Of a DNA stretch of 50,310 bases, positions 1 to 50,310 are shown one piece after another. The notes under the pieces were generated by a model, which saw nothing but the letters and a program-made list of their open reading frames with translations, was not told the DNA's origin and ran no database searches. The DNA lies in contig JADGQB010000005.1 of assembly GCA_017882145.1 (NCBI GenBank), positions 1 through 50,310 on the forward strand, written 5' to 3'. This DNA comes from Anaerolineales bacterium (GTDB taxonomy: Bacteria > Chloroflexota > Anaerolineae > Anaerolineales > Villigracilaceae). The translations under genes were made by a program, and so were the position numbers. Positions within the stretch are counted from its first letter, which is position 1, and each line of letters opens with the position of its first letter.

Positions 1-819
1 AAGCTGGCTGCCAAATTGTTTCTTAATCTCGTAAGGGTCCATCACCTCGGGTTGGAAAGGATTAAAAACATCCAGGCCCAACTCAATCAATTCCGGGAAG
101 AGTGATTGAACTTTTCCGCAGGAATGGATGAAGACTGCTTTGCCAGATTTTTTGGTTAAATCATAAAGTTGTGCAACCCTGGGTTTAATGAAACGACGCC
201 ATAAACGCGGTCCGAATAACAATCCATTTTGTTGCCCCCAATCATCTCCAAAAGAGACTCCATCAAAATCACATTTGAGGACATCTTCGAGAACCGCCAG
301 GTCGTACTCCAGGATGGCGTCCAGAAGCTCATCCACAAAGCCAGGAGCCTCAAGCATATCCACCATGAGGTCTTCCATGCCGCGCAATATCCAGGCGCGT
401 TCAAAAAGGGAAAATGAAAGGCTAAACAAGCGGAACCGATTTGGATGGGCTTGGGAAAAAACCAGCATGGCTGCCATTCGGTTTGGATCGTGAGGGTTGG
501 GGAATTTGACGCCTTTGAGGGAACGATCCTTTAAAAGAAATTCTTCAACTGCACCGATATCTTTATCCACAGTCCGATTCCAAACCACTCCAAATTCATC
601 CCGGAAAATACCTGGTCTGATTTCCACTGGGGGCTGGTTTGCACGGCCAGAAAACTTGACCATATTTTGATCGAGGGCGGTACTCAGATCCTTTGTACCG
701 TAATAATTTTCGAGTTTAATGCGGGTCGGTATCGTGCAAGGGAAATGCCACGGCACCCGATCAGTCTGGTTATGCCGGATACTTTGCCAAACGCGTTCAC
801 GAGGGGTGATTTCAGCCAT
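1..819 (-). CDS. Uroporphyrinogen decarboxylase (URO-D) family protein, C-terminus cut by the window edge
   Basis: An open frame runs without a stop from an ATG at 819 to base 1, giving the first 273 residues. The N-terminus has the family's opening (TPRERVWQSI, then DRVPW). The middle has GDDWGQQNG followed by GPRLWRRFIKP, and near the edge come the metal-site-like HSCG and a DVFNPFQPE segment. These are features of URO-D-like methyltransferase/demethylase proteins common in anaerobes, not of true haem-pathway HemE. The substrate is unknown. No strong ribosome-binding site precedes the ATG. A TATAAT with an upstream TG lies about 47 bases before it. It is divergent from the DeoR gene at 1021, so it may share that regulator. 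The missing C-terminus prevents further assignment. Confidence 0.8.
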   Translation of the reverse strand, partial: MAEITPRERVWQSIRHNQTDRVPWHFPCTIPTRIKLENYYGTKDLSTALDQNMVKFSGRANQPPVEIRPGIFRDEFGVVWNRTVDKDIGAVEEFLLKDRSLKGVKFPNPHDPNRMAAMLVFSQAHPNRFRLFSLSFSLFERAWILRGMEDLMVDMLEAPGFVDELLDAILEYDLAVLEDVLKCDFDGVSFGDDWGQQNGLLFGPRLWRRFIKPRVAQLYDLTKKSGKAVFIHSCGKVQSLFPELIELGLDVFNPFQPEVMDPYEIKKQFGSQL

Positions 820-865
820 GATTTATATATACTTAATTTGGAAGTGCGTTTATCGGATGCTAAAA

Positions 866-874
866 ATTATACCA
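866..874 (-). promoter_or_regulatory. Extended -10 promoter element for the URO-D-like gene
   Basis: Read on the minus strand, TGGTATAAT lies here: a perfect TATAAT with the TGn extension. No good -35 is found at 16-18 bases, which fits an extended -10 promoter or an activated one. Transcription would start near 859, leaving a leader of about 40 bases before the ATG at 819. Confidence 0.45.
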
Positions 875-908
875 CGCAGACAACAACTGGCGGTAGATAT
901 TGATAATT

Positions 909-946
909 CGACAGTGTAAATTGTCAAATCGCTAAAACCTTGACAA
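909..946. promoter_or_regulatory. Candidate operator between the divergent genes
   Basis: TTGTCAA at 921-927 and TTGACAA at 940-946 are perfect inverted copies 12 bases apart. A further GACA at 909-912 faces the TGTC at 922-925. The right arm overlaps the -35 box of the promoter for the DeoR gene. The position suits autorepression by the DeoR protein and possibly joint control of the divergent gene. That regulator link is inferred. Confidence 0.4.
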
Positions 947-968
947 CAAACATCAAGAAGACTATTAT
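940..968 (+). promoter_or_regulatory. Sigma-70-type promoter of the rhamnose operon
   Basis: TTGACA at 940-945, a 17-base spacer, and TATTAT at 963-968. This is a near-consensus promoter placed about 50 bases before the GTG start at 1021. It is the only strong promoter seen before the rhamnose genes, so it probably drives the whole run to 10611. Confidence 0.65.
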
Positions 969-1020
969 ATTGTTACAGTTTCCACAAGCAAAACACAAAT
1001 AATCAATAAAAGGCGCATGT

Positions 1021-1815
1021 GTGACCTCATATGAACGTCGCCAATCTCTCCTAGAAATTCTGCGCTTGCAACCTGATTTGCATGTGCCAGAATTGAGCGC
1101 GACCCTGAAAGTTTCGCAGGGGACAATTCGCAATGACTTGGATGCATTGGAGGCGGAAGGCCGGTTGATTCGCGTGCACGGGGGAGCAGTTCTAAATGAG
1201 CAGATCCAGTTCCAGAGCAGAAATTTTACAACCCATTTTCAAGAAAATATTGCTTCTAAGAAAGCAATCAGCCGAAAAGCGGCAGAATTGGTGTTGGATG
1301 GAGATTCCCTTCTTTTGGATGCCAGCACTACAATTTATTACTTCGCCCAGGCACTCCAGGAGCGGAAACGCTTGCGAGTTATCACGAACGGGATCGATAC
1401 AGCCCAACTGCTGGCTCAAGAGCCGACCAATTCAGTGATCCTGTTGGGGGGTGTGCTTGACCCGGAAGGATCCTCGGTAACGGGGCTGCTGAGCGAACAA
1501 ATTATCAAGGAACTACATATCCAGAAAGCCTTCGTGTCTTGCAGTGGTTTGAGTATTGCGCGCGGCTTGACCGAAGTCCACCTGGACGAGGCCCAGCTCA
1601 AACGCAAAGCGATCGAATCGGCGCGTGAGGTCAATGCCCTGGTTGGCTCGACCAAGATCGGGAAAGAGGACCTGACCTCATTTGCCCGACTTGAACAAAT
1701 CGATCAATTATTTACCGACACAGGGCTGACCGAGGAATGGAGCGCCCGGTTGCGGAATGTGGGCGTCCAACTAACCTTGTGTGAAGACAGTGTACTTTCC
1801 ACAAAATTTGCTTAA
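1021..1815 (+). CDS. DeoR-family transcriptional regulator (probable rhamnose-operon repressor)
   Basis: 264 residues, typical for DeoR-family sugar repressors (about 250-260). The first 55 residues form the winged helix-turn-helix (ERRQSLLEIL, then VSQGTIRNDLDALEAEG and the RVHGGAV wing). The C-terminal half is the sugar-phosphate-isomerase-like effector domain, with LLDASTTIYY and later ILLGGVLDPEGSSVTG. GTG at 1021 is taken as start because the nearby ATG at 1017 hits a stop after a few codons. It sits 12 bases before the transporter ATPase and heads the operon, as RhaR does in rhizobial rhamnose loci. The effector would be a phosphorylated intermediate of the pathway. Family is sure; the rhamnose role is inferred from context. 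Confidence 0.9.
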   Translation: MTSYERRQSLLEILRLQPDLHVPELSATLKVSQGTIRNDLDALEAEGRLIRVHGGAVLNEQIQFQSRNFTTHFQENIASKKAISRKAAELVLDGDSLLLDASTTIYYFAQALQERKRLRVITNGIDTAQLLAQEPTNSVILLGGVLDPEGSSVTGLLSEQIIKELHIQKAFVSCSGLSIARGLTEVHLDEAQLKRKAIESAREVNALVGSTKIGKEDLTSFARLEQIDQLFTDTGLTEEWSARLRNVGVQLTLCEDSVLSTKFA

Positions 1816-1827
1816 GAGGCCATACTT

Positions 1828-3336
1828 GTGAGCGAATACGTCCTCGAGTTAAAGAATATTGCCAAACGGTTCGGAGGGGTGGAAGTGCTGCATGGGGTCT
1901 CATTCGGACTGCGTCCAGGTGAGGTGCACGCACTTTTGGGCGAGAACGGCGCAGGAAAATCCACGCTGATCAAAGTGATCACCGGCATCCACCAACCCGA
2001 TGGGGGCGAAATCTTTTTGAACGACAAACAAGTGCATTTCGACGATCCGCTCCAGGCGCGGCTGGCAGGGATCGCAGCAATTTATCAGGAGCTCAGCCTT
2101 TGTCCGGACCTGAATGTTGCAGAAAACATTTTTCTCGGGCGCCAACCGACTACGGTTGGAGGAAGCATTAATTGGCGCAAGCTCTACAGTGAGGCGGATC
2201 GCTTGCTTACCTCTCTGGGGGTGCATCTCGACTTGAAAGCCAAAGCACGCAGCCTGAGCATCGCACAAATGCAAAGTGTTGAAATTGCGCGCGCCTTTTC
2301 CTTGAATGCGCGTATTCTCATAATGGATGAACCGACTTCATCCCTTACTCTCAAGGAAGTCGCGGAATTATTTGGATTGGTGCGCCGACTGCGGGACGAA
2401 GGTACGGCGATCATTTTCATTTCACACCGACTGGAAGAGCTTTTCGAAGTAGCCGACCGGGTCACCGTTCTGAGGGACGGTTCTTATGTAGACACCCGTT
2501 TGGTGAAGGATGTGACCCGCGATGATTTAGTCCGTCTGATGGTGGGGCGCACTATTTCCAACCTGTTCCCCAAGCAGGATGTCAAGCCCGGTGAGATTGC
2601 GCTAAAGGTGGAACATCTGAGCCTCGCCGGGATTTTCGAGGATATCAATTTCGAATTACACAAAGGGGAAATATTGGGCATGGCGGGGCTGGTCGGCGCG
2701 GGACGAACGGATGTGGCACGCGCGATTTTCGGGGTGGTTCCCCCTACAAGTGGCACAATCCAGATCGAGGGCCGGCAGGTGGAAATAAAATCACCTCAAC
2801 AAGCGATCAGCCTGGGACTGGCGTACGTCCCGGAAGACCGACAGCTGCACGGGTTAATCCCTGCTATGAATATCACATCCAATATCAGCCTTCCGATACT
2901 TAAGGAATACGCCCGGCGGGGATGGCTGCAGGATAAAGCCGAGCGCAGCGCAGCCTTCAGTGCAGCCCGGCAGATGGAAGTACGGGCGAATTCAATCTGG
3001 CAGCTTGCCCGCACCCTCTCGGGTGGCAACCAGCAGAAGGTCGTATTGGCAAAATGGCTTTCGACGAAGCCGCGCATTCTCATCCTGGATGAGCCGACGC
3101 GTGGCATCGACGTTGGTACGAAAGCCGCTGTGCATGCCTTGATGAGCAACCTGGCTGCAGAAGGAATTGCCATCTTAATGATTTCATCCGAACTCCCCGA
3201 AGTACTGGGAATGAGTGATCGCATTCTGGTGATGCATGAAGGTCAGATGACCGCGCTCTTTAGCCGCGCCGAAGCCACCCAAGAGAAAATCATCTCGGCT
3301 GCCACCCAAACCATAAAGACAGTGAGGGCATTGTGA
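1828..3336 (+). CDS. rhaT: Sugar ABC importer ATPase, double ABC domain (rhamnose-type, RbsA/XylG family)
   Basis: 502 residues, the usual length for the fused two-domain ATPases of CUT2 sugar importers. Domain 1 carries Walker A (GENGAGKST), a LSIAQMQSVEIAR signature and Walker B (ILIMDEPTSSLT). Domain 2 has the degenerate Walker A normal for this family (GLVGAGRTD), an intact LSGGNQQKV signature and ILILDEPTRGID. It powers the two permeases that follow and acts on the cytoplasmic membrane face. Start is GTG at 1828, close after the regulator. Its stop overlaps the next start (GTGA at 3333-3336), so translation is probably coupled. The rhamnose substrate is inferred from the binding protein and the enzymes downstream. 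The symbol follows the rhizobial convention, not E. coli RhaT. Confidence 0.92.
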   Translation: MSEYVLELKNIAKRFGGVEVLHGVSFGLRPGEVHALLGENGAGKSTLIKVITGIHQPDGGEIFLNDKQVHFDDPLQARLAGIAAIYQELSLCPDLNVAENIFLGRQPTTVGGSINWRKLYSEADRLLTSLGVHLDLKAKARSLSIAQMQSVEIARAFSLNARILIMDEPTSSLTLKEVAELFGLVRRLRDEGTAIIFISHRLEELFEVADRVTVLRDGSYVDTRLVKDVTRDDLVRLMVGRTISNLFPKQDVKPGEIALKVEHLSLAGIFEDINFELHKGEILGMAGLVGAGRTDVARAIFGVVPPTSGTIQIEGRQVEIKSPQQAISLGLAYVPEDRQLHGLIPAMNITSNISLPILKEYARRGWLQDKAERSAAFSAARQMEVRANSIWQLARTLSGGNQQKVVLAKWLSTKPRILILDEPTRGIDVGTKAAVHALMSNLAAEGIAILMISSELPEVLGMSDRILVMHEGQMTALFSRAEATQEKIISAATQTIKTVRAL

Positions 3337-4334
3337 CCGTAAAGACTCCCACCGCCAGCCGTTCAAACTTGCTCTTGACTCTGACCCGTTACCGCGAGTT
3401 TGGGATCATATTGATTATTATCATCCTCGCGGTGATTGTCACCTTGCGCGCGCCGGTTTTTCTAACTCTCGGTAATTTTAGAGATATTCTGTTGGATATC
3501 TCCATCCTTGTGATCGTGGCACTGGCCCAAACGATGGTGATCCTCACGCATGGCATTGACCTGTCTGTCGGTTCAGTTATAGGTCTGGTCGCCATGATGG
3601 TGGCTTTTACCATCAAAGCCAATCCGACCATTCCACTGGTAGTGGTCGTGTTGCTTGGGATGGCACTCGGCGCCATTCTCGGAAGTTTCAACGGTCTGAT
3701 CATCGCGATTGGAAAAGTACCTCCCATCATTGCAACCCTGGGTACATTGAGTATCTATCGAGGTATGATCTTCTTATATAGCAAGGGTTACTGGATCCCC
3801 CCTTTCCAATTGCCGGATACCTTTAAATTGCTTTCCAAAGGAACATTTCTGGGTATTCCCCACATCATTATTTTTGCCATCGTGGTTGCCATCCTGGTTT
3901 ATTATTTCTTGAACTATACCCGCACCGGGCGTGACATTTATGCAGTGGGCAGCAACCCGGATGCCGCCCAATATGTCGGCATCAGGAAACAACGGATCAT
4001 CTTTCTAGTGTATGTACTGACTGGAATTGCTGCCGGGCTGGCAGGCGTGCTGTGGGCCTCTCGCTTTGAATCCTCTCAAACCAATACTGCACTCGGTTTC
4101 GAGCTTCAAACGGTGGCTGCTTCCATCGTAGGTGGCGTAAGCATCAGCGGCGGCGTCGGGACTGTACCGGGGGTGCTCCTGGGAGCGCTCCTGTTGGGAA
4201 TGATCAACAACTCAGTCACGTTGGTACGAATTTCTCCATTTTGGGAGCAGGCCGCCCAGGGCTTGCTTATCCTGATTGCGGTGGTATCCGATATCCTGAT
4301 CATGCGCCGTGTGCAAAGGAACAAATCCAAATGA
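3333..4334 (+). CDS. rhaP: Sugar ABC importer permease, CUT2 type (first of two)
   Basis: 333 residues, strongly hydrophobic with about eight to ten membrane segments. It has the ribose/rhamnose permease signatures AQTMVILTHGIDLSVGS (about residues 65-81), GKVPPIIATLGT, then GRDIYAVGSNPDAAQYVGI and GGVSISGGVGTVPG. Start GTG at 3333 overlaps the ATPase stop, and the stop overlaps the next permease start (ATGA at 4331-4334). The two adjacent, non-identical permeases suggest a heterodimeric channel, as in rhizobial RhaPQ. Which of the pair corresponds to RhaP or RhaQ cannot be told by eye. Confidence 0.9.
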   Translation: MTVKTPTASRSNLLLTLTRYREFGIILIIIILAVIVTLRAPVFLTLGNFRDILLDISILVIVALAQTMVILTHGIDLSVGSVIGLVAMMVAFTIKANPTIPLVVVVLLGMALGAILGSFNGLIIAIGKVPPIIATLGTLSIYRGMIFLYSKGYWIPPFQLPDTFKLLSKGTFLGIPHIIIFAIVVAILVYYFLNYTRTGRDIYAVGSNPDAAQYVGIRKQRIIFLVYVLTGIAAGLAGVLWASRFESSQTNTALGFELQTVAASIVGGVSISGGVGTVPGVLLGALLLGMINNSVTLVRISPFWEQAAQGLLILIAVVSDILIMRRVQRNKSK

Positions 4335-5473
4335 AAGCCTCGACCGTCTCATCCACTGCTGCTGCCTCGCAACCGGCTAATCAAATTAACGTAAACGCCC
4401 CTCGGAAATCATTCCTGGCACGTTTTCAGCGCTGGGAATGGATGTTGGTGGCGCTGGTCGTGATCGCAATTGTTATCAACAGCCGGTTGACCCCCTATTT
4501 TCTGAACGCCCAAAACCTTTCCCGCACCTCCGCAGACTTTATGGAACTGGGCTTGATGATGTTGCCGATGGTATTCATCATTATCACCGGGAATATCGAT
4601 CTTTCGGTAGCCTCCAACCTGGGGATGTGCGCTTCTTTTATGGCTGTTTTGTGGAACCTGCATGTTAACATCTGGATCGCCGCAGGTGCAGGTCTGGCCC
4701 TGGCGACATTGGGAGGCTTGCTCAACGGTTTTCTCATCGCCAAGGTGAAATTGCCCGCGCTGGTTGCCACGCTCGGGACGTATGCATTCTTCCGGGGAAT
4801 AGCTTATGTTTTGCTGGGGGACCAGGCGGGCCGCGGTTATCCACCGGCATTTACTTATCTTGGACAGGGAAAGATCCCTGGTACCCTGATCCCATTTTCG
4901 GTGGGTTTATTTGCTGTCCTGGCAGTGGTCTTTGGCCTGGTGTTGCACCGAACCACATTCGGGCGATATATTTTTTCGATAGGAAATAATGAGAACGCTT
5001 CCATATATGCGGGCGTGCAAGTAGCCCGTATCAAAATGACCATTTATATTGTCTCAGGCTTTATGGCTGGCCTGGCAGGTTTGGTTTTGGCTGCTCGCTT
5101 TGGCAGCACGCGGCCGGATATCGGTACTGGTCTGGAGCTAACGGTGATCACGGCGGCTGTGCTGGGCGGCGTGGATATCAATGGCGGCATTGGAACGATG
5201 CCGGGTGCAGTCCTATCGTTATTGTTGATTGGCCTGGTGCGCTTCGGGATGGGATTGAAGAACGTTCAAGACCAGGTTCAAAGCATTGCCATCGGCTCCT
5301 TACTCATCTTATCCATCTTGCTCGCATCGGTGGCTCGTACGATTTCGGCCAGTGGCCTAAAATTTAACTGGCGGAACATAGCCACGGCAGCGGCATTTAT
5401 CATTGTTTTTGCCGCCTTTTTCTTTTTCTTCTTCTGGTCACGCGCGCCTGTGCTTAAATCAGTGTTTGGCTAG
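4331..5473 (+). CDS. rhaQ: Sugar ABC importer permease, CUT2 type (second of two)
   Basis: 380 residues from the ATG at 4331. The frame is open further upstream, but 4331 gives a 4-base ATGA overlap with the preceding stop and matches the pattern of the operon. The CUT2 permease signature is MVFIITGNIDLSVASN. Next come KVKLPALVATLGTYAFFRGI, GRYIFSIGNNENASIYAGV and GGVDINGGIGTMPG. The C-terminus has an extra hydrophobic stretch (FIIVFAAFFFFFFWS) beyond the usual permease end, which accounts for the greater length compared with its partner. Partner of the 3333-4334 permease. Confidence 0.9.
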   Translation: MKASTVSSTAAASQPANQINVNAPRKSFLARFQRWEWMLVALVVIAIVINSRLTPYFLNAQNLSRTSADFMELGLMMLPMVFIIITGNIDLSVASNLGMCASFMAVLWNLHVNIWIAAGAGLALATLGGLLNGFLIAKVKLPALVATLGTYAFFRGIAYVLLGDQAGRGYPPAFTYLGQGKIPGTLIPFSVGLFAVLAVVFGLVLHRTTFGRYIFSIGNNENASIYAGVQVARIKMTIYIVSGFMAGLAGLVLAARFGSTRPDIGTGLELTVITAAVLGGVDINGGIGTMPGAVLSLLLIGLVRFGMGLKNVQDQVQSIAIGSLLILSILLASVARTISASGLKFNWRNIATAAAFIIVFAAFFFFFFWSRAPVLKSVFG

Positions 5474-5544
5474 GCGTGACCATCCCTGGCAAGTTACAAC
5501 AGGTGTGTACCTGTTGGCTTGAAAAACCCTTTAAGGAGGAAGTT

Positions 5545-6591
5545 ATGAAACGCAACACGTTTTACATTGTTTTGTCGGCAGTTGCAATGCTGAGCATTCT
5601 GTTGAGTGCCTGCGGTACGGCTGCGACACCCACCACCAGCGCCCCGGCGCCGGCAACATCGGCGCCTGCTGCCAAGCGCACCTATGTCCTGGTTCCCAAG
5701 AACCTGGGCAACCCGTACTTCGACGCCGCCAATACGGGTGCGCAAAAAGCCGCCACGGAGTTGGGTGTGACAGTTCTGTACCAGGGGCCAACCACTGCAG
5801 ATGCCACGGCTCAGATCACCATGCTTAACGCTCTCATCGCCCAGAAGGTCAGCGGCCTGGCAATTTCGGCCGATGATGCGGATGCCCTGGTCCCGACCGG
5901 CCAGGCCGCGATCGCGGCCGGCATCCCAGTCGTTACCTGGGACTCCAATATTGCCAAGGGCGGTACTCAGCTCTTTGTCAACCAGGCCGATACGCAAGGA
6001 ATTGGCGATTCCCAGGTCCAGATGGCACTCCAAATCACCGGACCTGATGGTGGCGAAATTGCCATCCTGAGCGCCACGGCGCAGGCCCCGAACCAGAATG
6101 CCTGGATCGAAGTCATGAAGACCGACCTGGCGAAGCCGGAATATGCCAAGCTCAAGCTCGACACGATCGTTTATGGAAATGATGATGACACGACCAGCTA
6201 CAACCAGGCCCTGGCTCTGATCAAAACCTATCCGGCCCTGAAGGTCATCGTCGCCCCCACGTCCGTGGGTATTGCTGCAGCCGCCCGTGCTGTCAAGGAC
6301 CAAAACTTGACCGGCAAGGTGTTTGTCACCGGCCTGGGCACCCCCAATGCATTACGCGACTATGTCAAGAGCAACATTATCCCAGAATTCGCCCTTTGGA
6401 ATGTGCCGGACCTGGGCTATCTGACCATCTACGCCCTGGATGCCATTGCCTCGGGCAAGATCAAGGGCAATCCCGGCGATACCTTCACAGCCGGCACACT
6501 CGGCAGCTATACTATTGCGCCGGATAATACGATTCTGCTTGGCAAACCGTTCATCTTCAACAAGGACGTAATCGACAAATTCAACTTCTAA
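5545..6591 (+). CDS. rhaS: Rhamnose-type sugar-binding lipoprotein of the ABC importer
   Basis: 348 residues. A perfect AAGGAGG at 5533-5539 fixes the ATG at 5545. The signal peptide ends in a lipobox (LLSAC, Cys23), so it should be a lipid-anchored surface protein, followed by an Ala/Pro/Thr linker. The mature part is a periplasmic-binding-protein type 1 fold (ribose/rhamnose class): VPKNLGNPYFDAANTGA, then GLAISADDADALVP and IPVVTWDSNI, motifs seen in rhamnose-binding RhaS. It captures the sugar for the two permeases just upstream. The next gene starts 105 bases on, across a strong hairpin (6625-6673) that probably lets the binding protein be made in excess. The symbol follows the rhizobial naming. 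Confidence 0.9.
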   Translation: MKRNTFYIVLSAVAMLSILLSACGTAATPTTSAPAPATSAPAAKRTYVLVPKNLGNPYFDAANTGAQKAATELGVTVLYQGPTTADATAQITMLNALIAQKVSGLAISADDADALVPTGQAAIAAGIPVVTWDSNIAKGGTQLFVNQADTQGIGDSQVQMALQITGPDGGEIAILSATAQAPNQNAWIEVMKTDLAKPEYAKLKLDTIVYGNDDDTTSYNQALALIKTYPALKVIVAPTSVGIAAAARAVKDQNLTGKVFVTGLGTPNALRDYVKSNIIPEFALWNVPDLGYLTIYALDAIASGKIKGNPGDTFTAGTLGSYTIAPDNTILLGKPFIFNKDVIDKFNF

Positions 6592-6624
6592 AGTTGCGGT
6601 TTTCCAAATCCAAGCATGATTAGA

Positions 6625-6673
6625 CTGTCACTTCGGCGGTCGGCTGAGCAATGGTTGGCCGCCGGAGTGACAG
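6625..6673 (+). other. Intercistronic hairpin after the binding-protein gene
   Basis: Bases 6625-6641 pair with 6657-6673 over 17 positions, with two G-U pairs and no bulge, closing a 15-base loop. No T-run follows, so it is more likely an mRNA-stabilising or partial-attenuation stem than a full terminator. Its place between the lipoprotein and catabolic genes is typical of binding-protein operons, where it raises the transcript level of the first part. Confidence 0.6.
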
Positions 6674-6695
6674 ATTAAAAAATGAAATAATTGCC

Positions 6696-7013
6696 ATGAA
6701 GCGTGTTGGTTTTCAATTCAAAGTCAGACCAGACCGTCTGTCTGAGTACAAGGAACATCACAAAAACGTCTGGCCGGAAATGCTGGAAGCGTTGCATGAG
6801 ACTGGCTGGCATAACTACACACTATTCATGCGCGCAGATGGTTTAATATTTGGCTATTTTGAAACCAATGAGAGTCTGCAAGCTGTCCAGTCAAGGATGG
6901 CAGATAAAGATGTCAACACACGCTGGCAGGAATTTATGTCCCAGTTTATGGATTCGAATGCGCGCCCGGATGAGACATTTATCGAACTCGAAGAATATTT
7001 CCACCTGGAATAA
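6696..7013 (+). CDS. rhaM: L-rhamnose mutarotase
   Basis: 105 residues, the standard size of RhaM/RhaU. It interconverts the alpha and beta anomers of L-rhamnose. Family marks: MKRVGFQFKVRPDRLSEY at the N-terminus, EHHKNVWPEM (catalytic-site His), GWHNYTLFMR, and the C-terminal LEEYFHL. The ATG at 6696 is chosen over the longer open frame because MKRVGF is the conserved start. It ends two bases before the rhamnulokinase start, as in rhizobial rhaU-rhaK. This gene is the firmest evidence that the operon's substrate is rhamnose. Confidence 0.95.
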   Translation: MKRVGFQFKVRPDRLSEYKEHHKNVWPEMLEALHETGWHNYTLFMRADGLIFGYFETNESLQAVQSRMADKDVNTRWQEFMSQFMDSNARPDETFIELEEYFHLE

Positions 7014-7015
7014 TT

Positions 7016-8494
7016 ATGGCGATTAATCGCAATTACCTGGCGGTCGATCTGGGCGCTGAAAGTGGCCGGGTGATCACCGGAACTCTGGAGGAAGATCGTT
7101 TGTCCCTGACAGAGGTTCGACGTTTTGCGAACATCCCCGTCCGCCTTCCAGATGGGCTACACTGGGATGTGCTGCGGATATGGTCAGAGATCAAATCCGG
7201 CATATCGGCGGCCGTATCAGGCAGTGTCAAGCAAATAGACTCGATTGGGCTGGATACCTGGGGGGTGGATTTTGCCCTGCTTGATAAAAAAAATGACCTG
7301 TTAGCCAACCCGTTTCACTATCGGGATAGCCGGACGGACGGCATGTATGCTGAGGCATTCAGACGCATGCCGCGCGAAAACATATTCGAGAATACCGGTA
7401 TCCAGTTCATGGAGGTCAACACGCTCTACCAGTTGCTGGAGATGGTCATTAATAAATCACCTATTCTGGAAGTAGCGCATACGTTTTTGACCATCCCCGA
7501 CCTGTTTAATTATTGGTTGACCGGAAAAATCAATTGTGAGTTCACAAACGCGACCACCACACAATGCTTCGACGCACGCCAGCGTGATTGGTCTCGCCCA
7601 CTCCTCAAAGCAATGGGCATCCCGGAATATCTCTTCCGGCCGGTAATCGAACCTGGCACAGTGATCGACAGCCTGGATCCCAGGGTGGCGAATGAGGTCG
7701 GAGCCGGACACATCCCGGTAGTAGCCCCAGCCTGTCATGATACCGGTTCAGCCGTGGTGGCTATTCCGGCAGAGGGAAAAGACTTCGCCTGGCTTAGCTC
7801 CGGTACGTGGTCGATCCTGGGTGTCGAGGCCGACCAACCTGTGGTCACCGACCAGACGCTCCAGTACAACTTCACAAACGAGGGGGGTGTGTTTGGAAAG
7901 TGGCAATTGTCCAAGAACGTGATGGGATTATGGATCTTGCAGGAGTGCCGCCGCACCTGGGCACGGCATGGCGAGGAACTCTCTTATGATGAGATCACGC
8001 GCATGGCTGCGGAGGCCAAACCTTTTCAATCCATAATCGATCCGGACTTCGGCGGATTCCTGCATCCGGAGGATATGCCTGATCAAATCCGGAAGTATTG
8101 TAATGATACAGGGCAGCCAGTTCCTCAAAACAAGGGCGAATTGATTCGCTCCGTATTGGAAAGTATTGCATTGAAGTATCGCTGGGTGCTGGAAAGATTG
8201 GAAGAGATCACCGGCACACATTATGAGCGAATCCATATCATCGGTGGAGGCACCAAGAATTCCCTATTGAACAAATTCACTGCGGATGCCACGCAGTGCA
8301 CCTGTCTCACCGGACCAGTGGAAGCGACCGCACTAGGTAACGTGTTGATGCAAGGGATTGCATTGGGGCAGATCGAGTCATTGGAACATGCCCGGAATCT
8401 CGTTCGCAAATCATTCCCACCTTCGATCTACCTGCCGGGAGAACCGAAGGATTGGGATCGAGCCTATGGTAGGCTGCTTGAAGTATTAAAGTAG
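7016..8494 (+). CDS. rhaB: Rhamnulokinase (FGGY family)
   Basis: 492 residues, matching rhamnulokinase (about 480-490). It phosphorylates L-rhamnulose to rhamnulose-1-phosphate. The N-terminal ATP-site strand is VDLGAESGRV, diagnostic of RhaB within the FGGY kinases. It continues with GLDTWGVDFALLD, NPFHYRDSRTDGM, ACHDTGSAVVAIP (catalytic Asp region), WLSSGTWSILG and the C-terminal HIIGGGTKNSLLN nucleotide site. It starts two bases after rhaM, so the two are translationally close. In rhizobia the kinase is also needed for transport by the ABC system; whether that holds here is unknown. Confidence 0.93.
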   Translation: MAINRNYLAVDLGAESGRVITGTLEEDRLSLTEVRRFANIPVRLPDGLHWDVLRIWSEIKSGISAAVSGSVKQIDSIGLDTWGVDFALLDKKNDLLANPFHYRDSRTDGMYAEAFRRMPRENIFENTGIQFMEVNTLYQLLEMVINKSPILEVAHTFLTIPDLFNYWLTGKINCEFTNATTTQCFDARQRDWSRPLLKAMGIPEYLFRPVIEPGTVIDSLDPRVANEVGAGHIPVVAPACHDTGSAVVAIPAEGKDFAWLSSGTWSILGVEADQPVVTDQTLQYNFTNEGGVFGKWQLSKNVMGLWILQECRRTWARHGEELSYDEITRMAAEAKPFQSIIDPDFGGFLHPEDMPDQIRKYCNDTGQPVPQNKGELIRSVLESIALKYRWVLERLEEITGTHYERIHIIGGGTKNSLLNKFTADATQCTCLTGPVEATALGNVLMQGIALGQIESLEHARNLVRKSFPPSIYLPGEPKDWDRAYGRLLEVLK

Positions 8495-8608
8495 GATGAA
8501 GCTTTATCCGCTAAGTTCGTTTTAATCCATTCGACAAAAAATGATGATCAGCGGGCTCTCCCCATGGAGCTAAGAGAATGGGAAATTTTAAAACAAGGAG
8601 AAATGTGA

Positions 8609-9319
8609 ATGACACTCGTAAAAAAGTATTCGGTTCAGGTTGAAAAATTCCTGGCAGCGTGTGGAAAACTGGCTTCCAGCCTTTATGTGACCAGTTGTGG
8701 CGGTAATTTGGCCTGGAAATTGGAAGAAGATTTGTTGCTGATCACGCCCACCAAAATGAATAAGGGAGATGTGCGTTCAGAGGATTTGGTTTTTATCGAC
8801 CTGAAGGGCAACGTGCTCGAAGGGACACGCCGGCCTACCGGCGAAATGCCCATGTATCTCAAGTTCTTTCAGATGCGGAATGATATCGTATCCATCATCC
8901 ATTGTCACCCACCCGCGGTCTGTGCGTTGGCGATTTCCAAAGGGAAGAACTGGCTGATGCGGCCGTTATATCCGGAAACAACAACAGAGGTGGGTCCGGT
9001 GCCGGTTGTTCCTTATGCAGAACCATTAACCGATGAACTGGCCTGCAACTTCGAACCGTTCCTGCCCAAATATGATACTTTTATCATGCAGAACCACGGC
9101 CTGGTGACGATGACCCGTTCAGGAATAAAAGAAACAATGATGAATGTCGAACTTTTGGAAATGAGCGCCACTTCTATTTTAATGGCGATGCAGGCTGGTG
9201 AAATCCGTGAGCTTAATCGCGAGGAAGTCCGGGGCCTGAGCAACACCATGCGAACGCGCGATTTACCTTTGTTCGGCCGGCCGGGCGTGAGCAAAACGTT
9301 GGAAGAGTTATATTTCTAA
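8609..9319 (+). CDS. rhaD: Class II aldolase, probable rhamnulose-1-phosphate aldolase
   Basis: 236 residues, class II aldolase/adducin fold. Zinc ligands are visible as HCHP (His98, His100) and QNHG (His163). Glu79 in TGEMPMY corresponds to the catalytic Glu of FucA, and TSCGGNLAWK near residue 30 is the phosphate-binding loop. It would split rhamnulose-1-phosphate to dihydroxyacetone phosphate and L-lactaldehyde. By sequence alone fuculose-phosphate aldolase is also possible; the context favours rhamnulose-1-phosphate. An AAGGAG 8 bases before the ATG supports the start. The 114-base gap before it holds nothing I can name. Confidence 0.82.
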   Translation: MTLVKKYSVQVEKFLAACGKLASSLYVTSCGGNLAWKLEEDLLLITPTKMNKGDVRSEDLVFIDLKGNVLEGTRRPTGEMPMYLKFFQMRNDIVSIIHCHPPAVCALAISKGKNWLMRPLYPETTTEVGPVPVVPYAEPLTDELACNFEPFLPKYDTFIMQNHGLVTMTRSGIKETMMNVELLEMSATSILMAMQAGEIRELNREEVRGLSNTMRTRDLPLFGRPGVSKTLEELYF

Positions 9320-9381
9320 CCGGGATTGTTTTTACAAATTATTGTTGATCCTGCCGGGCCAATCAGCACGGGCCTTGTAGT

Positions 9382-10611
9382 GTGATTCCAGAAAGTTTTG
9401 GTATGCCCGACAAAAATCTGCCGCCTTTCCTGATGACCTCCGATCCAGGCTCTTTTGCGCGCAAGACCATCCTCGAACGCAAGCCACAAATCATCCGCCA
9501 GGTGCTGGCCGATAATGCATATCCGCCAGCTGTAGTGGCTGCCTTGGAACATTTCAGCGACGAGATCACATCCGGACCAATCCAGCCTTTGGCCGAGTCT
9601 GCCCAGGATGTACCGGATTGGAATCGCGAACTGGCAAACTATGCCGACAAAACTTGGCTCGAAATCCCCTGGTACTTTGCCGAAACCTTTTTCTATCGCC
9701 GGCTGCTGGAGACGATAGGCTATTTCCAGGCTGGGCAAGAACTGGGCCGTGATCCGTTCGAGAAGCAAAAAACGGCGCAGATGGCTGGCGAAATCCAGCG
9801 GCTGTCCTCCGTTTGGGAGCAATTTTCCGGCCTGGAAACCGGGGAGCACTTCGAAGCCTTGCTGCACTCCGGCCTGTGGGGAAACCGCGCCGACCTGAGC
9901 AATTTTACTGTAACGGTGAAAGCCCGCAGCGGCCTGGCGACTTTGGCAGAGCGCCATTTGATCCTGATCGATCATACCGAGCAGGTCCGGAACCTGCTGG
10001 CGGGTGGCTTGGCCCGGGTTGACTTTATCTGCGACAATGTAGGCAGCGACTTGCTTTTCGACCTGGCGCTGGCGGACTTCCTGCTGCGCCAAGAATGGGT
10101 TCAGGTAATCCATCTCAATCTAAAAAACCAGCCCTTCTTCGTCTCGGATGCAATGCCAGCGGACGCGCATAGCACCGTCGACCTTTTGAGGACATCAGCA
10201 AGTGCAGGGTTGAAGGCCCTGGGTATGCGTCTGGACGATGATCTCTCAGCTGGACATTTGGTTTTCGACACCGACCTGTTTTGGACGAGCTGGCGGATGT
10301 TCCGTAATATGCCAGCACGCCTTCGGAAGGAACTGGCTTCCGCCGGGCTGGTGCTGGTCAAAGGGGATGTCAACTATCGCCGGCTACTGGATGACCGCCA
10401 CTGGCCGCCTACCACCCGGATGGAAGATGTTTGTGGGTATTTCCCGGCCCCATTTGCCGTCCTGCGCACGCTGAAGGGGGAAATCATGGCCGGTTTGCAG
10501 CCTGGACAAGCGGAAACGCTCCAAGCCGAAGACTCGACGTGGCTGATCAATGGAAAAAGGGGTGTCATTCAACTCGTCAGGCCATTGGGCCTGCAAGCGC
10601 AGGCGACCTGA
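9382..10611 (+). CDS. DUF89 / ARMT1-like damage-control phosphatase
   Basis: 409 residues from GTG at 9382; an ATG at 9403 is equally possible and neither has a clear ribosome-binding site. The sequence follows the ARMT1-type DUF89 phosphatases. It opens with DPGSFARKTILERKP. Further on come the metal-site CDNVGSDLLFDLALADFLL and FFVSDAMPAD, then KGDVNYRRLLDDRHW and YFPAPFAVLRTLKGEIMAGL. Family members remove phosphate from sugar phosphates such as fructose-1-phosphate and are proposed to clear damaged or accumulated metabolites. As last gene of the rhamnose run, it may relieve rhamnulose-1-phosphate build-up. This role is inference; the family call is firm. Confidence 0.85.
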   Translation: MIPESFGMPDKNLPPFLMTSDPGSFARKTILERKPQIIRQVLADNAYPPAVVAALEHFSDEITSGPIQPLAESAQDVPDWNRELANYADKTWLEIPWYFAETFFYRRLLETIGYFQAGQELGRDPFEKQKTAQMAGEIQRLSSVWEQFSGLETGEHFEALLHSGLWGNRADLSNFTVTVKARSGLATLAERHLILIDHTEQVRNLLAGGLARVDFICDNVGSDLLFDLALADFLLRQEWVQVIHLNLKNQPFFVSDAMPADAHSTVDLLRTSASAGLKALGMRLDDDLSAGHLVFDTDLFWTSWRMFRNMPARLRKELASAGLVLVKGDVNYRRLLDDRHWPPTTRMEDVCGYFPAPFAVLRTLKGEIMAGLQPGQAETLQAEDSTWLINGKRGVIQLVRPLGLQAQAT

Positions 10612-10724
10612 AAGCCAGACAACTATTGTTTTAATATGCGCACACACTGCGGTGCGCTGCTTGCAAACCATAAACAACTCCTTGAAGGAGCATATTTATT
10701 GTCGGCTGTATTGTAGGTTTCTGG

Positions 10725-12230
10725 CTAAAAATGGACAATCATCCAGGTGGCTACCCCAACCAGAAGGCCAATCAAGAGTCCGGCCGGCAGAGTATACCGG
10801 AGAACCTCTCCATCATGACCTTTCATTCTGGATGTGCTGCAGCCCACGACCAATTTGGCCGGAGAGATCATGCTTCCGATCGATCCTCCCGCCGTTTGAC
10901 CTGATACCAGAATGACCTGGTCGATTCTGAGGAATGAGGCAATCTTTTGCTGCAGGGGTGCAAACAGCACGTTCGAGTTTACATTGCTGCCTGTTGCAAA
11001 TGCGCCCAGCATGCCTACCAGCGGCGAAAAGAATGGAAAAGCTGCTCCGACCGTCTGGCTGAGTCCCTGAGCCAGTAATGTGGTCATACCGCTGTGGTCC
11101 ATCAACGTGGAGAGACCGACCATTGAAACGATGCCGATACTCGCCATCCCGGCGGATCGGACTGTGGTTGAAGCTGCCTGCCTCCAGACGCCCGGGGGGA
11201 TGTAATTCTTCCAACGCAGAATGGGATAACAGATCAATGTACTCAAGAAAATCAGGACACCCGGGTGGAGCAGAGGGTGGAAGACCTGACCCGGTCCGGC
11301 GGGAGTGGTAACCCCTAACCTGGTGATCACTTTTGGGAATGTGTATGACAGTACAATCCGTGAAAGAACGTGATTGACTGGGGCAAGGATGGCCGCCAGC
11401 ATTATCACCGCAATCGCCAAGCCATAGAAGAGCAGTGCGGCGGTCAATGCGGTGGTTTTTGGTTTTTTTGGTAATTTTTCCGTCGTGCGCCTGCTGATCA
11501 GGATACATATCATTATTCCTACGAGGGCCGCCGAAAAAGATCCCAAGCCTGGCAGGCCAATGGCTGCCAAGCAATATTGCACTGCAGACATGCAACCGGC
11601 GAGAAGGATGATGATTGGCCAGCGCGGGACTTGTTTTAAAATAATCGCCACTCCCAGCCCACAGGCCAGGCAAGCGACCCCCAGCAAAAGCGCACCATCA
11701 GGCGCCAGTGCAGCCGGATCGATCTTCGTAACTGCGACCAGCGCCTGAATCACCAAGCCCATGTTACCGAAGGTGACTGCCCAGGCGTGACCGACTGCAG
11801 GCGCAGCAACTGCGACAAGAGGCGGAAGGCCCAAAGCCACCAACATGGGCGCCACGATTGCAATCGGCATGCCGAATCCGGCCACCCCCTCAATCATTGC
11901 GCTGAAGATCCAGGCAAGAACAAGGAATAATAATCCCCGGTCGGAAATCAGTTCCTCCAAACTTCGGGCAATCGCCTCCACGCCCCCGATCTGATTAACC
12001 AAGTGATAAAGATACAGCGCAGCCCAGAGGACGATCAGGACATTCAGGGAAAGCAATAGACCTTTGGCTTGAGATACCCAGAAGACTTTCCAGCCCAAGC
12101 CGAAGGCAAAAATAGCGACAAGCGCACAGCAAGCCCAGCCGATCGGCCCCGCCCGCTGCCCTCCCCAGCGCAGAAAGATCATCATGCTGAGGACAACGAG
12201 GATAGGAAGGATAGCGAGGAAATAATCCAT
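10725..12230 (-). CDS. lldP: L-lactate permease family transporter
   Basis: 501 residues with about 12-14 hydrophobic segments, an integral membrane protein of the lactate/glycolate permease (LctP) family. Marks include EGVAGFGMPIAIVAPMLVALG, GHAWAVTFGNMGLVIQAL, and the C-terminal ATGSNVNSNVLFAPLQ and QTAGGSIGSMISPAK. The ATG at 12230 is preferred to the longer open frame because that would overlap the MFS gene by 56 bases; from 12230 the gap is 7 bases. It probably forms a two-gene unit with the MFS gene. L-lactate is the oxidised product of the lactaldehyde made by the neighbouring rhamnose genes, a plausible but unproven link. It is convergent with the DUF89 gene. Confidence 0.9.
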   Translation of the reverse strand: MDYFLAILPILVVLSMMIFLRWGGQRAGPIGWACCALVAIFAFGLGWKVFWVSQAKGLLLSLNVLIVLWAALYLYHLVNQIGGVEAIARSLEELISDRGLLFLVLAWIFSAMIEGVAGFGMPIAIVAPMLVALGLPPLVAVAAPAVGHAWAVTFGNMGLVIQALVAVTKIDPAALAPDGALLLGVACLACGLGVAIILKQVPRWPIIILLAGCMSAVQYCLAAIGLPGLGSFSAALVGIMICILISRRTTEKLPKKPKTTALTAALLFYGLAIAVIMLAAILAPVNHVLSRIVLSYTFPKVITRLGVTTPAGPGQVFHPLLHPGVLIFLSTLICYPILRWKNYIPPGVWRQAASTTVRSAGMASIGIVSMVGLSTLMDHSGMTTLLAQGLSQTVGAAFPFFSPLVGMLGAFATGSNVNSNVLFAPLQQKIASFLRIDQVILVSGQTAGGSIGSMISPAKLVVGCSTSRMKGHDGEVLRYTLPAGLLIGLLVGVATWMIVHF

Positions 12231-12237
12231 GTGTTTG

Positions 12238-13449
12238 TCAGCCGAGGTCAATTTTCTGGGCTGAAGAAATACTACCGTAATCCTTTTTCTCAAGGGGAAG
12301 AATCAAGGCGAGCAGGAGGACAAATGCGATCAGGTTGCTTACCAGCAGGACTGGCATGGTGATGCGCGGGCCGATACTCTCAAACATCTGGCCGATCAAC
12401 CAGGGGAAGACCATACCGCCAATGCCTACGCCGACCAGGATCCAGCCAATCATGGCCCCGGTTAAACTCAAGCGCTGTTCAGCGAAAGACATTCCGGTTG
12501 CGAAGACGGAGGCAATCGACAGACCCATCAGGATCGTACCAGTCCAGAGTGCCAGGGTGGAAACCGGCCAGAGCAGCAGGATGGCAAAGGCAACCAGGCA
12601 CCCGGCCAGGTCTGCGAAAAGGATGGATTGCGGGCGGAAACGGGAGGAGGTGACAACGCCGAGAAGCCGTCCGATCGAGAAGGCGCCCCAGAATCCCGAG
12701 GTCAGGTAGGCGGCACCGGTCTCACTGGCCAAATGAAGGCGATATGAAAAGGTATAAATCCAATTACCAAAACCGAGCTCAACCCCGACTGTAAACACAA
12801 AGAAAAAGACGAACAGCAGAAACAATCCATTGAACGACCTGCCGCTGGCGGCTGAATGGGTCGTCTTGCGGATCGGTGGGCTGGGCATGAGCCATAACCA
12901 GGCCGCCACAGGCAAGGCCAGCAGGGAAAAAATCCAATAGGCCCAGTTTATTACTCCGGCGGCCAAAACCACCCGGGCGAAGATCAACGGGGCCACGAAT
13001 GAACCTACGCCATAGAAGAAATGCAGGCCGTTCATGAAAGGACCCACTTTCTGCCCGTGGATCCAGGTCAGCAGGGTATTACAGCCCACATCCAGGGAAC
13101 CCTGGAAAGTCCCCAGCAAAAAAAGGATCACCACCAGTAACCAGAGCGAGTGCAAAACCGGTACAAGGGCGGCACTCAAGGCAATCAACAACATGGCAAG
13201 AGCCTGGATGCGGTGACCCTGAAAGCGGTCATAGGCCTGTCCACCGAGCCGGGAGCCGACCATATAGCCCAACGAGCTGGCAATGAAGATGCTGCTGATC
13301 TGATCGAGACGGCTGTTGGTGTGTTGCGCCAGCCAGGGCAAGGCCGGTCCGCTAAGGGCCATGGTCGCGCCGAGTGTGATGAAGGTAGTGTAATAGGCGA
13401 AAGTCGCGGGCAACGGTTTGAAATGGGCGGGAGCGGGATTATTCAACAA
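12238..13449 (-). CDS. MFS transporter, probable sugar permease (NaGLT1/MFSD4-like)
   Basis: 403 residues with about 12 membrane segments. The central GSLDVGCNTLLTWIHG followed by VGPFMNGLHFFYGVG resembles the sodium-dependent glucose transporter 1 / MFSD4 branch, which is related to FucP-type sugar permeases. The start is unusual: the first codons are TTG TTG at 13449 and 13446, with AGGAG (13454-13458 on the reverse strand) 4 or 7 bases upstream, so a TTG start is likely. Substrate unknown; a hexose, deoxyhexose or sugar alcohol is reasonable. It lies between the lactate permease and the PAS-LuxR regulator, all on the minus strand. Confidence 0.82.
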   Translation of the reverse strand: MLNNPAPAHFKPLPATFAYYTTFITLGATMALSGPALPWLAQHTNSRLDQISSIFIASSLGYMVGSRLGGQAYDRFQGHRIQALAMLLIALSAALVPVLHSLWLLVVILFLLGTFQGSLDVGCNTLLTWIHGQKVGPFMNGLHFFYGVGSFVAPLIFARVVLAAGVINWAYWIFSLLALPVAAWLWLMPSPPIRKTTHSAASGRSFNGLFLLFVFFFVFTVGVELGFGNWIYTFSYRLHLASETGAAYLTSGFWGAFSIGRLLGVVTSSRFRPQSILFADLAGCLVAFAILLLWPVSTLALWTGTILMGLSIASVFATGMSFAEQRLSLTGAMIGWILVGVGIGGMVFPWLIGQMFESIGPRITMPVLLVSNLIAFVLLLALILPLEKKDYGSISSAQKIDLG

Positions 13450-13578
13450 TGATCTCCTATGAATTCCGCGGAGGCAATAATGGGCAGTGCAGGCCCCTTA
13501 GTGATTTTTATTTTTCCATAGCTCCGCCCTATTATATTCCACACCAAGGTTTAGGCCAGAGCATTCTTTTCAAGGAAG

Positions 13579-14541
13579 TCATAGGTGAGATACCAGATAG
13601 GTCACCAGGTTTATTCTCTCACCTGTTTCGGTTTTCAGACCCAGTTTTTTCCTGATATTTGAGCGATGGAAGTCCACTGTTTTTTTGGATACCACCAGGT
13701 TTTTGGCGATTTCCTCACTTGATCTACCTTCCTTGATAAGCAAAGCAATCTGCATTTCCCGAACTGACAATTTATCCAGGATTGAAGACCGTTTTTTAGT
13801 AATTGGGTATACGATCTCTTCTATCAAGGTTTCGACAAGATTGACTTCATTAACGTCTGATCTCGTCTTCAGGTAGTTTAAGGACGGTTTAATGAATTTT
13901 TCAAAATTTTGCGTAATCGTTTCTTCCAATTGTTCCCGCTCCAATTTTCGTTGCATCAACAGTTGGGAGATGGCCGCACTCCTTTTTTCCAGGGATTGGT
14001 ATTGTTCCATAATACTGTTCAGATCATGCTCCAGCTTGTACTGGTATGAAATATCACGCACATATTCCAAAACCCCCACCAGGGTATCATCTCCATCCAA
14101 AATCGGTATGGCGAATAATTCCTGCCAGCCTTTATCGCTACCAGCCTGGGAATATTTCACAATGCCAATATGAGGTGTTTTACTTCCAATCGTTTTCAGT
14201 ACGGGACAATTTTCGCAGGGTTGGGCCCGGTTATGGTAAACCAGGTAACACTTTTTTCCGATAATATCCTCAGTGTTTGAATACCAATACTGCATGGAGG
14301 TGTTAATATTTCTCACGTTCAGATCTGTATCAAGAATACTAACTCCATCCTGGATGCAATTCAATGTGGCAAGCAACAGATCCTTACTTTGGAACATTTC
14401 CCCTACGGATCCAGTCCCCGGGTCAAGGCGAATGATGGGATCGGAGACCCATCTGATCGAAGCGAGCAGGTCAGCATCGACCTGATCGCTTTGTGGTGGA
14501 GAAATATGATCTTCTTGTTGAACGCTGCTTACCATTTTCAA
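13579..14541 (-). CDS. PAS-domain LuxR-type transcriptional regulator
   Basis: 320 residues. Residues about 50-170 form a PAS domain (LNCIQDGVSILDTDLNVRNINTSM, then IGKKCYLVYHNRAQPCENCPV, a CxxC-containing loop typical of such sensors). A coiled-coil linker follows (about 170-215). The last 70 residues are a LuxR/GerE helix-turn-helix (LSVREMQIALLIKEG, SSEEIAKNLVVSKKTVDFH, NIRKKLGL). The start is TTG at 14541 with GGGAG 6 bases upstream; ATG at 14535 is the alternative. It is divergent from the oxidoreductase at 14750 and may control it, itself and the two transporters. The ligand is unknown; the Cys pair could hold a metal or redox centre. Confidence 0.87.
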   Translation of the reverse strand: MKMVSSVQQEDHISPPQSDQVDADLLASIRWVSDPIIRLDPGTGSVGEMFQSKDLLLATLNCIQDGVSILDTDLNVRNINTSMQYWYSNTEDIIGKKCYLVYHNRAQPCENCPVLKTIGSKTPHIGIVKYSQAGSDKGWQELFAIPILDGDDTLVGVLEYVRDISYQYKLEHDLNSIMEQYQSLEKRSAAISQLLMQRKLEREQLEETITQNFEKFIKPSLNYLKTRSDVNEVNLVETLIEEIVYPITKKRSSILDKLSVREMQIALLIKEGRSSEEIAKNLVVSKKTVDFHRSNIRKKLGLKTETGERINLVTYLVSHL

Positions 14542-14604
14542 TGATTGCTCCCTTTATCAATTTTTATTGGAAGAGTTAAATTCGTAATCCAGAATGACAC
14601 AACA

Positions 14605-14643
14605 ATTATACTAGTATTCCCCTAGTATTCTAATGATACTAAT
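14605..14643. promoter_or_regulatory. Repeated-site operator overlapping the regulator's promoter
   Basis: CTAGTATTC occurs twice in the same direction at 14611-14619 and 14622-14630, 11 bases apart, about one helix turn. An inverted relative, GATACTAAT, is at 14635-14643. On the minus strand a perfect TATAAT at 14605-14610 abuts these sites and has TTAGAA 17 bases before it, giving a promoter for the PAS-LuxR gene. The overlap suggests autoregulation and control of the divergent gene. Confidence 0.5.
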
Positions 14644-14749
14644 CTTGGATTGTATTGTAAGAGGGAACACAATAGAATAATAAATGGCGGAAACGGTTGA
14701 TCAATCCGCGCAATCCATTCGGATTAGCATCCATCTTCGAAGGAGAAAA

Positions 14750-15991
14750 ATGTCAACTCAAAATGCCCTATTTACACCGGTCAAGATCGGAAAAAGGACA
14801 GCTGCCAATCGTTTTGTGATCAACGCGATGGAATGCTGTGATTCGGATAAAGAGGGGAACCCGACTGAGCCAACCTATGAGCGCTACACCAACCTGTTCA
14901 ATGGTCAGGCAGGGTTGATCGATCTGGAAGCGATCACAGTCACGTATGAAAACCGCGGCCGGGATTCGCAACTGGGCATTATGCCGCGTAATGAACCCGC
15001 CCTGACGAAATTCGTCTCCGCGCTGCGCAAGGTCAACGATAAACCGCTCTTTATCTTTCAACTGACGCATGCCGGGGAATTAAGCCACCCGGCATTTTCC
15101 AAACGGGTGTGCGTGAAGCCCCTACCGGGGTTTGGCGGTGAGCTGCTTTCGGAAGAAGATATCGAAAGAATTCAGGATGAGTTCGTGCAAGCCGCAAAAA
15201 TCAGCTACCATGCAGGAGCTGATGGCGTCGATCTAAAATTTTGCCACGGCTACCTTGGTTCGCAGATCCTGCGCCCTTATAATGACCGCAAGTGGAAATA
15301 TGGCGGCAGTTGGGAAAACCGCAGCCGGTTCGCATTTGAATTGACCGAAAGAGTCGTCCGTGAGATCAATGACCCGAATTTCCTGATCGGATCCAAGGTC
15401 TCGGTCTGGGAAGGATTCCCGGGCGGGTGCGGCTCAGCTGGACCGGATTCATCCGTGATGGACCTGACCGAATCGATCGCCCTGGCCAAAGGCCTGGAGG
15501 AACGCGGGGCGGCTTATATCCTGCAGTCTGCGGGAAGCCCATCCATCACCCTGGCGCTTTCCCAGCCGGATAAGAAAATCCCCGATTATGCTTACCTGCA
15601 CCACACTTTCTCCAAGATACTGCGCGACAATTTAAAACCAGAAACAATCGTGATTGGCTCGGCGTATACGATCTTCCGGGATGGAAAGAATGCTCTGCAA
15701 GCTGTTGACCGGGAGAAAAACACCCTGCTGTATTGGGGAGACAAGAACATCCGGGACGGTGTGGTTGATATGGTGGCACTGGGCCGGCAATCCCTGGCAG
15801 ATCCGTTCACCCCGGTCAAGCTGATGGAAGGCAGAGAAGAAGATGTCAAGTGGTGCACAGCAGACGATCACTGTATCGAGCTGCTCATCCGCCAAAAGAA
15901 TGTAGGCTGCTGCACCTTCAACAAGCCGTATGTGGAAGCTTTACAGGCAGTGCGCAGGGAAGAAGGCTTGCTGAAAGAGAAGCGCACTTAG
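14750..15991 (+). CDS. Old-yellow-enzyme-type FMN oxidoreductase
   Basis: 413 residues from the ATG at 14750, chosen because AAGGAG lies just upstream; the open frame extends 22 codons further. It is an FMN-binding TIM barrel of the NADH:flavin oxidoreductase family: LFTPVKIGKRTAANRFVINAM start, LFIFQLTHAGE, DGVDLKFCHGYLGSQILRPYNDRK with GGSWENRSRF, and VDMVALGRQSLADP. It has only the barrel, not the second FAD/NAD domain of 2,4-dienoyl-CoA reductases. The C-terminus keeps a Cys group (WCTADDHC and GCC) near where those enzymes bind iron-sulfur, but with altered spacing. Substrate unknown. Next to a Dabb gene and a PAS-LuxR regulator. Confidence 0.87.
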   Translation: MSTQNALFTPVKIGKRTAANRFVINAMECCDSDKEGNPTEPTYERYTNLFNGQAGLIDLEAITVTYENRGRDSQLGIMPRNEPALTKFVSALRKVNDKPLFIFQLTHAGELSHPAFSKRVCVKPLPGFGGELLSEEDIERIQDEFVQAAKISYHAGADGVDLKFCHGYLGSQILRPYNDRKWKYGGSWENRSRFAFELTERVVREINDPNFLIGSKVSVWEGFPGGCGSAGPDSSVMDLTESIALAKGLEERGAAYILQSAGSPSITLALSQPDKKIPDYAYLHHTFSKILRDNLKPETIVIGSAYTIFRDGKNALQAVDREKNTLLYWGDKNIRDGVVDMVALGRQSLADPFTPVKLMEGREEDVKWCTADDHCIELLIRQKNVGCCTFNKPYVEALQAVRREEGLLKEKRT

Positions 15992-16071
15992 CCAATTGAT
16001 GCTATAGTTAGGAACACGATTGGATTTCAATTCTTATTCAATCTGAATTTATTTCTCAAGAAAGAGGCAGA

Positions 16072-16383
16072 ATGCACAGTCACAATGTATTCTTTTGGCT
16101 AAAAGAGGGGTTATCCGATTCTGATCTGCTTGAATTTGAAAAGGGGTTGGATACACTCCTCATGGACCGGCTGGTAATAAACGGCCGTTATGGCAAGCCA
16201 GCCGATACCCACCGAGATGTCGTCGAGAATACCTATACTTATGCTCTCTCCTTGCTATTCAAAGATACGGCGGACCATAACCTCTACCAGGCTGATTCAG
16301 TCCACCTGGCATTTGTCGAGAAGCATTCAGCAAAATGGAGCAGGGTCAAGGTTTTTGACGTAGAGGTGCAGAAAAGCCGATAG
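16072..16383 (+). CDS. Dabb-domain (stress-responsive alpha/beta barrel) protein
   Basis: 103 residues, a single Dabb ferredoxin-like domain: HNVFFWLKEGLSD at the start, NGRYGKPADTHRDVV in the middle, TYALSLLFKD, and LYQADSVHLAFVEKH near the end, followed by a VKVFDVEV strand. Such small dimeric proteins are poorly defined; some are cyclases or carry small ligands. It lies 80 bases after the FMN oxidoreductase in the same direction and before a good terminator, so the two probably form one transcript. Confidence 0.82.
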   Translation: MHSHNVFFWLKEGLSDSDLLEFEKGLDTLLMDRLVINGRYGKPADTHRDVVENTYTYALSLLFKDTADHNLYQADSVHLAFVEKHSAKWSRVKVFDVEVQKSR

Positions 16384-16405
16384 GGGTGGATATATTTGGA
16401 TAATT

Positions 16406-16432
16406 AAAGACCCGTCTTTATGGCGGGTCTTT
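16406..16432 (+). terminator. Rho-independent terminator, possibly bidirectional
   Basis: AAAGACCCG at 16406-16414 pairs perfectly with CGGGTCTTT at 16424-16432 around a 9-base loop. T-rich sequence follows on the plus strand and, read on the minus strand, T residues also follow the stem. It lies between the convergent Dabb and E1-beta genes and can end both transcripts. Confidence 0.75.
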
Positions 16433-16527
16433 ATCGATTACCCGGTGGACGGGTACGGGTCCATTTGCTTAGCCTGACGCAACAGACTTTTGGAGCCTGC
16501 CAGGCGGACTAGTAAGTTTTGTTCACG

Positions 16528-17553
16528 TCAGCCTGCCACCAGCTTCAACGCCGCTGCGACTACACGCTGTACGGAGGGAACATACTCGTGCTCCAGGACA
16601 GGCGCGGTCGGCGCGGGCGTGTCGGGCGCGGCCACACGGGTGATAGGCGCATCCAGATGGAAGAAAACGGCCTCAGACAGGCGGGCAGCGACTTCTGCGC
16701 CCCAACCACCGGTGAGGTTGTCTTCCTCCACAATCAACACGCGGCCTGTTTTCTGGGCGGAAGCGATGAGCGGCTGCATGTCCAACGGGACGAGACAGCG
16801 CATGTCAATCACTTCGGCGTGGACGCCCTGCTGGTCCAGTTCTTGCGCGGCATCCATAGCCCGGTGCAACATAAGCATGTTGGCAAGCAGAGTCAAATCG
16901 CTGCCCTGGCGTTTGACCGCGACCGTGCCGAGCGGAATTTCGTAATCTTCTTCTGGCACGCTGACAACCTTGGCGGCAGAAGATGATTCCTTGCGCCCGC
17001 CTTTTCCACCGTACAGCAATTTATGTTCCAAAAATACGACCGGGTTGTTGTCGCGAATGGCGGCGAGCAGGAGTCCCTTGGCATCGTATGGATTGGATGG
17101 GCAGACAACTTTCAGACCGGGCGTGTGCATGAACCAGGCTTCAGTACTCTGCGCATGTTGCGCACCGCGCGCGGATGCGCCTACCGGCAAGCGTAGAACC
17201 ATCGGCACGGATACCTGCCCGTTGCTCATATAATGCATCTTGGCGGCCTGGTTGACCACCTGATCCATAGCGCAGAAGACGAAGTCGCCATATTGCATCT
17301 CGGCCACCGGACGCATCCCAACCAACGCCGCCCCAACGGCGGCACCGACGATGGCAATCTCGGAGATGGGTGTATCCATCACGCGGGCATGGCCGAATTC
17401 GTCCGACAAACCGAGGGTAACAGTAAAGCCGCCGCCAAACCCGCCTGGAATGCCGAGATCCTCACCGATAAGGAATACCGCCGGGTCGCTGAGCATGGCA
17501 ACACGCAATCCATCGCGCAACGCCTCGACCATGGTCATCTCGCGGGTGCTCAT
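16528..17553 (-). CDS. 2-oxoacid (or acetoin) dehydrogenase E1 component, beta subunit
   Basis: 341 residues, full length for E1-beta. It pairs with the alpha subunit encoded just upstream to decarboxylate a 2-oxoacid, or cleave acetoin, using thiamine diphosphate. Marks: REMTMVEALRDGL, IGEDLG, GFGGGF, VMDTPISEIAIVGAAVG, QYGDFVFCAMDQVVNQAAK, and the C-terminal transketolase-type domain with VEEDNLTGGWGAEVA. The start ATG overlaps the alpha stop (ATGA at 17553-17550). It is last in the minus-strand operon and ends before the terminator at 16406-16432. Sequence by eye does not separate pyruvate, branched-chain and acetoin types. Confidence 0.9.
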   Translation of the reverse strand: MSTREMTMVEALRDGLRVAMLSDPAVFLIGEDLGIPGGFGGGFTVTLGLSDEFGHARVMDTPISEIAIVGAAVGAALVGMRPVAEMQYGDFVFCAMDQVVNQAAKMHYMSNGQVSVPMVLRLPVGASARGAQHAQSTEAWFMHTPGLKVVCPSNPYDAKGLLLAAIRDNNPVVFLEHKLLYGGKGGRKESSSAAKVVSVPEEDYEIPLGTVAVKRQGSDLTLLANMLMLHRAMDAAQELDQQGVHAEVIDMRCLVPLDMQPLIASAQKTGRVLIVEEDNLTGGWGAEVAARLSEAVFFHLDAPITRVAAPDTPAPTAPVLEHEYVPSVQRVVAAALKLVAG

Positions 17554-18530
17554 TGGCGCTCCTTAAACACATGCAGGTATGTCTCTTCAATGCCCGGCTC
17601 CGGGCTGTTGCGGGCGAACTCAACTGCCTCCTCGACCTCCGACTGGCAGGCGTTTTCGATCGAAATAAGCTCTTCTTCAGCCATCCCACGCTCCGTGATC
17701 AGCAATGCCCGCATATGCGAAATTGGATCACGCTCGCGCCAACGCTGCACTTCATCGCGAGTCCGGTAGCCCCCAGGATCGCCGCGTGAGTGACCGGCGT
17801 AGCGGTAAGTTTTGCACTCCAGCAAAGTCGGACCATTTCCCTGCCGCGCTCTTTCCACGGCTTCCAGCACAGCATGATGGACGGCCAGAACGTCCATCCC
17901 ATCTACCACACGCCCCGGAATGCCGTATGCCGCGGCACGATCGGCAATATCCGTAATCCGGAGCATTGAAGAGATGGCGGTTGAGGCGCCGTACTGGTTG
18001 TTTTCACACACAAAGATGACGGGTGCGTTTTTCACTGCGGCGAGGTTGATCCCTTCGTGAAACGCGCCGATATTGGAGGCACCATCGCCGAAGAAACTCA
18101 CCGCCACGCGATCCTGCCCGCGCAATTGAAAGGCCAGCGCTGCTCCGGTGGCGATGGGAATGTTGGCGCCCACAATGGCGTTGGAGGGCATGGCGCCCAC
18201 GGTTACATCGGTGAGGTGCATCTGTCCGCCTTTGCCGCCTGCGCATCCGGTGGCCTTGCCCATTATTTCGGCGGCGATGCCGCGCGGCGAACTGCCGCGC
18301 GCGAGCAGATGACCCACAGGCCGGTGGGTGCTGAAGATCACATCATCGGGCCGGAGAGCTATGCACACGCCGACTGCCACCGCCTCCTGGCCCTGATATT
18401 GATGCAGGGTGCCAGGGACTGCCCCTTGCAGGAAGAGGGCATACAGATGATCCTCAAAGCGGCGAATCAATACCATCCGCCTGTACATCTCGCGTGCGGT
18501 CTCCAACGGAAAGTTGTCAGATCCGGTCAT
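17550..18530 (-). CDS. 2-oxoacid (or acetoin) dehydrogenase E1 component, alpha subunit
   Basis: 326 residues from the ATG at 18530, which overlaps the E2 stop by 4 bases; the longer open frame lies inside E2 and is rejected. The thiamine-diphosphate motif begins at GDGASN (148-153) and ends at ENNQYG (176-181). Other marks are MVLIRRFEDHLY, LHQYQGQEAVAVG, GGKGGQMHL, the phosphorylation-loop-like RYAGHSRGDPGGYRT and the short C-terminus. The length fits acetoin-dehydrogenase and bacterial pyruvate-dehydrogenase alpha chains equally well. It acts with the E1-beta and E2 of this operon. No E3 (lipoamide dehydrogenase) gene is present in the window. Confidence 0.9.
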   Translation of the reverse strand: MTGSDNFPLETAREMYRRMVLIRRFEDHLYALFLQGAVPGTLHQYQGQEAVAVGVCIALRPDDVIFSTHRPVGHLLARGSSPRGIAAEIMGKATGCAGGKGGQMHLTDVTVGAMPSNAIVGANIPIATGAALAFQLRGQDRVAVSFFGDGASNIGAFHEGINLAAVKNAPVIFVCENNQYGASTAISSMLRITDIADRAAAYGIPGRVVDGMDVLAVHHAVLEAVERARQGNGPTLLECKTYRYAGHSRGDPGGYRTRDEVQRWRERDPISHMRALLITERGMAEEELISIENACQSEVEEAVEFARNSPEPGIEETYLHVFKERQ

Positions 18531-19726
18531 TCGCTGATCTCCTTTGGTGGCTCGAGTGAGAGAACCAACGGGTTCTCCAGCAATTGTCTGAATTCTTCCA
18601 GGAACTTCGCGACGGTGATACCGTCCACGGCGCGATGGTCCACAGCGAGCGTTGCCGTCATCAGCCAGCGCAAGGCAAGATTTCCCTGCCAAGCCGCCGG
18701 TTGTTCCTTCGCTGCACCGAGCGCCAGGATGCCGGCTTCCGGTGGATTGATGACTGCGCTGAAACTATCCAGCCCATACATGCCCAGGTTGGAAACGGTG
18801 AAGGTTGCTCCGCTTAGCTGCAAACTAGAAAGTTGGCCGGTTTCGGCCCCTTTACGCAACCGGCGGGTGGCGGCTGCGAGCGTGAACAGATTCAGCCGGT
18901 CAGCATGACGCACCACCGGAACCAACAACCCCTCCGCCAGCCCGATCACCAACCCGATATGAATATCGTCATAGTACAGGATCTCCTCGCCGCGAAATGA
19001 AACATTGAGGGCGGGAGTTTGACGCAATGCCAGTGCGGCTGCACGCAGGACCAGGTCGGTGATCGTAGGTGCGGCCCAGCTGTTCTTCGCAGCCATCCCT
19101 GCAGCCTGCTTGAGCATGGCCCTGGCCTCGGTCATATCAATGACCACCGATCCTTGGAAATGCGGTACTTCAGCATTACTTCGTTGTGTGAGTTCAGCGA
19201 TGGCTCGCCGCATCGGTGAAAGAGGCACTCTTCGCAGCCCGATTTCGGCGCGAGTTTGACCAGCGGTGCGAACTATGTCGCGTTTTAGGATCTGGCCTTG
19301 CGAGCCGCTGGCTTTTACGGTCGCCAGATCGAGACCGAGTTCTGCCGCCATGCGGCGGGCGAGGGGGGAGGAAAGTTTCCGCCGGGTACGCAGGTCACTG
19401 GTCTCGGGGAGTTTTTCCTTTTGCTCTACCAGTTTTTCGATCCCGACCGCCTCCAACCCAGCTGAAATACTACTCAAGGGTTCCTCAAGTGTGTCGGACA
19501 TCCGGCCGACGACCGTTTGCACGGATACAATTGCTCCAGGGGAAACCAGGGTTTCACGTAAAAAGCCGTCGCGAAATGCTTCCACCTCTACGGTGGCTTT
19601 ATCGGTCGTTACCATGAACAACGCCGATCCGGATTTCACGAATTGCCCAGGCTTTACCAGCCATTCCTCCAAGACCACATCGCCGCCAGTAGCACCCAGG
19701 GCAGGGATGACAATTTCGTAGATCAA
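18527..19726 (-). CDS. Dihydrolipoamide acyltransferase (E2)
   Basis: 399 residues with the full E2 plan. A single lipoyl domain covers residues 1-78, with Lys43 in TTDKATVEV as the lipoylation site. A peripheral-subunit-binding domain lies at about 118-155 (SSPLARRMAAELGLDL, GSQGQILKRDI). The C-terminal catalytic domain ends with DHRAVDG (catalytic His364). Its start is a TTG overlapping the upstream stop (TTGA at 19726-19723), consistent with coupled translation. It transfers the acyl group made by E1 to CoA. The usual E3 partner must come from elsewhere in the genome. Confidence 0.9.
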   Translation of the reverse strand: MIYEIVIPALGATGGDVVLEEWLVKPGQFVKSGSALFMVTTDKATVEVEAFRDGFLRETLVSPGAIVSVQTVVGRMSDTLEEPLSSISAGLEAVGIEKLVEQKEKLPETSDLRTRRKLSSPLARRMAAELGLDLATVKASGSQGQILKRDIVRTAGQTRAEIGLRRVPLSPMRRAIAELTQRSNAEVPHFQGSVVIDMTEARAMLKQAAGMAAKNSWAAPTITDLVLRAAALALRQTPALNVSFRGEEILYYDDIHIGLVIGLAEGLLVPVVRHADRLNLFTLAAATRRLRKGAETGQLSSLQLSGATFTVSNLGMYGLDSFSAVINPPEAGILALGAAKEQPAAWQGNLALRWLMTATLAVDHRAVDGITVAKFLEEFRQLLENPLVLSLEPPKEISE

Positions 19727-20625
19727 GGCTGCTTCCTTTCGGGTTTAAATACTCTCATCCAATCTTCCACCATTTTCTGCAAAGCCAGCCTGCCAGCGGT
19801 GAGCACATCGCCGGCCTGCCCGGAGCCGATCACCTCGTATGGATTGTAATCGTCCCCGACCTGGATAGCTGCCTTGCGCACTGCTTCAAAGTAAGTCCGT
19901 TTGAGGGCGCTGCCCACATTGACCTTGCTAATGCCCAGATGGATGGCTTCGGATAGATCGTCGAAGTCCACAGATGTGGCCCCATGCAGGACCAGCGGAA
20001 CCTTGAGCGCCTGCTTGAGATTCGCAACGAGTGGGAGATTCAAGCGCACCCGCCTCCGTCCGTGCAAATGCGCCTGCCCAACGTTGACAGCAAATGCATC
20101 GACGCCGGTACGCTGGATAAAGTCCAGAGCGCGATCGGGATCAGTAAGATGCAGATCGTCGGGCATGGCTAAAAGTTCGCCTCCCACACCGGGCAGGGAT
20201 ACGCCTTCGCCTTCTACTGCCACCCCGGTCGCGTGCGCTTTTTTGACCACCGAGCGAACCTTTTCAACCTGACCGTCGAAGCTGAGCGTTTCGTCGCTGA
20301 ACATTACGAGACCAAAGCCGAGTTTGATGGCTTCCAACACCCATTCAAAATCCGGCGATTCGTTGAACACCAGGCAAGCAGGCACAGAAAGCCGGTGGAT
20401 GGCTTCAAGACCAAGCGCAGAATACAGACTGAGTGGTTCGTGCACTATCCGGTCTGGATGAGGCAGGTAGATGCCGCTGAAACCCAACAGGACCGGCGAG
20501 TGTGTTGCTTCGGCAGCGTCGCACACTGCCAGCAGGGATTCCAGATTCCAGCTTTCAAAGTAACCGACCGCATAGCCCCCACGCTGCGCATCGGACATCA
20601 AATCATTGAACGAGGCAAGTGGCAT
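19723..20625 (-). CDS. Class II ketose-bisphosphate-aldolase-like protein with altered active site
   Basis: 300 residues with the fold signatures of class II fructose/tagatose-bisphosphate aldolases: AVGYFESWNLESLLAVCDAAE, VEGEGVSLPG, NVGQAHLHGR, VPLVLHGATSV and SKVNVGSALKRTYFEA. The segment that normally reads LDH (catalytic Asp plus a zinc His) is LVFNES here, so both residues appear lost. The two later His (AHLHG, LHGAT) are kept. The intact paralogue at 46356-47258 keeps LHLDH, which makes the contrast clear. It may be an aldolase with a shifted mechanism, an epimerase-like enzyme or a binding protein. ATG at 20625 follows GGAG and lies 13 bases after the formyltransferase stop. Confidence 0.78.
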   Translation of the reverse strand: MPLASFNDLMSDAQRGGYAVGYFESWNLESLLAVCDAAEATHSPVLLGFSGIYLPHPDRIVHEPLSLYSALGLEAIHRLSVPACLVFNESPDFEWVLEAIKLGFGLVMFSDETLSFDGQVEKVRSVVKKAHATGVAVEGEGVSLPGVGGELLAMPDDLHLTDPDRALDFIQRTGVDAFAVNVGQAHLHGRRRVRLNLPLVANLKQALKVPLVLHGATSVDFDDLSEAIHLGISKVNVGSALKRTYFEAVRKAAIQVGDDYNPYEVIGSGQAGDVLTAGRLALQKMVEDWMRVFKPERKQP

Positions 20626-20638
20626 TATGCTCCATAAA

Positions 20639-21586
20639 CTACAAAATACTGCCGACCTTCAAGCCAAATTTTGCACAAAATGCTGCTAGGGAACGTTTGT
20701 CTTCGCCATCGGGCCGAACCCAGCGCACTGTCAGTGCATCCTGACCGGTTGCAAGGGTAGCGGAGTATCTTCCCAACCGGATCAATTCGCCGGGGACGGC
20801 TGTACCAGAATAAGGTTCAACCTTTGCGTTGAAGAAGTACACGCGCCGGCCCGCCACCATTCGCCAACATTCTCCCGGAGAGGTTTGTATCCAACGCCGC
20901 AGGCTCTCCGCCGGGCGAGTCAAATCTAGTTGGAAGTCTGCGTCGCTTACGGAGGAGAAATACGAGGCACCGGCTTGCGGTTGAGGTATTCGGGGCAGCG
21001 AACCTTTCGCTACGTCTGTGACCAGACGTGGAACCAGCGACACACTTTTATTGATGATGCGTTCATAAAGCGAGCTGACCGTATCCTGTTTGCGTGTGCG
21101 TACCCGCACTTGATATAGAACTTCGCCGGTATCAAAATGCGGATCCATCACATGCGCGCTGAGACCTGCCTGGCGCTCGCCGTTTCGCAATGCCCAGAAC
21201 ACAGGGTGCTTGCCACGATAGGCCGGAAGGAGTGAGGCGTGCAAGTTGACTGCGAGCAGGCGCGGAATAGAAAGAAGGGCTGGTTTGAGCAGGAACATGT
21301 ATCCGGCGGCGAGGAACAAGTCAGGAGAGAGACCGGCCAATGTTTCTTCAAAATCGGGTGTGTTGGGGTTGGACGGCTCGAAGACCGGCGTTCCACGCTC
21401 ACGGGAAGTGTCTACAAAACTGGGTTTACCACTCCCCGTCCAAGGGTTGGTGGACTGCCGCTTTGCAGGCGGCACATCCACCACCCCGGCCAGATCGCAG
21501 GGTGTATCCAGAAGAGGATTGAAGAACCGGTTGCTGAATACACTCTGCGAGTTTCCAAAGAAGATGATGCGCAGGTTTGCGCTCAC
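20639..21586 (-). CDS. Formyltransferase-fold protein (Fmt/PurN-like)
   Basis: 315 residues from the GTG at 21586, which overlaps the upstream stop as GTGA; a TTG one codon earlier is the alternative. The N-terminal half is the formyl-transferase hydrolase fold with the catalytic Asn and His in VNLHASLLPAYRGKHPVFWAL and the Asp in DPHFDTGEVLYQ. The C-terminal half resembles the Fmt C-terminal barrel (PGELIRLG, ALTVRWV). This suggests transfer of a formyl group from 10-formyltetrahydrofolate. A housekeeping role on Met-tRNA is unlikely inside a catabolic operon. The true acceptor is unknown; sugar-nucleotide formyltransferases show that other acceptors exist. Confidence 0.82.
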   Translation of the reverse strand: MSANLRIIFFGNSQSVFSNRFFNPLLDTPCDLAGVVDVPPAKRQSTNPWTGSGKPSFVDTSRERGTPVFEPSNPNTPDFEETLAGLSPDLFLAAGYMFLLKPALLSIPRLLAVNLHASLLPAYRGKHPVFWALRNGERQAGLSAHVMDPHFDTGEVLYQVRVRTRKQDTVSSLYERIINKSVSLVPRLVTDVAKGSLPRIPQPQAGASYFSSVSDADFQLDLTRPAESLRRWIQTSPGECWRMVAGRRVYFFNAKVEPYSGTAVPGELIRLGRYSATLATGQDALTVRWVRPDGEDKRSLAAFCAKFGLKVGSIL

Positions 21587-22440
21587 CAACGTTTTACACC
21601 TTCCGGATAATGAACTGCCTTGAACGAGGCGGCACGCTCTTGCAGCGGAACTTCCACCGCCATACGCTCGATACTTGAGCCCAACTGAATTCCGTGGCAG
21701 TCGGTGTGGTCGAGCATATATTGTGCATCTTCCTGATTTACCAGCGCCGCACCGTGCGCCAGCAGGATCACATCGGGTTTCAGCTTTTTTGCGATGGCAT
21801 AGTGCGACTGGCTGCGCTTCGCCATGTCTTCCAGCCCCTGGCTGGCGCTGTAGCCGGTGGAACCACCGCGTGTGATGCCGGCGTGATAGATGAAAATGTC
21901 GGGTGCAGCATCGCGCATCAACCGCTCGGCGTCGACTTCGTTGAAGGCGTAGCCGATAGTCAGCAGGTCCAACTCGTGGGCATAATTGAGCATGTCAATT
22001 TCGTGCTGGTAGCCCAGGCCGGTACCTTCCAGCGTTTTGCGGAAGTCGCCGTCGAACCATGCCACGGTCGGGAAGTTGTGGACCCCAGAAAAGCCGATGT
22101 GCTTGATATCTTCGAGGAACAAGCGCATATCGCGCAGAACGTCCACGCCGTTCAATCCAGCGATGACCGGTGTTTCCTTGACTTGCGGAAGAACTTCGCG
22201 CTTTCCGACCTGATAGACCATTTCATTGGCGTCAGCCATGGGCAACATCCCAGCCAGTGAGCCGTAGCCCTGCATGCGGAAGTAGCCGGTGTTGTACACG
22301 CCCAGGATATCCACGCCTCCACGTTCGATGAACTTGGCTGCAATCCCGTTGCCCGCGCCGGTCATTACCAATGGCTTGCCGCGTTTAATCTCGGCCCATA
22401 GGCGGTCGAGGAACTGTTGGCGGGTATACCGTTTTGCCAT
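21583..22440 (-). CDS. Phosphoenolpyruvate-hydrolase-like TIM-barrel protein (Tm-1 C-terminal type)
   Basis: 285 residues. It belongs to the PEP hydrolase family related to PEP mutase/isocitrate lyase and to the C-terminal half of plant Tm-1. Marks: GKPLVMTGAGNGIAAKFIERGG, DILGVYNTGYFRMQGYGSLAG, GFSGVHNFPTV, FIYHAGITRGGSTGY and LLAHGAALVNQEDAQY. An AGGAGG 6 bases before the ATG at 22440 fixes the start. It lies 9 bases after the Tm-1-like gene, a pairing that is fused in the plant protein. The reaction is unproven; C-C bond cleavage or hydrolysis of an enol phosphate is suggested by the fold. Confidence 0.85.
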   Translation of the reverse strand: MAKRYTRQQFLDRLWAEIKRGKPLVMTGAGNGIAAKFIERGGVDILGVYNTGYFRMQGYGSLAGMLPMADANEMVYQVGKREVLPQVKETPVIAGLNGVDVLRDMRLFLEDIKHIGFSGVHNFPTVAWFDGDFRKTLEGTGLGYQHEIDMLNYAHELDLLTIGYAFNEVDAERLMRDAAPDIFIYHAGITRGGSTGYSASQGLEDMAKRSQSHYAIAKKLKPDVILLAHGAALVNQEDAQYMLDHTDCHGIQLGSSIERMAVEVPLQERAASFKAVHYPEGVKRW

Positions 22441-22449
22441 AACAACCTC

Positions 22450-23670
22450 CTATTTTTTAGCCCGGATCAAATCGATCAGAGTCTGAGCGGCTTCGACCGC
22501 GAACGCCGGGTCATCGATGTAAGTGTCGCGCTCGATCAAGCGGATGTTTTTCGGCAAGTCTTTCTTCAGCGCTTCCACGAAAGCCGCATCAGCCTCAGGA
22601 TCGTAAAATCCAAAGCCTTTCACTGCGTAACTGTCATAGCCGGCAGTTGGGATCATGAAGACAGCATTGCCCTTGGTTGATTGCAGGCGGCGGGCGACTT
22701 CCTTGCCCACCTCTGCCATCTCCTGCTTGTTCAGGCGTACATCGGTGATCTGCGGGCTGTGCCGGATGAGGGTGCGGGTATTGTAAGGTGACGGGACGGT
22801 CTCCGGTTCGCCATACACCAGAACTTCAATCGCGCCGGGGCACAGCACTTGCGGCAGGCCGAGTTTTCCGGCAGTCGTTAACCGGTCCGGTCCGCCCGCC
22901 AGCATGGCATGGTACATCTCGTTGGATACCTCGATGGTCGAGTAATCCAGCACCGCGGCAATCAGCCCTTCTTTCATCATTTGTTCCATGGCGCGCCCGC
23001 CGGGACCGATGGCATGGAATGTGATGGTCTCAAAGCCAGCGGCCTCCAGCACCTCGGCAGCTTTCATCGCACCCAGGGTGGTGATGCCCACAGTAGTGAC
23101 AGCAACGAGAGGTTTCTCTCTATGCTCCAGCTTTACTTCCACGCCGGCCATGCCGCACACCGCTCCAGCGGCATTCGCCAGAATCTTACGCATGACTGGA
23201 TTTAACCCCATAATATCTGTGACAGAGAACATCATGGTGATGTCACGGATGTCGACCCACGGGCCGACATTGCCGGAAGCCATGGTGGACACCATCACTT
23301 TCGGAAAACCATAGGGTAGGGCGCGCATCACATGGGTACTGAGGGTAGTTCCCTGTGTCCCACCCATTGCCACGATACCGTGGATCTTGCCTTCCTCCGC
23401 CAACCGGGAGACAATTTTCGTAGCTCCCTCGGCCATTACCGGCGCAGCCACATCGCGGGATGGATTCGCCAGGATTTTAGCCAGCGGCATCCCACCTGCC
23501 TCGGCCACTTGCTCGCGGGTGATATCCGGAAGGGTGCCGGGAGTGCCGGTCACACCCGTATCCACCACCAGGGCTTTATCGCCGAACTTCTCAATCTGCT
23601 CGCGCAGATACTGTGCTTCGCGGCCTTTGGTATCCAGGGTCGCCAGCACAACAATCGTTTTTCCACTCAT
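22450..23670 (-). CDS. Tm-1-like ATP-binding domain protein (UPF0261)
   Basis: 406 residues, full length for UPF0261. It has TIVVLATLDTKGREAQYLREQI at the N-terminus, then VVDTGVTGTPG, GIVAMGGTQGTTLSTHVMRALP, VSTMASGNVGPWV, FHAIGPGGRAMEQMM, and the C-terminal MIPTAGYDSYAVKGFGFYD. The family resembles the N-terminal ATP-binding half of tomato Tm-1; its metabolic reaction is not established. It is tightly followed by the PEP-hydrolase-like gene, and the two are presumably partners. AAGGA lies before the ATG at 23670. Context suggests a role on a sugar-derived acid or phosphate. Confidence 0.85.
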   Translation of the reverse strand: MSGKTIVVLATLDTKGREAQYLREQIEKFGDKALVVDTGVTGTPGTLPDITREQVAEAGGMPLAKILANPSRDVAAPVMAEGATKIVSRLAEEGKIHGIVAMGGTQGTTLSTHVMRALPYGFPKVMVSTMASGNVGPWVDIRDITMMFSVTDIMGLNPVMRKILANAAGAVCGMAGVEVKLEHREKPLVAVTTVGITTLGAMKAAEVLEAAGFETITFHAIGPGGRAMEQMMKEGLIAAVLDYSTIEVSNEMYHAMLAGGPDRLTTAGKLGLPQVLCPGAIEVLVYGEPETVPSPYNTRTLIRHSPQITDVRLNKQEMAEVGKEVARRLQSTKGNAVFMIPTAGYDSYAVKGFGFYDPEADAAFVEALKKDLPKNIRLIERDTYIDDPAFAVEAAQTLIDLIRAKK

Positions 23671-23682
23671 GGTATTGTGTCC

Positions 23683-24513
23683 TTATCCGACCTGTTTTCG
23701 AAGCCACTCGACCGAAGGCTGGATGTTTTCTTCGCCATCGCTTTCGATTGACAAGACTCCATCCCAATCGGTCTGCTTGAGGAATTGGACACACCCGGCG
23801 ATGTTGGGGGCGTTGACGCCCTGCCCGATGGGCACCACCGAGGCCGAGATACCGGTCTCCTTGCCGCGCACTGCATCGGCCAAGCCCTTGCTCACATCCT
23901 TCACGTGTACATGGTTGACGTACTTGCGTACTTTTTTCAGGAAAGCGAGCGGATCGTTGCCGGCGATGAAAGTGTTGCCAGTGTCGAAGTTGATCTGAAC
24001 GTACTCGGACTGGAACGGCTCGATAATCCCCAAGAGTGTCTCGGTATTATTGGTGAAAGGGCCGTGCGGTTCCACGTTGATGATCACTTTGTGATTCTCT
24101 GCGAACGGGACACATTGCGACAGGTGGTAGCGGATGCGGTCGAGTTGTTCTTTATCCGAGAGGCCCGGAAGTTTGGTCTGGCCGTCGGTGGTATCCACCC
24201 GCGTGCAGCCGAGTAGACCGGCAAAGATAATCCCGCGCTGGATGAATTCAATACACTCCCAGCGATTAATCGGGAAGGAAACGTCAAACTCCGAGACTTT
24301 CAAGCCGTACTTGTCGAGTTTCTTACGCAGTTCCAGCGGGTCACTGTCCAATGGGATAAAGGGCGCAAAGCCCAGTCCGGTGAAGAATTCCGCGCCTCCC
24401 ACGGCTTCAAGTTCGCAATATTCCACACCTTGTTTGGCTATTTTATCGAAACAATAGTCAATTGGTTTGTCTGCGTGGCGCCAGTTGTCAGTGTTGATTC
24501 CGATCTTGATCAT
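23683..24513 (-). CDS. Sugar phosphate isomerase/epimerase (xylose-isomerase-like TIM barrel)
   Basis: 276 residues, AP-endonuclease-2/IolE-type TIM barrel. Likely divalent-metal ligands are the Glu in INVEPHG, the Asp in NFDTGNT, the His in HVHVKDVS and the Glu in LSIESDG, the usual E-D-H-E set. GGAG precedes the ATG at 24513. It is first in the eight-gene minus operon, directly after the candidate promoter at 24621-24647. It probably isomerises, epimerises or dehydrates the sugar that enters this pathway; the substrate cannot be read from sequence. Confidence 0.84.
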   Translation of the reverse strand: MIKIGINTDNWRHADKPIDYCFDKIAKQGVEYCELEAVGGAEFFTGLGFAPFIPLDSDPLELRKKLDKYGLKVSEFDVSFPINRWECIEFIQRGIIFAGLLGCTRVDTTDGQTKLPGLSDKEQLDRIRYHLSQCVPFAENHKVIINVEPHGPFTNNTETLLGIIEPFQSEYVQINFDTGNTFIAGNDPLAFLKKVRKYVNHVHVKDVSKGLADAVRGKETGISASVVPIGQGVNAPNIAGCVQFLKQTDWDGVLSIESDGEENIQPSVEWLRKQVG

Positions 24514-24620
24514 GGTTTAATCTCCTCTATTCTGAAAAGATTATGGAGAGAACTGCTTTACCTGGACTTGAAAACGGTCAGTAAGCTGCAGTCCTCTTTG
24601 GAAGGTCTCGACATGCATAC

Positions 24621-24647
24621 ATTATCATCCTCTTGAATGATTGTCAA
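24621..24647 (-). promoter_or_regulatory. Candidate promoter of the eight-gene minus operon
   Basis: On the minus strand, TTGACA (24647-24642) is followed after 15 bases by GATAAT (24626-24621). The -35 is perfect and the -10 matches five of six, but the spacing is shorter than the ideal 17. Transcription would begin near 24614, about 100 bases before the first ATG. Confidence 0.4.
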
Positions 24648-24864
24648 TAAACATAACATCACCAATCAAGTTTTGATTTACTAAACCTGTCAACCTTCAC
24701 CTATGGACGAAAAACCCATCCCACCCAACCGAGCAAAACTAACGGAATCGTAAAAACGATACAGATTCTCAGTTTTACATGAAAAGATGGAAGAGGATTC
24801 GGGGTGCGCCCATGCCTTTTGTCATTACCAATAGTGAATAATGTTATTATTTTCATATTGCTTC

Positions 24865-24892
24865 TTGACTTTTCTGAATTCCGCTGTACAAT
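24865..24892 (+). promoter_or_regulatory. Candidate promoter of the ROK regulator
   Basis: TTGACT at 24865-24870, a 16-base spacer and TACAAT at 24887-24892. It lies about 70 bases before the chosen ATG at 24963. Confidence 0.5.
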
Positions 24893-24894
24893 TT

Positions 24895-24913
24895 GTTTGT
24901 TGAGACAACCAAC
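24895..24913. promoter_or_regulatory. Operator-like palindrome, candidate ROK-regulator site
   Basis: GTTTGTTG (24895-24902) and CAACCAAC (24906-24913) match as inverted repeats in seven of eight positions around an AGA centre. It sits directly after the -10 box, where binding would block transcription. Autorepression by the ROK protein is inferred. Confidence 0.4.
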
Positions 24914-24962
24914 TATGTGTAGTGATGTGTGGCTTTCGTCGAAACAATTCCCAAAACCCAAC

Positions 24963-26207
24963 ATGATTCCTGTTAATCATTATCGGACTGGTGATCAAGC
25001 CCTTGTACGCGAAATCAATCTTTCGTTAATCATGAATCACCTGCGCACAAACGCACCCATCTCACGGGCTGCCCTGGCGGAAACAACCGGTTTAAACAAG
25101 ACCACTGTTTCCAGCCTGGTTAACGAATTGATCGAGCGCCAGTTCGTGCAAGAAATTGGGCTCGCATCGCCGAGTTCAGGGCGCCCTGCCACGCTGCTGA
25201 AACTAAATCCAACCGCAGGTTTTATAGTCAGTTGCGAAATTGGGACTTATTTTATTCTTGTCATTTGTACGGATTTTTCGCCCAAGGTCATTTGGCGTCA
25301 CCAAGAACCATTTGATCTTGAACTTGGCCAGCATGCAATCATCGAACGCATGCTGGCTATTTTAAATCAGGCAATTGAGTCCGGGTGCAGTGCATGTGGC
25401 CCGCTCCTGGGTATCACAATCGGAATCCCTGGCCTGGTCGACCAGTCTACCGGAACGTTGTTGTTTGCCCCCAACCTGGGGTGGAAAGATATACCCATCC
25501 GTGCCATATTACAAGAGTCATTCAAAGTACCCTTGTTTGTGGACAACGAGGGTAATATTGCCGCCCTGGGCGAGCACTACTTCGGTGCGGCGGAGGGATA
25601 TGATGAGGTGCTTTATATTAGCGCAGGAGTCGGTTTGGGTGGGGGGATTGTCCATAACGGGCATGTGTTCAGCGGTGTGACCGGTGTGGGCGCCGAATTT
25701 GGGCACATGACATTAGATCCGGATGGAGAGATCTGCAAGTGTGGCAACCAGGGTTGTTGGGAGACCCAGGTGAGCCAACAGGCACTTTTTCGCCACGTTT
25801 GGAGACGAATTAATCAGGGGGAGGTCAGCAGACTGGCTGAAATGACAGGTCGCAGGCGAGATGCTCTGACAGTACCCTTGATCGTTGAGGCAGCGCGGGC
25901 GGGTGATGCCGTGGCGCTGACAGCATTGGAGATCATCGGGCGTCACCTGGGGATTGGGATTGCCTCCCTGGTGAATGCACTGAATCCTGAACTGGTCGTA
26001 TTTGGTGGTATCCTTAGCCTGGCGGGGGAATTCCTGATGCCAGTCATTGAAAAGGAAGTTGAGCAGCGCACCCTGAAATGGAATCGCGGTGCCATGCGAT
26101 TGGTGCTGGCCAAGCACGGCTCGGATGCATGTGTAATGGGCGGCGTGGCGACAGTTTACCAGGCGATCCTGGCACAACCAGATATCGTGGGCGCGCTTTT
26201 TGCATGA
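24963..26207 (+). CDS. ROK-family transcriptional regulator (NagC/XylR type)
   Basis: 414 residues from the ATG at 24963. The open frame extends upstream, but those codons look unlike protein and no ribosome-binding site marks any start. Residues 31-57 form the winged-helix DNA-binding part (ISRAALAETTGLNKTTVSSLVNEL split over the helix pair). The rest is the ROK sugar-kinase fold: GITIGIPGLVD, VDNEGNIAALGEHYFG, LYISAGVGLGGGIV, and the zinc motif CKCGNQGCWE. XylR-type ROK proteins sense xylose or glucose. Its place between the minus operon and the xylose-containing plus cluster makes it the likely regulator of one or both. Confidence 0.9.
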   Translation: MIPVNHYRTGDQALVREINLSLIMNHLRTNAPISRAALAETTGLNKTTVSSLVNELIERQFVQEIGLASPSSGRPATLLKLNPTAGFIVSCEIGTYFILVICTDFSPKVIWRHQEPFDLELGQHAIIERMLAILNQAIESGCSACGPLLGITIGIPGLVDQSTGTLLFAPNLGWKDIPIRAILQESFKVPLFVDNEGNIAALGEHYFGAAEGYDEVLYISAGVGLGGGIVHNGHVFSGVTGVGAEFGHMTLDPDGEICKCGNQGCWETQVSQQALFRHVWRRINQGEVSRLAEMTGRRRDALTVPLIVEAARAGDAVALTALEIIGRHLGIGIASLVNALNPELVVFGGILSLAGEFLMPVIEKEVEQRTLKWNRGAMRLVLAKHGSDACVMGGVATVYQAILAQPDIVGALFA

Positions 26208-26362
26208 GCCATTTTCTTTTTTCTTGCGAGCCATGTGCTGGTCGCAACAACCTATCCAATAACAAGATGTGTATCCATAAGGAGGTGAACGGCAAAAATA
26301 AACCAAAAATCCACTTAGCATCTTTCTGAAACCCCATTCAAATTTGAAGAGGAGAAAAATAC

Positions 26363-27790
26363 ATGTTTAAGAAATTAGCATTTGCACTAACGCTCGTCAT
26401 GGTAATGGTCATCACCGCCTGCGGACCTGCAGCCACTACCGTTGCTCCTGCGACCGTAGCACCCGCACCTGCGACCGCCGCTCCTGCGACCGCCGCTCCT
26501 GCGACCGCCGCTCCTGCCACTGCTGCCCCCGCTGGATCAAAAGTCACGCAATTAACGATCCTGTGGGCTCAATGGTCCCCGGCCGATTACCTGCAACAGA
26601 TCGGCAACATGTACGAGCAGGAAACCGGCATCAAGGTAAACGTCGTACAGGAACCCTGGGGTTCGTTTGGTGACCGGTTCAATGTTGCCATGGCTGCCGG
26701 CGGCACCGAGTGGGACATGGTTGGTGGTGACAGCCAGTGGGTCGGCCAAGGCGCAACTGCAGGCTACTATGTTGACCTGACCGATTTCATGAAGAGCAAT
26801 GGAATTGACAAGACCGTCACCCCCGCCACACTGCAATACTACGGCGAATATCCGGCTGGCTCTGGCAAATACTGGGGCTACCCGCTCGAAGGCGACGCGG
26901 ATGGTTGGGCCTATCGCACGGACCTCTTCACGGATCCTGCCAATATGGCTGCCTTCAAAACCAAATACGGCTATGACCTGGCTGTCCCCACGACCTGGGC
27001 CCAGTTGATGGACATTGCCAAGTTCTTCACCAAACCGGATAAGAGCATGAACGGTGTGGCGATCTATACCCAGAAGGACTACGATGCCATTACGATGGGC
27101 TTCGAGAACGTCATGTTCTCCTATGGCGCCAAGTGGCAGGCACCGGACAATACCGTCGAAGGTGTGGTCAACTCACAGGCAGCTATCGATGCTTTGCAGT
27201 ACTATCGCGACCTGTATGATTGCTGCCAGGCACCCGGCCTGAATAACGCTTTCTACACCGAAACCAATGATGCTTACATCGGCGGCCAGGTTGCGATGGC
27301 CATGAACTACTTCGCTTTCCTGCCGGCGTTGGCCAACCCCAGCACCGATCCGTATGCCAAAGTCACCGGCTACTTCGCCAATCCTGCCGGCCCGACCGGC
27401 AAACGGGCTGCAGCCCTCGGTGGTCAAGGCTTGAATGTCATCGCATTCGTCAGCCCGGAACGCCAGCAGGCTTCGCTTGATTTCATCAAGTGGTTCGCCC
27501 AGGAGAAGATCCAGGCACAATGGGCCGCTCTTGGCGGCTATACCTGCAACGCCAACGTGCTTAAGACCGATGCGTTCATGAAAGCGACCCCCTACAACCC
27601 GGCCTTTTCCGAGACCATGAACTTCGTTATGGACTTCTGGAACATCCCGACCTACGCTGCACTGCTGACCCCCTCGCAGAATAATTTGAGCGCCTTTGTT
27701 GTTGGAGGAACCGGCACAGCCAAATCGACCATGGACGCGATTGCGGCAGAGCAGACGGCTGCGTTGAAGAATGATAAGGTTATCCCCTAA
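26363..27790 (+). CDS. Sugar-binding lipoprotein of a CUT1 ABC importer
   Basis: 475 residues, family 1 solute-binding protein. The signal peptide ends at a lipobox (VITAC, Cys20). A linker of Ala-Pro-Ala-Thr-Ala repeats (to about residue 57) then projects the binding domain from the membrane. The mature part shows LTILWAQWSPADY, YEQETGIKVNVVQEPWGSF, WDMVGGDSQWV and the usual C-terminal FIKWFAQEKIQAQW. GAGGAG lies about 10 bases before the ATG. It is first of five transport genes. The ligand is unknown; later genes suggest a pentose, polyol or oligosaccharide. The preceding 155 bases show no clear promoter. Confidence 0.9.
   Translation: MFKKLAFALTLVMVMVITACGPAATTVAPATVAPAPATAAPATAAPATAAPATAAPAGSKVTQLTILWAQWSPADYLQQIGNMYEQETGIKVNVVQEPWGSFGDRFNVAMAAGGTEWDMVGGDSQWVGQGATAGYYVDLTDFMKSNGIDKTVTPATLQYYGEYPAGSGKYWGYPLEGDADGWAYRTDLFTDPANMAAFKTKYGYDLAVPTTWAQLMDIAKFFTKPDKSMNGVAIYTQKDYDAITMGFENVMFSYGAKWQAPDNTVEGVVNSQAAIDALQYYRDLYDCCQAPGLNNAFYTETNDAYIGGQVAMAMNYFAFLPALANPSTDPYAKVTGYFANPAGPTGKRAAALGGQGLNVIAFVSPERQQASLDFIKWFAQEKIQAQWAALGGYTCNANVLKTDAFMKATPYNPAFSETMNFVMDFWNIPTYAALLTPSQNNLSAFVVGGTGTAKSTMDAIAAEQTAALKNDKVIP
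26465..26524 (+). repeat. 15-base tandem repeat in the lipoprotein linker
   Basis: Four consecutive 15-base units encoding Ala-Pro-Ala-Thr-Ala; the first three are nearly identical in bases and the fourth has drifted. A related partial unit precedes them. Such repeats can change number by slippage, which would alter linker length without breaking the frame. Confidence 0.8.
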
Positions 27791-27833
27791 ATCAACGTTG
27801 CTGTTGAAGTAAAACTTTCAACTTATCTTTTTC

Positions 27834-27863
27834 TTGGGGAGGCGGCATATGCCGCCTCCCCAA
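27834..27863 (+). other. 30-base perfect palindrome after the binding-protein gene
   Basis: Bases 27834-27848 and 27849-27863 are exact inverted copies, forming a very GC-rich stem with a CATATG tip. No T-run follows. It lies between the lipoprotein and first permease gene and probably stabilises the upstream mRNA or ends part of the transcripts, so that binding protein exceeds membrane subunits. Confidence 0.7.
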
Positions 27864-27891
27864 CCATAGCCGCCAAGAAAGAGGCAGGATT

Positions 27892-28845
27892 ATGTCAGCA
27901 AGTGAATCCCAATTTAGCGGTCCAAACCTCAAGGTCCGGCAGCGCCATCTGAGTAATCGGGCAATCGTCAACCTGTTCATCTGGCCGACGCTGATACTCT
28001 TGATCGCAATGAACGTTTTCCCGCTGTTTTACAGTCTGTATCTCGGTTTTACCAATTACTCCGCAATTGCAGGAAAGGCGCCGGTATGGGTGGCGTTTCA
28101 AAACTTCAGTAGAATCTTGAATGATAAGAATTTATGGACATACTTCGCCACCACAGGCCGATATGCCTTGATGTCAGTCAGCTTGCAGGTTCTGGTTGGT
28201 TTTGGATTGGCAATGCTGGTGCGTGAAAAATTCAAGGGCGGGGGTATTTTGACCACGCTGATCCTAATCCCCATGATGATCTCACCGGTGGTGGTTGGCT
28301 TGTTTTGGAAGCTGATGTATAACCCCACCTTTGGCTTTTTTGATCCTCTAATCGGCTTTGCGAATCCTTCCAAAGCTCCGGATTGGCTGGCCAGCCGTTT
28401 TGCCGGTCAACCGGTGCCTGGTCTGGCCCTTTTAGCAGTGGTAATCGTGGATGTATGGATGTGGGCGCCGTTCGTGATGCTGCTGGTCCTTTCCGGACTG
28501 AAAGCCATTCCTGACTACCTGTATGAAGCCGCGGCCGTTGACCGGGCCAGCTCATGGTTCCAATTCTGGCGCATCACCTTGCCGCAGGTTGCACCCCTGT
28601 TGTTGATTGCCGTACTTTTCCGCACCATCGAAGCGTTTAAATCGTTTGACCTGGTGATGGGCATGACTGGAGGCGGACCTGGCGTACAAACTGAGTTGAT
28701 ATCAGTCGACCTCTACCGGATCGCATTCCTGGGACAATTCCGCACTGGTTATGGAAGTGCGTTGGCATATATCATCCTGATCATCATTATTGCTATCAGC
28801 AACCTGTATATCAAATATCTGAATCAAAGCAAAGGAGAGGGTTAA
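27892..28845 (+). CDS. CUT1 sugar ABC importer permease (UgpA/MalF-like)
   Basis: 317 residues with six predicted membrane segments. The first is FIWPTLILLIAMNVFPLFYSLYLGF, split around residues 28-52. The EAA loop that contacts the ATPases is near residues 200-225 (YEAAAVDRASSWFQFWRITLPQVAP). It forms the channel with the next permease. GAGGCAGG precedes the ATG. It lies 3 bases from the next gene. Confidence 0.92.
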   Translation: MSASESQFSGPNLKVRQRHLSNRAIVNLFIWPTLILLIAMNVFPLFYSLYLGFTNYSAIAGKAPVWVAFQNFSRILNDKNLWTYFATTGRYALMSVSLQVLVGFGLAMLVREKFKGGGILTTLILIPMMISPVVVGLFWKLMYNPTFGFFDPLIGFANPSKAPDWLASRFAGQPVPGLALLAVVIVDVWMWAPFVMLLVLSGLKAIPDYLYEAAAVDRASSWFQFWRITLPQVAPLLLIAVLFRTIEAFKSFDLVMGMTGGGPGVQTELISVDLYRIAFLGQFRTGYGSALAYIILIIIIAISNLYIKYLNQSKGEG

Positions 28846-28848
28846 CCC

Positions 28849-29847
28849 ATGGCTTCCTTTGAAGAGACTGGACCCCGAACCCCGGTTGTCGAACCGACCC
28901 GGGTTGACAAGGTACACCCGCGTGCCAAATTGGGGAAATCCTTCCGGGTGATCCTTACCCTGATCGTAACCTTCATTATGATCATCCCTGTCCTGGTGAT
29001 GATCATGACGGCCTTTAAATCCCGCGCCGATATCGTCACGCCGCCTCCCAAGGTGTTATTCCATCCGACCCTGGAAGGCTTTCTTTACCTGTTTACAGAC
29101 CGCTCCCTGTTCTCCCCTTCCAATCTGGAAGCCGCACGAGCCAATCCCGGGAATCTGGATTATTGGCAAAAACTCGCTCTCAGCGTAGGGCAAAAAATCA
29201 ATGGACCCAGTGACTACGTCGGCCGCTTGAAGAACTCGGTAATCATCGCCGGGACTTCTACGATCCTATCGGTGATATTGGGATTGTTTGCTGCCTATGC
29301 CTTCAGCCGATTTAAAATTGCCGGGAAGGACGACCTGTTATTCTTTATTCTGAGTACCCGTATGCTGCCGGGAGTAGTTGTGACCATTCCGCTTTTCCTA
29401 TTGTATAAACAGTTGGGATGGAATGACACACATATCGGGATGATCATTCTCTATACCGTGTTCAACCTCTCGTTTTCAGTTTGGTTGCTGAAGGGTTTCA
29501 TTGATGAGATCCCGATCGAGTATGAAGAGGCTGCCCTCGTGGATGGTTATACCCGCTTGCAGGCTTTCTTCAAGATCGTCCTGCCCCAGGCTGTCAATGG
29601 GATCGCCGCGACAACCGTCTTTTGCCTGATCTTTGCCTGGAATGAGTATGCTTTTGCGCTCATGCTCACCAGCCAGAAAGCCCGCACGGCTCCGCCCAGT
29701 ATCGCCACCATGCTTGGTAGTGGAGGCCTGGAATGGTCGGCAATTGCCGCCGGCAGCCTGGGCTTCCTGATTCCTGTGGCGATCGTTACATTCGTGCTGC
29801 GGGATTACTTGCTGCGCGGCGTCACCTTTGGCGCCGTCCGCAAGTAA
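28849..29847 (+). CDS. CUT1 sugar ABC importer permease (UgpE/MalG-like)
   Basis: 332 residues. After a 35-residue cytoplasmic N-terminus comes the first membrane segment (VILTLIVTFIMIIPVLVMIM). A long outside loop of about 80 residues follows, larger than in MalG. Four or five more segments come next, with the EAA loop YEEAALVDGYTRLQAFFKIVLPQ at about residues 223-245. It ends with LRDYLLRGVTFGAVRK, typical of this subunit. GGAG lies just before the ATG at 28849. Confidence 0.92.
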   Translation: MASFEETGPRTPVVEPTRVDKVHPRAKLGKSFRVILTLIVTFIMIIPVLVMIMTAFKSRADIVTPPPKVLFHPTLEGFLYLFTDRSLFSPSNLEAARANPGNLDYWQKLALSVGQKINGPSDYVGRLKNSVIIAGTSTILSVILGLFAAYAFSRFKIAGKDDLLFFILSTRMLPGVVVTIPLFLLYKQLGWNDTHIGMIILYTVFNLSFSVWLLKGFIDEIPIEYEEAALVDGYTRLQAFFKIVLPQAVNGIAATTVFCLIFAWNEYAFALMLTSQKARTAPPSIATMLGSGGLEWSAIAAGSLGFLIPVAIVTFVLRDYLLRGVTFGAVRK

Positions 29848-29874
29848 ACATCTTGATAAAAATGGAAAATAAAC

Positions 29875-30972
29875 ATGTCCACGATTGAGCTCCGGCAAGT
29901 CGAAAAGAAATTTGGCGATCTCCACGCAGTCAAACCGCTGGACCTGACCATCCAGGATGGAGAATTTATCGTCCTGCTTGGTCCATCCGGATGTGGCAAA
30001 ACCACCACGTTGCGCATGATCTCCGGGCTGGAGACAGTCTCCGGTGGGACGATCTGGTTGAATGGGCGTAACGTGACCTGGTTGCATCCCAGCGCCCGGG
30101 ATATTGCTTTTGTGTTCCAATTCTATGCGCTTTACCCACATCTGACGGTCTGGAGAAACATCGCTTTCCCACTCCAGGCGCAAGGTGAATCGCGCGAAAC
30201 CGTTGACAAGCGGGTTACTGAGGTTGCGCAATTGTTGCGGATCGAGCATCTGCTCGGCGCACATCCAGGCCAATTAAGCGGCGGTGATCAACAGCGCGTG
30301 GCGCTGGCGCGCGCACTGGTGCGCAGGCCGGCCGCCTTCCTGATGGACGAACCCCTGGGAGCCCTGGATGCCGACTTCCGCGAGTCAATGCGCTCTGAGA
30401 TCAAACGCCTGCACGTTCTCCAACATGCCACCACGGTCTACGTCACGCATGACCAGATCGAAGCCATGGCCATGGGCGATCGGATCGTGGTTATGTCCGA
30501 AGCTGCCATCCAGCAGATTGGTACACCATCCGATGTTTACAATGATCCTTCCAACCTGTTCGTGGCACGTTTTATTGGCAGTCCTGGCATGAACCTTGTT
30601 CCTGGCAAGTATGCCGATCGGGTTGTTCAGATGGCGGGTTTGGATAACCGCTATGCTGTGCCGCAAGGATGGCACACTGCTTTGAACAAAGGCCTGGATG
30701 GCGGTAGCGATATCGTCGTCGGTTTTCGCCCTGAAGCTGCCCAGATCAATGATCGCGGATCACTGGTTGGTAAAGTTTACGCCAGTGAAATGCAAGGGTC
30801 TTCCGCTGTCCTGCACCTGACGATCAATGAGAATGAAATTATCCACATCCGCACAGACCGATTAATCCCGTATCCCATTGATACCTTGATCCATTTTGAC
30901 ATCAACCCACAAATGGTTCGCTTCTTCAATCCCAAGACGGAAGCGGCCATCAAACCAGAGGTGGCCCAATGA
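29875..30972 (+). CDS. CUT1 ABC importer ATPase, first of two (UgpC/MalK-like)
   Basis: 365 residues. Complete ABC motifs: Walker A GPSGCGKTTT, Q-loop VFQFYALYPHLTV, signature LSGGDQQRVALARAL, Walker B FLMDEPLGALDADFR and H-loop VTHDQIEAM. The C-terminal 120 residues form the TOBE regulatory domain. Its stop overlaps the start of a second, clearly different ATPase (ATGA at 30969-30972). Both keep all catalytic residues, so they may work as a heterodimer, as proposed for rhizobial glycerol importers with GlpS and GlpT. Confidence 0.93.
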   Translation: MSTIELRQVEKKFGDLHAVKPLDLTIQDGEFIVLLGPSGCGKTTTLRMISGLETVSGGTIWLNGRNVTWLHPSARDIAFVFQFYALYPHLTVWRNIAFPLQAQGESRETVDKRVTEVAQLLRIEHLLGAHPGQLSGGDQQRVALARALVRRPAAFLMDEPLGALDADFRESMRSEIKRLHVLQHATTVYVTHDQIEAMAMGDRIVVMSEAAIQQIGTPSDVYNDPSNLFVARFIGSPGMNLVPGKYADRVVQMAGLDNRYAVPQGWHTALNKGLDGGSDIVVGFRPEAAQINDRGSLVGKVYASEMQGSSAVLHLTINENEIIHIRTDRLIPYPIDTLIHFDINPQMVRFFNPKTEAAIKPEVAQ

Positions 30973-32030
30973 GTCACGTTGAACTTCAGCACATAACCAA
31001 GAACTTTCCGGGCGTAACCGCGCTGGAAGATGTTTCCTTTGATGTAAAAGATGGGGAATTCTTCGTGCTGTTGGGACCAACCGGTGCTGGAAAAACGACC
31101 ACATTACGGGCGATTGCGGGCCTGGAACACCAGGATGCAGGCTCAATCCTGTTTGATGGCGAGCTGATGGACAACGTGACACCCTCGGACCGTGACGTAG
31201 CGCTCGTGTTCCAGCAGTACTCGCTTTACCCGACCATGTCCGTTTTTGACAACCTGGCTTTTCCTCTGCGTTCCCCTTTGCGCCGCACATCTGTAGAGGA
31301 GATCCGGAAAAAAGTGGAAGAAACAGCCGAAATATTGCACATTTCCCATCTTCTGAAGCGTAAGACCGCTCATCTTTCCGGTGGTGAAATGCAGCGTGTT
31401 TCGATTGGACGAGCTATTGTACGCTCACCGCGGGTGTTCCTGATGGATGAACCGCTCTCCAACCTGGATGCCAAGTTGCGTGAAGCCTTGCGGGTTGAAT
31501 TACAACATTTACAGAAAACCCAAGGCAGCACGACACTCTTCGTTACCCATGATCAGATCGAAGCACTCACCATGGCTGACCGCATAGGCGTTCTAAATGA
31601 AGGAAAGCTTATCCAGGTGGGCACACCTGAAGATATTTATGACCGACCCTCGACAACCTTCATTGCTCAACTGGTTGGCTCGCCTCGGATTAATCTCTAC
31701 AATGCCCAGCAGCAGGATGGAACCATCACCATTTGTGATAGCGATATCCACATGCCTGCTCCGAAAGATGGCAAGCTGCCGGCAGACTTTCAAGTGGGCT
31801 TGCGCCCCGAGGATGTAGACCTCGATCCGAATGGAATTTTCTCCGGTCAACTTGTCCTGGCTGAACCACTGGGAGTTGAAACGATCCTGCATATTCAGTC
31901 CAATAAGTGTACATTACTAAGTATAGTTCCAGGGATAAGCACATACCATCTCGGTGATCTGTTGAAATTCAACATTGCTTATGAACATATCCACTATTTT
32001 GGTTTGAACGGCGATCGCTTTAAGTCCTAA
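30969..32030 (+). CDS. CUT1 ABC importer ATPase, second of two
   Basis: 353 residues. Walker A GPTGAGKTTT, Q-loop VFQQYSLYPTMSV, signature LSGGEMQRVSIGRAI, Walker B FLMDEPLSNLDAKLR and H-loop VTHDQIEAL are all intact. A C-terminal TOBE domain follows. It starts inside the stop of the first ATPase, so the two are made together. It ends 21 bases before the epimerase gene, linking transport to catabolism in one transcript. Sequence differs enough from its neighbour that recent duplication is unlikely. Confidence 0.93.
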   Translation: MSHVELQHITKNFPGVTALEDVSFDVKDGEFFVLLGPTGAGKTTTLRAIAGLEHQDAGSILFDGELMDNVTPSDRDVALVFQQYSLYPTMSVFDNLAFPLRSPLRRTSVEEIRKKVEETAEILHISHLLKRKTAHLSGGEMQRVSIGRAIVRSPRVFLMDEPLSNLDAKLREALRVELQHLQKTQGSTTLFVTHDQIEALTMADRIGVLNEGKLIQVGTPEDIYDRPSTTFIAQLVGSPRINLYNAQQQDGTITICDSDIHMPAPKDGKLPADFQVGLRPEDVDLDPNGIFSGQLVLAEPLGVETILHIQSNKCTLLSIVPGISTYHLGDLLKFNIAYEHIHYFGLNGDRFKS

Positions 32031-32051
32031 TCTCAGAGAGGAGAGTTCACA

Positions 32052-32903
32052 ATGAAATTCGGCGTAAATACCTGGGTTTGGACCGCTCCACTGACCACGG
32101 ATGAATTGGAAGTTTTGGCACCCAAGATTGCCAAAATGGGTTTCAACCATATTGAGATTCCCATCGATGATCCCAAAACCCTTGATTTCAAGAAATGCCT
32201 CGAAATCATCACAAAGGCGGGGATCACCAGTATCAGCTGCTGCGTTGCGATGGGTCCCGACCGCGATTTGATCGACCCCGATCCAAAGATCCGCCAAAAC
32301 GGCATTGATTATGTGAAAGCCAGTATTGATGGATTGGCGCTGCTCGGTGGTAAAAATCTTGTTGGTCCTTTCTACTCTGCGGTGGGGCGCACCTGGCAGC
32401 AGTCGGCTGAAGAACGCGAACACGACATGCAGATCCTGATTGAAATACTGAAGGATATTGCGGAATATGCCGGTAAAAAGGGAATTACATTGGGGCTGGA
32501 ACCGCTCAACCGGTTTGAAACCAGCTTTATTACCACAGCCGATCAAGCCATCGAGCTGGTTGATCGGGTGAATCACCCGGCTTTAAAGATCATGCTGGAT
32601 ACCTTCCACATGAATATTGAAGAGAACTCAATGGGCGATGCCATCCGGAAGGTCGGGCCGCGCCTGCTGCAGGTTCACAGCAACGAGAATAACCGCGGCA
32701 CTCCTGGCGCCGGGCATGTGCCCTGGAAGGAAGTGGCGCAGGCTCTGAAGGATATTAAATTTGACGGCGTTATGGTGATCGAATCCTTCACCAGCAAGGT
32801 AAAAAGCATTGCACGTGCTGCAGCCATTTGGCGGCCTTTGGCTTCGTCCCAGGATGCATTGGCTGCGGACGGTGTGGTTTTCTTGCATGAGTTAATGAAA
32901 TAA
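32052..32903 (+). CDS. Ketose 3-epimerase-family protein (D-tagatose/D-psicose 3-epimerase-like)
   Basis: 283 residues, close in layout to D-psicose 3-epimerases (about 290). The metal ligands are at nearly the same positions: Glu150 (GLEPLNRFET), Asp183 (LDTFHMNIEE), His209 (QVHSNENNRGTPG) and Glu244 (VIESF). It also has GPFYSAVGRTW. Such enzymes invert C3 of ketoses such as tagatose, psicose, xylulose or ribulose; substrate range is broad and cannot be fixed here. GAGAGGAG precedes the ATG. A paralogue lies at 45157-46005. Confidence 0.87.
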   Translation: MKFGVNTWVWTAPLTTDELEVLAPKIAKMGFNHIEIPIDDPKTLDFKKCLEIITKAGITSISCCVAMGPDRDLIDPDPKIRQNGIDYVKASIDGLALLGGKNLVGPFYSAVGRTWQQSAEEREHDMQILIEILKDIAEYAGKKGITLGLEPLNRFETSFITTADQAIELVDRVNHPALKIMLDTFHMNIEENSMGDAIRKVGPRLLQVHSNENNRGTPGAGHVPWKEVAQALKDIKFDGVMVIESFTSKVKSIARAAAIWRPLASSQDALAADGVVFLHELMK

Positions 32904-32936
32904 ACAAACTGGACTTGAGACTACGGAGGCAATATC

Positions 32937-34040
32937 ATGGATAAATTGAATATTGCGATTGTCGGTTTGGGATTTGGAGCGGAATTCATTCCCATTTACC
33001 AGCGCCATCCGGATGCCAATATGTACGCCATCTGCCAGCGCAATGAAGAAAAGCTGAAACAGATCGGTGACGCATTCGGCATTCAGGCACGCTACTCGAG
33101 TTTTGAAAAACTGATCCAGGATCCTAAAGTAGATGTAGTGCATATCAACTCCCCAATTCACGAACACGCCCGCATGAGCATTGCAGCTCTGAAAGCCGGG
33201 AAACATGTTGCCTGTACCGTGCCCATGGCGACTTCGGTGGAGGATTGCTGGCAGATCATTGAAGCCCAGAAAGCTTCCGGCAAGAAATATATGATGATGG
33301 AGACCGTCATCTATTCACGTGAATATTTGTTCGTCAAAGAATTGCGTGATACCGGGAAGTTGGGCAAAATCCAGTTCCTGCGTGCAGCCCACCAGCAGAA
33401 TATGTACGGTTGGCCGGGATATTGGGAAGGCCTGCCGCCCATGCATTATGCCACTCACGTGGTAAGCCCCTGCCTGGCTATGGGCGGCGCGATGGCGGAG
33501 TATGTTTCCTGCTTTGGGTCAGGCAAGATTGCGGATGCGCTCATTCAAAAATACGGCTCTCCTTTCGCCGTTGAGACAGCCCATATCAAGCTGAAAGGTT
33601 CGGATCTTTCCGCGGAGGTCACCAGATCGTTATTTGATGTCGCCCGCCAGTACATCGAGAGCTTTGATGTTTATGGCAGCGAAATGAGTTTCGAATGGCA
33701 ACTGGTCTCAAACGAAGAGCCTGTGGTTCACCTGGGCGGCGAAGATGCCAAACATGCCGCCATAAAGGATTACGCCAATCTCCTTCCAGAAGGAATCCGT
33801 GAATTCACAACCAAGTGCGTTTATGACATGGCCGAGAATAAGCACCTATCCTTTATTCAGGGCTCCGGGCATGGTGGTTCACATCCGCATCTTGCCAATG
33901 AGTTCCTTACAGCTATTGTCCAAGACCGTGCCCCATTCCCGAATGTCTTTGAATCCGCAAATTGGACTTCCGTAGGCATCCTGGCACACGAATCCGCCAT
34001 GCAGAGCGGAAAGCTGATCCAATTACCTGACTATAAATAA
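32937..34040 (+). CDS. Gfo/Idh/MocA-family oxidoreductase with altered EKP motif
   Basis: 367 residues. N-terminal Rossmann fold with IVGLGFGAEF, then VVHINSPIHEH and the segment AGKHVACTVPMATS, where the family's EKP reads TVP (residues 94-96). The Lys that normally sits at the active site is therefore absent. The C-terminal domain has HYATHVVSPCLAM, keeping a His near the substrate site. Family members oxidise sugars, polyols or keto-sugars with NAD(P). The change may mark a subfamily with another reaction, for instance one where NAD stays bound. A GGAGG lies 7 bases before the ATG. Confidence 0.87.
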   Translation: MDKLNIAIVGLGFGAEFIPIYQRHPDANMYAICQRNEEKLKQIGDAFGIQARYSSFEKLIQDPKVDVVHINSPIHEHARMSIAALKAGKHVACTVPMATSVEDCWQIIEAQKASGKKYMMMETVIYSREYLFVKELRDTGKLGKIQFLRAAHQQNMYGWPGYWEGLPPMHYATHVVSPCLAMGGAMAEYVSCFGSGKIADALIQKYGSPFAVETAHIKLKGSDLSAEVTRSLFDVARQYIESFDVYGSEMSFEWQLVSNEEPVVHLGGEDAKHAAIKDYANLLPEGIREFTTKCVYDMAENKHLSFIQGSGHGGSHPHLANEFLTAIVQDRAPFPNVFESANWTSVGILAHESAMQSGKLIQLPDYK

Positions 34041-34111
34041 CAAATAAAGTAATACCAATATCTATCCATTTCAAACCTCTGCGTTCAGATATCTTGAAAG
34101 GAGTGTGAAAT

Positions 34112-35116
34112 ATGGGACGACCTGTTACATTATTCACCGGCCAGTGGGCTGATCTAACCCTGGAAGACCTAGCCAAGAAGGTCAGCAAATGGGGCTTTGA
34201 TGGTCTGGAATTGGCCTGTTGGGGAGACCACTTCGAGGTGGACAAAGCCTTGGAGAAGGATGGCTATATCCAGAGCCGCTGGGATATCCTCAACAAGTAC
34301 AACCTGAAGTGCTTTGCCATCAGCAACCATCTGGTTGGCCAGTGCGTGGCGGATGACCCGATTGACGAACGACACCAACGCGTTCTTCCTCCTCGGCTGT
34401 GGGGCGATGGCAATCCCGAGGGTGTCCGCCAGCGCTGCGCCGAAGAAATGAAGAATACCGCCATTGCCGCCAAGAAATTCGGCGTGGGCATTGTAAACGG
34501 TTTTACGGGCAGCTCGGTCTGGAAGAACTTGTATTTCTTTCCCCCTACCAACCAGGATGACATCAATAAAGGTTATGTCGATTTTGCAGCCCGCTGGAAG
34601 CCGATCTTGGATGTTTATACCAAGAATGGGATCAAGTACGCCCTGGAGGTCCACCCGACTGAAATCGCCTATGATCTCGTGACAGCCAAGCGCACTCTGG
34701 AAGCCATTGGCAATCATCCTGCTTTTGGGTTCAATTTCGACCCGAGTCACTTCATCCACCAGTTCATTAATCCGGTTGAATTCATCAATGACTTTGGCGC
34801 ACATATCTTCCATGTGCATGTCAAAGACTCCCATGTGCAGCTCACCGGTCGCAACAGCATCCTGTCTTCTCACCTGGATTTCGGTGATACTCGCCGAGGT
34901 TGGGATTTCATCTCTCCAGGCCGGGGTGATGTAAAGTGGGACGAAATTGTGCGTGCCCTGAACCGGATTGGTTACAAAGGCCCGTTGTCCATTGAATGGG
35001 AAGACAGCGGCATGGATCGCGATTGGGGAGCACCCGAAGCTTTGGAAATGATCCGCAAGCAGGACTTCAACCCCTCTTCCGTCGCTTTCGACGCTGCTTT
35101 TTCAGCCAAGAAGTAA
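34112..35116 (+). CDS. Sugar phosphate isomerase/epimerase (TIM barrel)
   Basis: 334 residues, longer than most of the superfamily. It opens with [20 protein letters not shown] and [15 protein letters not shown]. The metal set is the Glu in ALEVHPTE, the Asp in FNFDPSHF, the His in FHVHVKDSH and the Glu in [15 protein letters not shown] lies about 11 bases before the ATG. It lies 10 bases before a Gfo/Idh/MocA gene. Such pairs are common and include 3-keto-sugar processing enzymes and 3-oxo-C-glycoside deglycosylases, to which this protein has a general likeness. That resemblance is from memory and needs a search. Confidence 0.85.
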
Positions 35117-35126
35117 GGAGGTTAGC

Positions 35127-36335
35127 ATGAGTGAGGAGACTGGGTTTACCACGATGGCCAAGGCCAAGGCCGAAGGCGAGATCCCTGAGATCGGGGTCGG
35201 CATGCTGGGGTATTCCTTCATGGGCAAGGCACACACCAACGCCTATAAGACGATCCCCTATATGATGTATCCACCTCCGGCGATCCCCCGCCTGGATGTG
35301 GTCTGCGGCCTGGGCAAGGAAGCTGTTGCAGAAGCCGTCAAGCGCTATGGTTTCCGCGAAGGCTGCCCGGATGATTGGAAAGGCATGTTGGATGGCTGTG
35401 CCAAGGATATCGACCTGTTCGACAACTGCGGACCGAATAACGTCCATATGGAGCCGACCATCTACGCCATGAAGCTGGGCAAGCATGTCCTGTGTGAAAA
35501 GCCGATCGCTCGTAGTGCTGAAGAAGCCAAACAGATGGTTGAGGTTGCCAAAACGACCGGTGTTAAGAATATGGTCGGCTTCAATTATCGTTTTGTCCCA
35601 GCCATCCGGCAAATTCGCAACCTGATCGATAATGGCGCCCTTGGTAAGATTTACCACTGGCGGGGAGTTTACCTCCAGGAATGGATCCTCCCGCACTATA
35701 ACACGCCCAAGATCTGGCGGCTGGATAAGTCAATTGCCGGCAGTGGAGCATTGGGGGACCTGGGTGCCCATATTATTGACCTGGCTCACTACCTGGTGGG
35801 CGGCATCAAGTCAGTTTCAGCAATAACGAAAACCTTTATTACTGAACGCCCCCTGCCTGAAGATCCCAGCAAGATGGGTACCGTGGATGTGGACGATGCC
35901 TTTGTTTCCATCTGCGAGTTTGAGAATGGAGCGGTGGGCACATTTGAGTCAACCCGGTATGCACTCGGCCGCAAGAACTACAACTTTTTCGAGATCAACG
36001 GCGAAAAAGCCAGCGTCCGTTTCAACCTGGAGCGCTTTAACGAGTTCGATATTTATTACCGCGACCAAGAACCGAAGGAATCTGCTGGCTGGACAACTGT
36101 CCTGGTCACCGAAGGCTACCACCCCTGGTGGCCCAACTGGTGGCCGCATGGGCATATCATCGGTTGGGAACACACCTTTATTCACGAGATCACCCACCTG
36201 TTGGATGCCATTGTTAACAAGAAGGAAGTTGGCCCACACGGAGCAACTTTCGTAGATGGTTACCGTGCGGCAGTCCTCTGCGATGCGATTATTAAATCGG
36301 CAGAAATTAGAAAGCAAGTCGACATCAAATACTAG
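35127..36335 (+). CDS. Gfo/Idh/MocA-family oxidoreductase
   Basis: 402 residues. The NAD-binding motif is VGMLGYSFMGKAHTNAY (residues 24-40), preceded by an extra 20-residue N-terminal arm. The conserved HVLCEKPIA (EKP at 124-126) and GDLGAHIIDLAHYL (catalytic Asp/His region) are intact, unlike in the oxidoreductase at 32937. A C-terminal Trp-rich stretch (HPWWPNWWPHGHIIGWEHTF) may shape the sugar site. AAGGAGG precedes the ATG at 35127. Probably works with the TIM-barrel protein just upstream, oxidising a sugar to a keto sugar. Confidence 0.9.
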   Translation: MSEETGFTTMAKAKAEGEIPEIGVGMLGYSFMGKAHTNAYKTIPYMMYPPPAIPRLDVVCGLGKEAVAEAVKRYGFREGCPDDWKGMLDGCAKDIDLFDNCGPNNVHMEPTIYAMKLGKHVLCEKPIARSAEEAKQMVEVAKTTGVKNMVGFNYRFVPAIRQIRNLIDNGALGKIYHWRGVYLQEWILPHYNTPKIWRLDKSIAGSGALGDLGAHIIDLAHYLVGGIKSVSAITKTFITERPLPEDPSKMGTVDVDDAFVSICEFENGAVGTFESTRYALGRKNYNFFEINGEKASVRFNLERFNEFDIYYRDQEPKESAGWTTVLVTEGYHPWWPNWWPHGHIIGWEHTFIHEITHLLDAIVNKKEVGPHGATFVDGYRAAVLCDAIIKSAEIRKQVDIKY

Positions 36336-36346
36336 ACCATCTCTAA

Positions 36347-36375
36347 TGGGGCGAGGTAGAGACTGCCTCGCCCCA
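36347..36375 (+). other. Intercistronic GC-rich hairpin
   Basis: TGGGGCGAGG at 36347-36356 pairs exactly with CCTCGCCCCA at 36366-36375 around a 9-base loop. No T-run follows, so partial termination or mRNA stabilisation is more likely than full termination. Confidence 0.6.
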
Positions 36376-36406
36376 CGTAAACTGTTGGATAAATTTAGGA
36401 GTAATA

Positions 36407-36847
36407 ATGACAAAAAGTCGTCTTCGTATACCGGTTGGGCTGTTCATCGCGATCGTAGTGACATTTGTTCTAGGCCTGGCTGCCAACCCGGTAATCAAAG
36501 CATTGACCACGCAAAAACAAAGAAATACGAACGTTCTTCTTTCGGCAATTCCTTTTATCCTGATTTTTGTTGCCATCCTGCTGGTTTTCATCTCATTGAT
36601 CAATATGTCAGCCAGCGTTCTCAACGACCACATCTCGCAGCGTGTTTTTCTTATCGTTGAGAGGATACTCATCGGGGGCATTGCCGCGGGCATATTTGGG
36701 ATGTTCCAGCCCTGGTTGATGATCTTCTACAAGTATGGATTCATCGTTCTGCTTGTGTCCGTTCTCGGTTTTATTTGGTGGAGCCATATCAAGCCAAAGC
36801 GCGAACGCCGTCAGAAAGAGTTGGCTTCCCGCCCAGCCAGAACGTGA
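36407..36847 (+). CDS. Small membrane protein of unknown function
   Basis: 146 residues with four probable membrane segments: VGLFIAIVVTFVLGLAANPV near the start, a second at about 46-65 (AIPFILIFVAILLVFISL), a third at about 86-103 (ILIGGIAAGIFGMFQPWL) and a fourth at about 109-124 (YGFIVLLVSVLGFIWW). A positively charged tail ends it. I do not recognise the family. It lies between the transport/oxidoreductase genes and xylA in the same direction, across a hairpin. AGGAG about 7 bases before the ATG supports translation. It could be an accessory subunit of the importer or an unrelated passenger. Confidence 0.7.
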   Translation: MTKSRLRIPVGLFIAIVVTFVLGLAANPVIKALTTQKQRNTNVLLSAIPFILIFVAILLVFISLINMSASVLNDHISQRVFLIVERILIGGIAAGIFGMFQPWLMIFYKYGFIVLLVSVLGFIWWSHIKPKRERRQKELASRPART

Positions 36848-36945
36848 AAGCGATCGAATGCCAGGAAGTGATTCATTCTGGTTCCACTTCCTCACTCCTC
36901 CCGTTTGCCATTCGCTAATTATTGCATTCATCGAAAGGGAATACC

Positions 36946-38115
36946 ATGTCTGATCAATATCAACCTAAACCTGAGCACAAATTCACCTTCGGTTTGTGGA
37001 CAGTCGGCTCGGTTGGCCGTGATCCATTTGGGGCTCCGGTACGTAAGGCTAAATCGCCGGTCGAACTCGTGCATTTGCTGGCCGAAGTCGGCGCGTACGG
37101 GCTTAATTTCCATGACAACGATCTAATCCCGATCGATGCGACTCCCGTCGAACGCGATCGCATCGTGCGGGATTTCAAGGCTGCCCTGAAGGAGACCGGT
37201 CTGGTCGTCCCGATGGCGACCACGAACCTGTTTTACGAACCGGTCTTCAAGGATGGGGCTTTCACTTCCAACGACCCCAGCGTCCGGGCTTACGCTTTAC
37301 AGAAGACAATGAATGCAATTGATCTGGGAGCCGAATTTGGTGCACAGGTGTACGTCTTTTGGGGCGGTCGAGAAGGCGTTGAAACCGACGCCAGTAAAAG
37401 CGGTCTCGAGAGTCTAAAGCGCTTCCGCGAGGCGCTCAATTTCTTATGCGAGTACAACCTGGCGCAAGGTTATAAACTAAAATTTGCCCTGGAAGCCAAA
37501 CCGAATGAACCGCGCGGTGACCTTTATCTGCCTACCACCGGTGCCATGCTTGGCTTTATTGAGACACTCGACCACTCCGAGATGGTGGGTGTCAACCCCG
37601 AGGTGGCGCACGAGCAGATGTCCGGGCTGAACTTTATGCATGCAGTCGCCCAGGCATGGGATGTTGGCAAGCTCTTTCACCTGGACCTGAACGATCAGGC
37701 CTCTGGACGCTACGACCAGGACTTCCGCTTTGGATCAGTCAACCTGAAGAGTGCTTTCTTCCTGGTTAAGTTCCTGGAGGATGTTGGCTATCCGGGCAGC
37801 CGTCACTTTGATGCCCATGCTTACCGCACTGAGGATGAGGAGGGGGTTAAAGCTTTTGCCCGTGGTTGTATGAGAACTTACCTGATCCTCAAGGAAAAGG
37901 CTGAAGAGTGGAATAAAGACCAGGAGATCCAGGGCATTTTAGCTGAGCTCAACACTGATCAGGAGAAGGTCTCGCCTCTACTGGGCGTTTACAGTTCGGA
38001 GAAAGCCGCCAAGCTTAAGGCCAGGAGTTTTGACCGGGAAGCTTTGGGTAACCGGGGCCTTTCCTACGAGCGCCTGGATCAGTTGACTTTGGAAGTATTG
38101 CTGGGTGTACGTTAG
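36946..38115 (+). CDS. xylA: Xylose isomerase
   Basis: 389 residues, the short class I form as in Streptomyces. It converts D-xylose to D-xylulose. The start region is [17 protein letters not shown]. Catalytic His56 and Asp59 lie in NFHDNDLIP, metal ligands Glu183 and Lys185 in [12 protein letters not shown], and Glu219 and His222 in [11 protein letters not shown]. Asp247 is in FHLDLND, Asp257 and Asp259 in RYDQDFRFG, and Asp289 in [12 protein letters not shown]. All match the known enzyme. The ATG at 36946 is chosen over the upstream frame because GAAAGGGA lies before it. Next gene is xylB, 63 bases on. Confidence 0.95.
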
Positions 38116-38178
38116 GCTCCCGTTTTTTCTACAATAAATCTGACATTGCACGCTTCATTGACGCTTGGAGCTTGAACC

Positions 38179-39678
38179 ATGAATATTTTTCTGGGACTCG
38201 ATATCTCCACAACCGGCGCCAAAGCACTGCTGATCAACGAGCTGGGGGGCGTGATCAGCAGTGCTACTACGCCACTAACAGTTTCAACTCCGCACCCGCT
38301 CTGGTCGGAACAAGATCCGCGCGATTGGTGGACCGGCATGGCCGAGAGCATCCGCCAGGCACTGGCGCAAGCAGGTGTAACGGGTTCAGCCGTGACCGCC
38401 ATCGGACTGACAGGCCAGATGCATGGTCTGGTTCTGCTGAATGAAAACGGTGAAGTGTTGCGCCCGGCCATCCTGTGGAACGACCAGCGTACCGGAGCCC
38501 AATGCGATGAAATGCGCGCCCGCCTTGGCAAGCAACGTCTGATCCAGATTACCGGAAATGACGCCCTGACCGGCTTCACTGCGCCCAAAATCCTATGGGT
38601 GCAGCAGAACGAACCGGAGATATATGCCAGAGCGCGGCACATCCTACTCCCCAAAGACTACATCCGCTACCGGTTGACCGGCGACTATGCGATGGACAAA
38701 GCCGATGGCTCCGGGACGATCCTGTTCGACTTAAAAAAGCGCGACTGGTCAGCCGAGGTTTTAGCTGCCCTTGAGATCCCAGCCAATTGGTTGCCGCCCA
38801 CCTATGAAGGTCCTGCCGTGACTGGCTATGTCAGTTCATCTGCAGCCGGCGAGACAGGTCTGATACAAGGAATTCCTGTAGTGGGAGGCGGTGGCGACCA
38901 GGCAGCCCAGGCAGTTGGTGTAGGGGCGGTGCAACCCGGCATAATTGCCCTTACGTTAGGGACCTCTGGTGTGGTATTTGCCGCCACTGAGTCCCCCCTG
39001 ATTGAACCGGAGGGCCGCCTGCATGCCTTTTGTCATGCCGTGCCGGACCGCTGGCATTTTATGGGTGTCATGCTCAGTGCTGCAGGGAGTTTGCAATGGT
39101 ACCGCGACACTTTGGCACCGGGAGTAAGTTTCGATAACCTGGTGAATGAGGCGGGCGATATTAAAGCCGGCAGTGAAGGATTATTTTTCCAACCCTATCT
39201 AACCGGTGAAAGAACGCCCTACCCGGATCCGCTGGTGCGGGCTGCCTGGGTCGGTTTGACGGTGCGCCATACCCGGGCACACATGACCCGGGCTGTGCTG
39301 GAAGGCGTCGCCTTTGGAATCAAAGATAGCTTCACATTGATATCGAATGCCGGGTTGGGATCCATTCAACAGGTGCGAATATCGGGTGGTGGTGCCAAGA
39401 GTGCCCTGTGGCGGCAGATCATTGCGGATGTGCTGGGGGTCGAATTGGTGACAGTAAATACCACTGAGGGTGCGGCCTTCGGGGCTGTGCTATTGGCAGG
39501 GGTAGGTGCAGGCGTATATAAGGATGTGCCAGCCGCCTGTGAAGCCACCATCCAGATCACCGGGCGCACCAGCCCAACACAAGCTACCGGTGCGTATCAA
39601 GAATATTACCCTCATTATCGCGCCCTGTATCCAGCCCTCTCGCCGGAATATAAAGCAATGGCAGATATGGATCAATAG
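38179..39678 (+). CDS. xylB: Xylulokinase
   Basis: 499 residues, FGGY family. The xylulokinase marks are LGLDISTTGAKALLI, GLTGQMHGLVLLNENGEVLRPAILWNDQRT (in two adjoining parts, residues about 75-105), GFTAPKILWV, and the catalytic-Asp region GGGGDQAAQAVG. Later come ALTLGTSGVVFA and ISGGGAKSALWRQ. It phosphorylates D-xylulose for the pentose phosphate pathway. It directly follows xylA, so this pair gives the cluster its clear xylose branch. Confidence 0.94.
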   Translation: MNIFLGLDISTTGAKALLINELGGVISSATTPLTVSTPHPLWSEQDPRDWWTGMAESIRQALAQAGVTGSAVTAIGLTGQMHGLVLLNENGEVLRPAILWNDQRTGAQCDEMRARLGKQRLIQITGNDALTGFTAPKILWVQQNEPEIYARARHILLPKDYIRYRLTGDYAMDKADGSGTILFDLKKRDWSAEVLAALEIPANWLPPTYEGPAVTGYVSSSAAGETGLIQGIPVVGGGGDQAAQAVGVGAVQPGIIALTLGTSGVVFAATESPLIEPEGRLHAFCHAVPDRWHFMGVMLSAAGSLQWYRDTLAPGVSFDNLVNEAGDIKAGSEGLFFQPYLTGERTPYPDPLVRAAWVGLTVRHTRAHMTRAVLEGVAFGIKDSFTLISNAGLGSIQQVRISGGGAKSALWRQIIADVLGVELVTVNTTEGAAFGAVLLAGVGAGVYKDVPAACEATIQITGRTSPTQATGAYQEYYPHYRALYPALSPEYKAMADMDQ

Positions 39679-39716
39679 CAGAATTTTTTTAATGTAAATC
39701 TTAGGTCTGCGAGTGT

Positions 39717-40670
39717 ATGACTAATCATAAACCGATCATTTGTCTTGGCATACTTGTGGCCGATATTGTCGGGCGGCCGCTTCGAACAGTCCCAGCTCCC
39801 GGCAGGCTGGTCCTGGTGGATGAGATGAGTTTGCATACGGGTGGTTGTGCAATAAATACTGGCACGGCGCTGGCACGGCTGGGACTGCCAGTGGAAGTGA
39901 TAGGCAAGATCGGTACGGACTCATTCGGTGACTTTGTGCTCAATGCGTTGGCGGAACGTGGGATTGGTTCCAAAGGCGTCATACGTGACAAGAAAGTTGG
40001 CACTTCGGCCACGATGGTAATGGTTGCACCAGATGGTGAACGTCGCTTCGTGCATTATCTTGGCGCTAATGCCCAGCTGACCCTGGAGGATGTTGACCTG
40101 TCGATGGTGGAAGCTGGTTCCATTTTGCACATCGCCGGATCGCTGGTCATGCCTGGCATCGATGGTGAACCAACGGCTAAATTGCTCCGGCACGCTCGTG
40201 CCGCGGGCGTGATCACATTCCTGGACACGGTCTGGGATGATACCGGTCGTTGGATGAAAACCCTGGCGCCCTGTCTGCCGTATGTTGATTATTTCGTTCC
40301 CAGCCTGCCGGAAGGCCAGGCTTTGACCGGGCTCGATGATCCTGCAGAAGTTGCGCGCGCTTTACTATCATACGGTGTAAAGACGGTGGGCCTTAAGATG
40401 GGTGTAGACGGCTGCCTGGTAATGTCTGCTGCCGGCCAGTTGGTGCGCCTCCCGGCCTTCCAGGTGGAGGTCGTAGATGCCACCGGCGCAGGGGATGCCT
40501 TTGCTGGCGGATTCATCGCCGGGGTATGGCACGGATGGGAGCTCGAGAAGACCGCACGCTTCGCCAATGCGGTCGGTGCACTAAGCGTAACCGGGCTCGG
40601 CGCTTCTGGCGGCGTACGCTCACTTTCTGAAACATTATCATTCATGGAGAATGCACCCCTGATGGCTTAG
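39717..40670 (+). CDS. PfkB/ribokinase-family sugar kinase
   Basis: 317 residues. N-terminal PfkB pattern GGCAINTGTALARLG, middle IGTDSFGDFVLNAL, and the C-terminal signature DATGAGDAFAGGF with the catalytic Asp. The active site is complete. The family phosphorylates ribose, fructose-type sugars, 2-keto-3-deoxygluconate or nucleosides; which one is not clear. It follows xylB by 38 bases and probably phosphorylates the product of one of the isomerases around it. Confidence 0.87.
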   Translation: MTNHKPIICLGILVADIVGRPLRTVPAPGRLVLVDEMSLHTGGCAINTGTALARLGLPVEVIGKIGTDSFGDFVLNALAERGIGSKGVIRDKKVGTSATMVMVAPDGERRFVHYLGANAQLTLEDVDLSMVEAGSILHIAGSLVMPGIDGEPTAKLLRHARAAGVITFLDTVWDDTGRWMKTLAPCLPYVDYFVPSLPEGQALTGLDDPAEVARALLSYGVKTVGLKMGVDGCLVMSAAGQLVRLPAFQVEVVDATGAGDAFAGGFIAGVWHGWELEKTARFANAVGALSVTGLGASGGVRSLSETLSFMENAPLMA

Positions 40671-40719
40671 TATGCCTGTGATGTGTATTTCTGACAAAAT
40701 AATCCTATAGGAGCTTGAC

Positions 40720-41757
40720 ATGGAAAAATTTGGATATCGTTTCTCATTTGGCCCATGGAACATTCATGAAGGCGCTGACCCGTTTGGGCCGACGGTGCGA
40801 CCTTCCGTCCTGTTCGATAAAAAAGTGGAAATCCTCAAAGATCTGGGCTACGACGCCATGCAGTTCCACGACGATGATGTCGTACCCGATCTCGATAAAT
40901 TTTCCGCGGCCGAGATCAGCCAACAGGCCCGGGCGATCCGTGCCAAGCTGGCGGATCATGGCCTGGTTGCAGAGTTCGTTGCACCGCGTTTATGGGAATC
41001 CCCGAAGACCATCGATGGCGCATATACCGCCAATGATCCCAAAATGCGGCAATATGCAATCGATCGTTCCAAAAAGGCTGCGGATATCGCCCATGAAGTG
41101 GGCTGCAACCTGATGGTTCTCTGGCTGGCGCGCGAAGGCACCTACATGCGCGAAGCCAAGGATGCTTCACGCGCCGCCCATCACATGCTGGAAGCGGTCA
41201 ATGCGCTGTTGAATTACGATAAGGACCTGCGCATCGCCATTGAAACCAAGCCCAATGAGCCAATGGATATGGCCTACATTCCCACCATCGGGCATGCCCT
41301 GGCGCTTGGCGCGCAGTCGGACGATCCGCAGCGTGTAGGTTGCCTGGTCGAATCGGCGCATGCGATCCTTGCTGGGTTGGATCCTTCAGACGAGATGGCC
41401 TTCGGCCTGGCATTTGACAAGTTGTATAGTGTCCACCTGAATGATCAGAACGGATTGAAATTTGACGAGGACAAATCCTTTGGCTCGGTGGATTTGCGAC
41501 GGGCATTCAACGAAGTACGCGTCCTGGATGGCAACCGGTTCTTCGAAAAAGGAATGGTCGGCATGGATGTAAAGGCCCTGCGCACGCAGCCGGCCGAACT
41601 TGCCACCAAGCACTTGCGTAACAGCCTGCAAGTCTTCCTGCGCCTGGTCGGGATCGTGCGTTCCCTGGATCAAGCGAAGATGAAAGAACTGATCGCAGCG
41701 CGCGATTATGAAGAGCTGGACTGGTTCATCATGAATAGCCTGTTGGGCAGCCATTGA
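40720..41757 (+). CDS. Divergent xylose-isomerase homologue with altered metal site
   Basis: 345 residues, about 45 shorter than xylA here but co-linear with it: SFGPWNIHEGADPFGP, QFHDDDVVPDL (His50, Asp53), AIETKPNEPMD (Glu175, Lys177), VESAHAILAGL (Glu211, His214), VHLNDQNGLKFDEDKSFG (Asp249, Asp251) and GMDVKALRT (Asp283). The position equal to the structural-metal Asp247 of XylA is His239. The site thus reads Glu-Glu-His-Asp, more like rhamnose isomerase or ketose epimerase sites. It is probably an aldose-ketose isomerase for another sugar. TAGGAG precedes the ATG. Confidence 0.85.
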   Translation: MEKFGYRFSFGPWNIHEGADPFGPTVRPSVLFDKKVEILKDLGYDAMQFHDDDVVPDLDKFSAAEISQQARAIRAKLADHGLVAEFVAPRLWESPKTIDGAYTANDPKMRQYAIDRSKKAADIAHEVGCNLMVLWLAREGTYMREAKDASRAAHHMLEAVNALLNYDKDLRIAIETKPNEPMDMAYIPTIGHALALGAQSDDPQRVGCLVESAHAILAGLDPSDEMAFGLAFDKLYSVHLNDQNGLKFDEDKSFGSVDLRRAFNEVRVLDGNRFFEKGMVGMDVKALRTQPAELATKHLRNSLQVFLRLVGIVRSLDQAKMKELIAARDYEELDWFIMNSLLGSH

Positions 41758-41826
41758 ACTTCGAAGAAAACTTATTCCTATCAGACTCGCCCCACCCAAT
41801 AAATGATATGTGGAGGTATGTGAAAG

Positions 41827-43026
41827 ATGGCAGATAACAAGAGAGAGATGGTTGAGAACGCCTTGGCAAAAGGCAACGGCATCTTGCGATTGGAACCGGC
41901 ATGGGTTGCCCGCGATTTCCTGCCGCCGGGCCGCCGCCTCGGGTTAAAAGAAGCCGAGTACGAGGTCGGAGAGCGGGGTTGGATCTCAGAGCGCTGGATC
42001 GGTTCGACGACCCAGGCCGATAATCGCGTCGGCCCGCCGGATGAAGGCTTGAGCTACCTGGCGATCGATGGAGAGCGTGTAACGCTCAAGGAAGCGGTCG
42101 AGGTTGCCGGCCCGAGCATCATGGGTGAAACGTACGCCAAGTCTCACAAGGGCCTGGGGCGGCTGGCCAAGATCTATGATTTCGCCGCGCGCATTCCTTA
42201 TCACATCCATCAACGCCAGGCAGACGCGGCGCTGGTTGGACACAACTCGAAAGAGGAAGCTTATTACTTCCCGGAGGATGTGGATGTTGGCCCGCACCCC
42301 GAAACGTTCTTCGGCGTGCATCCCAGCATCGTCGAACGCAAGCAGTATGATATTTTGCTGCCGTATCTCGTTGATTGGAACAGCGACCTGATCCTGCGCC
42401 ATTCGCGCGCATACCTGCTGGTGCCGGGTGAAGGCTTCCACCTGCCGGCTGGCGGTTTGCACGGGCCGGGCACGGCGCTGACCATCGAGCTGCAAGAAGA
42501 TTCGGATGTGTTTGCCATGCTCCAGGCGCTGGTGGCGGGCAAGATCATTTCGAAAGAGTTGTTGTTCAAGGATGTCAGCAAAGAAGACCGTGCACGACTG
42601 GGCGAGCGAGCCGTGCTCAACCAGGTGGACTGGGAACTAAGCGGCGACCCATACTTTTACGAGAACCGCCATACCTCGCCGCAACTGATCGCCGAGAACA
42701 GCCAGCCGGGCGGCGAAGAGTATTGGATCTACTACAACACGACACGCTTCAGCGGCAAGAAGATGATCGTCAAGCCGGGCCAGAAGGTAAAGAGCGTGGA
42801 TAACGGCGTATATAACATCCTGGTTTGGCGCGGCCTCGGGCTTTACGATGGACAGGCGATCGAAGCCGGCAATTTTGCGCTGGATGAGTTATTGGTCTCG
42901 CATGACAAGGCGACCAAACCGATCTGGGTTGAGAACACTGGCGCGCAGGATCTGATCATCATCAAGTTCTTTGGACCAGACATCAACCTCAAAGTTCCGA
43001 TGATCCCTCAAATCAAACGATCTTAA
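41827..43026 (+). CDS. Cupin-type sugar isomerase-like protein
   Basis: 399 residues. I do not recognise an exact family. Residues about 115-220 look like a metal-binding cupin. Its candidate ligands are RIPYHIHQ, then a Glu in KEEAYYFPEDV, and later a His in LPAGGLHGPGTALTIELQ, in the order seen in type I mannose-6-phosphate isomerases. A second beta-rich region with FSGKKMIVKPGQKVKSVDNG follows, so the protein may be bicupin. GGAGG lies about 11 bases before the ATG. Placed among isomerases, it may interconvert a free sugar or keto sugar; this is inference. Confidence 0.7.
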   Translation: MADNKREMVENALAKGNGILRLEPAWVARDFLPPGRRLGLKEAEYEVGERGWISERWIGSTTQADNRVGPPDEGLSYLAIDGERVTLKEAVEVAGPSIMGETYAKSHKGLGRLAKIYDFAARIPYHIHQRQADAALVGHNSKEEAYYFPEDVDVGPHPETFFGVHPSIVERKQYDILLPYLVDWNSDLILRHSRAYLLVPGEGFHLPAGGLHGPGTALTIELQEDSDVFAMLQALVAGKIISKELLFKDVSKEDRARLGERAVLNQVDWELSGDPYFYENRHTSPQLIAENSQPGGEEYWIYYNTTRFSGKKMIVKPGQKVKSVDNGVYNILVWRGLGLYDGQAIEAGNFALDELLVSHDKATKPIWVENTGAQDLIIIKFFGPDINLKVPMIPQIKRS

Positions 43027-43098
43027 TCCGTCAAACCTCGCAAGGGCACTGAACCTTTGCAAGGGCTTTTCACAATTCTCTATAAGAGGAGGCACTAA

Positions 43099-44001
43099 AT
43101 GAGTAAGAAAAAGGTTTCTGTTGGCAACTGGGCCTACATCTGGGGTGGTTATACTGACAAGCCGGTCGAGCTGCTCGAAGTCGTGAAGCGGCTCCAGGAA
43201 TACAAGTTTGACGGCATCGAGTTCGGTGTGTTCGCGCCGCACCTGTCCTTTGAGGATGCCAAGGACCGCCAGAAACGACTGGCCGTCAAGAAATTGCTGG
43301 ACGATCATGGCCTGGCTGTCTCGGCAGTGGCCGCGGACTTCGGCGCAGTGCCGCCGATGTTGGCGAATCCTGCCGACTATCTCGATGTGGTGATGCAGCA
43401 TGCCGAGATCTGCGTTGACCTGGGCACCAACAAAATGCGCACCGACACCATCGTCCCGCCCACCGAAGTTCCGGGCGGCATGAGCTATGAGACTTGCTTC
43501 TGGCGCACGGCTGAAGTTTTCCACCGCGCGGCGGAAGTGGCCGGTCACTTCGGCGTCAAGTTCGTGTGGGAGTTCGAGCCGGGCTTCCTGTTCAACAAAC
43601 CCAGCGAGATCGTGCGCATGGCTTATGCCGTTGACCATCCCAACTTTGGTGTGCTGTTCGACTCCTGCCATGCCCACATGTGCTCGGTCGTCGGCGCCCG
43701 CCAGATGGGTGAGAAGGAAACCCTGCCCGGCGGTGAGGTGCAGCTTGCTCACATGCTGACCGGCAAGATCAACCACGTCCACTTTATTGACTCGGACGAG
43801 ACCCTGCACGATAACAGCACCAGCACGCACGCGCCGTTCGGCAAGGGTGTCTTGAATTTTGACGCCATCGTCAAGGCGCTGTCGGATGCCGGTTACACCG
43901 ACGATTGGTGGCCGATGGACCTGTGCTTCTGGCCCGGCGCTTTGGAAGCGACCGCTCCGGCCAAGGCATTCATGGACACGCTGGTTGCCAAGTACAGTTA
44001 A
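43099..44001 (+). CDS. Sugar phosphate isomerase/epimerase (TIM barrel)
   Basis: 300 residues, AP-endonuclease-2 type TIM barrel. Probable ligands are the Glu in VWEFEPGF, the Asp in LFDSCHAHM and the His in HVHFIDSDE. The last position, usually Glu, is Asp in WPMDLCFWPG. The variant differs from the other barrels in this cluster, so a distinct substrate is likely. GAGGAGG precedes the ATG at 43099. The 72 bases before it hold two imperfect copies of AACCTnnGCAAGGGC, a repeat-like element. It ends just before the hairpin at 44009-44039. Confidence 0.83.
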   Translation: MSKKKVSVGNWAYIWGGYTDKPVELLEVVKRLQEYKFDGIEFGVFAPHLSFEDAKDRQKRLAVKKLLDDHGLAVSAVAADFGAVPPMLANPADYLDVVMQHAEICVDLGTNKMRTDTIVPPTEVPGGMSYETCFWRTAEVFHRAAEVAGHFGVKFVWEFEPGFLFNKPSEIVRMAYAVDHPNFGVLFDSCHAHMCSVVGARQMGEKETLPGGEVQLAHMLTGKINHVHFIDSDETLHDNSTSTHAPFGKGVLNFDAIVKALSDAGYTDDWWPMDLCFWPGALEATAPAKAFMDTLVAKYS

Positions 44002-44008
44002 GCATACA

Positions 44009-44039
44009 GACCTGACAGGTCCCCAAGACCTGTCAGGTC
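44009..44039 (+). other. 12-base perfect inverted repeat between genes
   Basis: GACCTGACAGGT at 44009-44020 and ACCTGTCAGGTC at 44028-44039 are exact inverted copies around CCCCAAG. No T-run follows. It resembles dispersed palindromic elements more than a standard terminator, though it may act on the transcript between the TIM-barrel and dehydrogenase genes. Confidence 0.7.
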
Positions 44040-44056
44040 AATAGGAGATAATTGCT

Positions 44057-45133
44057 ATGGCAGAAATGATGAACGCCCAAGTTTTTTACGAAGCCGAAAA
44101 GATGCAGCTGGAACAAATCCCTGTTCCGCACGTTTCGGACATTGACGTGCTGGTTAAGGTCAAGAATTGCGGCATCTGCGGCTCGGATATTTCTTACTAC
44201 TATGGTTACAGCCCGGTCGGCACAGCCACCGGCAAAGGCCCGATCGTTCTCGGTCACGAGTTCACCGGCGAAGTAGTAGAAGTCGGCGCAGTCGCCAAGG
44301 CTGCCAACCTGTTCAAGCCGGGTGACCGTGTGGTGGTAAACCCGGTGCAGCACTGCAATGCATGCTATGCCTGCGCCAGCGGTCACACGAACATGTGCTC
44401 CAATCTCTACGTGCCGGGTGTGTCGGCGAATGGTGGAATGGCCGAATACTGCGTCTCGCGTTACACCGGCCTGTTCAAGCTGCCCGACAGCGTGAGCTAT
44501 GCGGCGGGCGCGTTCACCGAACCGTTCGCCTGCGCCGTGTACGGCATCAAGAAACTGGCGATCGAGCCGGGGCAATTCGTGGCGATCTTTGGGCCTGGCC
44601 CGATCGGCATCATGATGGTGCAGATGTGCAAGGCGGTCGGCGCGGGCAAGATTGCCCTGATCGGCACACGCGATTATCGCCTGGAAGAAGGTAAAAAGTG
44701 GGGCGCGGATTACCTGTTCAACACCGCGGATGCCAAGTCACCTTACTATGCCAAAGATTTGAAAAAGGCCATCGCCGATGTAACGCACGGCATGTTGGCC
44801 GAGCGCGCCATCGTTCCGACCAGTTCCAATGAAGCGTTCGAACAGGCGCTTGACGTGACCGGCAACGCCGCCATCCTGGTGCACTTTGGCTTGCCCAACA
44901 CCGGCGATGTGATCCATGTGCCGGCGCTCTCGACGCACACGATGGACAAAGAGATTCGCTTCTCGTGGCTGGCGCCTGGCGTTTGGCCGACGACGATTGC
45001 GGCTATCTCGGAAGGACTCGTCAACATGGAACCTTTGATCAGCACCTCCGTGCCGCTTTCGCAGGCAGCTCAGGCGATTGTTGATCTCAAGGCGCGCACT
45101 AACGATCCCGTCAAAGTGCAAATCGTGCCATAA
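44057..45133 (+). CDS. Zinc-dependent medium-chain dehydrogenase (sorbitol/threonine dehydrogenase type)
   Basis: 358 residues. The catalytic zinc site is NCGICGSD (Cys) with GHEFTGEVVEVG (His-Glu). The structural zinc site is the Cys group in CNACYACASGHTNMC. The Rossmann motif FGPGPIGIMMVQMC lies near residue 180. The family oxidises polyols, sugars or threonine at a secondary alcohol with NAD(P). Among isomerases and kinases, a sugar alcohol or sugar is the likely substrate, giving a ketose for the following 3-epimerase-like protein. TAGGAG precedes the ATG. Confidence 0.88.
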   Translation: MAEMMNAQVFYEAEKMQLEQIPVPHVSDIDVLVKVKNCGICGSDISYYYGYSPVGTATGKGPIVLGHEFTGEVVEVGAVAKAANLFKPGDRVVVNPVQHCNACYACASGHTNMCSNLYVPGVSANGGMAEYCVSRYTGLFKLPDSVSYAAGAFTEPFACAVYGIKKLAIEPGQFVAIFGPGPIGIMMVQMCKAVGAGKIALIGTRDYRLEEGKKWGADYLFNTADAKSPYYAKDLKKAIADVTHGMLAERAIVPTSSNEAFEQALDVTGNAAILVHFGLPNTGDVIHVPALSTHTMDKEIRFSWLAPGVWPTTIAAISEGLVNMEPLISTSVPLSQAAQAIVDLKARTNDPVKVQIVP

Positions 45134-45156
45134 AGATTCTGATAAAAGGTGCACAC

Positions 45157-46005
45157 ATGATCAAATATGGTATCAACACCTTCCTGTGGGCTTCACCCTT
45201 CACCACCAAGAACCTGCCGCTATTGGACAAGGCCAAGGCGATGGGCTTCGATCTGGTCGAGATCCCGATCGAAGGCGAACAGGATACGGATTACGTCAAG
45301 GCCGCCGAAGCATACAAGCGCACCGGCCTGGATTGTTCCGTCTGCGCCATCATGGGAGCAACGCGCGACCCGGCGCACGAAGAGGAAAGCATTCAGCGCA
45401 ATGGCGTGTCGTACCTCAAGCACTGCGTGGACGCCGTCGTGCAGATGGGCGGCAACAAAATCGGCGGCCCGATCTATGCCGCTGTGGGGCGAACCTGGCA
45501 AGCCTCGGACGACCAGCGCAAGCGCGAGTTGGAGCGCTGCGCCAAGAATCTGAAAGAGGTCGCCAAGTATGCCGAAGACAAGGGTGTGGTCCTAGGCATG
45601 GAGCCGCTGAACCGCTTCGAAACCAGCTTTATTAACATTGCCGAGCAGGCCGTCGAGTTGGTCAAGATGGTGGACAGCCCGGCCATCCAGATCATGTTGG
45701 ACAGCTTCCACATGAACATCGAGGAAAAGAGCTTTGGCAAGGCGGTAGAAATCGCCGGGCCTTACTTGATGCATGTGCATGCCAACGAGAACGACCGGGG
45801 CATCCCCGGCAGCGGTCATGTGCCGTGGAACGAGTTCGCCGCCGCCCTAAAGAAAATCAACTATGACGGGGCGATGGTCATCGAGTCCTTCAGCACGACG
45901 GTCAAGGAAATCGCTCGAGCAGCGGCCATCTGGCGTGCTCCGGCGCCCAGCTCCGATATGTTGGCTACTGACGGTATGGCATTCCTCAAGCAGCTCATGG
46001 CCTGA
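45157..46005 (+). CDS. Ketose 3-epimerase-family protein (paralogue of the 32052-32903 protein)
   Basis: 282 residues. The metal set is Glu149 (GMEPLNRFET), Asp182 (LDSFHMNIEE), His208 (HVHANENDRGIPG) and Glu243 (VIESF), plus GPIYAAVGRTW. Aligned by eye it is clearly a paralogue of the protein at 32052-32903, with the active-site stretches nearly identical and the N-terminal 100 residues more changed. It is expected to invert C3 of a ketose. It follows the zinc dehydrogenase by 23 bases and ends before a strong hairpin, so it is the last gene of this segment. Confidence 0.87.
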   Translation: MIKYGINTFLWASPFTTKNLPLLDKAKAMGFDLVEIPIEGEQDTDYVKAAEAYKRTGLDCSVCAIMGATRDPAHEEESIQRNGVSYLKHCVDAVVQMGGNKIGGPIYAAVGRTWQASDDQRKRELERCAKNLKEVAKYAEDKGVVLGMEPLNRFETSFINIAEQAVELVKMVDSPAIQIMLDSFHMNIEEKSFGKAVEIAGPYLMHVHANENDRGIPGSGHVPWNEFAAALKKINYDGAMVIESFSTTVKEIARAAAIWRAPAPSSDMLATDGMAFLKQLMA

Positions 46006-46021
46006 CGAATCACATCTGATG

Positions 46022-46048
46022 CAGGGGCGACCAACCCGGTCGCCCCTG
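46022..46048 (+). terminator. Terminator-like hairpin after the epimerase gene
   Basis: CAGGGGCGACC (46022-46032) pairs exactly with GGTCGCCCCTG (46038-46048) over 11 bases around a 5-base loop, followed by only two T residues. It is a strong stem with a weak U-tract, so termination may be partial. Confidence 0.55.
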
Positions 46049-46049
46049 T

Positions 46050-46229
46050 TTAACTTGGAAAGACACTTTTCAGCGGCTGCTAATCCAGAACGACCTACCG
46101 GAGGCTATCCGCTTCGCCGGCGGACTCAAGAACCACGCAATGCTTGAAGTCAACGACGAGCAGGACAGCCTCCGCTTTGACCTTTTGTTACCACCCGTTC
46201 AGCTCCAACTTATGGCGGGCGGGGCATAA
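46050..46229 (+). pseudogene. Possible C-terminal remnant of an unidentified gene
   Basis: One frame stays open for about 59 codons with no plausible start. It has protein-like composition (QNDLPEAIRFAGGL, then EVNDEQDSLRFDLLLPPV) and ends at TAA 46227-46229. It begins directly after the hairpin, as if the 5' part of a gene had been deleted. I cannot name the parent family; the ending loosely recalls aconitase-type C-termini, but this is weak. Confidence 0.35.
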
Positions 46230-46264
46230 AGTATTAAGAACCTATCCGGAAATTATAGAAGAAC

Positions 46265-46294
46265 CGGATTTTGAGTGCTGGCACTCAAAATCCG
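46265..46294. promoter_or_regulatory. 30-base palindrome before the aldolase gene
   Basis: CGGATTTTGAGTGC (46265-46278) and GCACTCAAAATCCG (46281-46294) are perfect inverted copies separated by TG. Located 61 bases before the ATG at 46356, it may be an operator or a dispersed palindromic repeat. It is not a CIRCE element, because the half-sites face the other way and the spacer is 2 bases. Confidence 0.5.
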
Positions 46295-46355
46295 AACTCC
46301 AACTGTATTTTCTAACTGTTAGTGTTGGTTCATTTTCAGAGGATAAGAGGATAAG

Positions 46356-47258
46356 ATGAAACGAGTAGCTGACATCATCGACGCGGCGCGTCAAATGGGC
46401 GTGGTTATCCCGGCATTCAACGTCCCTTACCTGCCTATGGTTGAGCCTGTGGTGAGGGCTGTCGTGGAGCAAGATTCGTTCGCTTTGGTGGAGACTGCAC
46501 GCCCGGAATGGATCAAGTTCGAAAGCAAAGGACCGGCGGCGGTTGCAGAAGAATTTGCCCGCTGGTGCCAGCCAGAACACGTCCGGCTGCACCTCGATCA
46601 CGTGCCGGTCATTGACGAGGATGGCCAGCTTGTGGATTACATGCCGATTTTCAAAGAAGCGCTTGGGCTAGGATACGAGTCGGTCATGCTGGATGGGTCG
46701 CGCTTGAAACTGGACGATAATATCCAGGCCACGCGCACAATTGTCGACCTTGCACATCTCCAGGGCGTCCCGGTCGAAGCAGAATTGGGCGCGGTGTTGG
46801 GGCACGAAGCCGGCCCGCTTCCCCCGTATGAGGAACTGTTTGCATCCGGCCTGGGGTTTACCGATGTTGAAGAAGCCAGACGCTTTGTACAACAGACCGG
46901 CTGTGACTGGCTATCGGTTGCCATCGGCAATGTGCATGGTGCTATTGCCGCCGGGCGTAAGGATCAGAAAAAGATTCAGGCCCGCTTGAATCTCGATCGG
47001 CTGGCCCAGTTGGCCCAGGCGACCGGCATACCGCTTGTTCTGCATGGCGGCTCGGGCATCAAGCAAGAAGACGTGCTCGGCGCGGGCAAATGCGGCATCG
47101 CCAAGATCAACGTCGGAACGGAAATCCGCCAATCCTATGAAGCTGCGCTGAAAGAGTCTGGCAGCCAGATCAAGGCGCAGGAGGCGGTCTATCATCGCAC
47201 GGTAGAGTTGCTGCGCGACTACCTGCATCTGACCGGTATCCGTGCGAAGCTGATGTAA
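46356..47258 (+). CDS. Class II ketose-bisphosphate aldolase
   Basis: 300 residues with an intact active site: PAFNVPYLPMVEPVVRA near the start, catalytic Asp and zinc His in LHLDHV, then SVMLDGSRL, VEAELGAVLGHE, SVAIGNVHG (zinc His), LVLHGGSGI (zinc His) and KINVGTEIRQSY. It cleaves a ketose-1,6-bisphosphate or ketose-1-phosphate to dihydroxyacetone phosphate and an aldehyde. Fructose, tagatose or another ketose are possible. AGAGGATAAG precedes the ATG. The next gene is an FGGY kinase 19 bases on, which could make its substrate. Confidence 0.9.
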   Translation: MKRVADIIDAARQMGVVIPAFNVPYLPMVEPVVRAVVEQDSFALVETARPEWIKFESKGPAAVAEEFARWCQPEHVRLHLDHVPVIDEDGQLVDYMPIFKEALGLGYESVMLDGSRLKLDDNIQATRTIVDLAHLQGVPVEAELGAVLGHEAGPLPPYEELFASGLGFTDVEEARRFVQQTGCDWLSVAIGNVHGAIAAGRKDQKKIQARLNLDRLAQLAQATGIPLVLHGGSGIKQEDVLGAGKCGIAKINVGTEIRQSYEAALKESGSQIKAQEAVYHRTVELLRDYLHLTGIRAKLM

Positions 47259-47277
47259 AGTTGAGGGAGACATCACG

Positions 47278-48786
47278 ATGAGTCTACTTGGCATAGACAT
47301 AGGCACCACTGGATGCAAATCGGGACTTTTTTCGCAAGACGGACGCCTGCTTGCGACCGCGTACGAAGAGTATGACTTTTCAAGGCCCGAACCCGGTTGG
47401 GCGCAGCTTGATTCGGTCGCGGTGTGGGAGCAGGTCAAGCGCACAATTCGAGCCGTGGCTGCCAACGCCTATACCGATCCGATCCAGGCTTTGTCCGTCT
47501 CATCGCTCGGTGAAGCCATGGCCCCGGTTACACAAGACCGGCAGATACTCGGTCCATCCCTACTGAACTTTGACGTGCGCGGCGAAGAATACCTGCCGGG
47601 CTTGAGCCGCATCATCGAAAACGAACGGCTTTACCGCATCAATGGCAACACGCTCGGCAATCATTATGGGCTGACCAAGCTCATGTGGATTCAACAACAT
47701 CAACCGGAGCTTTACGGACGTGCGTGGAAATTTTTGCTCTGGGGCAGTTTCATTCCGTTTATGCTTGGCGCAGAAGCGGTAGTGGATTACTCGCTCGCCA
47801 ACCGTACGATGTTGTTCGACATTGAGCGCTGCGATTGGTCGGATGAACTGTTGAAATTGACCGGACTGGACCGCACCAAGCTGCCAGATGTGGTTCCCTC
47901 GGGAACCGTTATTGGCCAGGTGTCCAATCAGATGGCGCGCGAGTTGGGTTTGCCAGCTGCCGTTAGCATCGTGGCAGGTGGGCATGATCAGTGCATCAAC
48001 GCGGTGGGCTGTGGTGTGATCCAGCCAGGCCGGGCGATGTATGGCATGGGGACTTATTTGTGCGCCGTGCCGGTGTTTACGCAGCGCAGCGAGCCGGCGG
48101 AGATGATGCGGCTGGGTTTGAACACCGAGCATCATGCCGCAGCGGGCAAGAATGTGAGCTTTATCTACAATCAGGGCGGCTCGATCGTCAAATGGTTCCG
48201 AGATACCTTCGCGGCTAGCGAGCGGCGCGCAGCGCAGCAATCGGGTCGCGATATTTACGCTGACTTGATATCAGAGATGCCCAAAGGACCGAGCAGCATC
48301 CTCGCATTGCCGCACTGGTCAACGACCGGCCCGCCCCAGTTCATCTCCAATTCCAGCGGCGTGCTGGTCGGTCTGCGCTTGGAGACTACACGCGGCGATA
48401 TTCTCAAGGGGCTGATCGAGGGCATCACGTTTTATTTGCGCGAGTGCATTGAGACACTGCCGCAGGTGGGCATCGAGATTGCCGACTATTGTGCCGTAGG
48501 TGGCGGCAGCAAATCGGATGTTTGGCTGCAAATGTCGGCGGATATTCTGGGTCGACCGTTCGTGCGTCCGACCGTCAGCGAATCCGGCATTCTGGGCGCG
48601 GCCATCCTCGCCGGCTCTGGCTGTGGCGTTTTTCCTTCTCTGGAGGCTGGTGTTGAAGTGATGGTCAAGCTGGATCGAACTTATGAGCCAGACCAGAAAA
48701 TGCACGAACTTTATGCAGGTCGTTTTGAGCAATACAAACAATTGTGGCCACTGATGAAGGATACCTTGCCGAGATTGATGGCGTGA
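47278..48786 (+). CDS. FGGY-family carbohydrate kinase (not clearly xylulokinase)
   Basis: 502 residues. LGIDIGTTGCKSGLF is the N-terminal ATP-site strand, GGHDQCINAVGCG carries the catalytic Asp, MYGMGTYLCAV follows, and AVGGGSKSDVWLQMSA is the C-terminal nucleotide loop. It lacks the QMHG xylulokinase motif of the 38179 gene and has SSLGEAMAPV there instead, so the sugar differs. GAGGGAG precedes the ATG. It lies between an aldolase and a LarA-like gene, suggesting phosphorylation of a ketose that is then cleaved. Confidence 0.87.
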   Translation: MSLLGIDIGTTGCKSGLFSQDGRLLATAYEEYDFSRPEPGWAQLDSVAVWEQVKRTIRAVAANAYTDPIQALSVSSLGEAMAPVTQDRQILGPSLLNFDVRGEEYLPGLSRIIENERLYRINGNTLGNHYGLTKLMWIQQHQPELYGRAWKFLLWGSFIPFMLGAEAVVDYSLANRTMLFDIERCDWSDELLKLTGLDRTKLPDVVPSGTVIGQVSNQMARELGLPAAVSIVAGGHDQCINAVGCGVIQPGRAMYGMGTYLCAVPVFTQRSEPAEMMRLGLNTEHHAAAGKNVSFIYNQGGSIVKWFRDTFAASERRAAQQSGRDIYADLISEMPKGPSSILALPHWSTTGPPQFISNSSGVLVGLRLETTRGDILKGLIEGITFYLRECIETLPQVGIEIADYCAVGGGSKSDVWLQMSADILGRPFVRPTVSESGILGAAILAGSGCGVFPSLEAGVEVMVKLDRTYEPDQKMHELYAGRFEQYKQLWPLMKDTLPRLMA

Positions 48787-48856
48787 GTGACAAAAATGCA
48801 AGACGCGTGTGCATAGTGATCGTTGTCCTTGGGAATTTGAGTCCCTTTTAAAAGCG

Positions 48857-50134
48857 ATGGATATCAGACTGGCTTATGGCCGTAATGGCCTGAACGTAAC
48901 ATTACCCGAAACGGTGGATGTATTGACTCCGCGCTTCGTGCCTGGCTTGCCGGATGAGACTGAGGCACTGAAGGATGCTTTGTGCGCTCCAATTGGATCG
49001 GCTCCGCTGGCGCAACTTGTCAAGTCTGGCGATAAGGTCGTTGTGGTCCACACCGACATCACGCGTGCTACGCCTAATGACCGGATCCTGCCGGTGCTGC
49101 TGGACGAATTGGATAGGACGGGAATTGCCCGGGAAAATATCACCTTGATCAATGGTCTGGGCACACACCGTCTGGAAACCGAAGCCGAGTTGCGCGCCAT
49201 GCTTGGCGATCGAATCGTGGACGGATACCGCTGCCTCCAACACGACTGCAACGATGAAGCCAACCTTGTCTCCCTGGGTGAAACCTCGTTGGGACATCCG
49301 GTGCGCATCAACCGTAATTATCTTGAGGCGGATGTGCGCATCCTGACCGGCTTCATCGAGCCACATTTTTTTGCCGGCTTCAGTGGTGGACCCAAAGCGG
49401 TCATCCCCTCGCTTGCAGGGGCGGAGAGTGTATTTACCAATCACGGGATTGAGATGATCGCCCATCCCAAGGCCACCTGGGGTGTCATCGCGGGGAATCC
49501 CATCTGGGAGGAAATGTGCGAGGTCGCTTTGCGTACCCATCCCACTTTCTTGTTGAACGTGTCCCTCAACGTCAGTCGTGAGATCACAGGCATTTTTGCC
49601 GGCGACATGCTTTCTGCCTGCAGGCAGGGGTATGCCTTTGTGAAAGAAAATGCCATGTGTCCGGTGGATGAGCCCTACGATATCGTGATCACCACCAATA
49701 GTGGCTATCCCCTTGACCAGAACCTGTACCAATCGGTCAAAGGCATGAGCGCCGCCAACCAGATCGTCCGGCAGGGCGGAAGTATTCTTATCGCCGCGGC
49801 TTGCGAGGATGGTTTGCCCAATCATGGGCGCTATGCAGCTTTGCTGGCTGAGGCAGGTTCACCGCAAGGGGTGATCGATATGATCTCAAAGCCAGGCTTC
49901 TGTTCCCAGGATCAGTGGCAGGTGCAGATCCAGGCTCAGATTCAACGTCGAGCCGATGTGTATGTTTACAGCGACGGGCTGACCGATGAGCAGATCGAAC
50001 GGGCGCTTTTCAGCCCCTGCCGAAATCTGGAGCAAACCGTCTCGCAATTGCTCGAGAAATATGGCTCCGAGGCGCGCATCTGCGTAATTCCTGAAGGACC
50101 GCAGGTGATCCCTTATTTGCGAGTGGAAGCATGA
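48857..50134 (+). CDS. larA: LarA-type nickel-dependent racemase/epimerase (DUF2088)
   Basis: 425 residues from the ATG at 48857, close to the 424 of lactate racemase LarA. The longer frame upstream is not used because its codons look non-coding. All residues known to matter in L. plantarum LarA appear in register: Asp67 and Arg70 (TDITRATP), His104 (GTHR), His170 and the nickel-cofactor Lys180 (PHFFAGFSGGPK), His196 (TNHG), and a Gln/Lys pair (YQSVKG). It therefore probably binds the nickel-pincer nucleotide. The family includes racemases of other hydroxy acids and sugar acids; in this cluster a sugar acid is more likely than lactate. No larB, larC or larE lies nearby. Confidence 0.87.
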   Translation: MDIRLAYGRNGLNVTLPETVDVLTPRFVPGLPDETEALKDALCAPIGSAPLAQLVKSGDKVVVVHTDITRATPNDRILPVLLDELDRTGIARENITLINGLGTHRLETEAELRAMLGDRIVDGYRCLQHDCNDEANLVSLGETSLGHPVRINRNYLEADVRILTGFIEPHFFAGFSGGPKAVIPSLAGAESVFTNHGIEMIAHPKATWGVIAGNPIWEEMCEVALRTHPTFLLNVSLNVSREITGIFAGDMLSACRQGYAFVKENAMCPVDEPYDIVITTNSGYPLDQNLYQSVKGMSAANQIVRQGGSILIAAACEDGLPNHGRYAALLAEAGSPQGVIDMISKPGFCSQDQWQVQIQAQIQRRADVYVYSDGLTDEQIERALFSPCRNLEQTVSQLLEKYGSEARICVIPEGPQVIPYLRVEA

Positions 50135-50183
50135 CCAACAAACAATAGAACTCTTGCATAAGTACTTCGAATCAGATTTAATC

Positions 50184-50237
50184 CACTAATCTCTGCCAAT
50201 CTGCACGAATTTTTCTGATGATTAGTGAAGATTAGTG
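50184..50237. repeat. Repeated GATTAGTG half-sites at the right end
   Basis: GATTAGTG occurs at 50220-50227 and 50230-50237, 10 bases apart, with an inverted copy CACTAATC at 50184-50191. The final 176 bases hold no gene that I can support. The arrangement could be an operator for a gene beyond the window or a dispersed repeat. Confidence 0.4.
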
Positions 50238-50310
50238 TGGACGTGTGCCACCCAGTGGTATTAGCGGATAAAAGCCCTTCATGCGATATACCTTCTAACT
50301 TTTGCAAGAG

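Follow-up and report, generated by a model that had tools for sequence, protein, structure and literature searches.

An eight-gene operon with a conserved core in an Anaerolineales bacterium links a UPF0261/PEP-hydrolase-like pair to a TPP/lipoyl dehydrogenase

To our knowledge, the plant Tm-1 protein has no clear everyday role. In tomato it is reported to block a virus, and its UPF0261 and TIM-barrel domains, usually encoded by separate genes in bacteria, form one fused protein in plants, a putative interaction of the two partners having been proposed earlier from co-evolution (PMC5028733). The acetovanillone pathways Hpe (Rhodococcus GD02) and Acv (Sphingobium SYK-6) are described as starting with ATP-dependent phosphorylation and as including a biotin-dependent carboxylase and a phosphatase (PMC9618137, PMC13101465). 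HpeHI, with its homologue AcvAB, is reported as a phenylphosphate synthase kinase (PMC9618137), and in Novosphingobium aromaticivorans the single-component kinase MarK is reported to begin acetovanillone breakdown (PMC13101465). RuBisCO-like proteins are used in D-apiose pathways (PMC6302742). Structure entry 9mpy is, by its title, a Novosphingobium UPF0261 protein crystallised with acetovanillone, and this protein (Saro_1862) is presumably MarK. myo-Inositol catabolism (Bacillus iol and Thermotoga-type) employs IolE, a TPP enzyme and a member of the class II aldolase family.

The stretch analysed here, referred to as the window, comprises 50,310 nucleotides of an Anaerolineales genome (contig JADGQB010000005.1, positions 1 to 50,310) and has the following features:

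23683..24513, minus strand: xylose-isomerase-like TIM barrel protein, first gene of the operon (276 aa; PF01261, 115.9 bits)
22450..23670, minus strand: UPF0261/Tm-1-like protein, probable small-molecule kinase (406 aa; PF06792 and PF23189)
21583..22440, minus strand: PEP-hydrolase-like protein (PEPH), isocitrate lyase/PEP mutase fold (285 aa; PF09370, 304 bits)
20639..21589, minus strand: formyltransferase-like protein (FMT), TTG start (316 aa; PF00551 and PF02911)
19723..20625, minus strand: class II aldolase-like protein with Asn88-Glu89 replacing Asp-His (300 aa; PF01116, 174 bits)
18527..19726, minus strand: E2 dihydrolipoamide acyltransferase, TTG start (399 aa; PF00364, PF02817 and PF00198)
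17550..18530, minus strand: E1-alpha, subunit of a TPP-dependent dehydrogenase (326 aa; PF00676, 304 bits)
16528..17553, minus strand: E1-beta, subunit of a TPP-dependent dehydrogenase (341 aa; PF02779 and PF02780)
16405..16433, no strand assigned: perfect inverted repeat with arms of 10 nt and a loop of 9 nt, just past the last stop, probable transcription end
24804..26207, plus strand: divergent ROK-family regulator (PF00480, 213 bits, with winged-helix matches)
26363..32030, plus strand: sugar-type ABC transporter with a binding protein at 26363-27790, two permeases and two ATPases (SBP_bac_1, BPD_transp_1 twice, ABC_tran twice)

The eight minus-strand genes form a real single operon. All are open at the listed places in the ORF list and sequence of the window, with start and stop codons overlapping at four junctions (7 nt at PEPH/FMT; 4 nt each at aldolase/E2, E2/E1-alpha and E1-alpha/E1-beta) and gaps of 12, 9 and 13 nt at the remaining three. 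The start of E1-alpha was taken as the ATG at 18530, its longest reading frame beginning farther upstream at 18692. Together with the terminal hairpin, the common strand and the overlaps bear out an earlier, sequence-only reading of this DNA, which held that the genes are made together. The eight families it had named were likewise recovered by Pfam, all eight proteins exceeding the curated cut-offs (UPF0261 N- and C-terminal domains, 205 and 223 bits; Formyl_trans N and C, 99.5 and 34; Biotin_lipoyl 39, E3_binding 47 and 2-oxoacid_dh 226 in E2; E1_dh 304 in E1-alpha; Transket_pyr 152 and Transketolase_C 125 in E1-beta). Purine-rich stretches resembling Shine-Dalgarno sequences were noted by eye, unscored, ahead of both E1 genes and of FMT and E2, which start with TTG. 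The inverted repeat at 16405-16433, having a 9-nt loop, was not flagged by the terminator scan (loop limit 8). The promoter scan gave 6 hits where 5.3 would be expected by chance, and the divergent promoter region showed no inverted repeat.

The ROK regulator, of which the true start is uncertain, was searched as a protein from 24972. The ABC transporter is probably the uptake system of the regulon; in a related locus (L065), matching transporter genes lie 3' of the cassette and share its strand, the binding proteins being 59% identical. Elsewhere in the window, models for xylose isomerase and xylulokinase exceed their cut-offs, and a rhamnulokinase-like kinase is encoded at 7016-8494 (NCBIfam, 497/528; paired values here and below are bit score and cut-off). 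The window resembles myo-inositol catabolism in having a distantly IolE-like TIM barrel protein, a TPP enzyme and a class II aldolase family member, and it has distantly IolG-like and IolM-like neighbours. The Iol scores fall far below the NCBIfam cut-offs (IolE 45/290, IolG 97/355, IolM 201/450), for which reason a Bacillus-type inositol pathway was rejected; E1-alpha/beta and IolD also represent different TPP families. The TIM barrel protein was given no assigned function because IolE, its best NCBIfam model, scored so far under the cut-off.

Conservation was assessed in 26 loci defined by 66-90% identity to the window PEPH. All 26 come from MAG records and they span seven phyla, the seventh represented by L087 alone, which is absent from the PEPH tree; L045 and L072 appear to be one contig, and L067 and L092 derive from one MAG. 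Of these loci, 23 contain UPF0261, 11 the altered aldolase, 10-11 E1 and 8 FMT; one or more of the last three families are found in 15 of the 26, so that the combination is conserved well beyond one strain. UPF0261 stands immediately ahead of PEPH in 22 of the 26 (11-252 bases between the matches) and one gene apart in L070, while L081 carries seven of the eight cassette genes in window order. Relatives of the TIM barrel protein (68-77% identity) occur in L072, L075 and L080. The UPF0261-PEPH pair can also occur alone, since the other 11 loci have none of FMT, aldolase and E1 (three of these loci run out at PEPH or shortly past it, and two more less than 2.7 kb beyond it). In the L075 genome, FMT and the altered aldolase occur together on a different contig, and in the L088 genome they do so at a distance of about 77 kb from the UPF0261-PEPH locus; the two whole-genome searches behind the FMT and aldolase statements covered the genomes of 20 and 17 of the 26 loci.

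As controls, 19 loci of the wider PEPH family were hand-picked from the PEP_hydrolase loci of a phylum survey, with the pair from the window's own genome (two are shorter than 5 kb, and one is without UPF0261). FMT, aldolase, E1 and E2 were absent from all 19, and UPF0261 was present in 18. The cluster therefore exceeds chance: other phyla repeat the combination, often with the gene order kept, and these controls do not. The identical order in independent assemblies led us to reject an assembly artefact. PEP_hydrolase was matched in 57 of 301 sampled genomes of the window's phylum. None of 17 other genomes of its own family carries PEPH, which makes the distribution of the cassette patchy. Most likely, the window holds a version of a patchy lower-pathway cassette with a core of UPF0261 kinase, PEPH lyase, altered aldolase and TPP/lipoyl dehydrogenase. 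The sequence-only reading knew of no pathway with this mix, and in the open-licence literature no described pathway with the eight-gene set was found; searches there under the PEP-hydrolase/Tm-1 pair, the annotation names, 9mpy and the MarK kinase, and on RuBisCO-like/apionate and rhamnose topics, returned nothing treating it. Within that literature, the cassette is apparently an undescribed conserved catabolic unit.

The UPF0261 protein belongs to the UPF0261/Tm-1 family by both of its domains and by the Tm-1 fold. It aligns to 9mpy with 215 bits and to tomato Tm-1 (3wry) with 166 bits, and its predicted model (mean pLDDT 87.5) has 3wrw and 9mpy as best fold matches, at a whole-chain TM-score of only about 0.53. 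It is likely a small-molecule kinase, given that its closest structural relatives are Tm-1 and the acetovanillone-bound 9mpy. The predicted model of PEPH (mean pLDDT 86.9) has the isocitrate-lyase/PEP-mutase fold, matching 2p10 and then 2-methylisocitrate lyase and phosphonopyruvate hydrolase (TM-scores 0.53-0.61 for these two enzymes); PDX1 chains match as well. The window PEPH sits in a distinct clade of 22 tree rows (support 100/100, stem length 1.38), namely the window, G129 (which represents L072) and 20 other loci; L078, L086, L087, L088 and L092 were left out of the tree, their hits being below 240 aa or removed for a stop character. The two domains are the same as in the plant Tm-1 protein and its bacterial counterparts, but the loci of the window's clade often add a TPP/lipoyl dehydrogenase and an altered aldolase, both of which the 19 controls lack.

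In class II aldolases, an Asp-His pair provides the catalytic Asp and the first metal-binding His, and two further histidines bind the metal. This Asp-His is present in the five solved aldolases that were aligned, whereas the cassette aldolases read Asn-Glu there, with N88, E89, H186 and H214 shared by all 12 members aligned. The two further histidines of fructose/tagatose-bisphosphate aldolases are thus kept (H186, H214) and the Asp-His pair is not, confirming the altered active site that had been recognised from the sequence. The protein exceeds its Pfam cut-off and falls below all 18 NCBIfam aldolase models (e.g., cbbA 128/216). With the Asp-His pair missing, ordinary aldol cleavage cannot be assumed for the C-C cleavage step of the earlier scheme.

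The dehydrogenase of the window is a complete 2-oxoacid/acetoin dehydrogenase set of E1-alpha, E1-beta and E2, the last with lipoyl, E3-binding and catalytic domains, and these are the same domains as in acetoin and pyruvate dehydrogenase complexes. E1-beta passes the cut-off of the pyruvate dehydrogenase E1-beta subfamily (334/321), so a pyruvate-type substrate is possible, while the NCBIfam equivalog cut-offs are not reached by E1-alpha (366/394) or E2 (241/445). An ordinary pyruvate dehydrogenase operon was rejected because it leaves five other genes unexplained, although E1-beta scores as one. E3 is missing from the operon, as first read: of the 12 matches to lipoamide dehydrogenase in a whole-genome search, none lies on the window's contig, and a single one exceeds the cut-off (551 bits, contig C403). 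Close E1 relatives occur in L070, L077, L078, L081 and L082 (E1-alpha 68-72% identical, E1-beta 73-78%). The E1s of L068, L069, L071, L072 and L079 are 49-60% identical to the window's and may not be strict orthologues, since E1-beta genes outside the cassette reach 50-56% identity to the window's E1-beta in the five searched genomes with a cassette E1-beta (this paralogue search covered the genomes of 13 of the 26 loci). Unlike the known complexes, four cassette relatives, L082 among them, have an E1-alpha that itself bears the lipoyl domain, and their loci lack an E2 core and FMT; an E2 acyltransferase beside E1 is therefore not an obligatory part of the cassette.

The cassette probably degrades a sugar-like compound. 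We consider the chances about even that it is a single catabolic operon that starts with a kinase, ends in TPP/lipoyl oxidation and serves an uncharacterised pathway; the ROK regulator, ABC transporter, xylose isomerase and xylulokinase are counted as support for such a route. A phosphorylated intermediate appears likelier than cleavage of a free keto-sugar because the relatives of the UPF0261-PEPH pair point to a kinase and an enzyme of the isocitrate-lyase/PEP-mutase fold, and the pair has no step in the keto-sugar cleavage scheme of the sequence-only reading. We infer the following reactions and order. The TIM-barrel enzyme would isomerise or dehydrate a sugar- or cyclitol-derived ketone, after which the UPF0261 protein with ATP would phosphorylate an enol or enediol oxygen, as its relative supposedly does with acetovanillone, whose phenol is an enol. 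PEPH may then split a C-C or C-O bond of the phospho-enol, and the altered aldolase, acting as a metal-dependent lyase or isomerase whose site may be Glu-His-His, would release a 2-oxo acid or acyloin. Finally, E1-alpha/beta with TPP would pass the acyl part to lipoate and E2 would pass it to CoA, using the E3 shared by the cell; in the separate-E2 version, FMT would be an accessory enzyme for formyl transfer between an intermediate and tetrahydrofolate.

More tentatively, these steps could make up a new type of route, in which a UPF0261-made phospho-enol is cleaved by a PEP-mutase-fold enzyme, an Asn-Glu lyase yields an acyloin or 2-oxo acid, and TPP/lipoyl oxidation follows. It would exist in two versions, one with formyltransferase one-carbon exchange and an E2 forming acyl-CoA, the other with lipoate on E1-alpha and no dedicated E2. 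If so, the cassette would offer a model for the normal function of Tm-1, the fused protein of plants. Two further candidate novelties, both open to testing at the enzyme level, are the altered aldolase and the fusion of the lipoyl domain to E1-alpha.

The superfamily that uses formyltetrahydrofolate is marked by a catalytic Asn-His-Asp and an SLLPxYRG stretch. FMT carries these marks of its transferases and hydrolases, with N115, H117, S119-P122, Y124-G126 and D153 unchanged in all 8 aligned sequences (SLLP-YRG stretch mostly kept), and falls below the cut-off of all seven NCBIfam formyltransferase models (fmt 128/201.5 and ArnA 118/777, among others). When plasmids were searched with FMT, the 20 of 382 records listed were about 28-32% identical, and those with named genes were ordinary formyltransferases. 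FMT occurs with a separate E2 in five sets and both are absent from the four fused loci (Fisher p 0.008, relatedness ignored), a comparison omitting L071 (FMT, no E2 in the locus), L079 (cut off by the contig end behind E1-beta) and those loci that lack E1, and including L068, in which E1 and E2 are only 50 and 39% identical and the E2 match spans the second part only. The kept catalytic residues, this association and the complete window E2 favour the route first proposed, from keto-sugar isomerisation through C-C cleavage and obligatory formyl transfer with folate to oxidative acyl transfer giving an acyl-CoA. However, six genomes with the altered aldolase had no FMT match at E <= 1e-60 assembly-wide (the assemblies may be incomplete), L071 has FMT without E2, and the kinase-like and lyase-like pair is left out of the scheme. 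The formyl step thus looks accessory and not part of the core, and the full route is unlikely; its acyl-CoA product stays plausible for the window's version, where E2 has lipoyl, binding and acyltransferase domains, so that the proposal is supported in part.

Three loci (L069, L071 and L079) have a RuBisCO-like protein and an isomerase-like TIM protein ahead of the cassette, a point of likeness to D-apiose pathways, and L069 and L071 also have a rhamnulokinase-like kinase 3' of it (452-462/528). Together with the window's own rhamnulokinase-like kinase, these genes would fit a 6-deoxysugar route, in which an isomerase and the kinase would give a deoxyketose phosphate, the RuBisCO-like protein would shift the carbonyl, and E1 would cleave the 1-deoxyketose to acetyl-CoA as acetoin dehydrogenase does acetoin. 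The best NCBIfam model of the RuBisCO-like protein is an MtnW-type enolase in all three (275-281/409), the OiaX model reaches only 154-162/700, and every RuBisCO-family and isomerase cut-off is unreached. Moreover, the L069 RuBisCO-like query matched 3 of 28 loci and found nothing in the window, the E1s of the three loci are just 54-60% identical to the window's, and UPF0261, PEPH and FMT are left without a role, all of which makes this route distinctly improbable.

An aromatic-ketone pathway like Hpe/Acv, with the UPF0261 protein phosphorylating a lignin-derived hydroxyphenyl ketone, would agree with the acetovanillone in 9mpy, the nearest solved bacterial UPF0261 relative, and with E1-E2 yielding an acyl-CoA. 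We regard it as very improbable, since the eight operon proteins include no biotin-dependent carboxylase or phosphatase, and the surroundings hold a sugar-type transporter together with isomerases and kinases for sugars. Least probable is a chance adjoining of at least two unrelated units, a UPF0261-PEPH unit and a TPP/lipoyl dehydrogenase, which the control loci and the 11 close-PEPH loci without FMT, aldolase and E1 would fit but which conflicts with the four overlapping junctions and with the recurrence of these neighbours across several phyla, often in unchanged order.

The UPF0261-PEPH pair is widespread, besides being fused in plants, and the cassette links one of its clades to recognisable downstream enzymes, a linkage that gives a handle for assigning the role of the pair. 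Six plasmid neighbourhoods of wider-family pairs had no third gene shared by all; such plasmids are found in Rhizobium, Sinorhizobium, Vibrio and haloarchaea.

The operon was found to consist of eight head-to-tail ORFs on the minus strand (24513 to 16528), encoding a xylose-isomerase-like TIM barrel (TIM protein), a Tm-1-like UPF0261 protein, a PEP-hydrolase-like protein (PEPH), a formyltransferase-like protein (FMT), an altered aldolase, E2, E1-alpha and E1-beta. All eight exceed the curated Pfam cut-off for their families, and four of the junctions overlap, the remaining three being spaced by 9–13 nt, which bears out the eight-gene operon described in the sequence-only reading. A perfect 10-nt inverted repeat lies 3' of the last stop codon. 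The upstream features are:

Plus strand, upstream of the operon and divergent: ROK regulator (Pfam)
Plus strand, upstream of the operon: sugar-type ABC transporter (domain matches)

A small Dabb-domain protein (window 16072-16383, plus strand, 36 bits) converges on the operon's end. The genome assembly (4.15 Mb, 448 contigs, 86.75% complete) contains one lipoamide dehydrogenase above cut-off, on contig C403, outside the window's contig, and the absence of E3 from the operon therefore needs no special explanation. A second UPF0261-PEPH pair, with ~43% identity to that of the window, is present on contig C307 of the same genome, and in the tree its PEPH does not join the group that holds the window's. 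This pair (L046:124-3955) belongs to the wider family; a TIM barrel (PF01261) and a membrane protein of the TauE/SafE type come before it.

PEP_hydrolase matches were identified in 57 of 301 genomes sampled from the phylum, and in none of the 17 further members of the window's family in that sample. One genome, G129, held an FMT relative at 55% identity that scored well clear of the rest (370 bits vs. 125 for the next); the adjoining UPF0261 and PEPH genes there are 80–81% identical to those of the window. Scanning a species-genome collection with both PEPH sequences yielded 28 loci, 26 showing 66–90% identity; the set is non-exhaustive because the scan relied on two short peptide patterns. 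By record title these belong to Chloroflexota, Planctomycetota, Hydrogenedentota, Poribacteria, Gemmatimonadota, Spirochaetota and one Hyphomicrobiales MAG. A phylogeny built from 76 PEPH rows placed the 22 close rows in one group with 100/100 support, its stem measuring 1.38 changes per column.

UPF0261 was found at 23 of the 26 close-PEPH loci, immediately before PEPH at 22 and separated by one gene at L070. The altered aldolase and E1-beta (one a fragment) each occur at 11, E1-alpha at 10, FMT and lipoyl/E2 at eight each, and the TIM protein at three. At least one of FMT, aldolase and E1 is present at 15/26, whereas the 19 wider-family PEPH loci used as controls showed no FMT, aldolase, E1 or E2 (E ≤ 1e-5). 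Because the cassette genes recur in other genomes, the block is not limited to one strain, one of the points on which the sequence-only reading had staked itself. Relatives often keep the window's gene order: L081 has UPF0261-PEPH-FMT-aldolase-E2-E1a-E1b, the first four of these are common to L071, L065 and L074, and L080 reads TIM-UPF0261-PEPH-FMT. Loci L068 and L072 (in G129) depart from it, having E1 and E2 ahead of UPF0261. At L075 the contig stops after PEPH, with FMT and aldolase starting a different contig, and L122, a second site ~77 kb off in the genome of L088, carries PEPH(part)-FMT-aldolase. Among the 301 genomes the altered aldolase was found in the window's genome only (521 bits), the next three matches (211–227 bits) resembling ordinary aldolases; the unit extends beyond one strain, yet is rare. 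Genes of ~1.8 kb annotated as PEP-hydrolase-family (L095:4815-6641 and L098:9334-11184, Azospirillum and Terrarubrum plasmids) represent a long form, near ordinary UPF0261-PEPH pairs.

The cassette occurs in two versions. At four loci, an N-terminal lipoyl domain and E1-alpha share one open frame, possibly an unusual TPP/lipoyl enzyme architecture:

L070:13488-14972, lipoyl-E1-alpha
L077:2996-5470, lipoyl-E1-alpha, also E1-beta
L078:7447-8928, lipoyl-E1-alpha
L082:11768-13258, lipoyl-E1-alpha

These frames span 493–496 codons stop to stop, except for the single 824-codon frame of L077, and the domain order in L082 is backed by NCBIfam. No E2 core was detected at the four loci, the sole E2 match being the lipoyl part of the frame; other E2 genes are present elsewhere in their genomes. 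No FMT match at E ≤ 1e-60 was obtained in these genomes, nor in those of L079 and L085, which likewise carry the altered aldolase. All five sets whose E2 is a gene of its own (window, L068, L069, L072, L081) include FMT, and the contrast with the four fused loci gives a Fisher p of 0.008, uncorrected for kinship and leaving out L071 (FMT, no E2 in the locus), L079 (contig ends after E1-beta) and loci without E1. Since the fused loci have neither and the separate-E2 sets have FMT, FMT and the E2 core appear to form an option taken together, outside the pathway core.

All 12 cassette aldolases aligned have Asn88-Glu89 where five solved enzymes have an Asp-His pair, while H186 and H214 are kept. 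The usual catalytic Asp is missing, and a Glu-His-His metal site may be left. In FMT, N115, H117 and D153 are invariant in 8/8 aligned sequences; each of the seven formyltransferase-type models that the protein matches scores it below cut-off. The window's E1-beta exceeds the pyruvate dehydrogenase subfamily cut-off (334 bits against 321); E1-alpha and E2 fall under their NCBIfam cut-offs. By E1-beta identity a close E1 group (window, L070, L077, L078, L081, L082; 73–78%) and a distant group of candidate orthologues (L069, L071, L072, L079; 57–60% to the window's) were distinguished, with L068 at 50%. In the five searched genomes whose cassette includes an E1-beta, further E1-beta genes reach 50–56% identity to the window's. 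At L065 E1-beta is absent from the locus, and one at 61% elsewhere in the genome could be the cassette partner.

The predicted UPF0261 model (mean pLDDT 87.5; <50 at 131-141 and 150-153) matched tomato Tm-1 (3wrw) and 9mpy, 'Structure of Saro_1862, a UPF0261 domain protein from Novosphingobium aromaticivorans with bound acetovanillone'. Whole-chain TM-scores were only ~0.53, perhaps as the two halves are differently set; the sequence alignment to 9mpy spans the full length (215 bits). According to PMC13101465, acetovanillone breakdown in N. aromaticivorans begins with a single-component kinase, MarK, which we infer to be Saro_1862. The PEPH model (mean pLDDT 86.9) best matched 2p10, followed at TM ~0.5–0.6 by Pdx1, 2-methylisocitrate lyase, PEP mutase, phosphonopyruvate hydrolase and ketopantoate hydroxymethyltransferase. 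UPF0261 and PEPH domains form one protein in plants, and their interaction has been proposed from co-evolution (PMC5028733).

With the step order set by what the enzyme families can do, the substrate would be isomerised or dehydrated, an enol oxygen phosphorylated by UPF0261, and the product cleaved; another cleavage or isomerisation would precede oxidation to acyl-lipoate and then acyl-CoA, with formyl exchange by FMT as an optional side step. For the outline alone, one catabolic operon started by a kinase and ending in TPP/lipoyl oxidation, the chances are about even; the step-by-step reading is doubtful. The UPF0261 step is the best supported from outside and that of FMT the least, as FMT is dispensable. 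Searches of open-licence papers turned up no described pathway with this gene set, and the cassette is apparently a conserved route not yet described. The route first suggested (isomerisation, C–C cleavage, folate-linked formyl transfer, oxidative acyl transfer) is supported in part: the window's version could plausibly yield an acyl-CoA, but the one-carbon step looks accessory and the intermediate is more probably phosphorylated.

The genes ahead of the cassette vary. A RuBisCO-like protein, directly upstream, and an isomerase-like TIM protein precede it at three loci; of the 28 loci searched, the former was found at these three, and it was not found in the window:

L069:8285-9712, RuBisCO-like protein
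L071:1687-3036, RuBisCO-like protein
L079:3596-4945, RuBisCO-like protein

These are 87% identical to one another (PF00016, 140 bits in L069); their best NCBIfam is the MtnW-type enolase (275–281 of 409), and they fall under the MtnW, OiaX and RuBisCO cut-offs, in no named subgroup. A rhamnulokinase-like kinase follows the cassette in L069 and L071. Four genes at window 41827-46005, encoding a 399-aa protein (no Pfam or NCBIfam match), a TIM barrel, an IolM-like alcohol dehydrogenase and a psicose-epimerase-like protein, also stand, in unchanged order, immediately ahead of UPF0261 in L065 and L092, and may supply the cassette as an upper pathway. Because upstream genes vary between loci, the cassette looks like a lower part common to varying upper parts, an arrangement that would favour one carbonyl intermediate to which several sugars or cyclitols lead.

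The window also encodes a TIM barrel and a levoglucosan-dehydrogenase-like Gfo/Idh protein (34112-36335; 357 of 650 bits), a pair that recurs close to genes of the clade in L065, L067 and L076. A second sugar module (1828-9319) comprises Rbs-type ABC transporter genes, read from ORFs, a rhamnulokinase-like kinase (497 bits, cut-off 528) and a class II aldolase/decarboxylase-like protein (93 bits, cut-off 250), and a lactate-racemase-like protein with LarA N and C domains (48809-50134) closes the sugar island.

Follow-up and report, generated by a model that had tools for sequence, protein, structure and literature searches.

The formyltransferase gene described here, carried by the minus strand of a 50,310-nucleotide stretch of DNA from an Anaerolineales bacterium (hereafter the window), very probably encodes a dedicated enzyme other than methionyl-tRNA formyltransferase (Fmt), linked to a cluster that specifies UPF0261, PEP_hydrolase-like, class II aldolase-like and 2-oxoacid dehydrogenase E1 and E2 proteins. 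The main evidence for this predicted role is the conserved synteny of the cluster, combined with a coexisting Fmt. A formyltransferase that is distinct from the protein-start enzyme, and that keeps this pairing in six genomes, suggests an undescribed form of one-carbon handling in sugar breakdown.

The formyltransferase gene and its conserved operon

The open reading frame is 315 codons long and runs from a GTG at 21586 to a stop codon at 20641-20639; a TTG at 21589 is an alternative possible start. Pfam recognises Formyl_trans_N (PF00551; 2.5e-28, 99.5 bits against a gathering score of 26.1) and Formyl_trans_C (PF02911; 3.3e-08, 34.1 bits against 21.1). A sequence-only reading had stated that the catalytic Asn, His and Asp are kept; indeed, Asn114, His116 and Asp152 were found, as was Ser118, the serine of the SLLP motif, and all four residues are invariant in an alignment of the six orthologues with two true Fmts (those of E. 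coli and of the bacterium's own genome). AlphaFold2 predicts the structure with confidence (mean pLDDT 92.9), and the solved folds closest to the model are Fmt (TM about 0.86) and ArnA (about 0.85). By its two domains and catalytic residues, the product is a member of the formyltransferase superfamily. The full-length family matches and the synteny in six genomes are far beyond chance.

The operon consists of eight minus-strand genes running from 24513 down to 16528 (Table 1). The earlier placement of the formyltransferase between an aldolase-like and a PEP-hydrolase-like gene, within a catabolic operon, was borne out by the Pfam matches of both neighbours and by the conservation of this setting across the orthologue genomes. 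The reading frames had also been described as overlapping, which is true of the upstream junction, where PEP_hydrolase and formyltransferase share four bases (GTGA), and not of the downstream one, where a 13-base gap precedes the aldolase-like gene. Further overlaps join aldolase to E2 (TTGA), E2 to E1-alpha (ATGA) and E1-alpha to E1-beta (ATGA). The translated E2 displays a lipoyl DKA and an acyltransferase DHRAVDG motif; additional E1 genes occur in the genome, the operon set thus not being its only one. Adjoining the operon are a putative ROK-type regulator gene, diverging at 24804, and putative sugar ABC transporter genes, all named from their translations.

Table 1. Genes of the operon in the window, listed in operon order.
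Gene product	Coordinates	Strand	Evidence and remarks
Xylose-isomerase-like TIM barrel (first gene)	23683..24513	minus	PF01261
UPF0261 (Tm-1-like)	22450..23670	minus	PF06792 + PF23189; 78-81% identical in 4/5 orthologous clusters
PEP_hydrolase-like TIM barrel (PF09370)	21583..22440	minus	Pfam 7.8e-91; 80-84% identical in 5/5 orthologous clusters
Formyltransferase, predicted non-Fmt subfamily	20639..21586	minus	PF00551 + PF02911, catalytic residues, five orthologues, tree
Class II aldolase-like, altered active site (FNE for LDH)	19723..20625	minus	PF01116 5e-51; alignment of five
2-oxoacid dehydrogenase E2 (lipoyl, E3-binding and acyltransferase domains)	18527..19726	minus	Pfam; junction; TTG start
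2-oxoacid dehydrogenase E1-alpha	17550..18530	minus	PF00676 1.6e-90; start ATG at 18530; ATGA junction with E2
2-oxoacid dehydrogenase E1-beta	16528..17553	minus	PF02779 + PF02780; ATGA junction with E1-alpha

Orthologues were sought in 400 genomes of the phylum (Chloroflexota) and 396 of the bacterium's own class, other phyla being covered only through plasmid, genome-contig and viral collections. The phylum sample yielded one orthologue, G182, in another class, and the own-class sample four more (G666, G629, G697 and G459); these five Chloroflexota proteins, from two classes, are 48-59% identical to the window formyltransferase. No additional orthologue was seen in 29 genomes of the class of G182, and a scan of viral contigs gave no match; one of genome contigs with the formyltransferase as single protein gave one distant relative. 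Plasmids carried no orthologue, their best matches showing about 31% identity, and those that were read have biosynthetic, oxalate or ordinary def-fmt neighbourhoods.

Several sampled genomes are incomplete and split into many contigs, and partners were counted within the stretches that were read. The PEP_hydrolase gene lies directly upstream of the formyltransferase in all six genomes, and UPF0261 is present in five clusters (it was not seen in the G629 stretch and may lie elsewhere in that genome). The aldolase-like gene directly follows in four of the six (window, G629, G697 and G459); it is missing from the G666 stretch, and the G182 contig ends at that point. E1 genes accompany five (window, G182, G629, G697 and G666, where alpha and beta form one open frame), and E2 was recognised in the window, G182, G629 and G666, not in the stretch of G697, where it may lie elsewhere. 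Since the G459 stretch contains neither E1 nor E2, and that of G666 no aldolase-like gene, not all partners appear to be obligatory. Identities to the window proteins are 59-60% for the aldolase-like protein and 49-60% for E1, and a partial xylose-isomerase-like copy, 70% identical, adjoins the G182 cluster.

PEP_hydrolase and UPF0261, to which the tomato Tm-1 resistance protein belongs, form an adjacent pair that is widespread in Chloroflexota and also occurs on Pseudomonadota, Actinomycetota and haloarchaeal plasmids. Neither the other Chloroflexota pairs that were inspected nor the annotated plasmid copies have a recognised formyltransferase beside them; the Chloroflexota result led us to reject the idea that a formyltransferase accompanies every such pair. 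In the 400-genome scan, the next PEP_hydrolase after that of G182 (80%) was only 47-48% identical, and, judged from sequence comparison, the formyltransferase-linked copies are a separate subfamily. The window genome itself holds a second pair (L133, G000:C307:1-12500; 42% PEP_hydrolase identity) with no formyltransferase nearby. On a Halobaculum marinum plasmid (L098:7998-11369), genes for PEP_hydrolase, a cupin, a Tm-1-like (UPF0261) protein and a short E2 follow one another, linking the pair to E2 chemistry for a second time. The literature searched gives no reaction for UPF0261 or PEP_hydrolase, nor do the papers on PDB 9mpy and on formyltransferase/RuBisCO-like clusters. For such widespread proteins, a conserved association with folate formyltransferase and 2-oxoacid dehydrogenase genes is a concrete biochemical hint.

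Separation from the housekeeping Fmt

The window genome (4.15 Mb in 448 contigs, 86.75% complete) contains two PF00551 genes, namely that of the window and a canonical fmt (G000:C317). Another fmt adjoining def had been suggested as a point to check: the separate fmt does exist, followed by a glycerol-kinase-like gene, and a def gene was not seen within the 11 kb preceding it. Neither of the two PF00551 matches is a PurN, an absence that is not proven at this level of genome completeness. A canonical Fmt-like protein is likewise encoded in all six orthologue-bearing genomes.

The best curated profile match of the window protein is still fmt (4e-37); against the TIGR00460 (Fmt) cut-off of 201.5 bits, however, it scores 128 and its G182 orthologue 141, compared with 295.6 for the genome's own Fmt. 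The PDRPAGRG loop, which helps tRNA recognition in E. coli Fmt, is present in that protein and in the own Fmt, and absent from all six orthologues. Where Fmt has SLLPRWRGAAPIQ, five of the six orthologues carry the motif SLLPAYRGKHPVFWALRNGER or a form of it with no more than two changes.

In the tree, the six orthologues form a clade (100/100) outside the Fmt clade (99/96). Grouping them with the Fmts of their own class was rejected (p-AU 1.35e-10), whereas a position as sister to all Fmts was not (p-AU 0.105), both groupings having been chosen for testing after a first tree had been viewed. The phylogeny called for by the sequence-only reading thus sets the protein outside the true Fmt clade, and its genome has a separate fmt. 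An assignment as the housekeeping Fmt was rejected on the score under the cut-off, the missing loop, the tree position and the separate fmt. Hence, a gene labelled methionyl-tRNA formyltransferase by similarity alone can be something else.

Proposed role and competing explanations

Enzymes with this fold catalyse formyl transfer between 10-formyl-THF and an acceptor. In our proposal, the UPF0261, PEP_hydrolase-like, aldolase-like and E1/E2 proteins would make up one sugar or acid-sugar catabolic unit, whose pathway would cleave a carbon-carbon bond and leave one carbon at the formyl level, which, we infer, may be present as a formyl thioester. The formyltransferase would then pass the formyl unit to THF, yielding 10-formyl-THF (both direction and acceptor are our suggestion), while the E1/E2 complex would convert the remainder of the molecule to an acyl-CoA. 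The FTHFS gene of the window genome indicates that 10-formyl-THF metabolism is available, and, together with the thioester chemistry of E1/E2 in the operon, makes one-carbon transfer to THF the likeliest reading. A further lead comes from a Paracoccaceae plasmid, on which a fold member is flanked by oxc/frc and fhs. The earlier suggestion that the enzyme handles a formyl group from sugar breakdown would fit the gene context. Taken as a whole, the proposal of a THF-dependent formyltransferase that channels a formyl carbon from this catabolic unit to THF is a tentative one, to which we give somewhat less than even chances. In its most specific form, a route through UPF0261, the PEP_hydrolase-like TIM barrel, the altered class II aldolase and the 2-oxoacid dehydrogenase would release one carbon at the formyl level, to be captured on THF with neither free formate nor ATP-dependent activation; that all of this holds is rather unlikely.

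The neighbouring genes offer some clues to the chemistry. All five aligned aldolase-like proteins (the window protein, L160:8416-9315, L161:6140-7039, L162:10424-11323 and L064:8731-9651) have FNE in place of LDH, that is, Asn for Asp and Glu for one His; the LDH motif of canonical class II aldolases comprises the catalytic Asp and a zinc-binding His, both replaced in this subfamily. In G362, the aldolase-like gene and E1-alpha/E1-beta are followed by a frame (L064:11710-12273) that, read by eye, is lipoyl and E3-binding-like without an acyltransferase domain. The G629 and G697 clusters also encode a RuBisCO-like protein, together with an FGGY kinase resembling rhamnulokinase, and that of G666 a DRL/SAF oxidoreductase and the C-terminal half of a transketolase; this suggests sugar or acid-sugar chemistry, as far as such assignments go, the xylose/rhamnose-isomerase-like protein and the kinase of G629 being under the curated NCBIfam cut-offs. 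The RuBisCO-like proteins (L160:11415-12842 and L161:1687-3036) fall under every curated NCBIfam cut-off, the closest family being 2,3-diketo-5-methylthiopentyl-1-phosphate enolase. As it is not encoded in the window, the RuBisCO-like protein was left out of the core set.

Most characterised members of the fold other than Fmt formylate amines or hydroxyls from 10-formyl-THF, and the window enzyme could work in this forward direction, as sugar and siderophore N-formyltransferases do, on a pathway intermediate or on a protein of the operon. Besides being the common mode, forward formylation would agree with the ArnA-like YRGxxPxFWxLxNGE motif and with the rank of ArnA among the nearest solved folds. 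However, none of the eight genes in the operon is an aminotransferase or nucleotide-sugar gene, and the tree shows no grouping with ArnA, although such a grouping is not rejected; this explanation is a possible one that we doubt. A second explanation holds that the enzyme is in effect a 10-formyl-THF hydrolase, PurU-like or FDH-like, releasing formate and regenerating THF for the pathway. Hydrolytic members of the fold are known, namely PurU and the FDH hydrolase domain, and the structure matches of the model include FDH domains; nevertheless, the score for PurU is far below its cut-off (33.8 against 285.95 bits for TIGR00655), the C-terminal domain typical of transferases is kept and the other operon enzymes show no clear need for THF, making hydrolysis improbable. 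A second, divergent methionyl-tRNA formyltransferase, placed in the operon by chance, is very improbable: the best profile, the nearest fold and the sister position would accommodate it, but not the scores of 128 and 141 bits, the absence of the loop and the canonical fmt in all six genomes, the rejected own-class grouping or the conserved synteny with the catabolic genes in both classes.

Transfer to THF remains most likely, formylation of an amine coming close behind and hydrolysis and a second tRNA enzyme lower. The conserved link yields a small, testable set of proteins.

Comparison with known formyltransferases

The window protein shares with Fmt (TIGR00460) its two-domain architecture, its catalytic Asn/His/Asp and its fold, and differs from it in the sub-threshold curated score, the missing PDRPAGRG loop, the separate clade and the catabolic operon. 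PurN (TIGR00639) is a poor match, at 70 bits against a cut-off of 150.1. With ArnA and the sugar N-formyltransferases it has in common the fold (TM about 0.85) and a motif of the YRG...FW/NW...NGE type; unlike theirs, its operon contains no amino-sugar genes, whereas a sugar N-formyltransferase locus on a plasmid has an aminotransferase/nucleotide-sugar setting, and no common clade is supported (grouping with ArnA is not rejected, p-AU 0.117).

The N-terminal domain of HypX belongs to the same fold, and our thiol acceptor is a model borrowed from it. In contrast to the window protein, whose 315 residues comprise the formyltransferase domains only, HypX has a fused enoyl-CoA-hydratase-like domain and lacks the catalytic Asn (segment VVHPG); its fold similarity is lower (TM 0.55-0.57), and the two do not group in the tree (grouping not rejected, p-AU 0.14; HypX is a long branch). 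The formyltransferase-like gene of the Paracoccaceae plasmid (CP031587, L112:5001-5918), in which the catalytic Asn is replaced by Cys, encodes a protein that lies near HypX in one tree (83/91) and is a candidate formyl-CoA:THF formyltransferase. The FDH hydrolase domain uses phosphopantetheine, and HypX has been proposed to use CoA, direct experimental results for the latter being not yet available (PMC6802093). Between them, the FDH phosphopantetheine and the CoA proposed for HypX give thiol acceptors a precedent within the fold.
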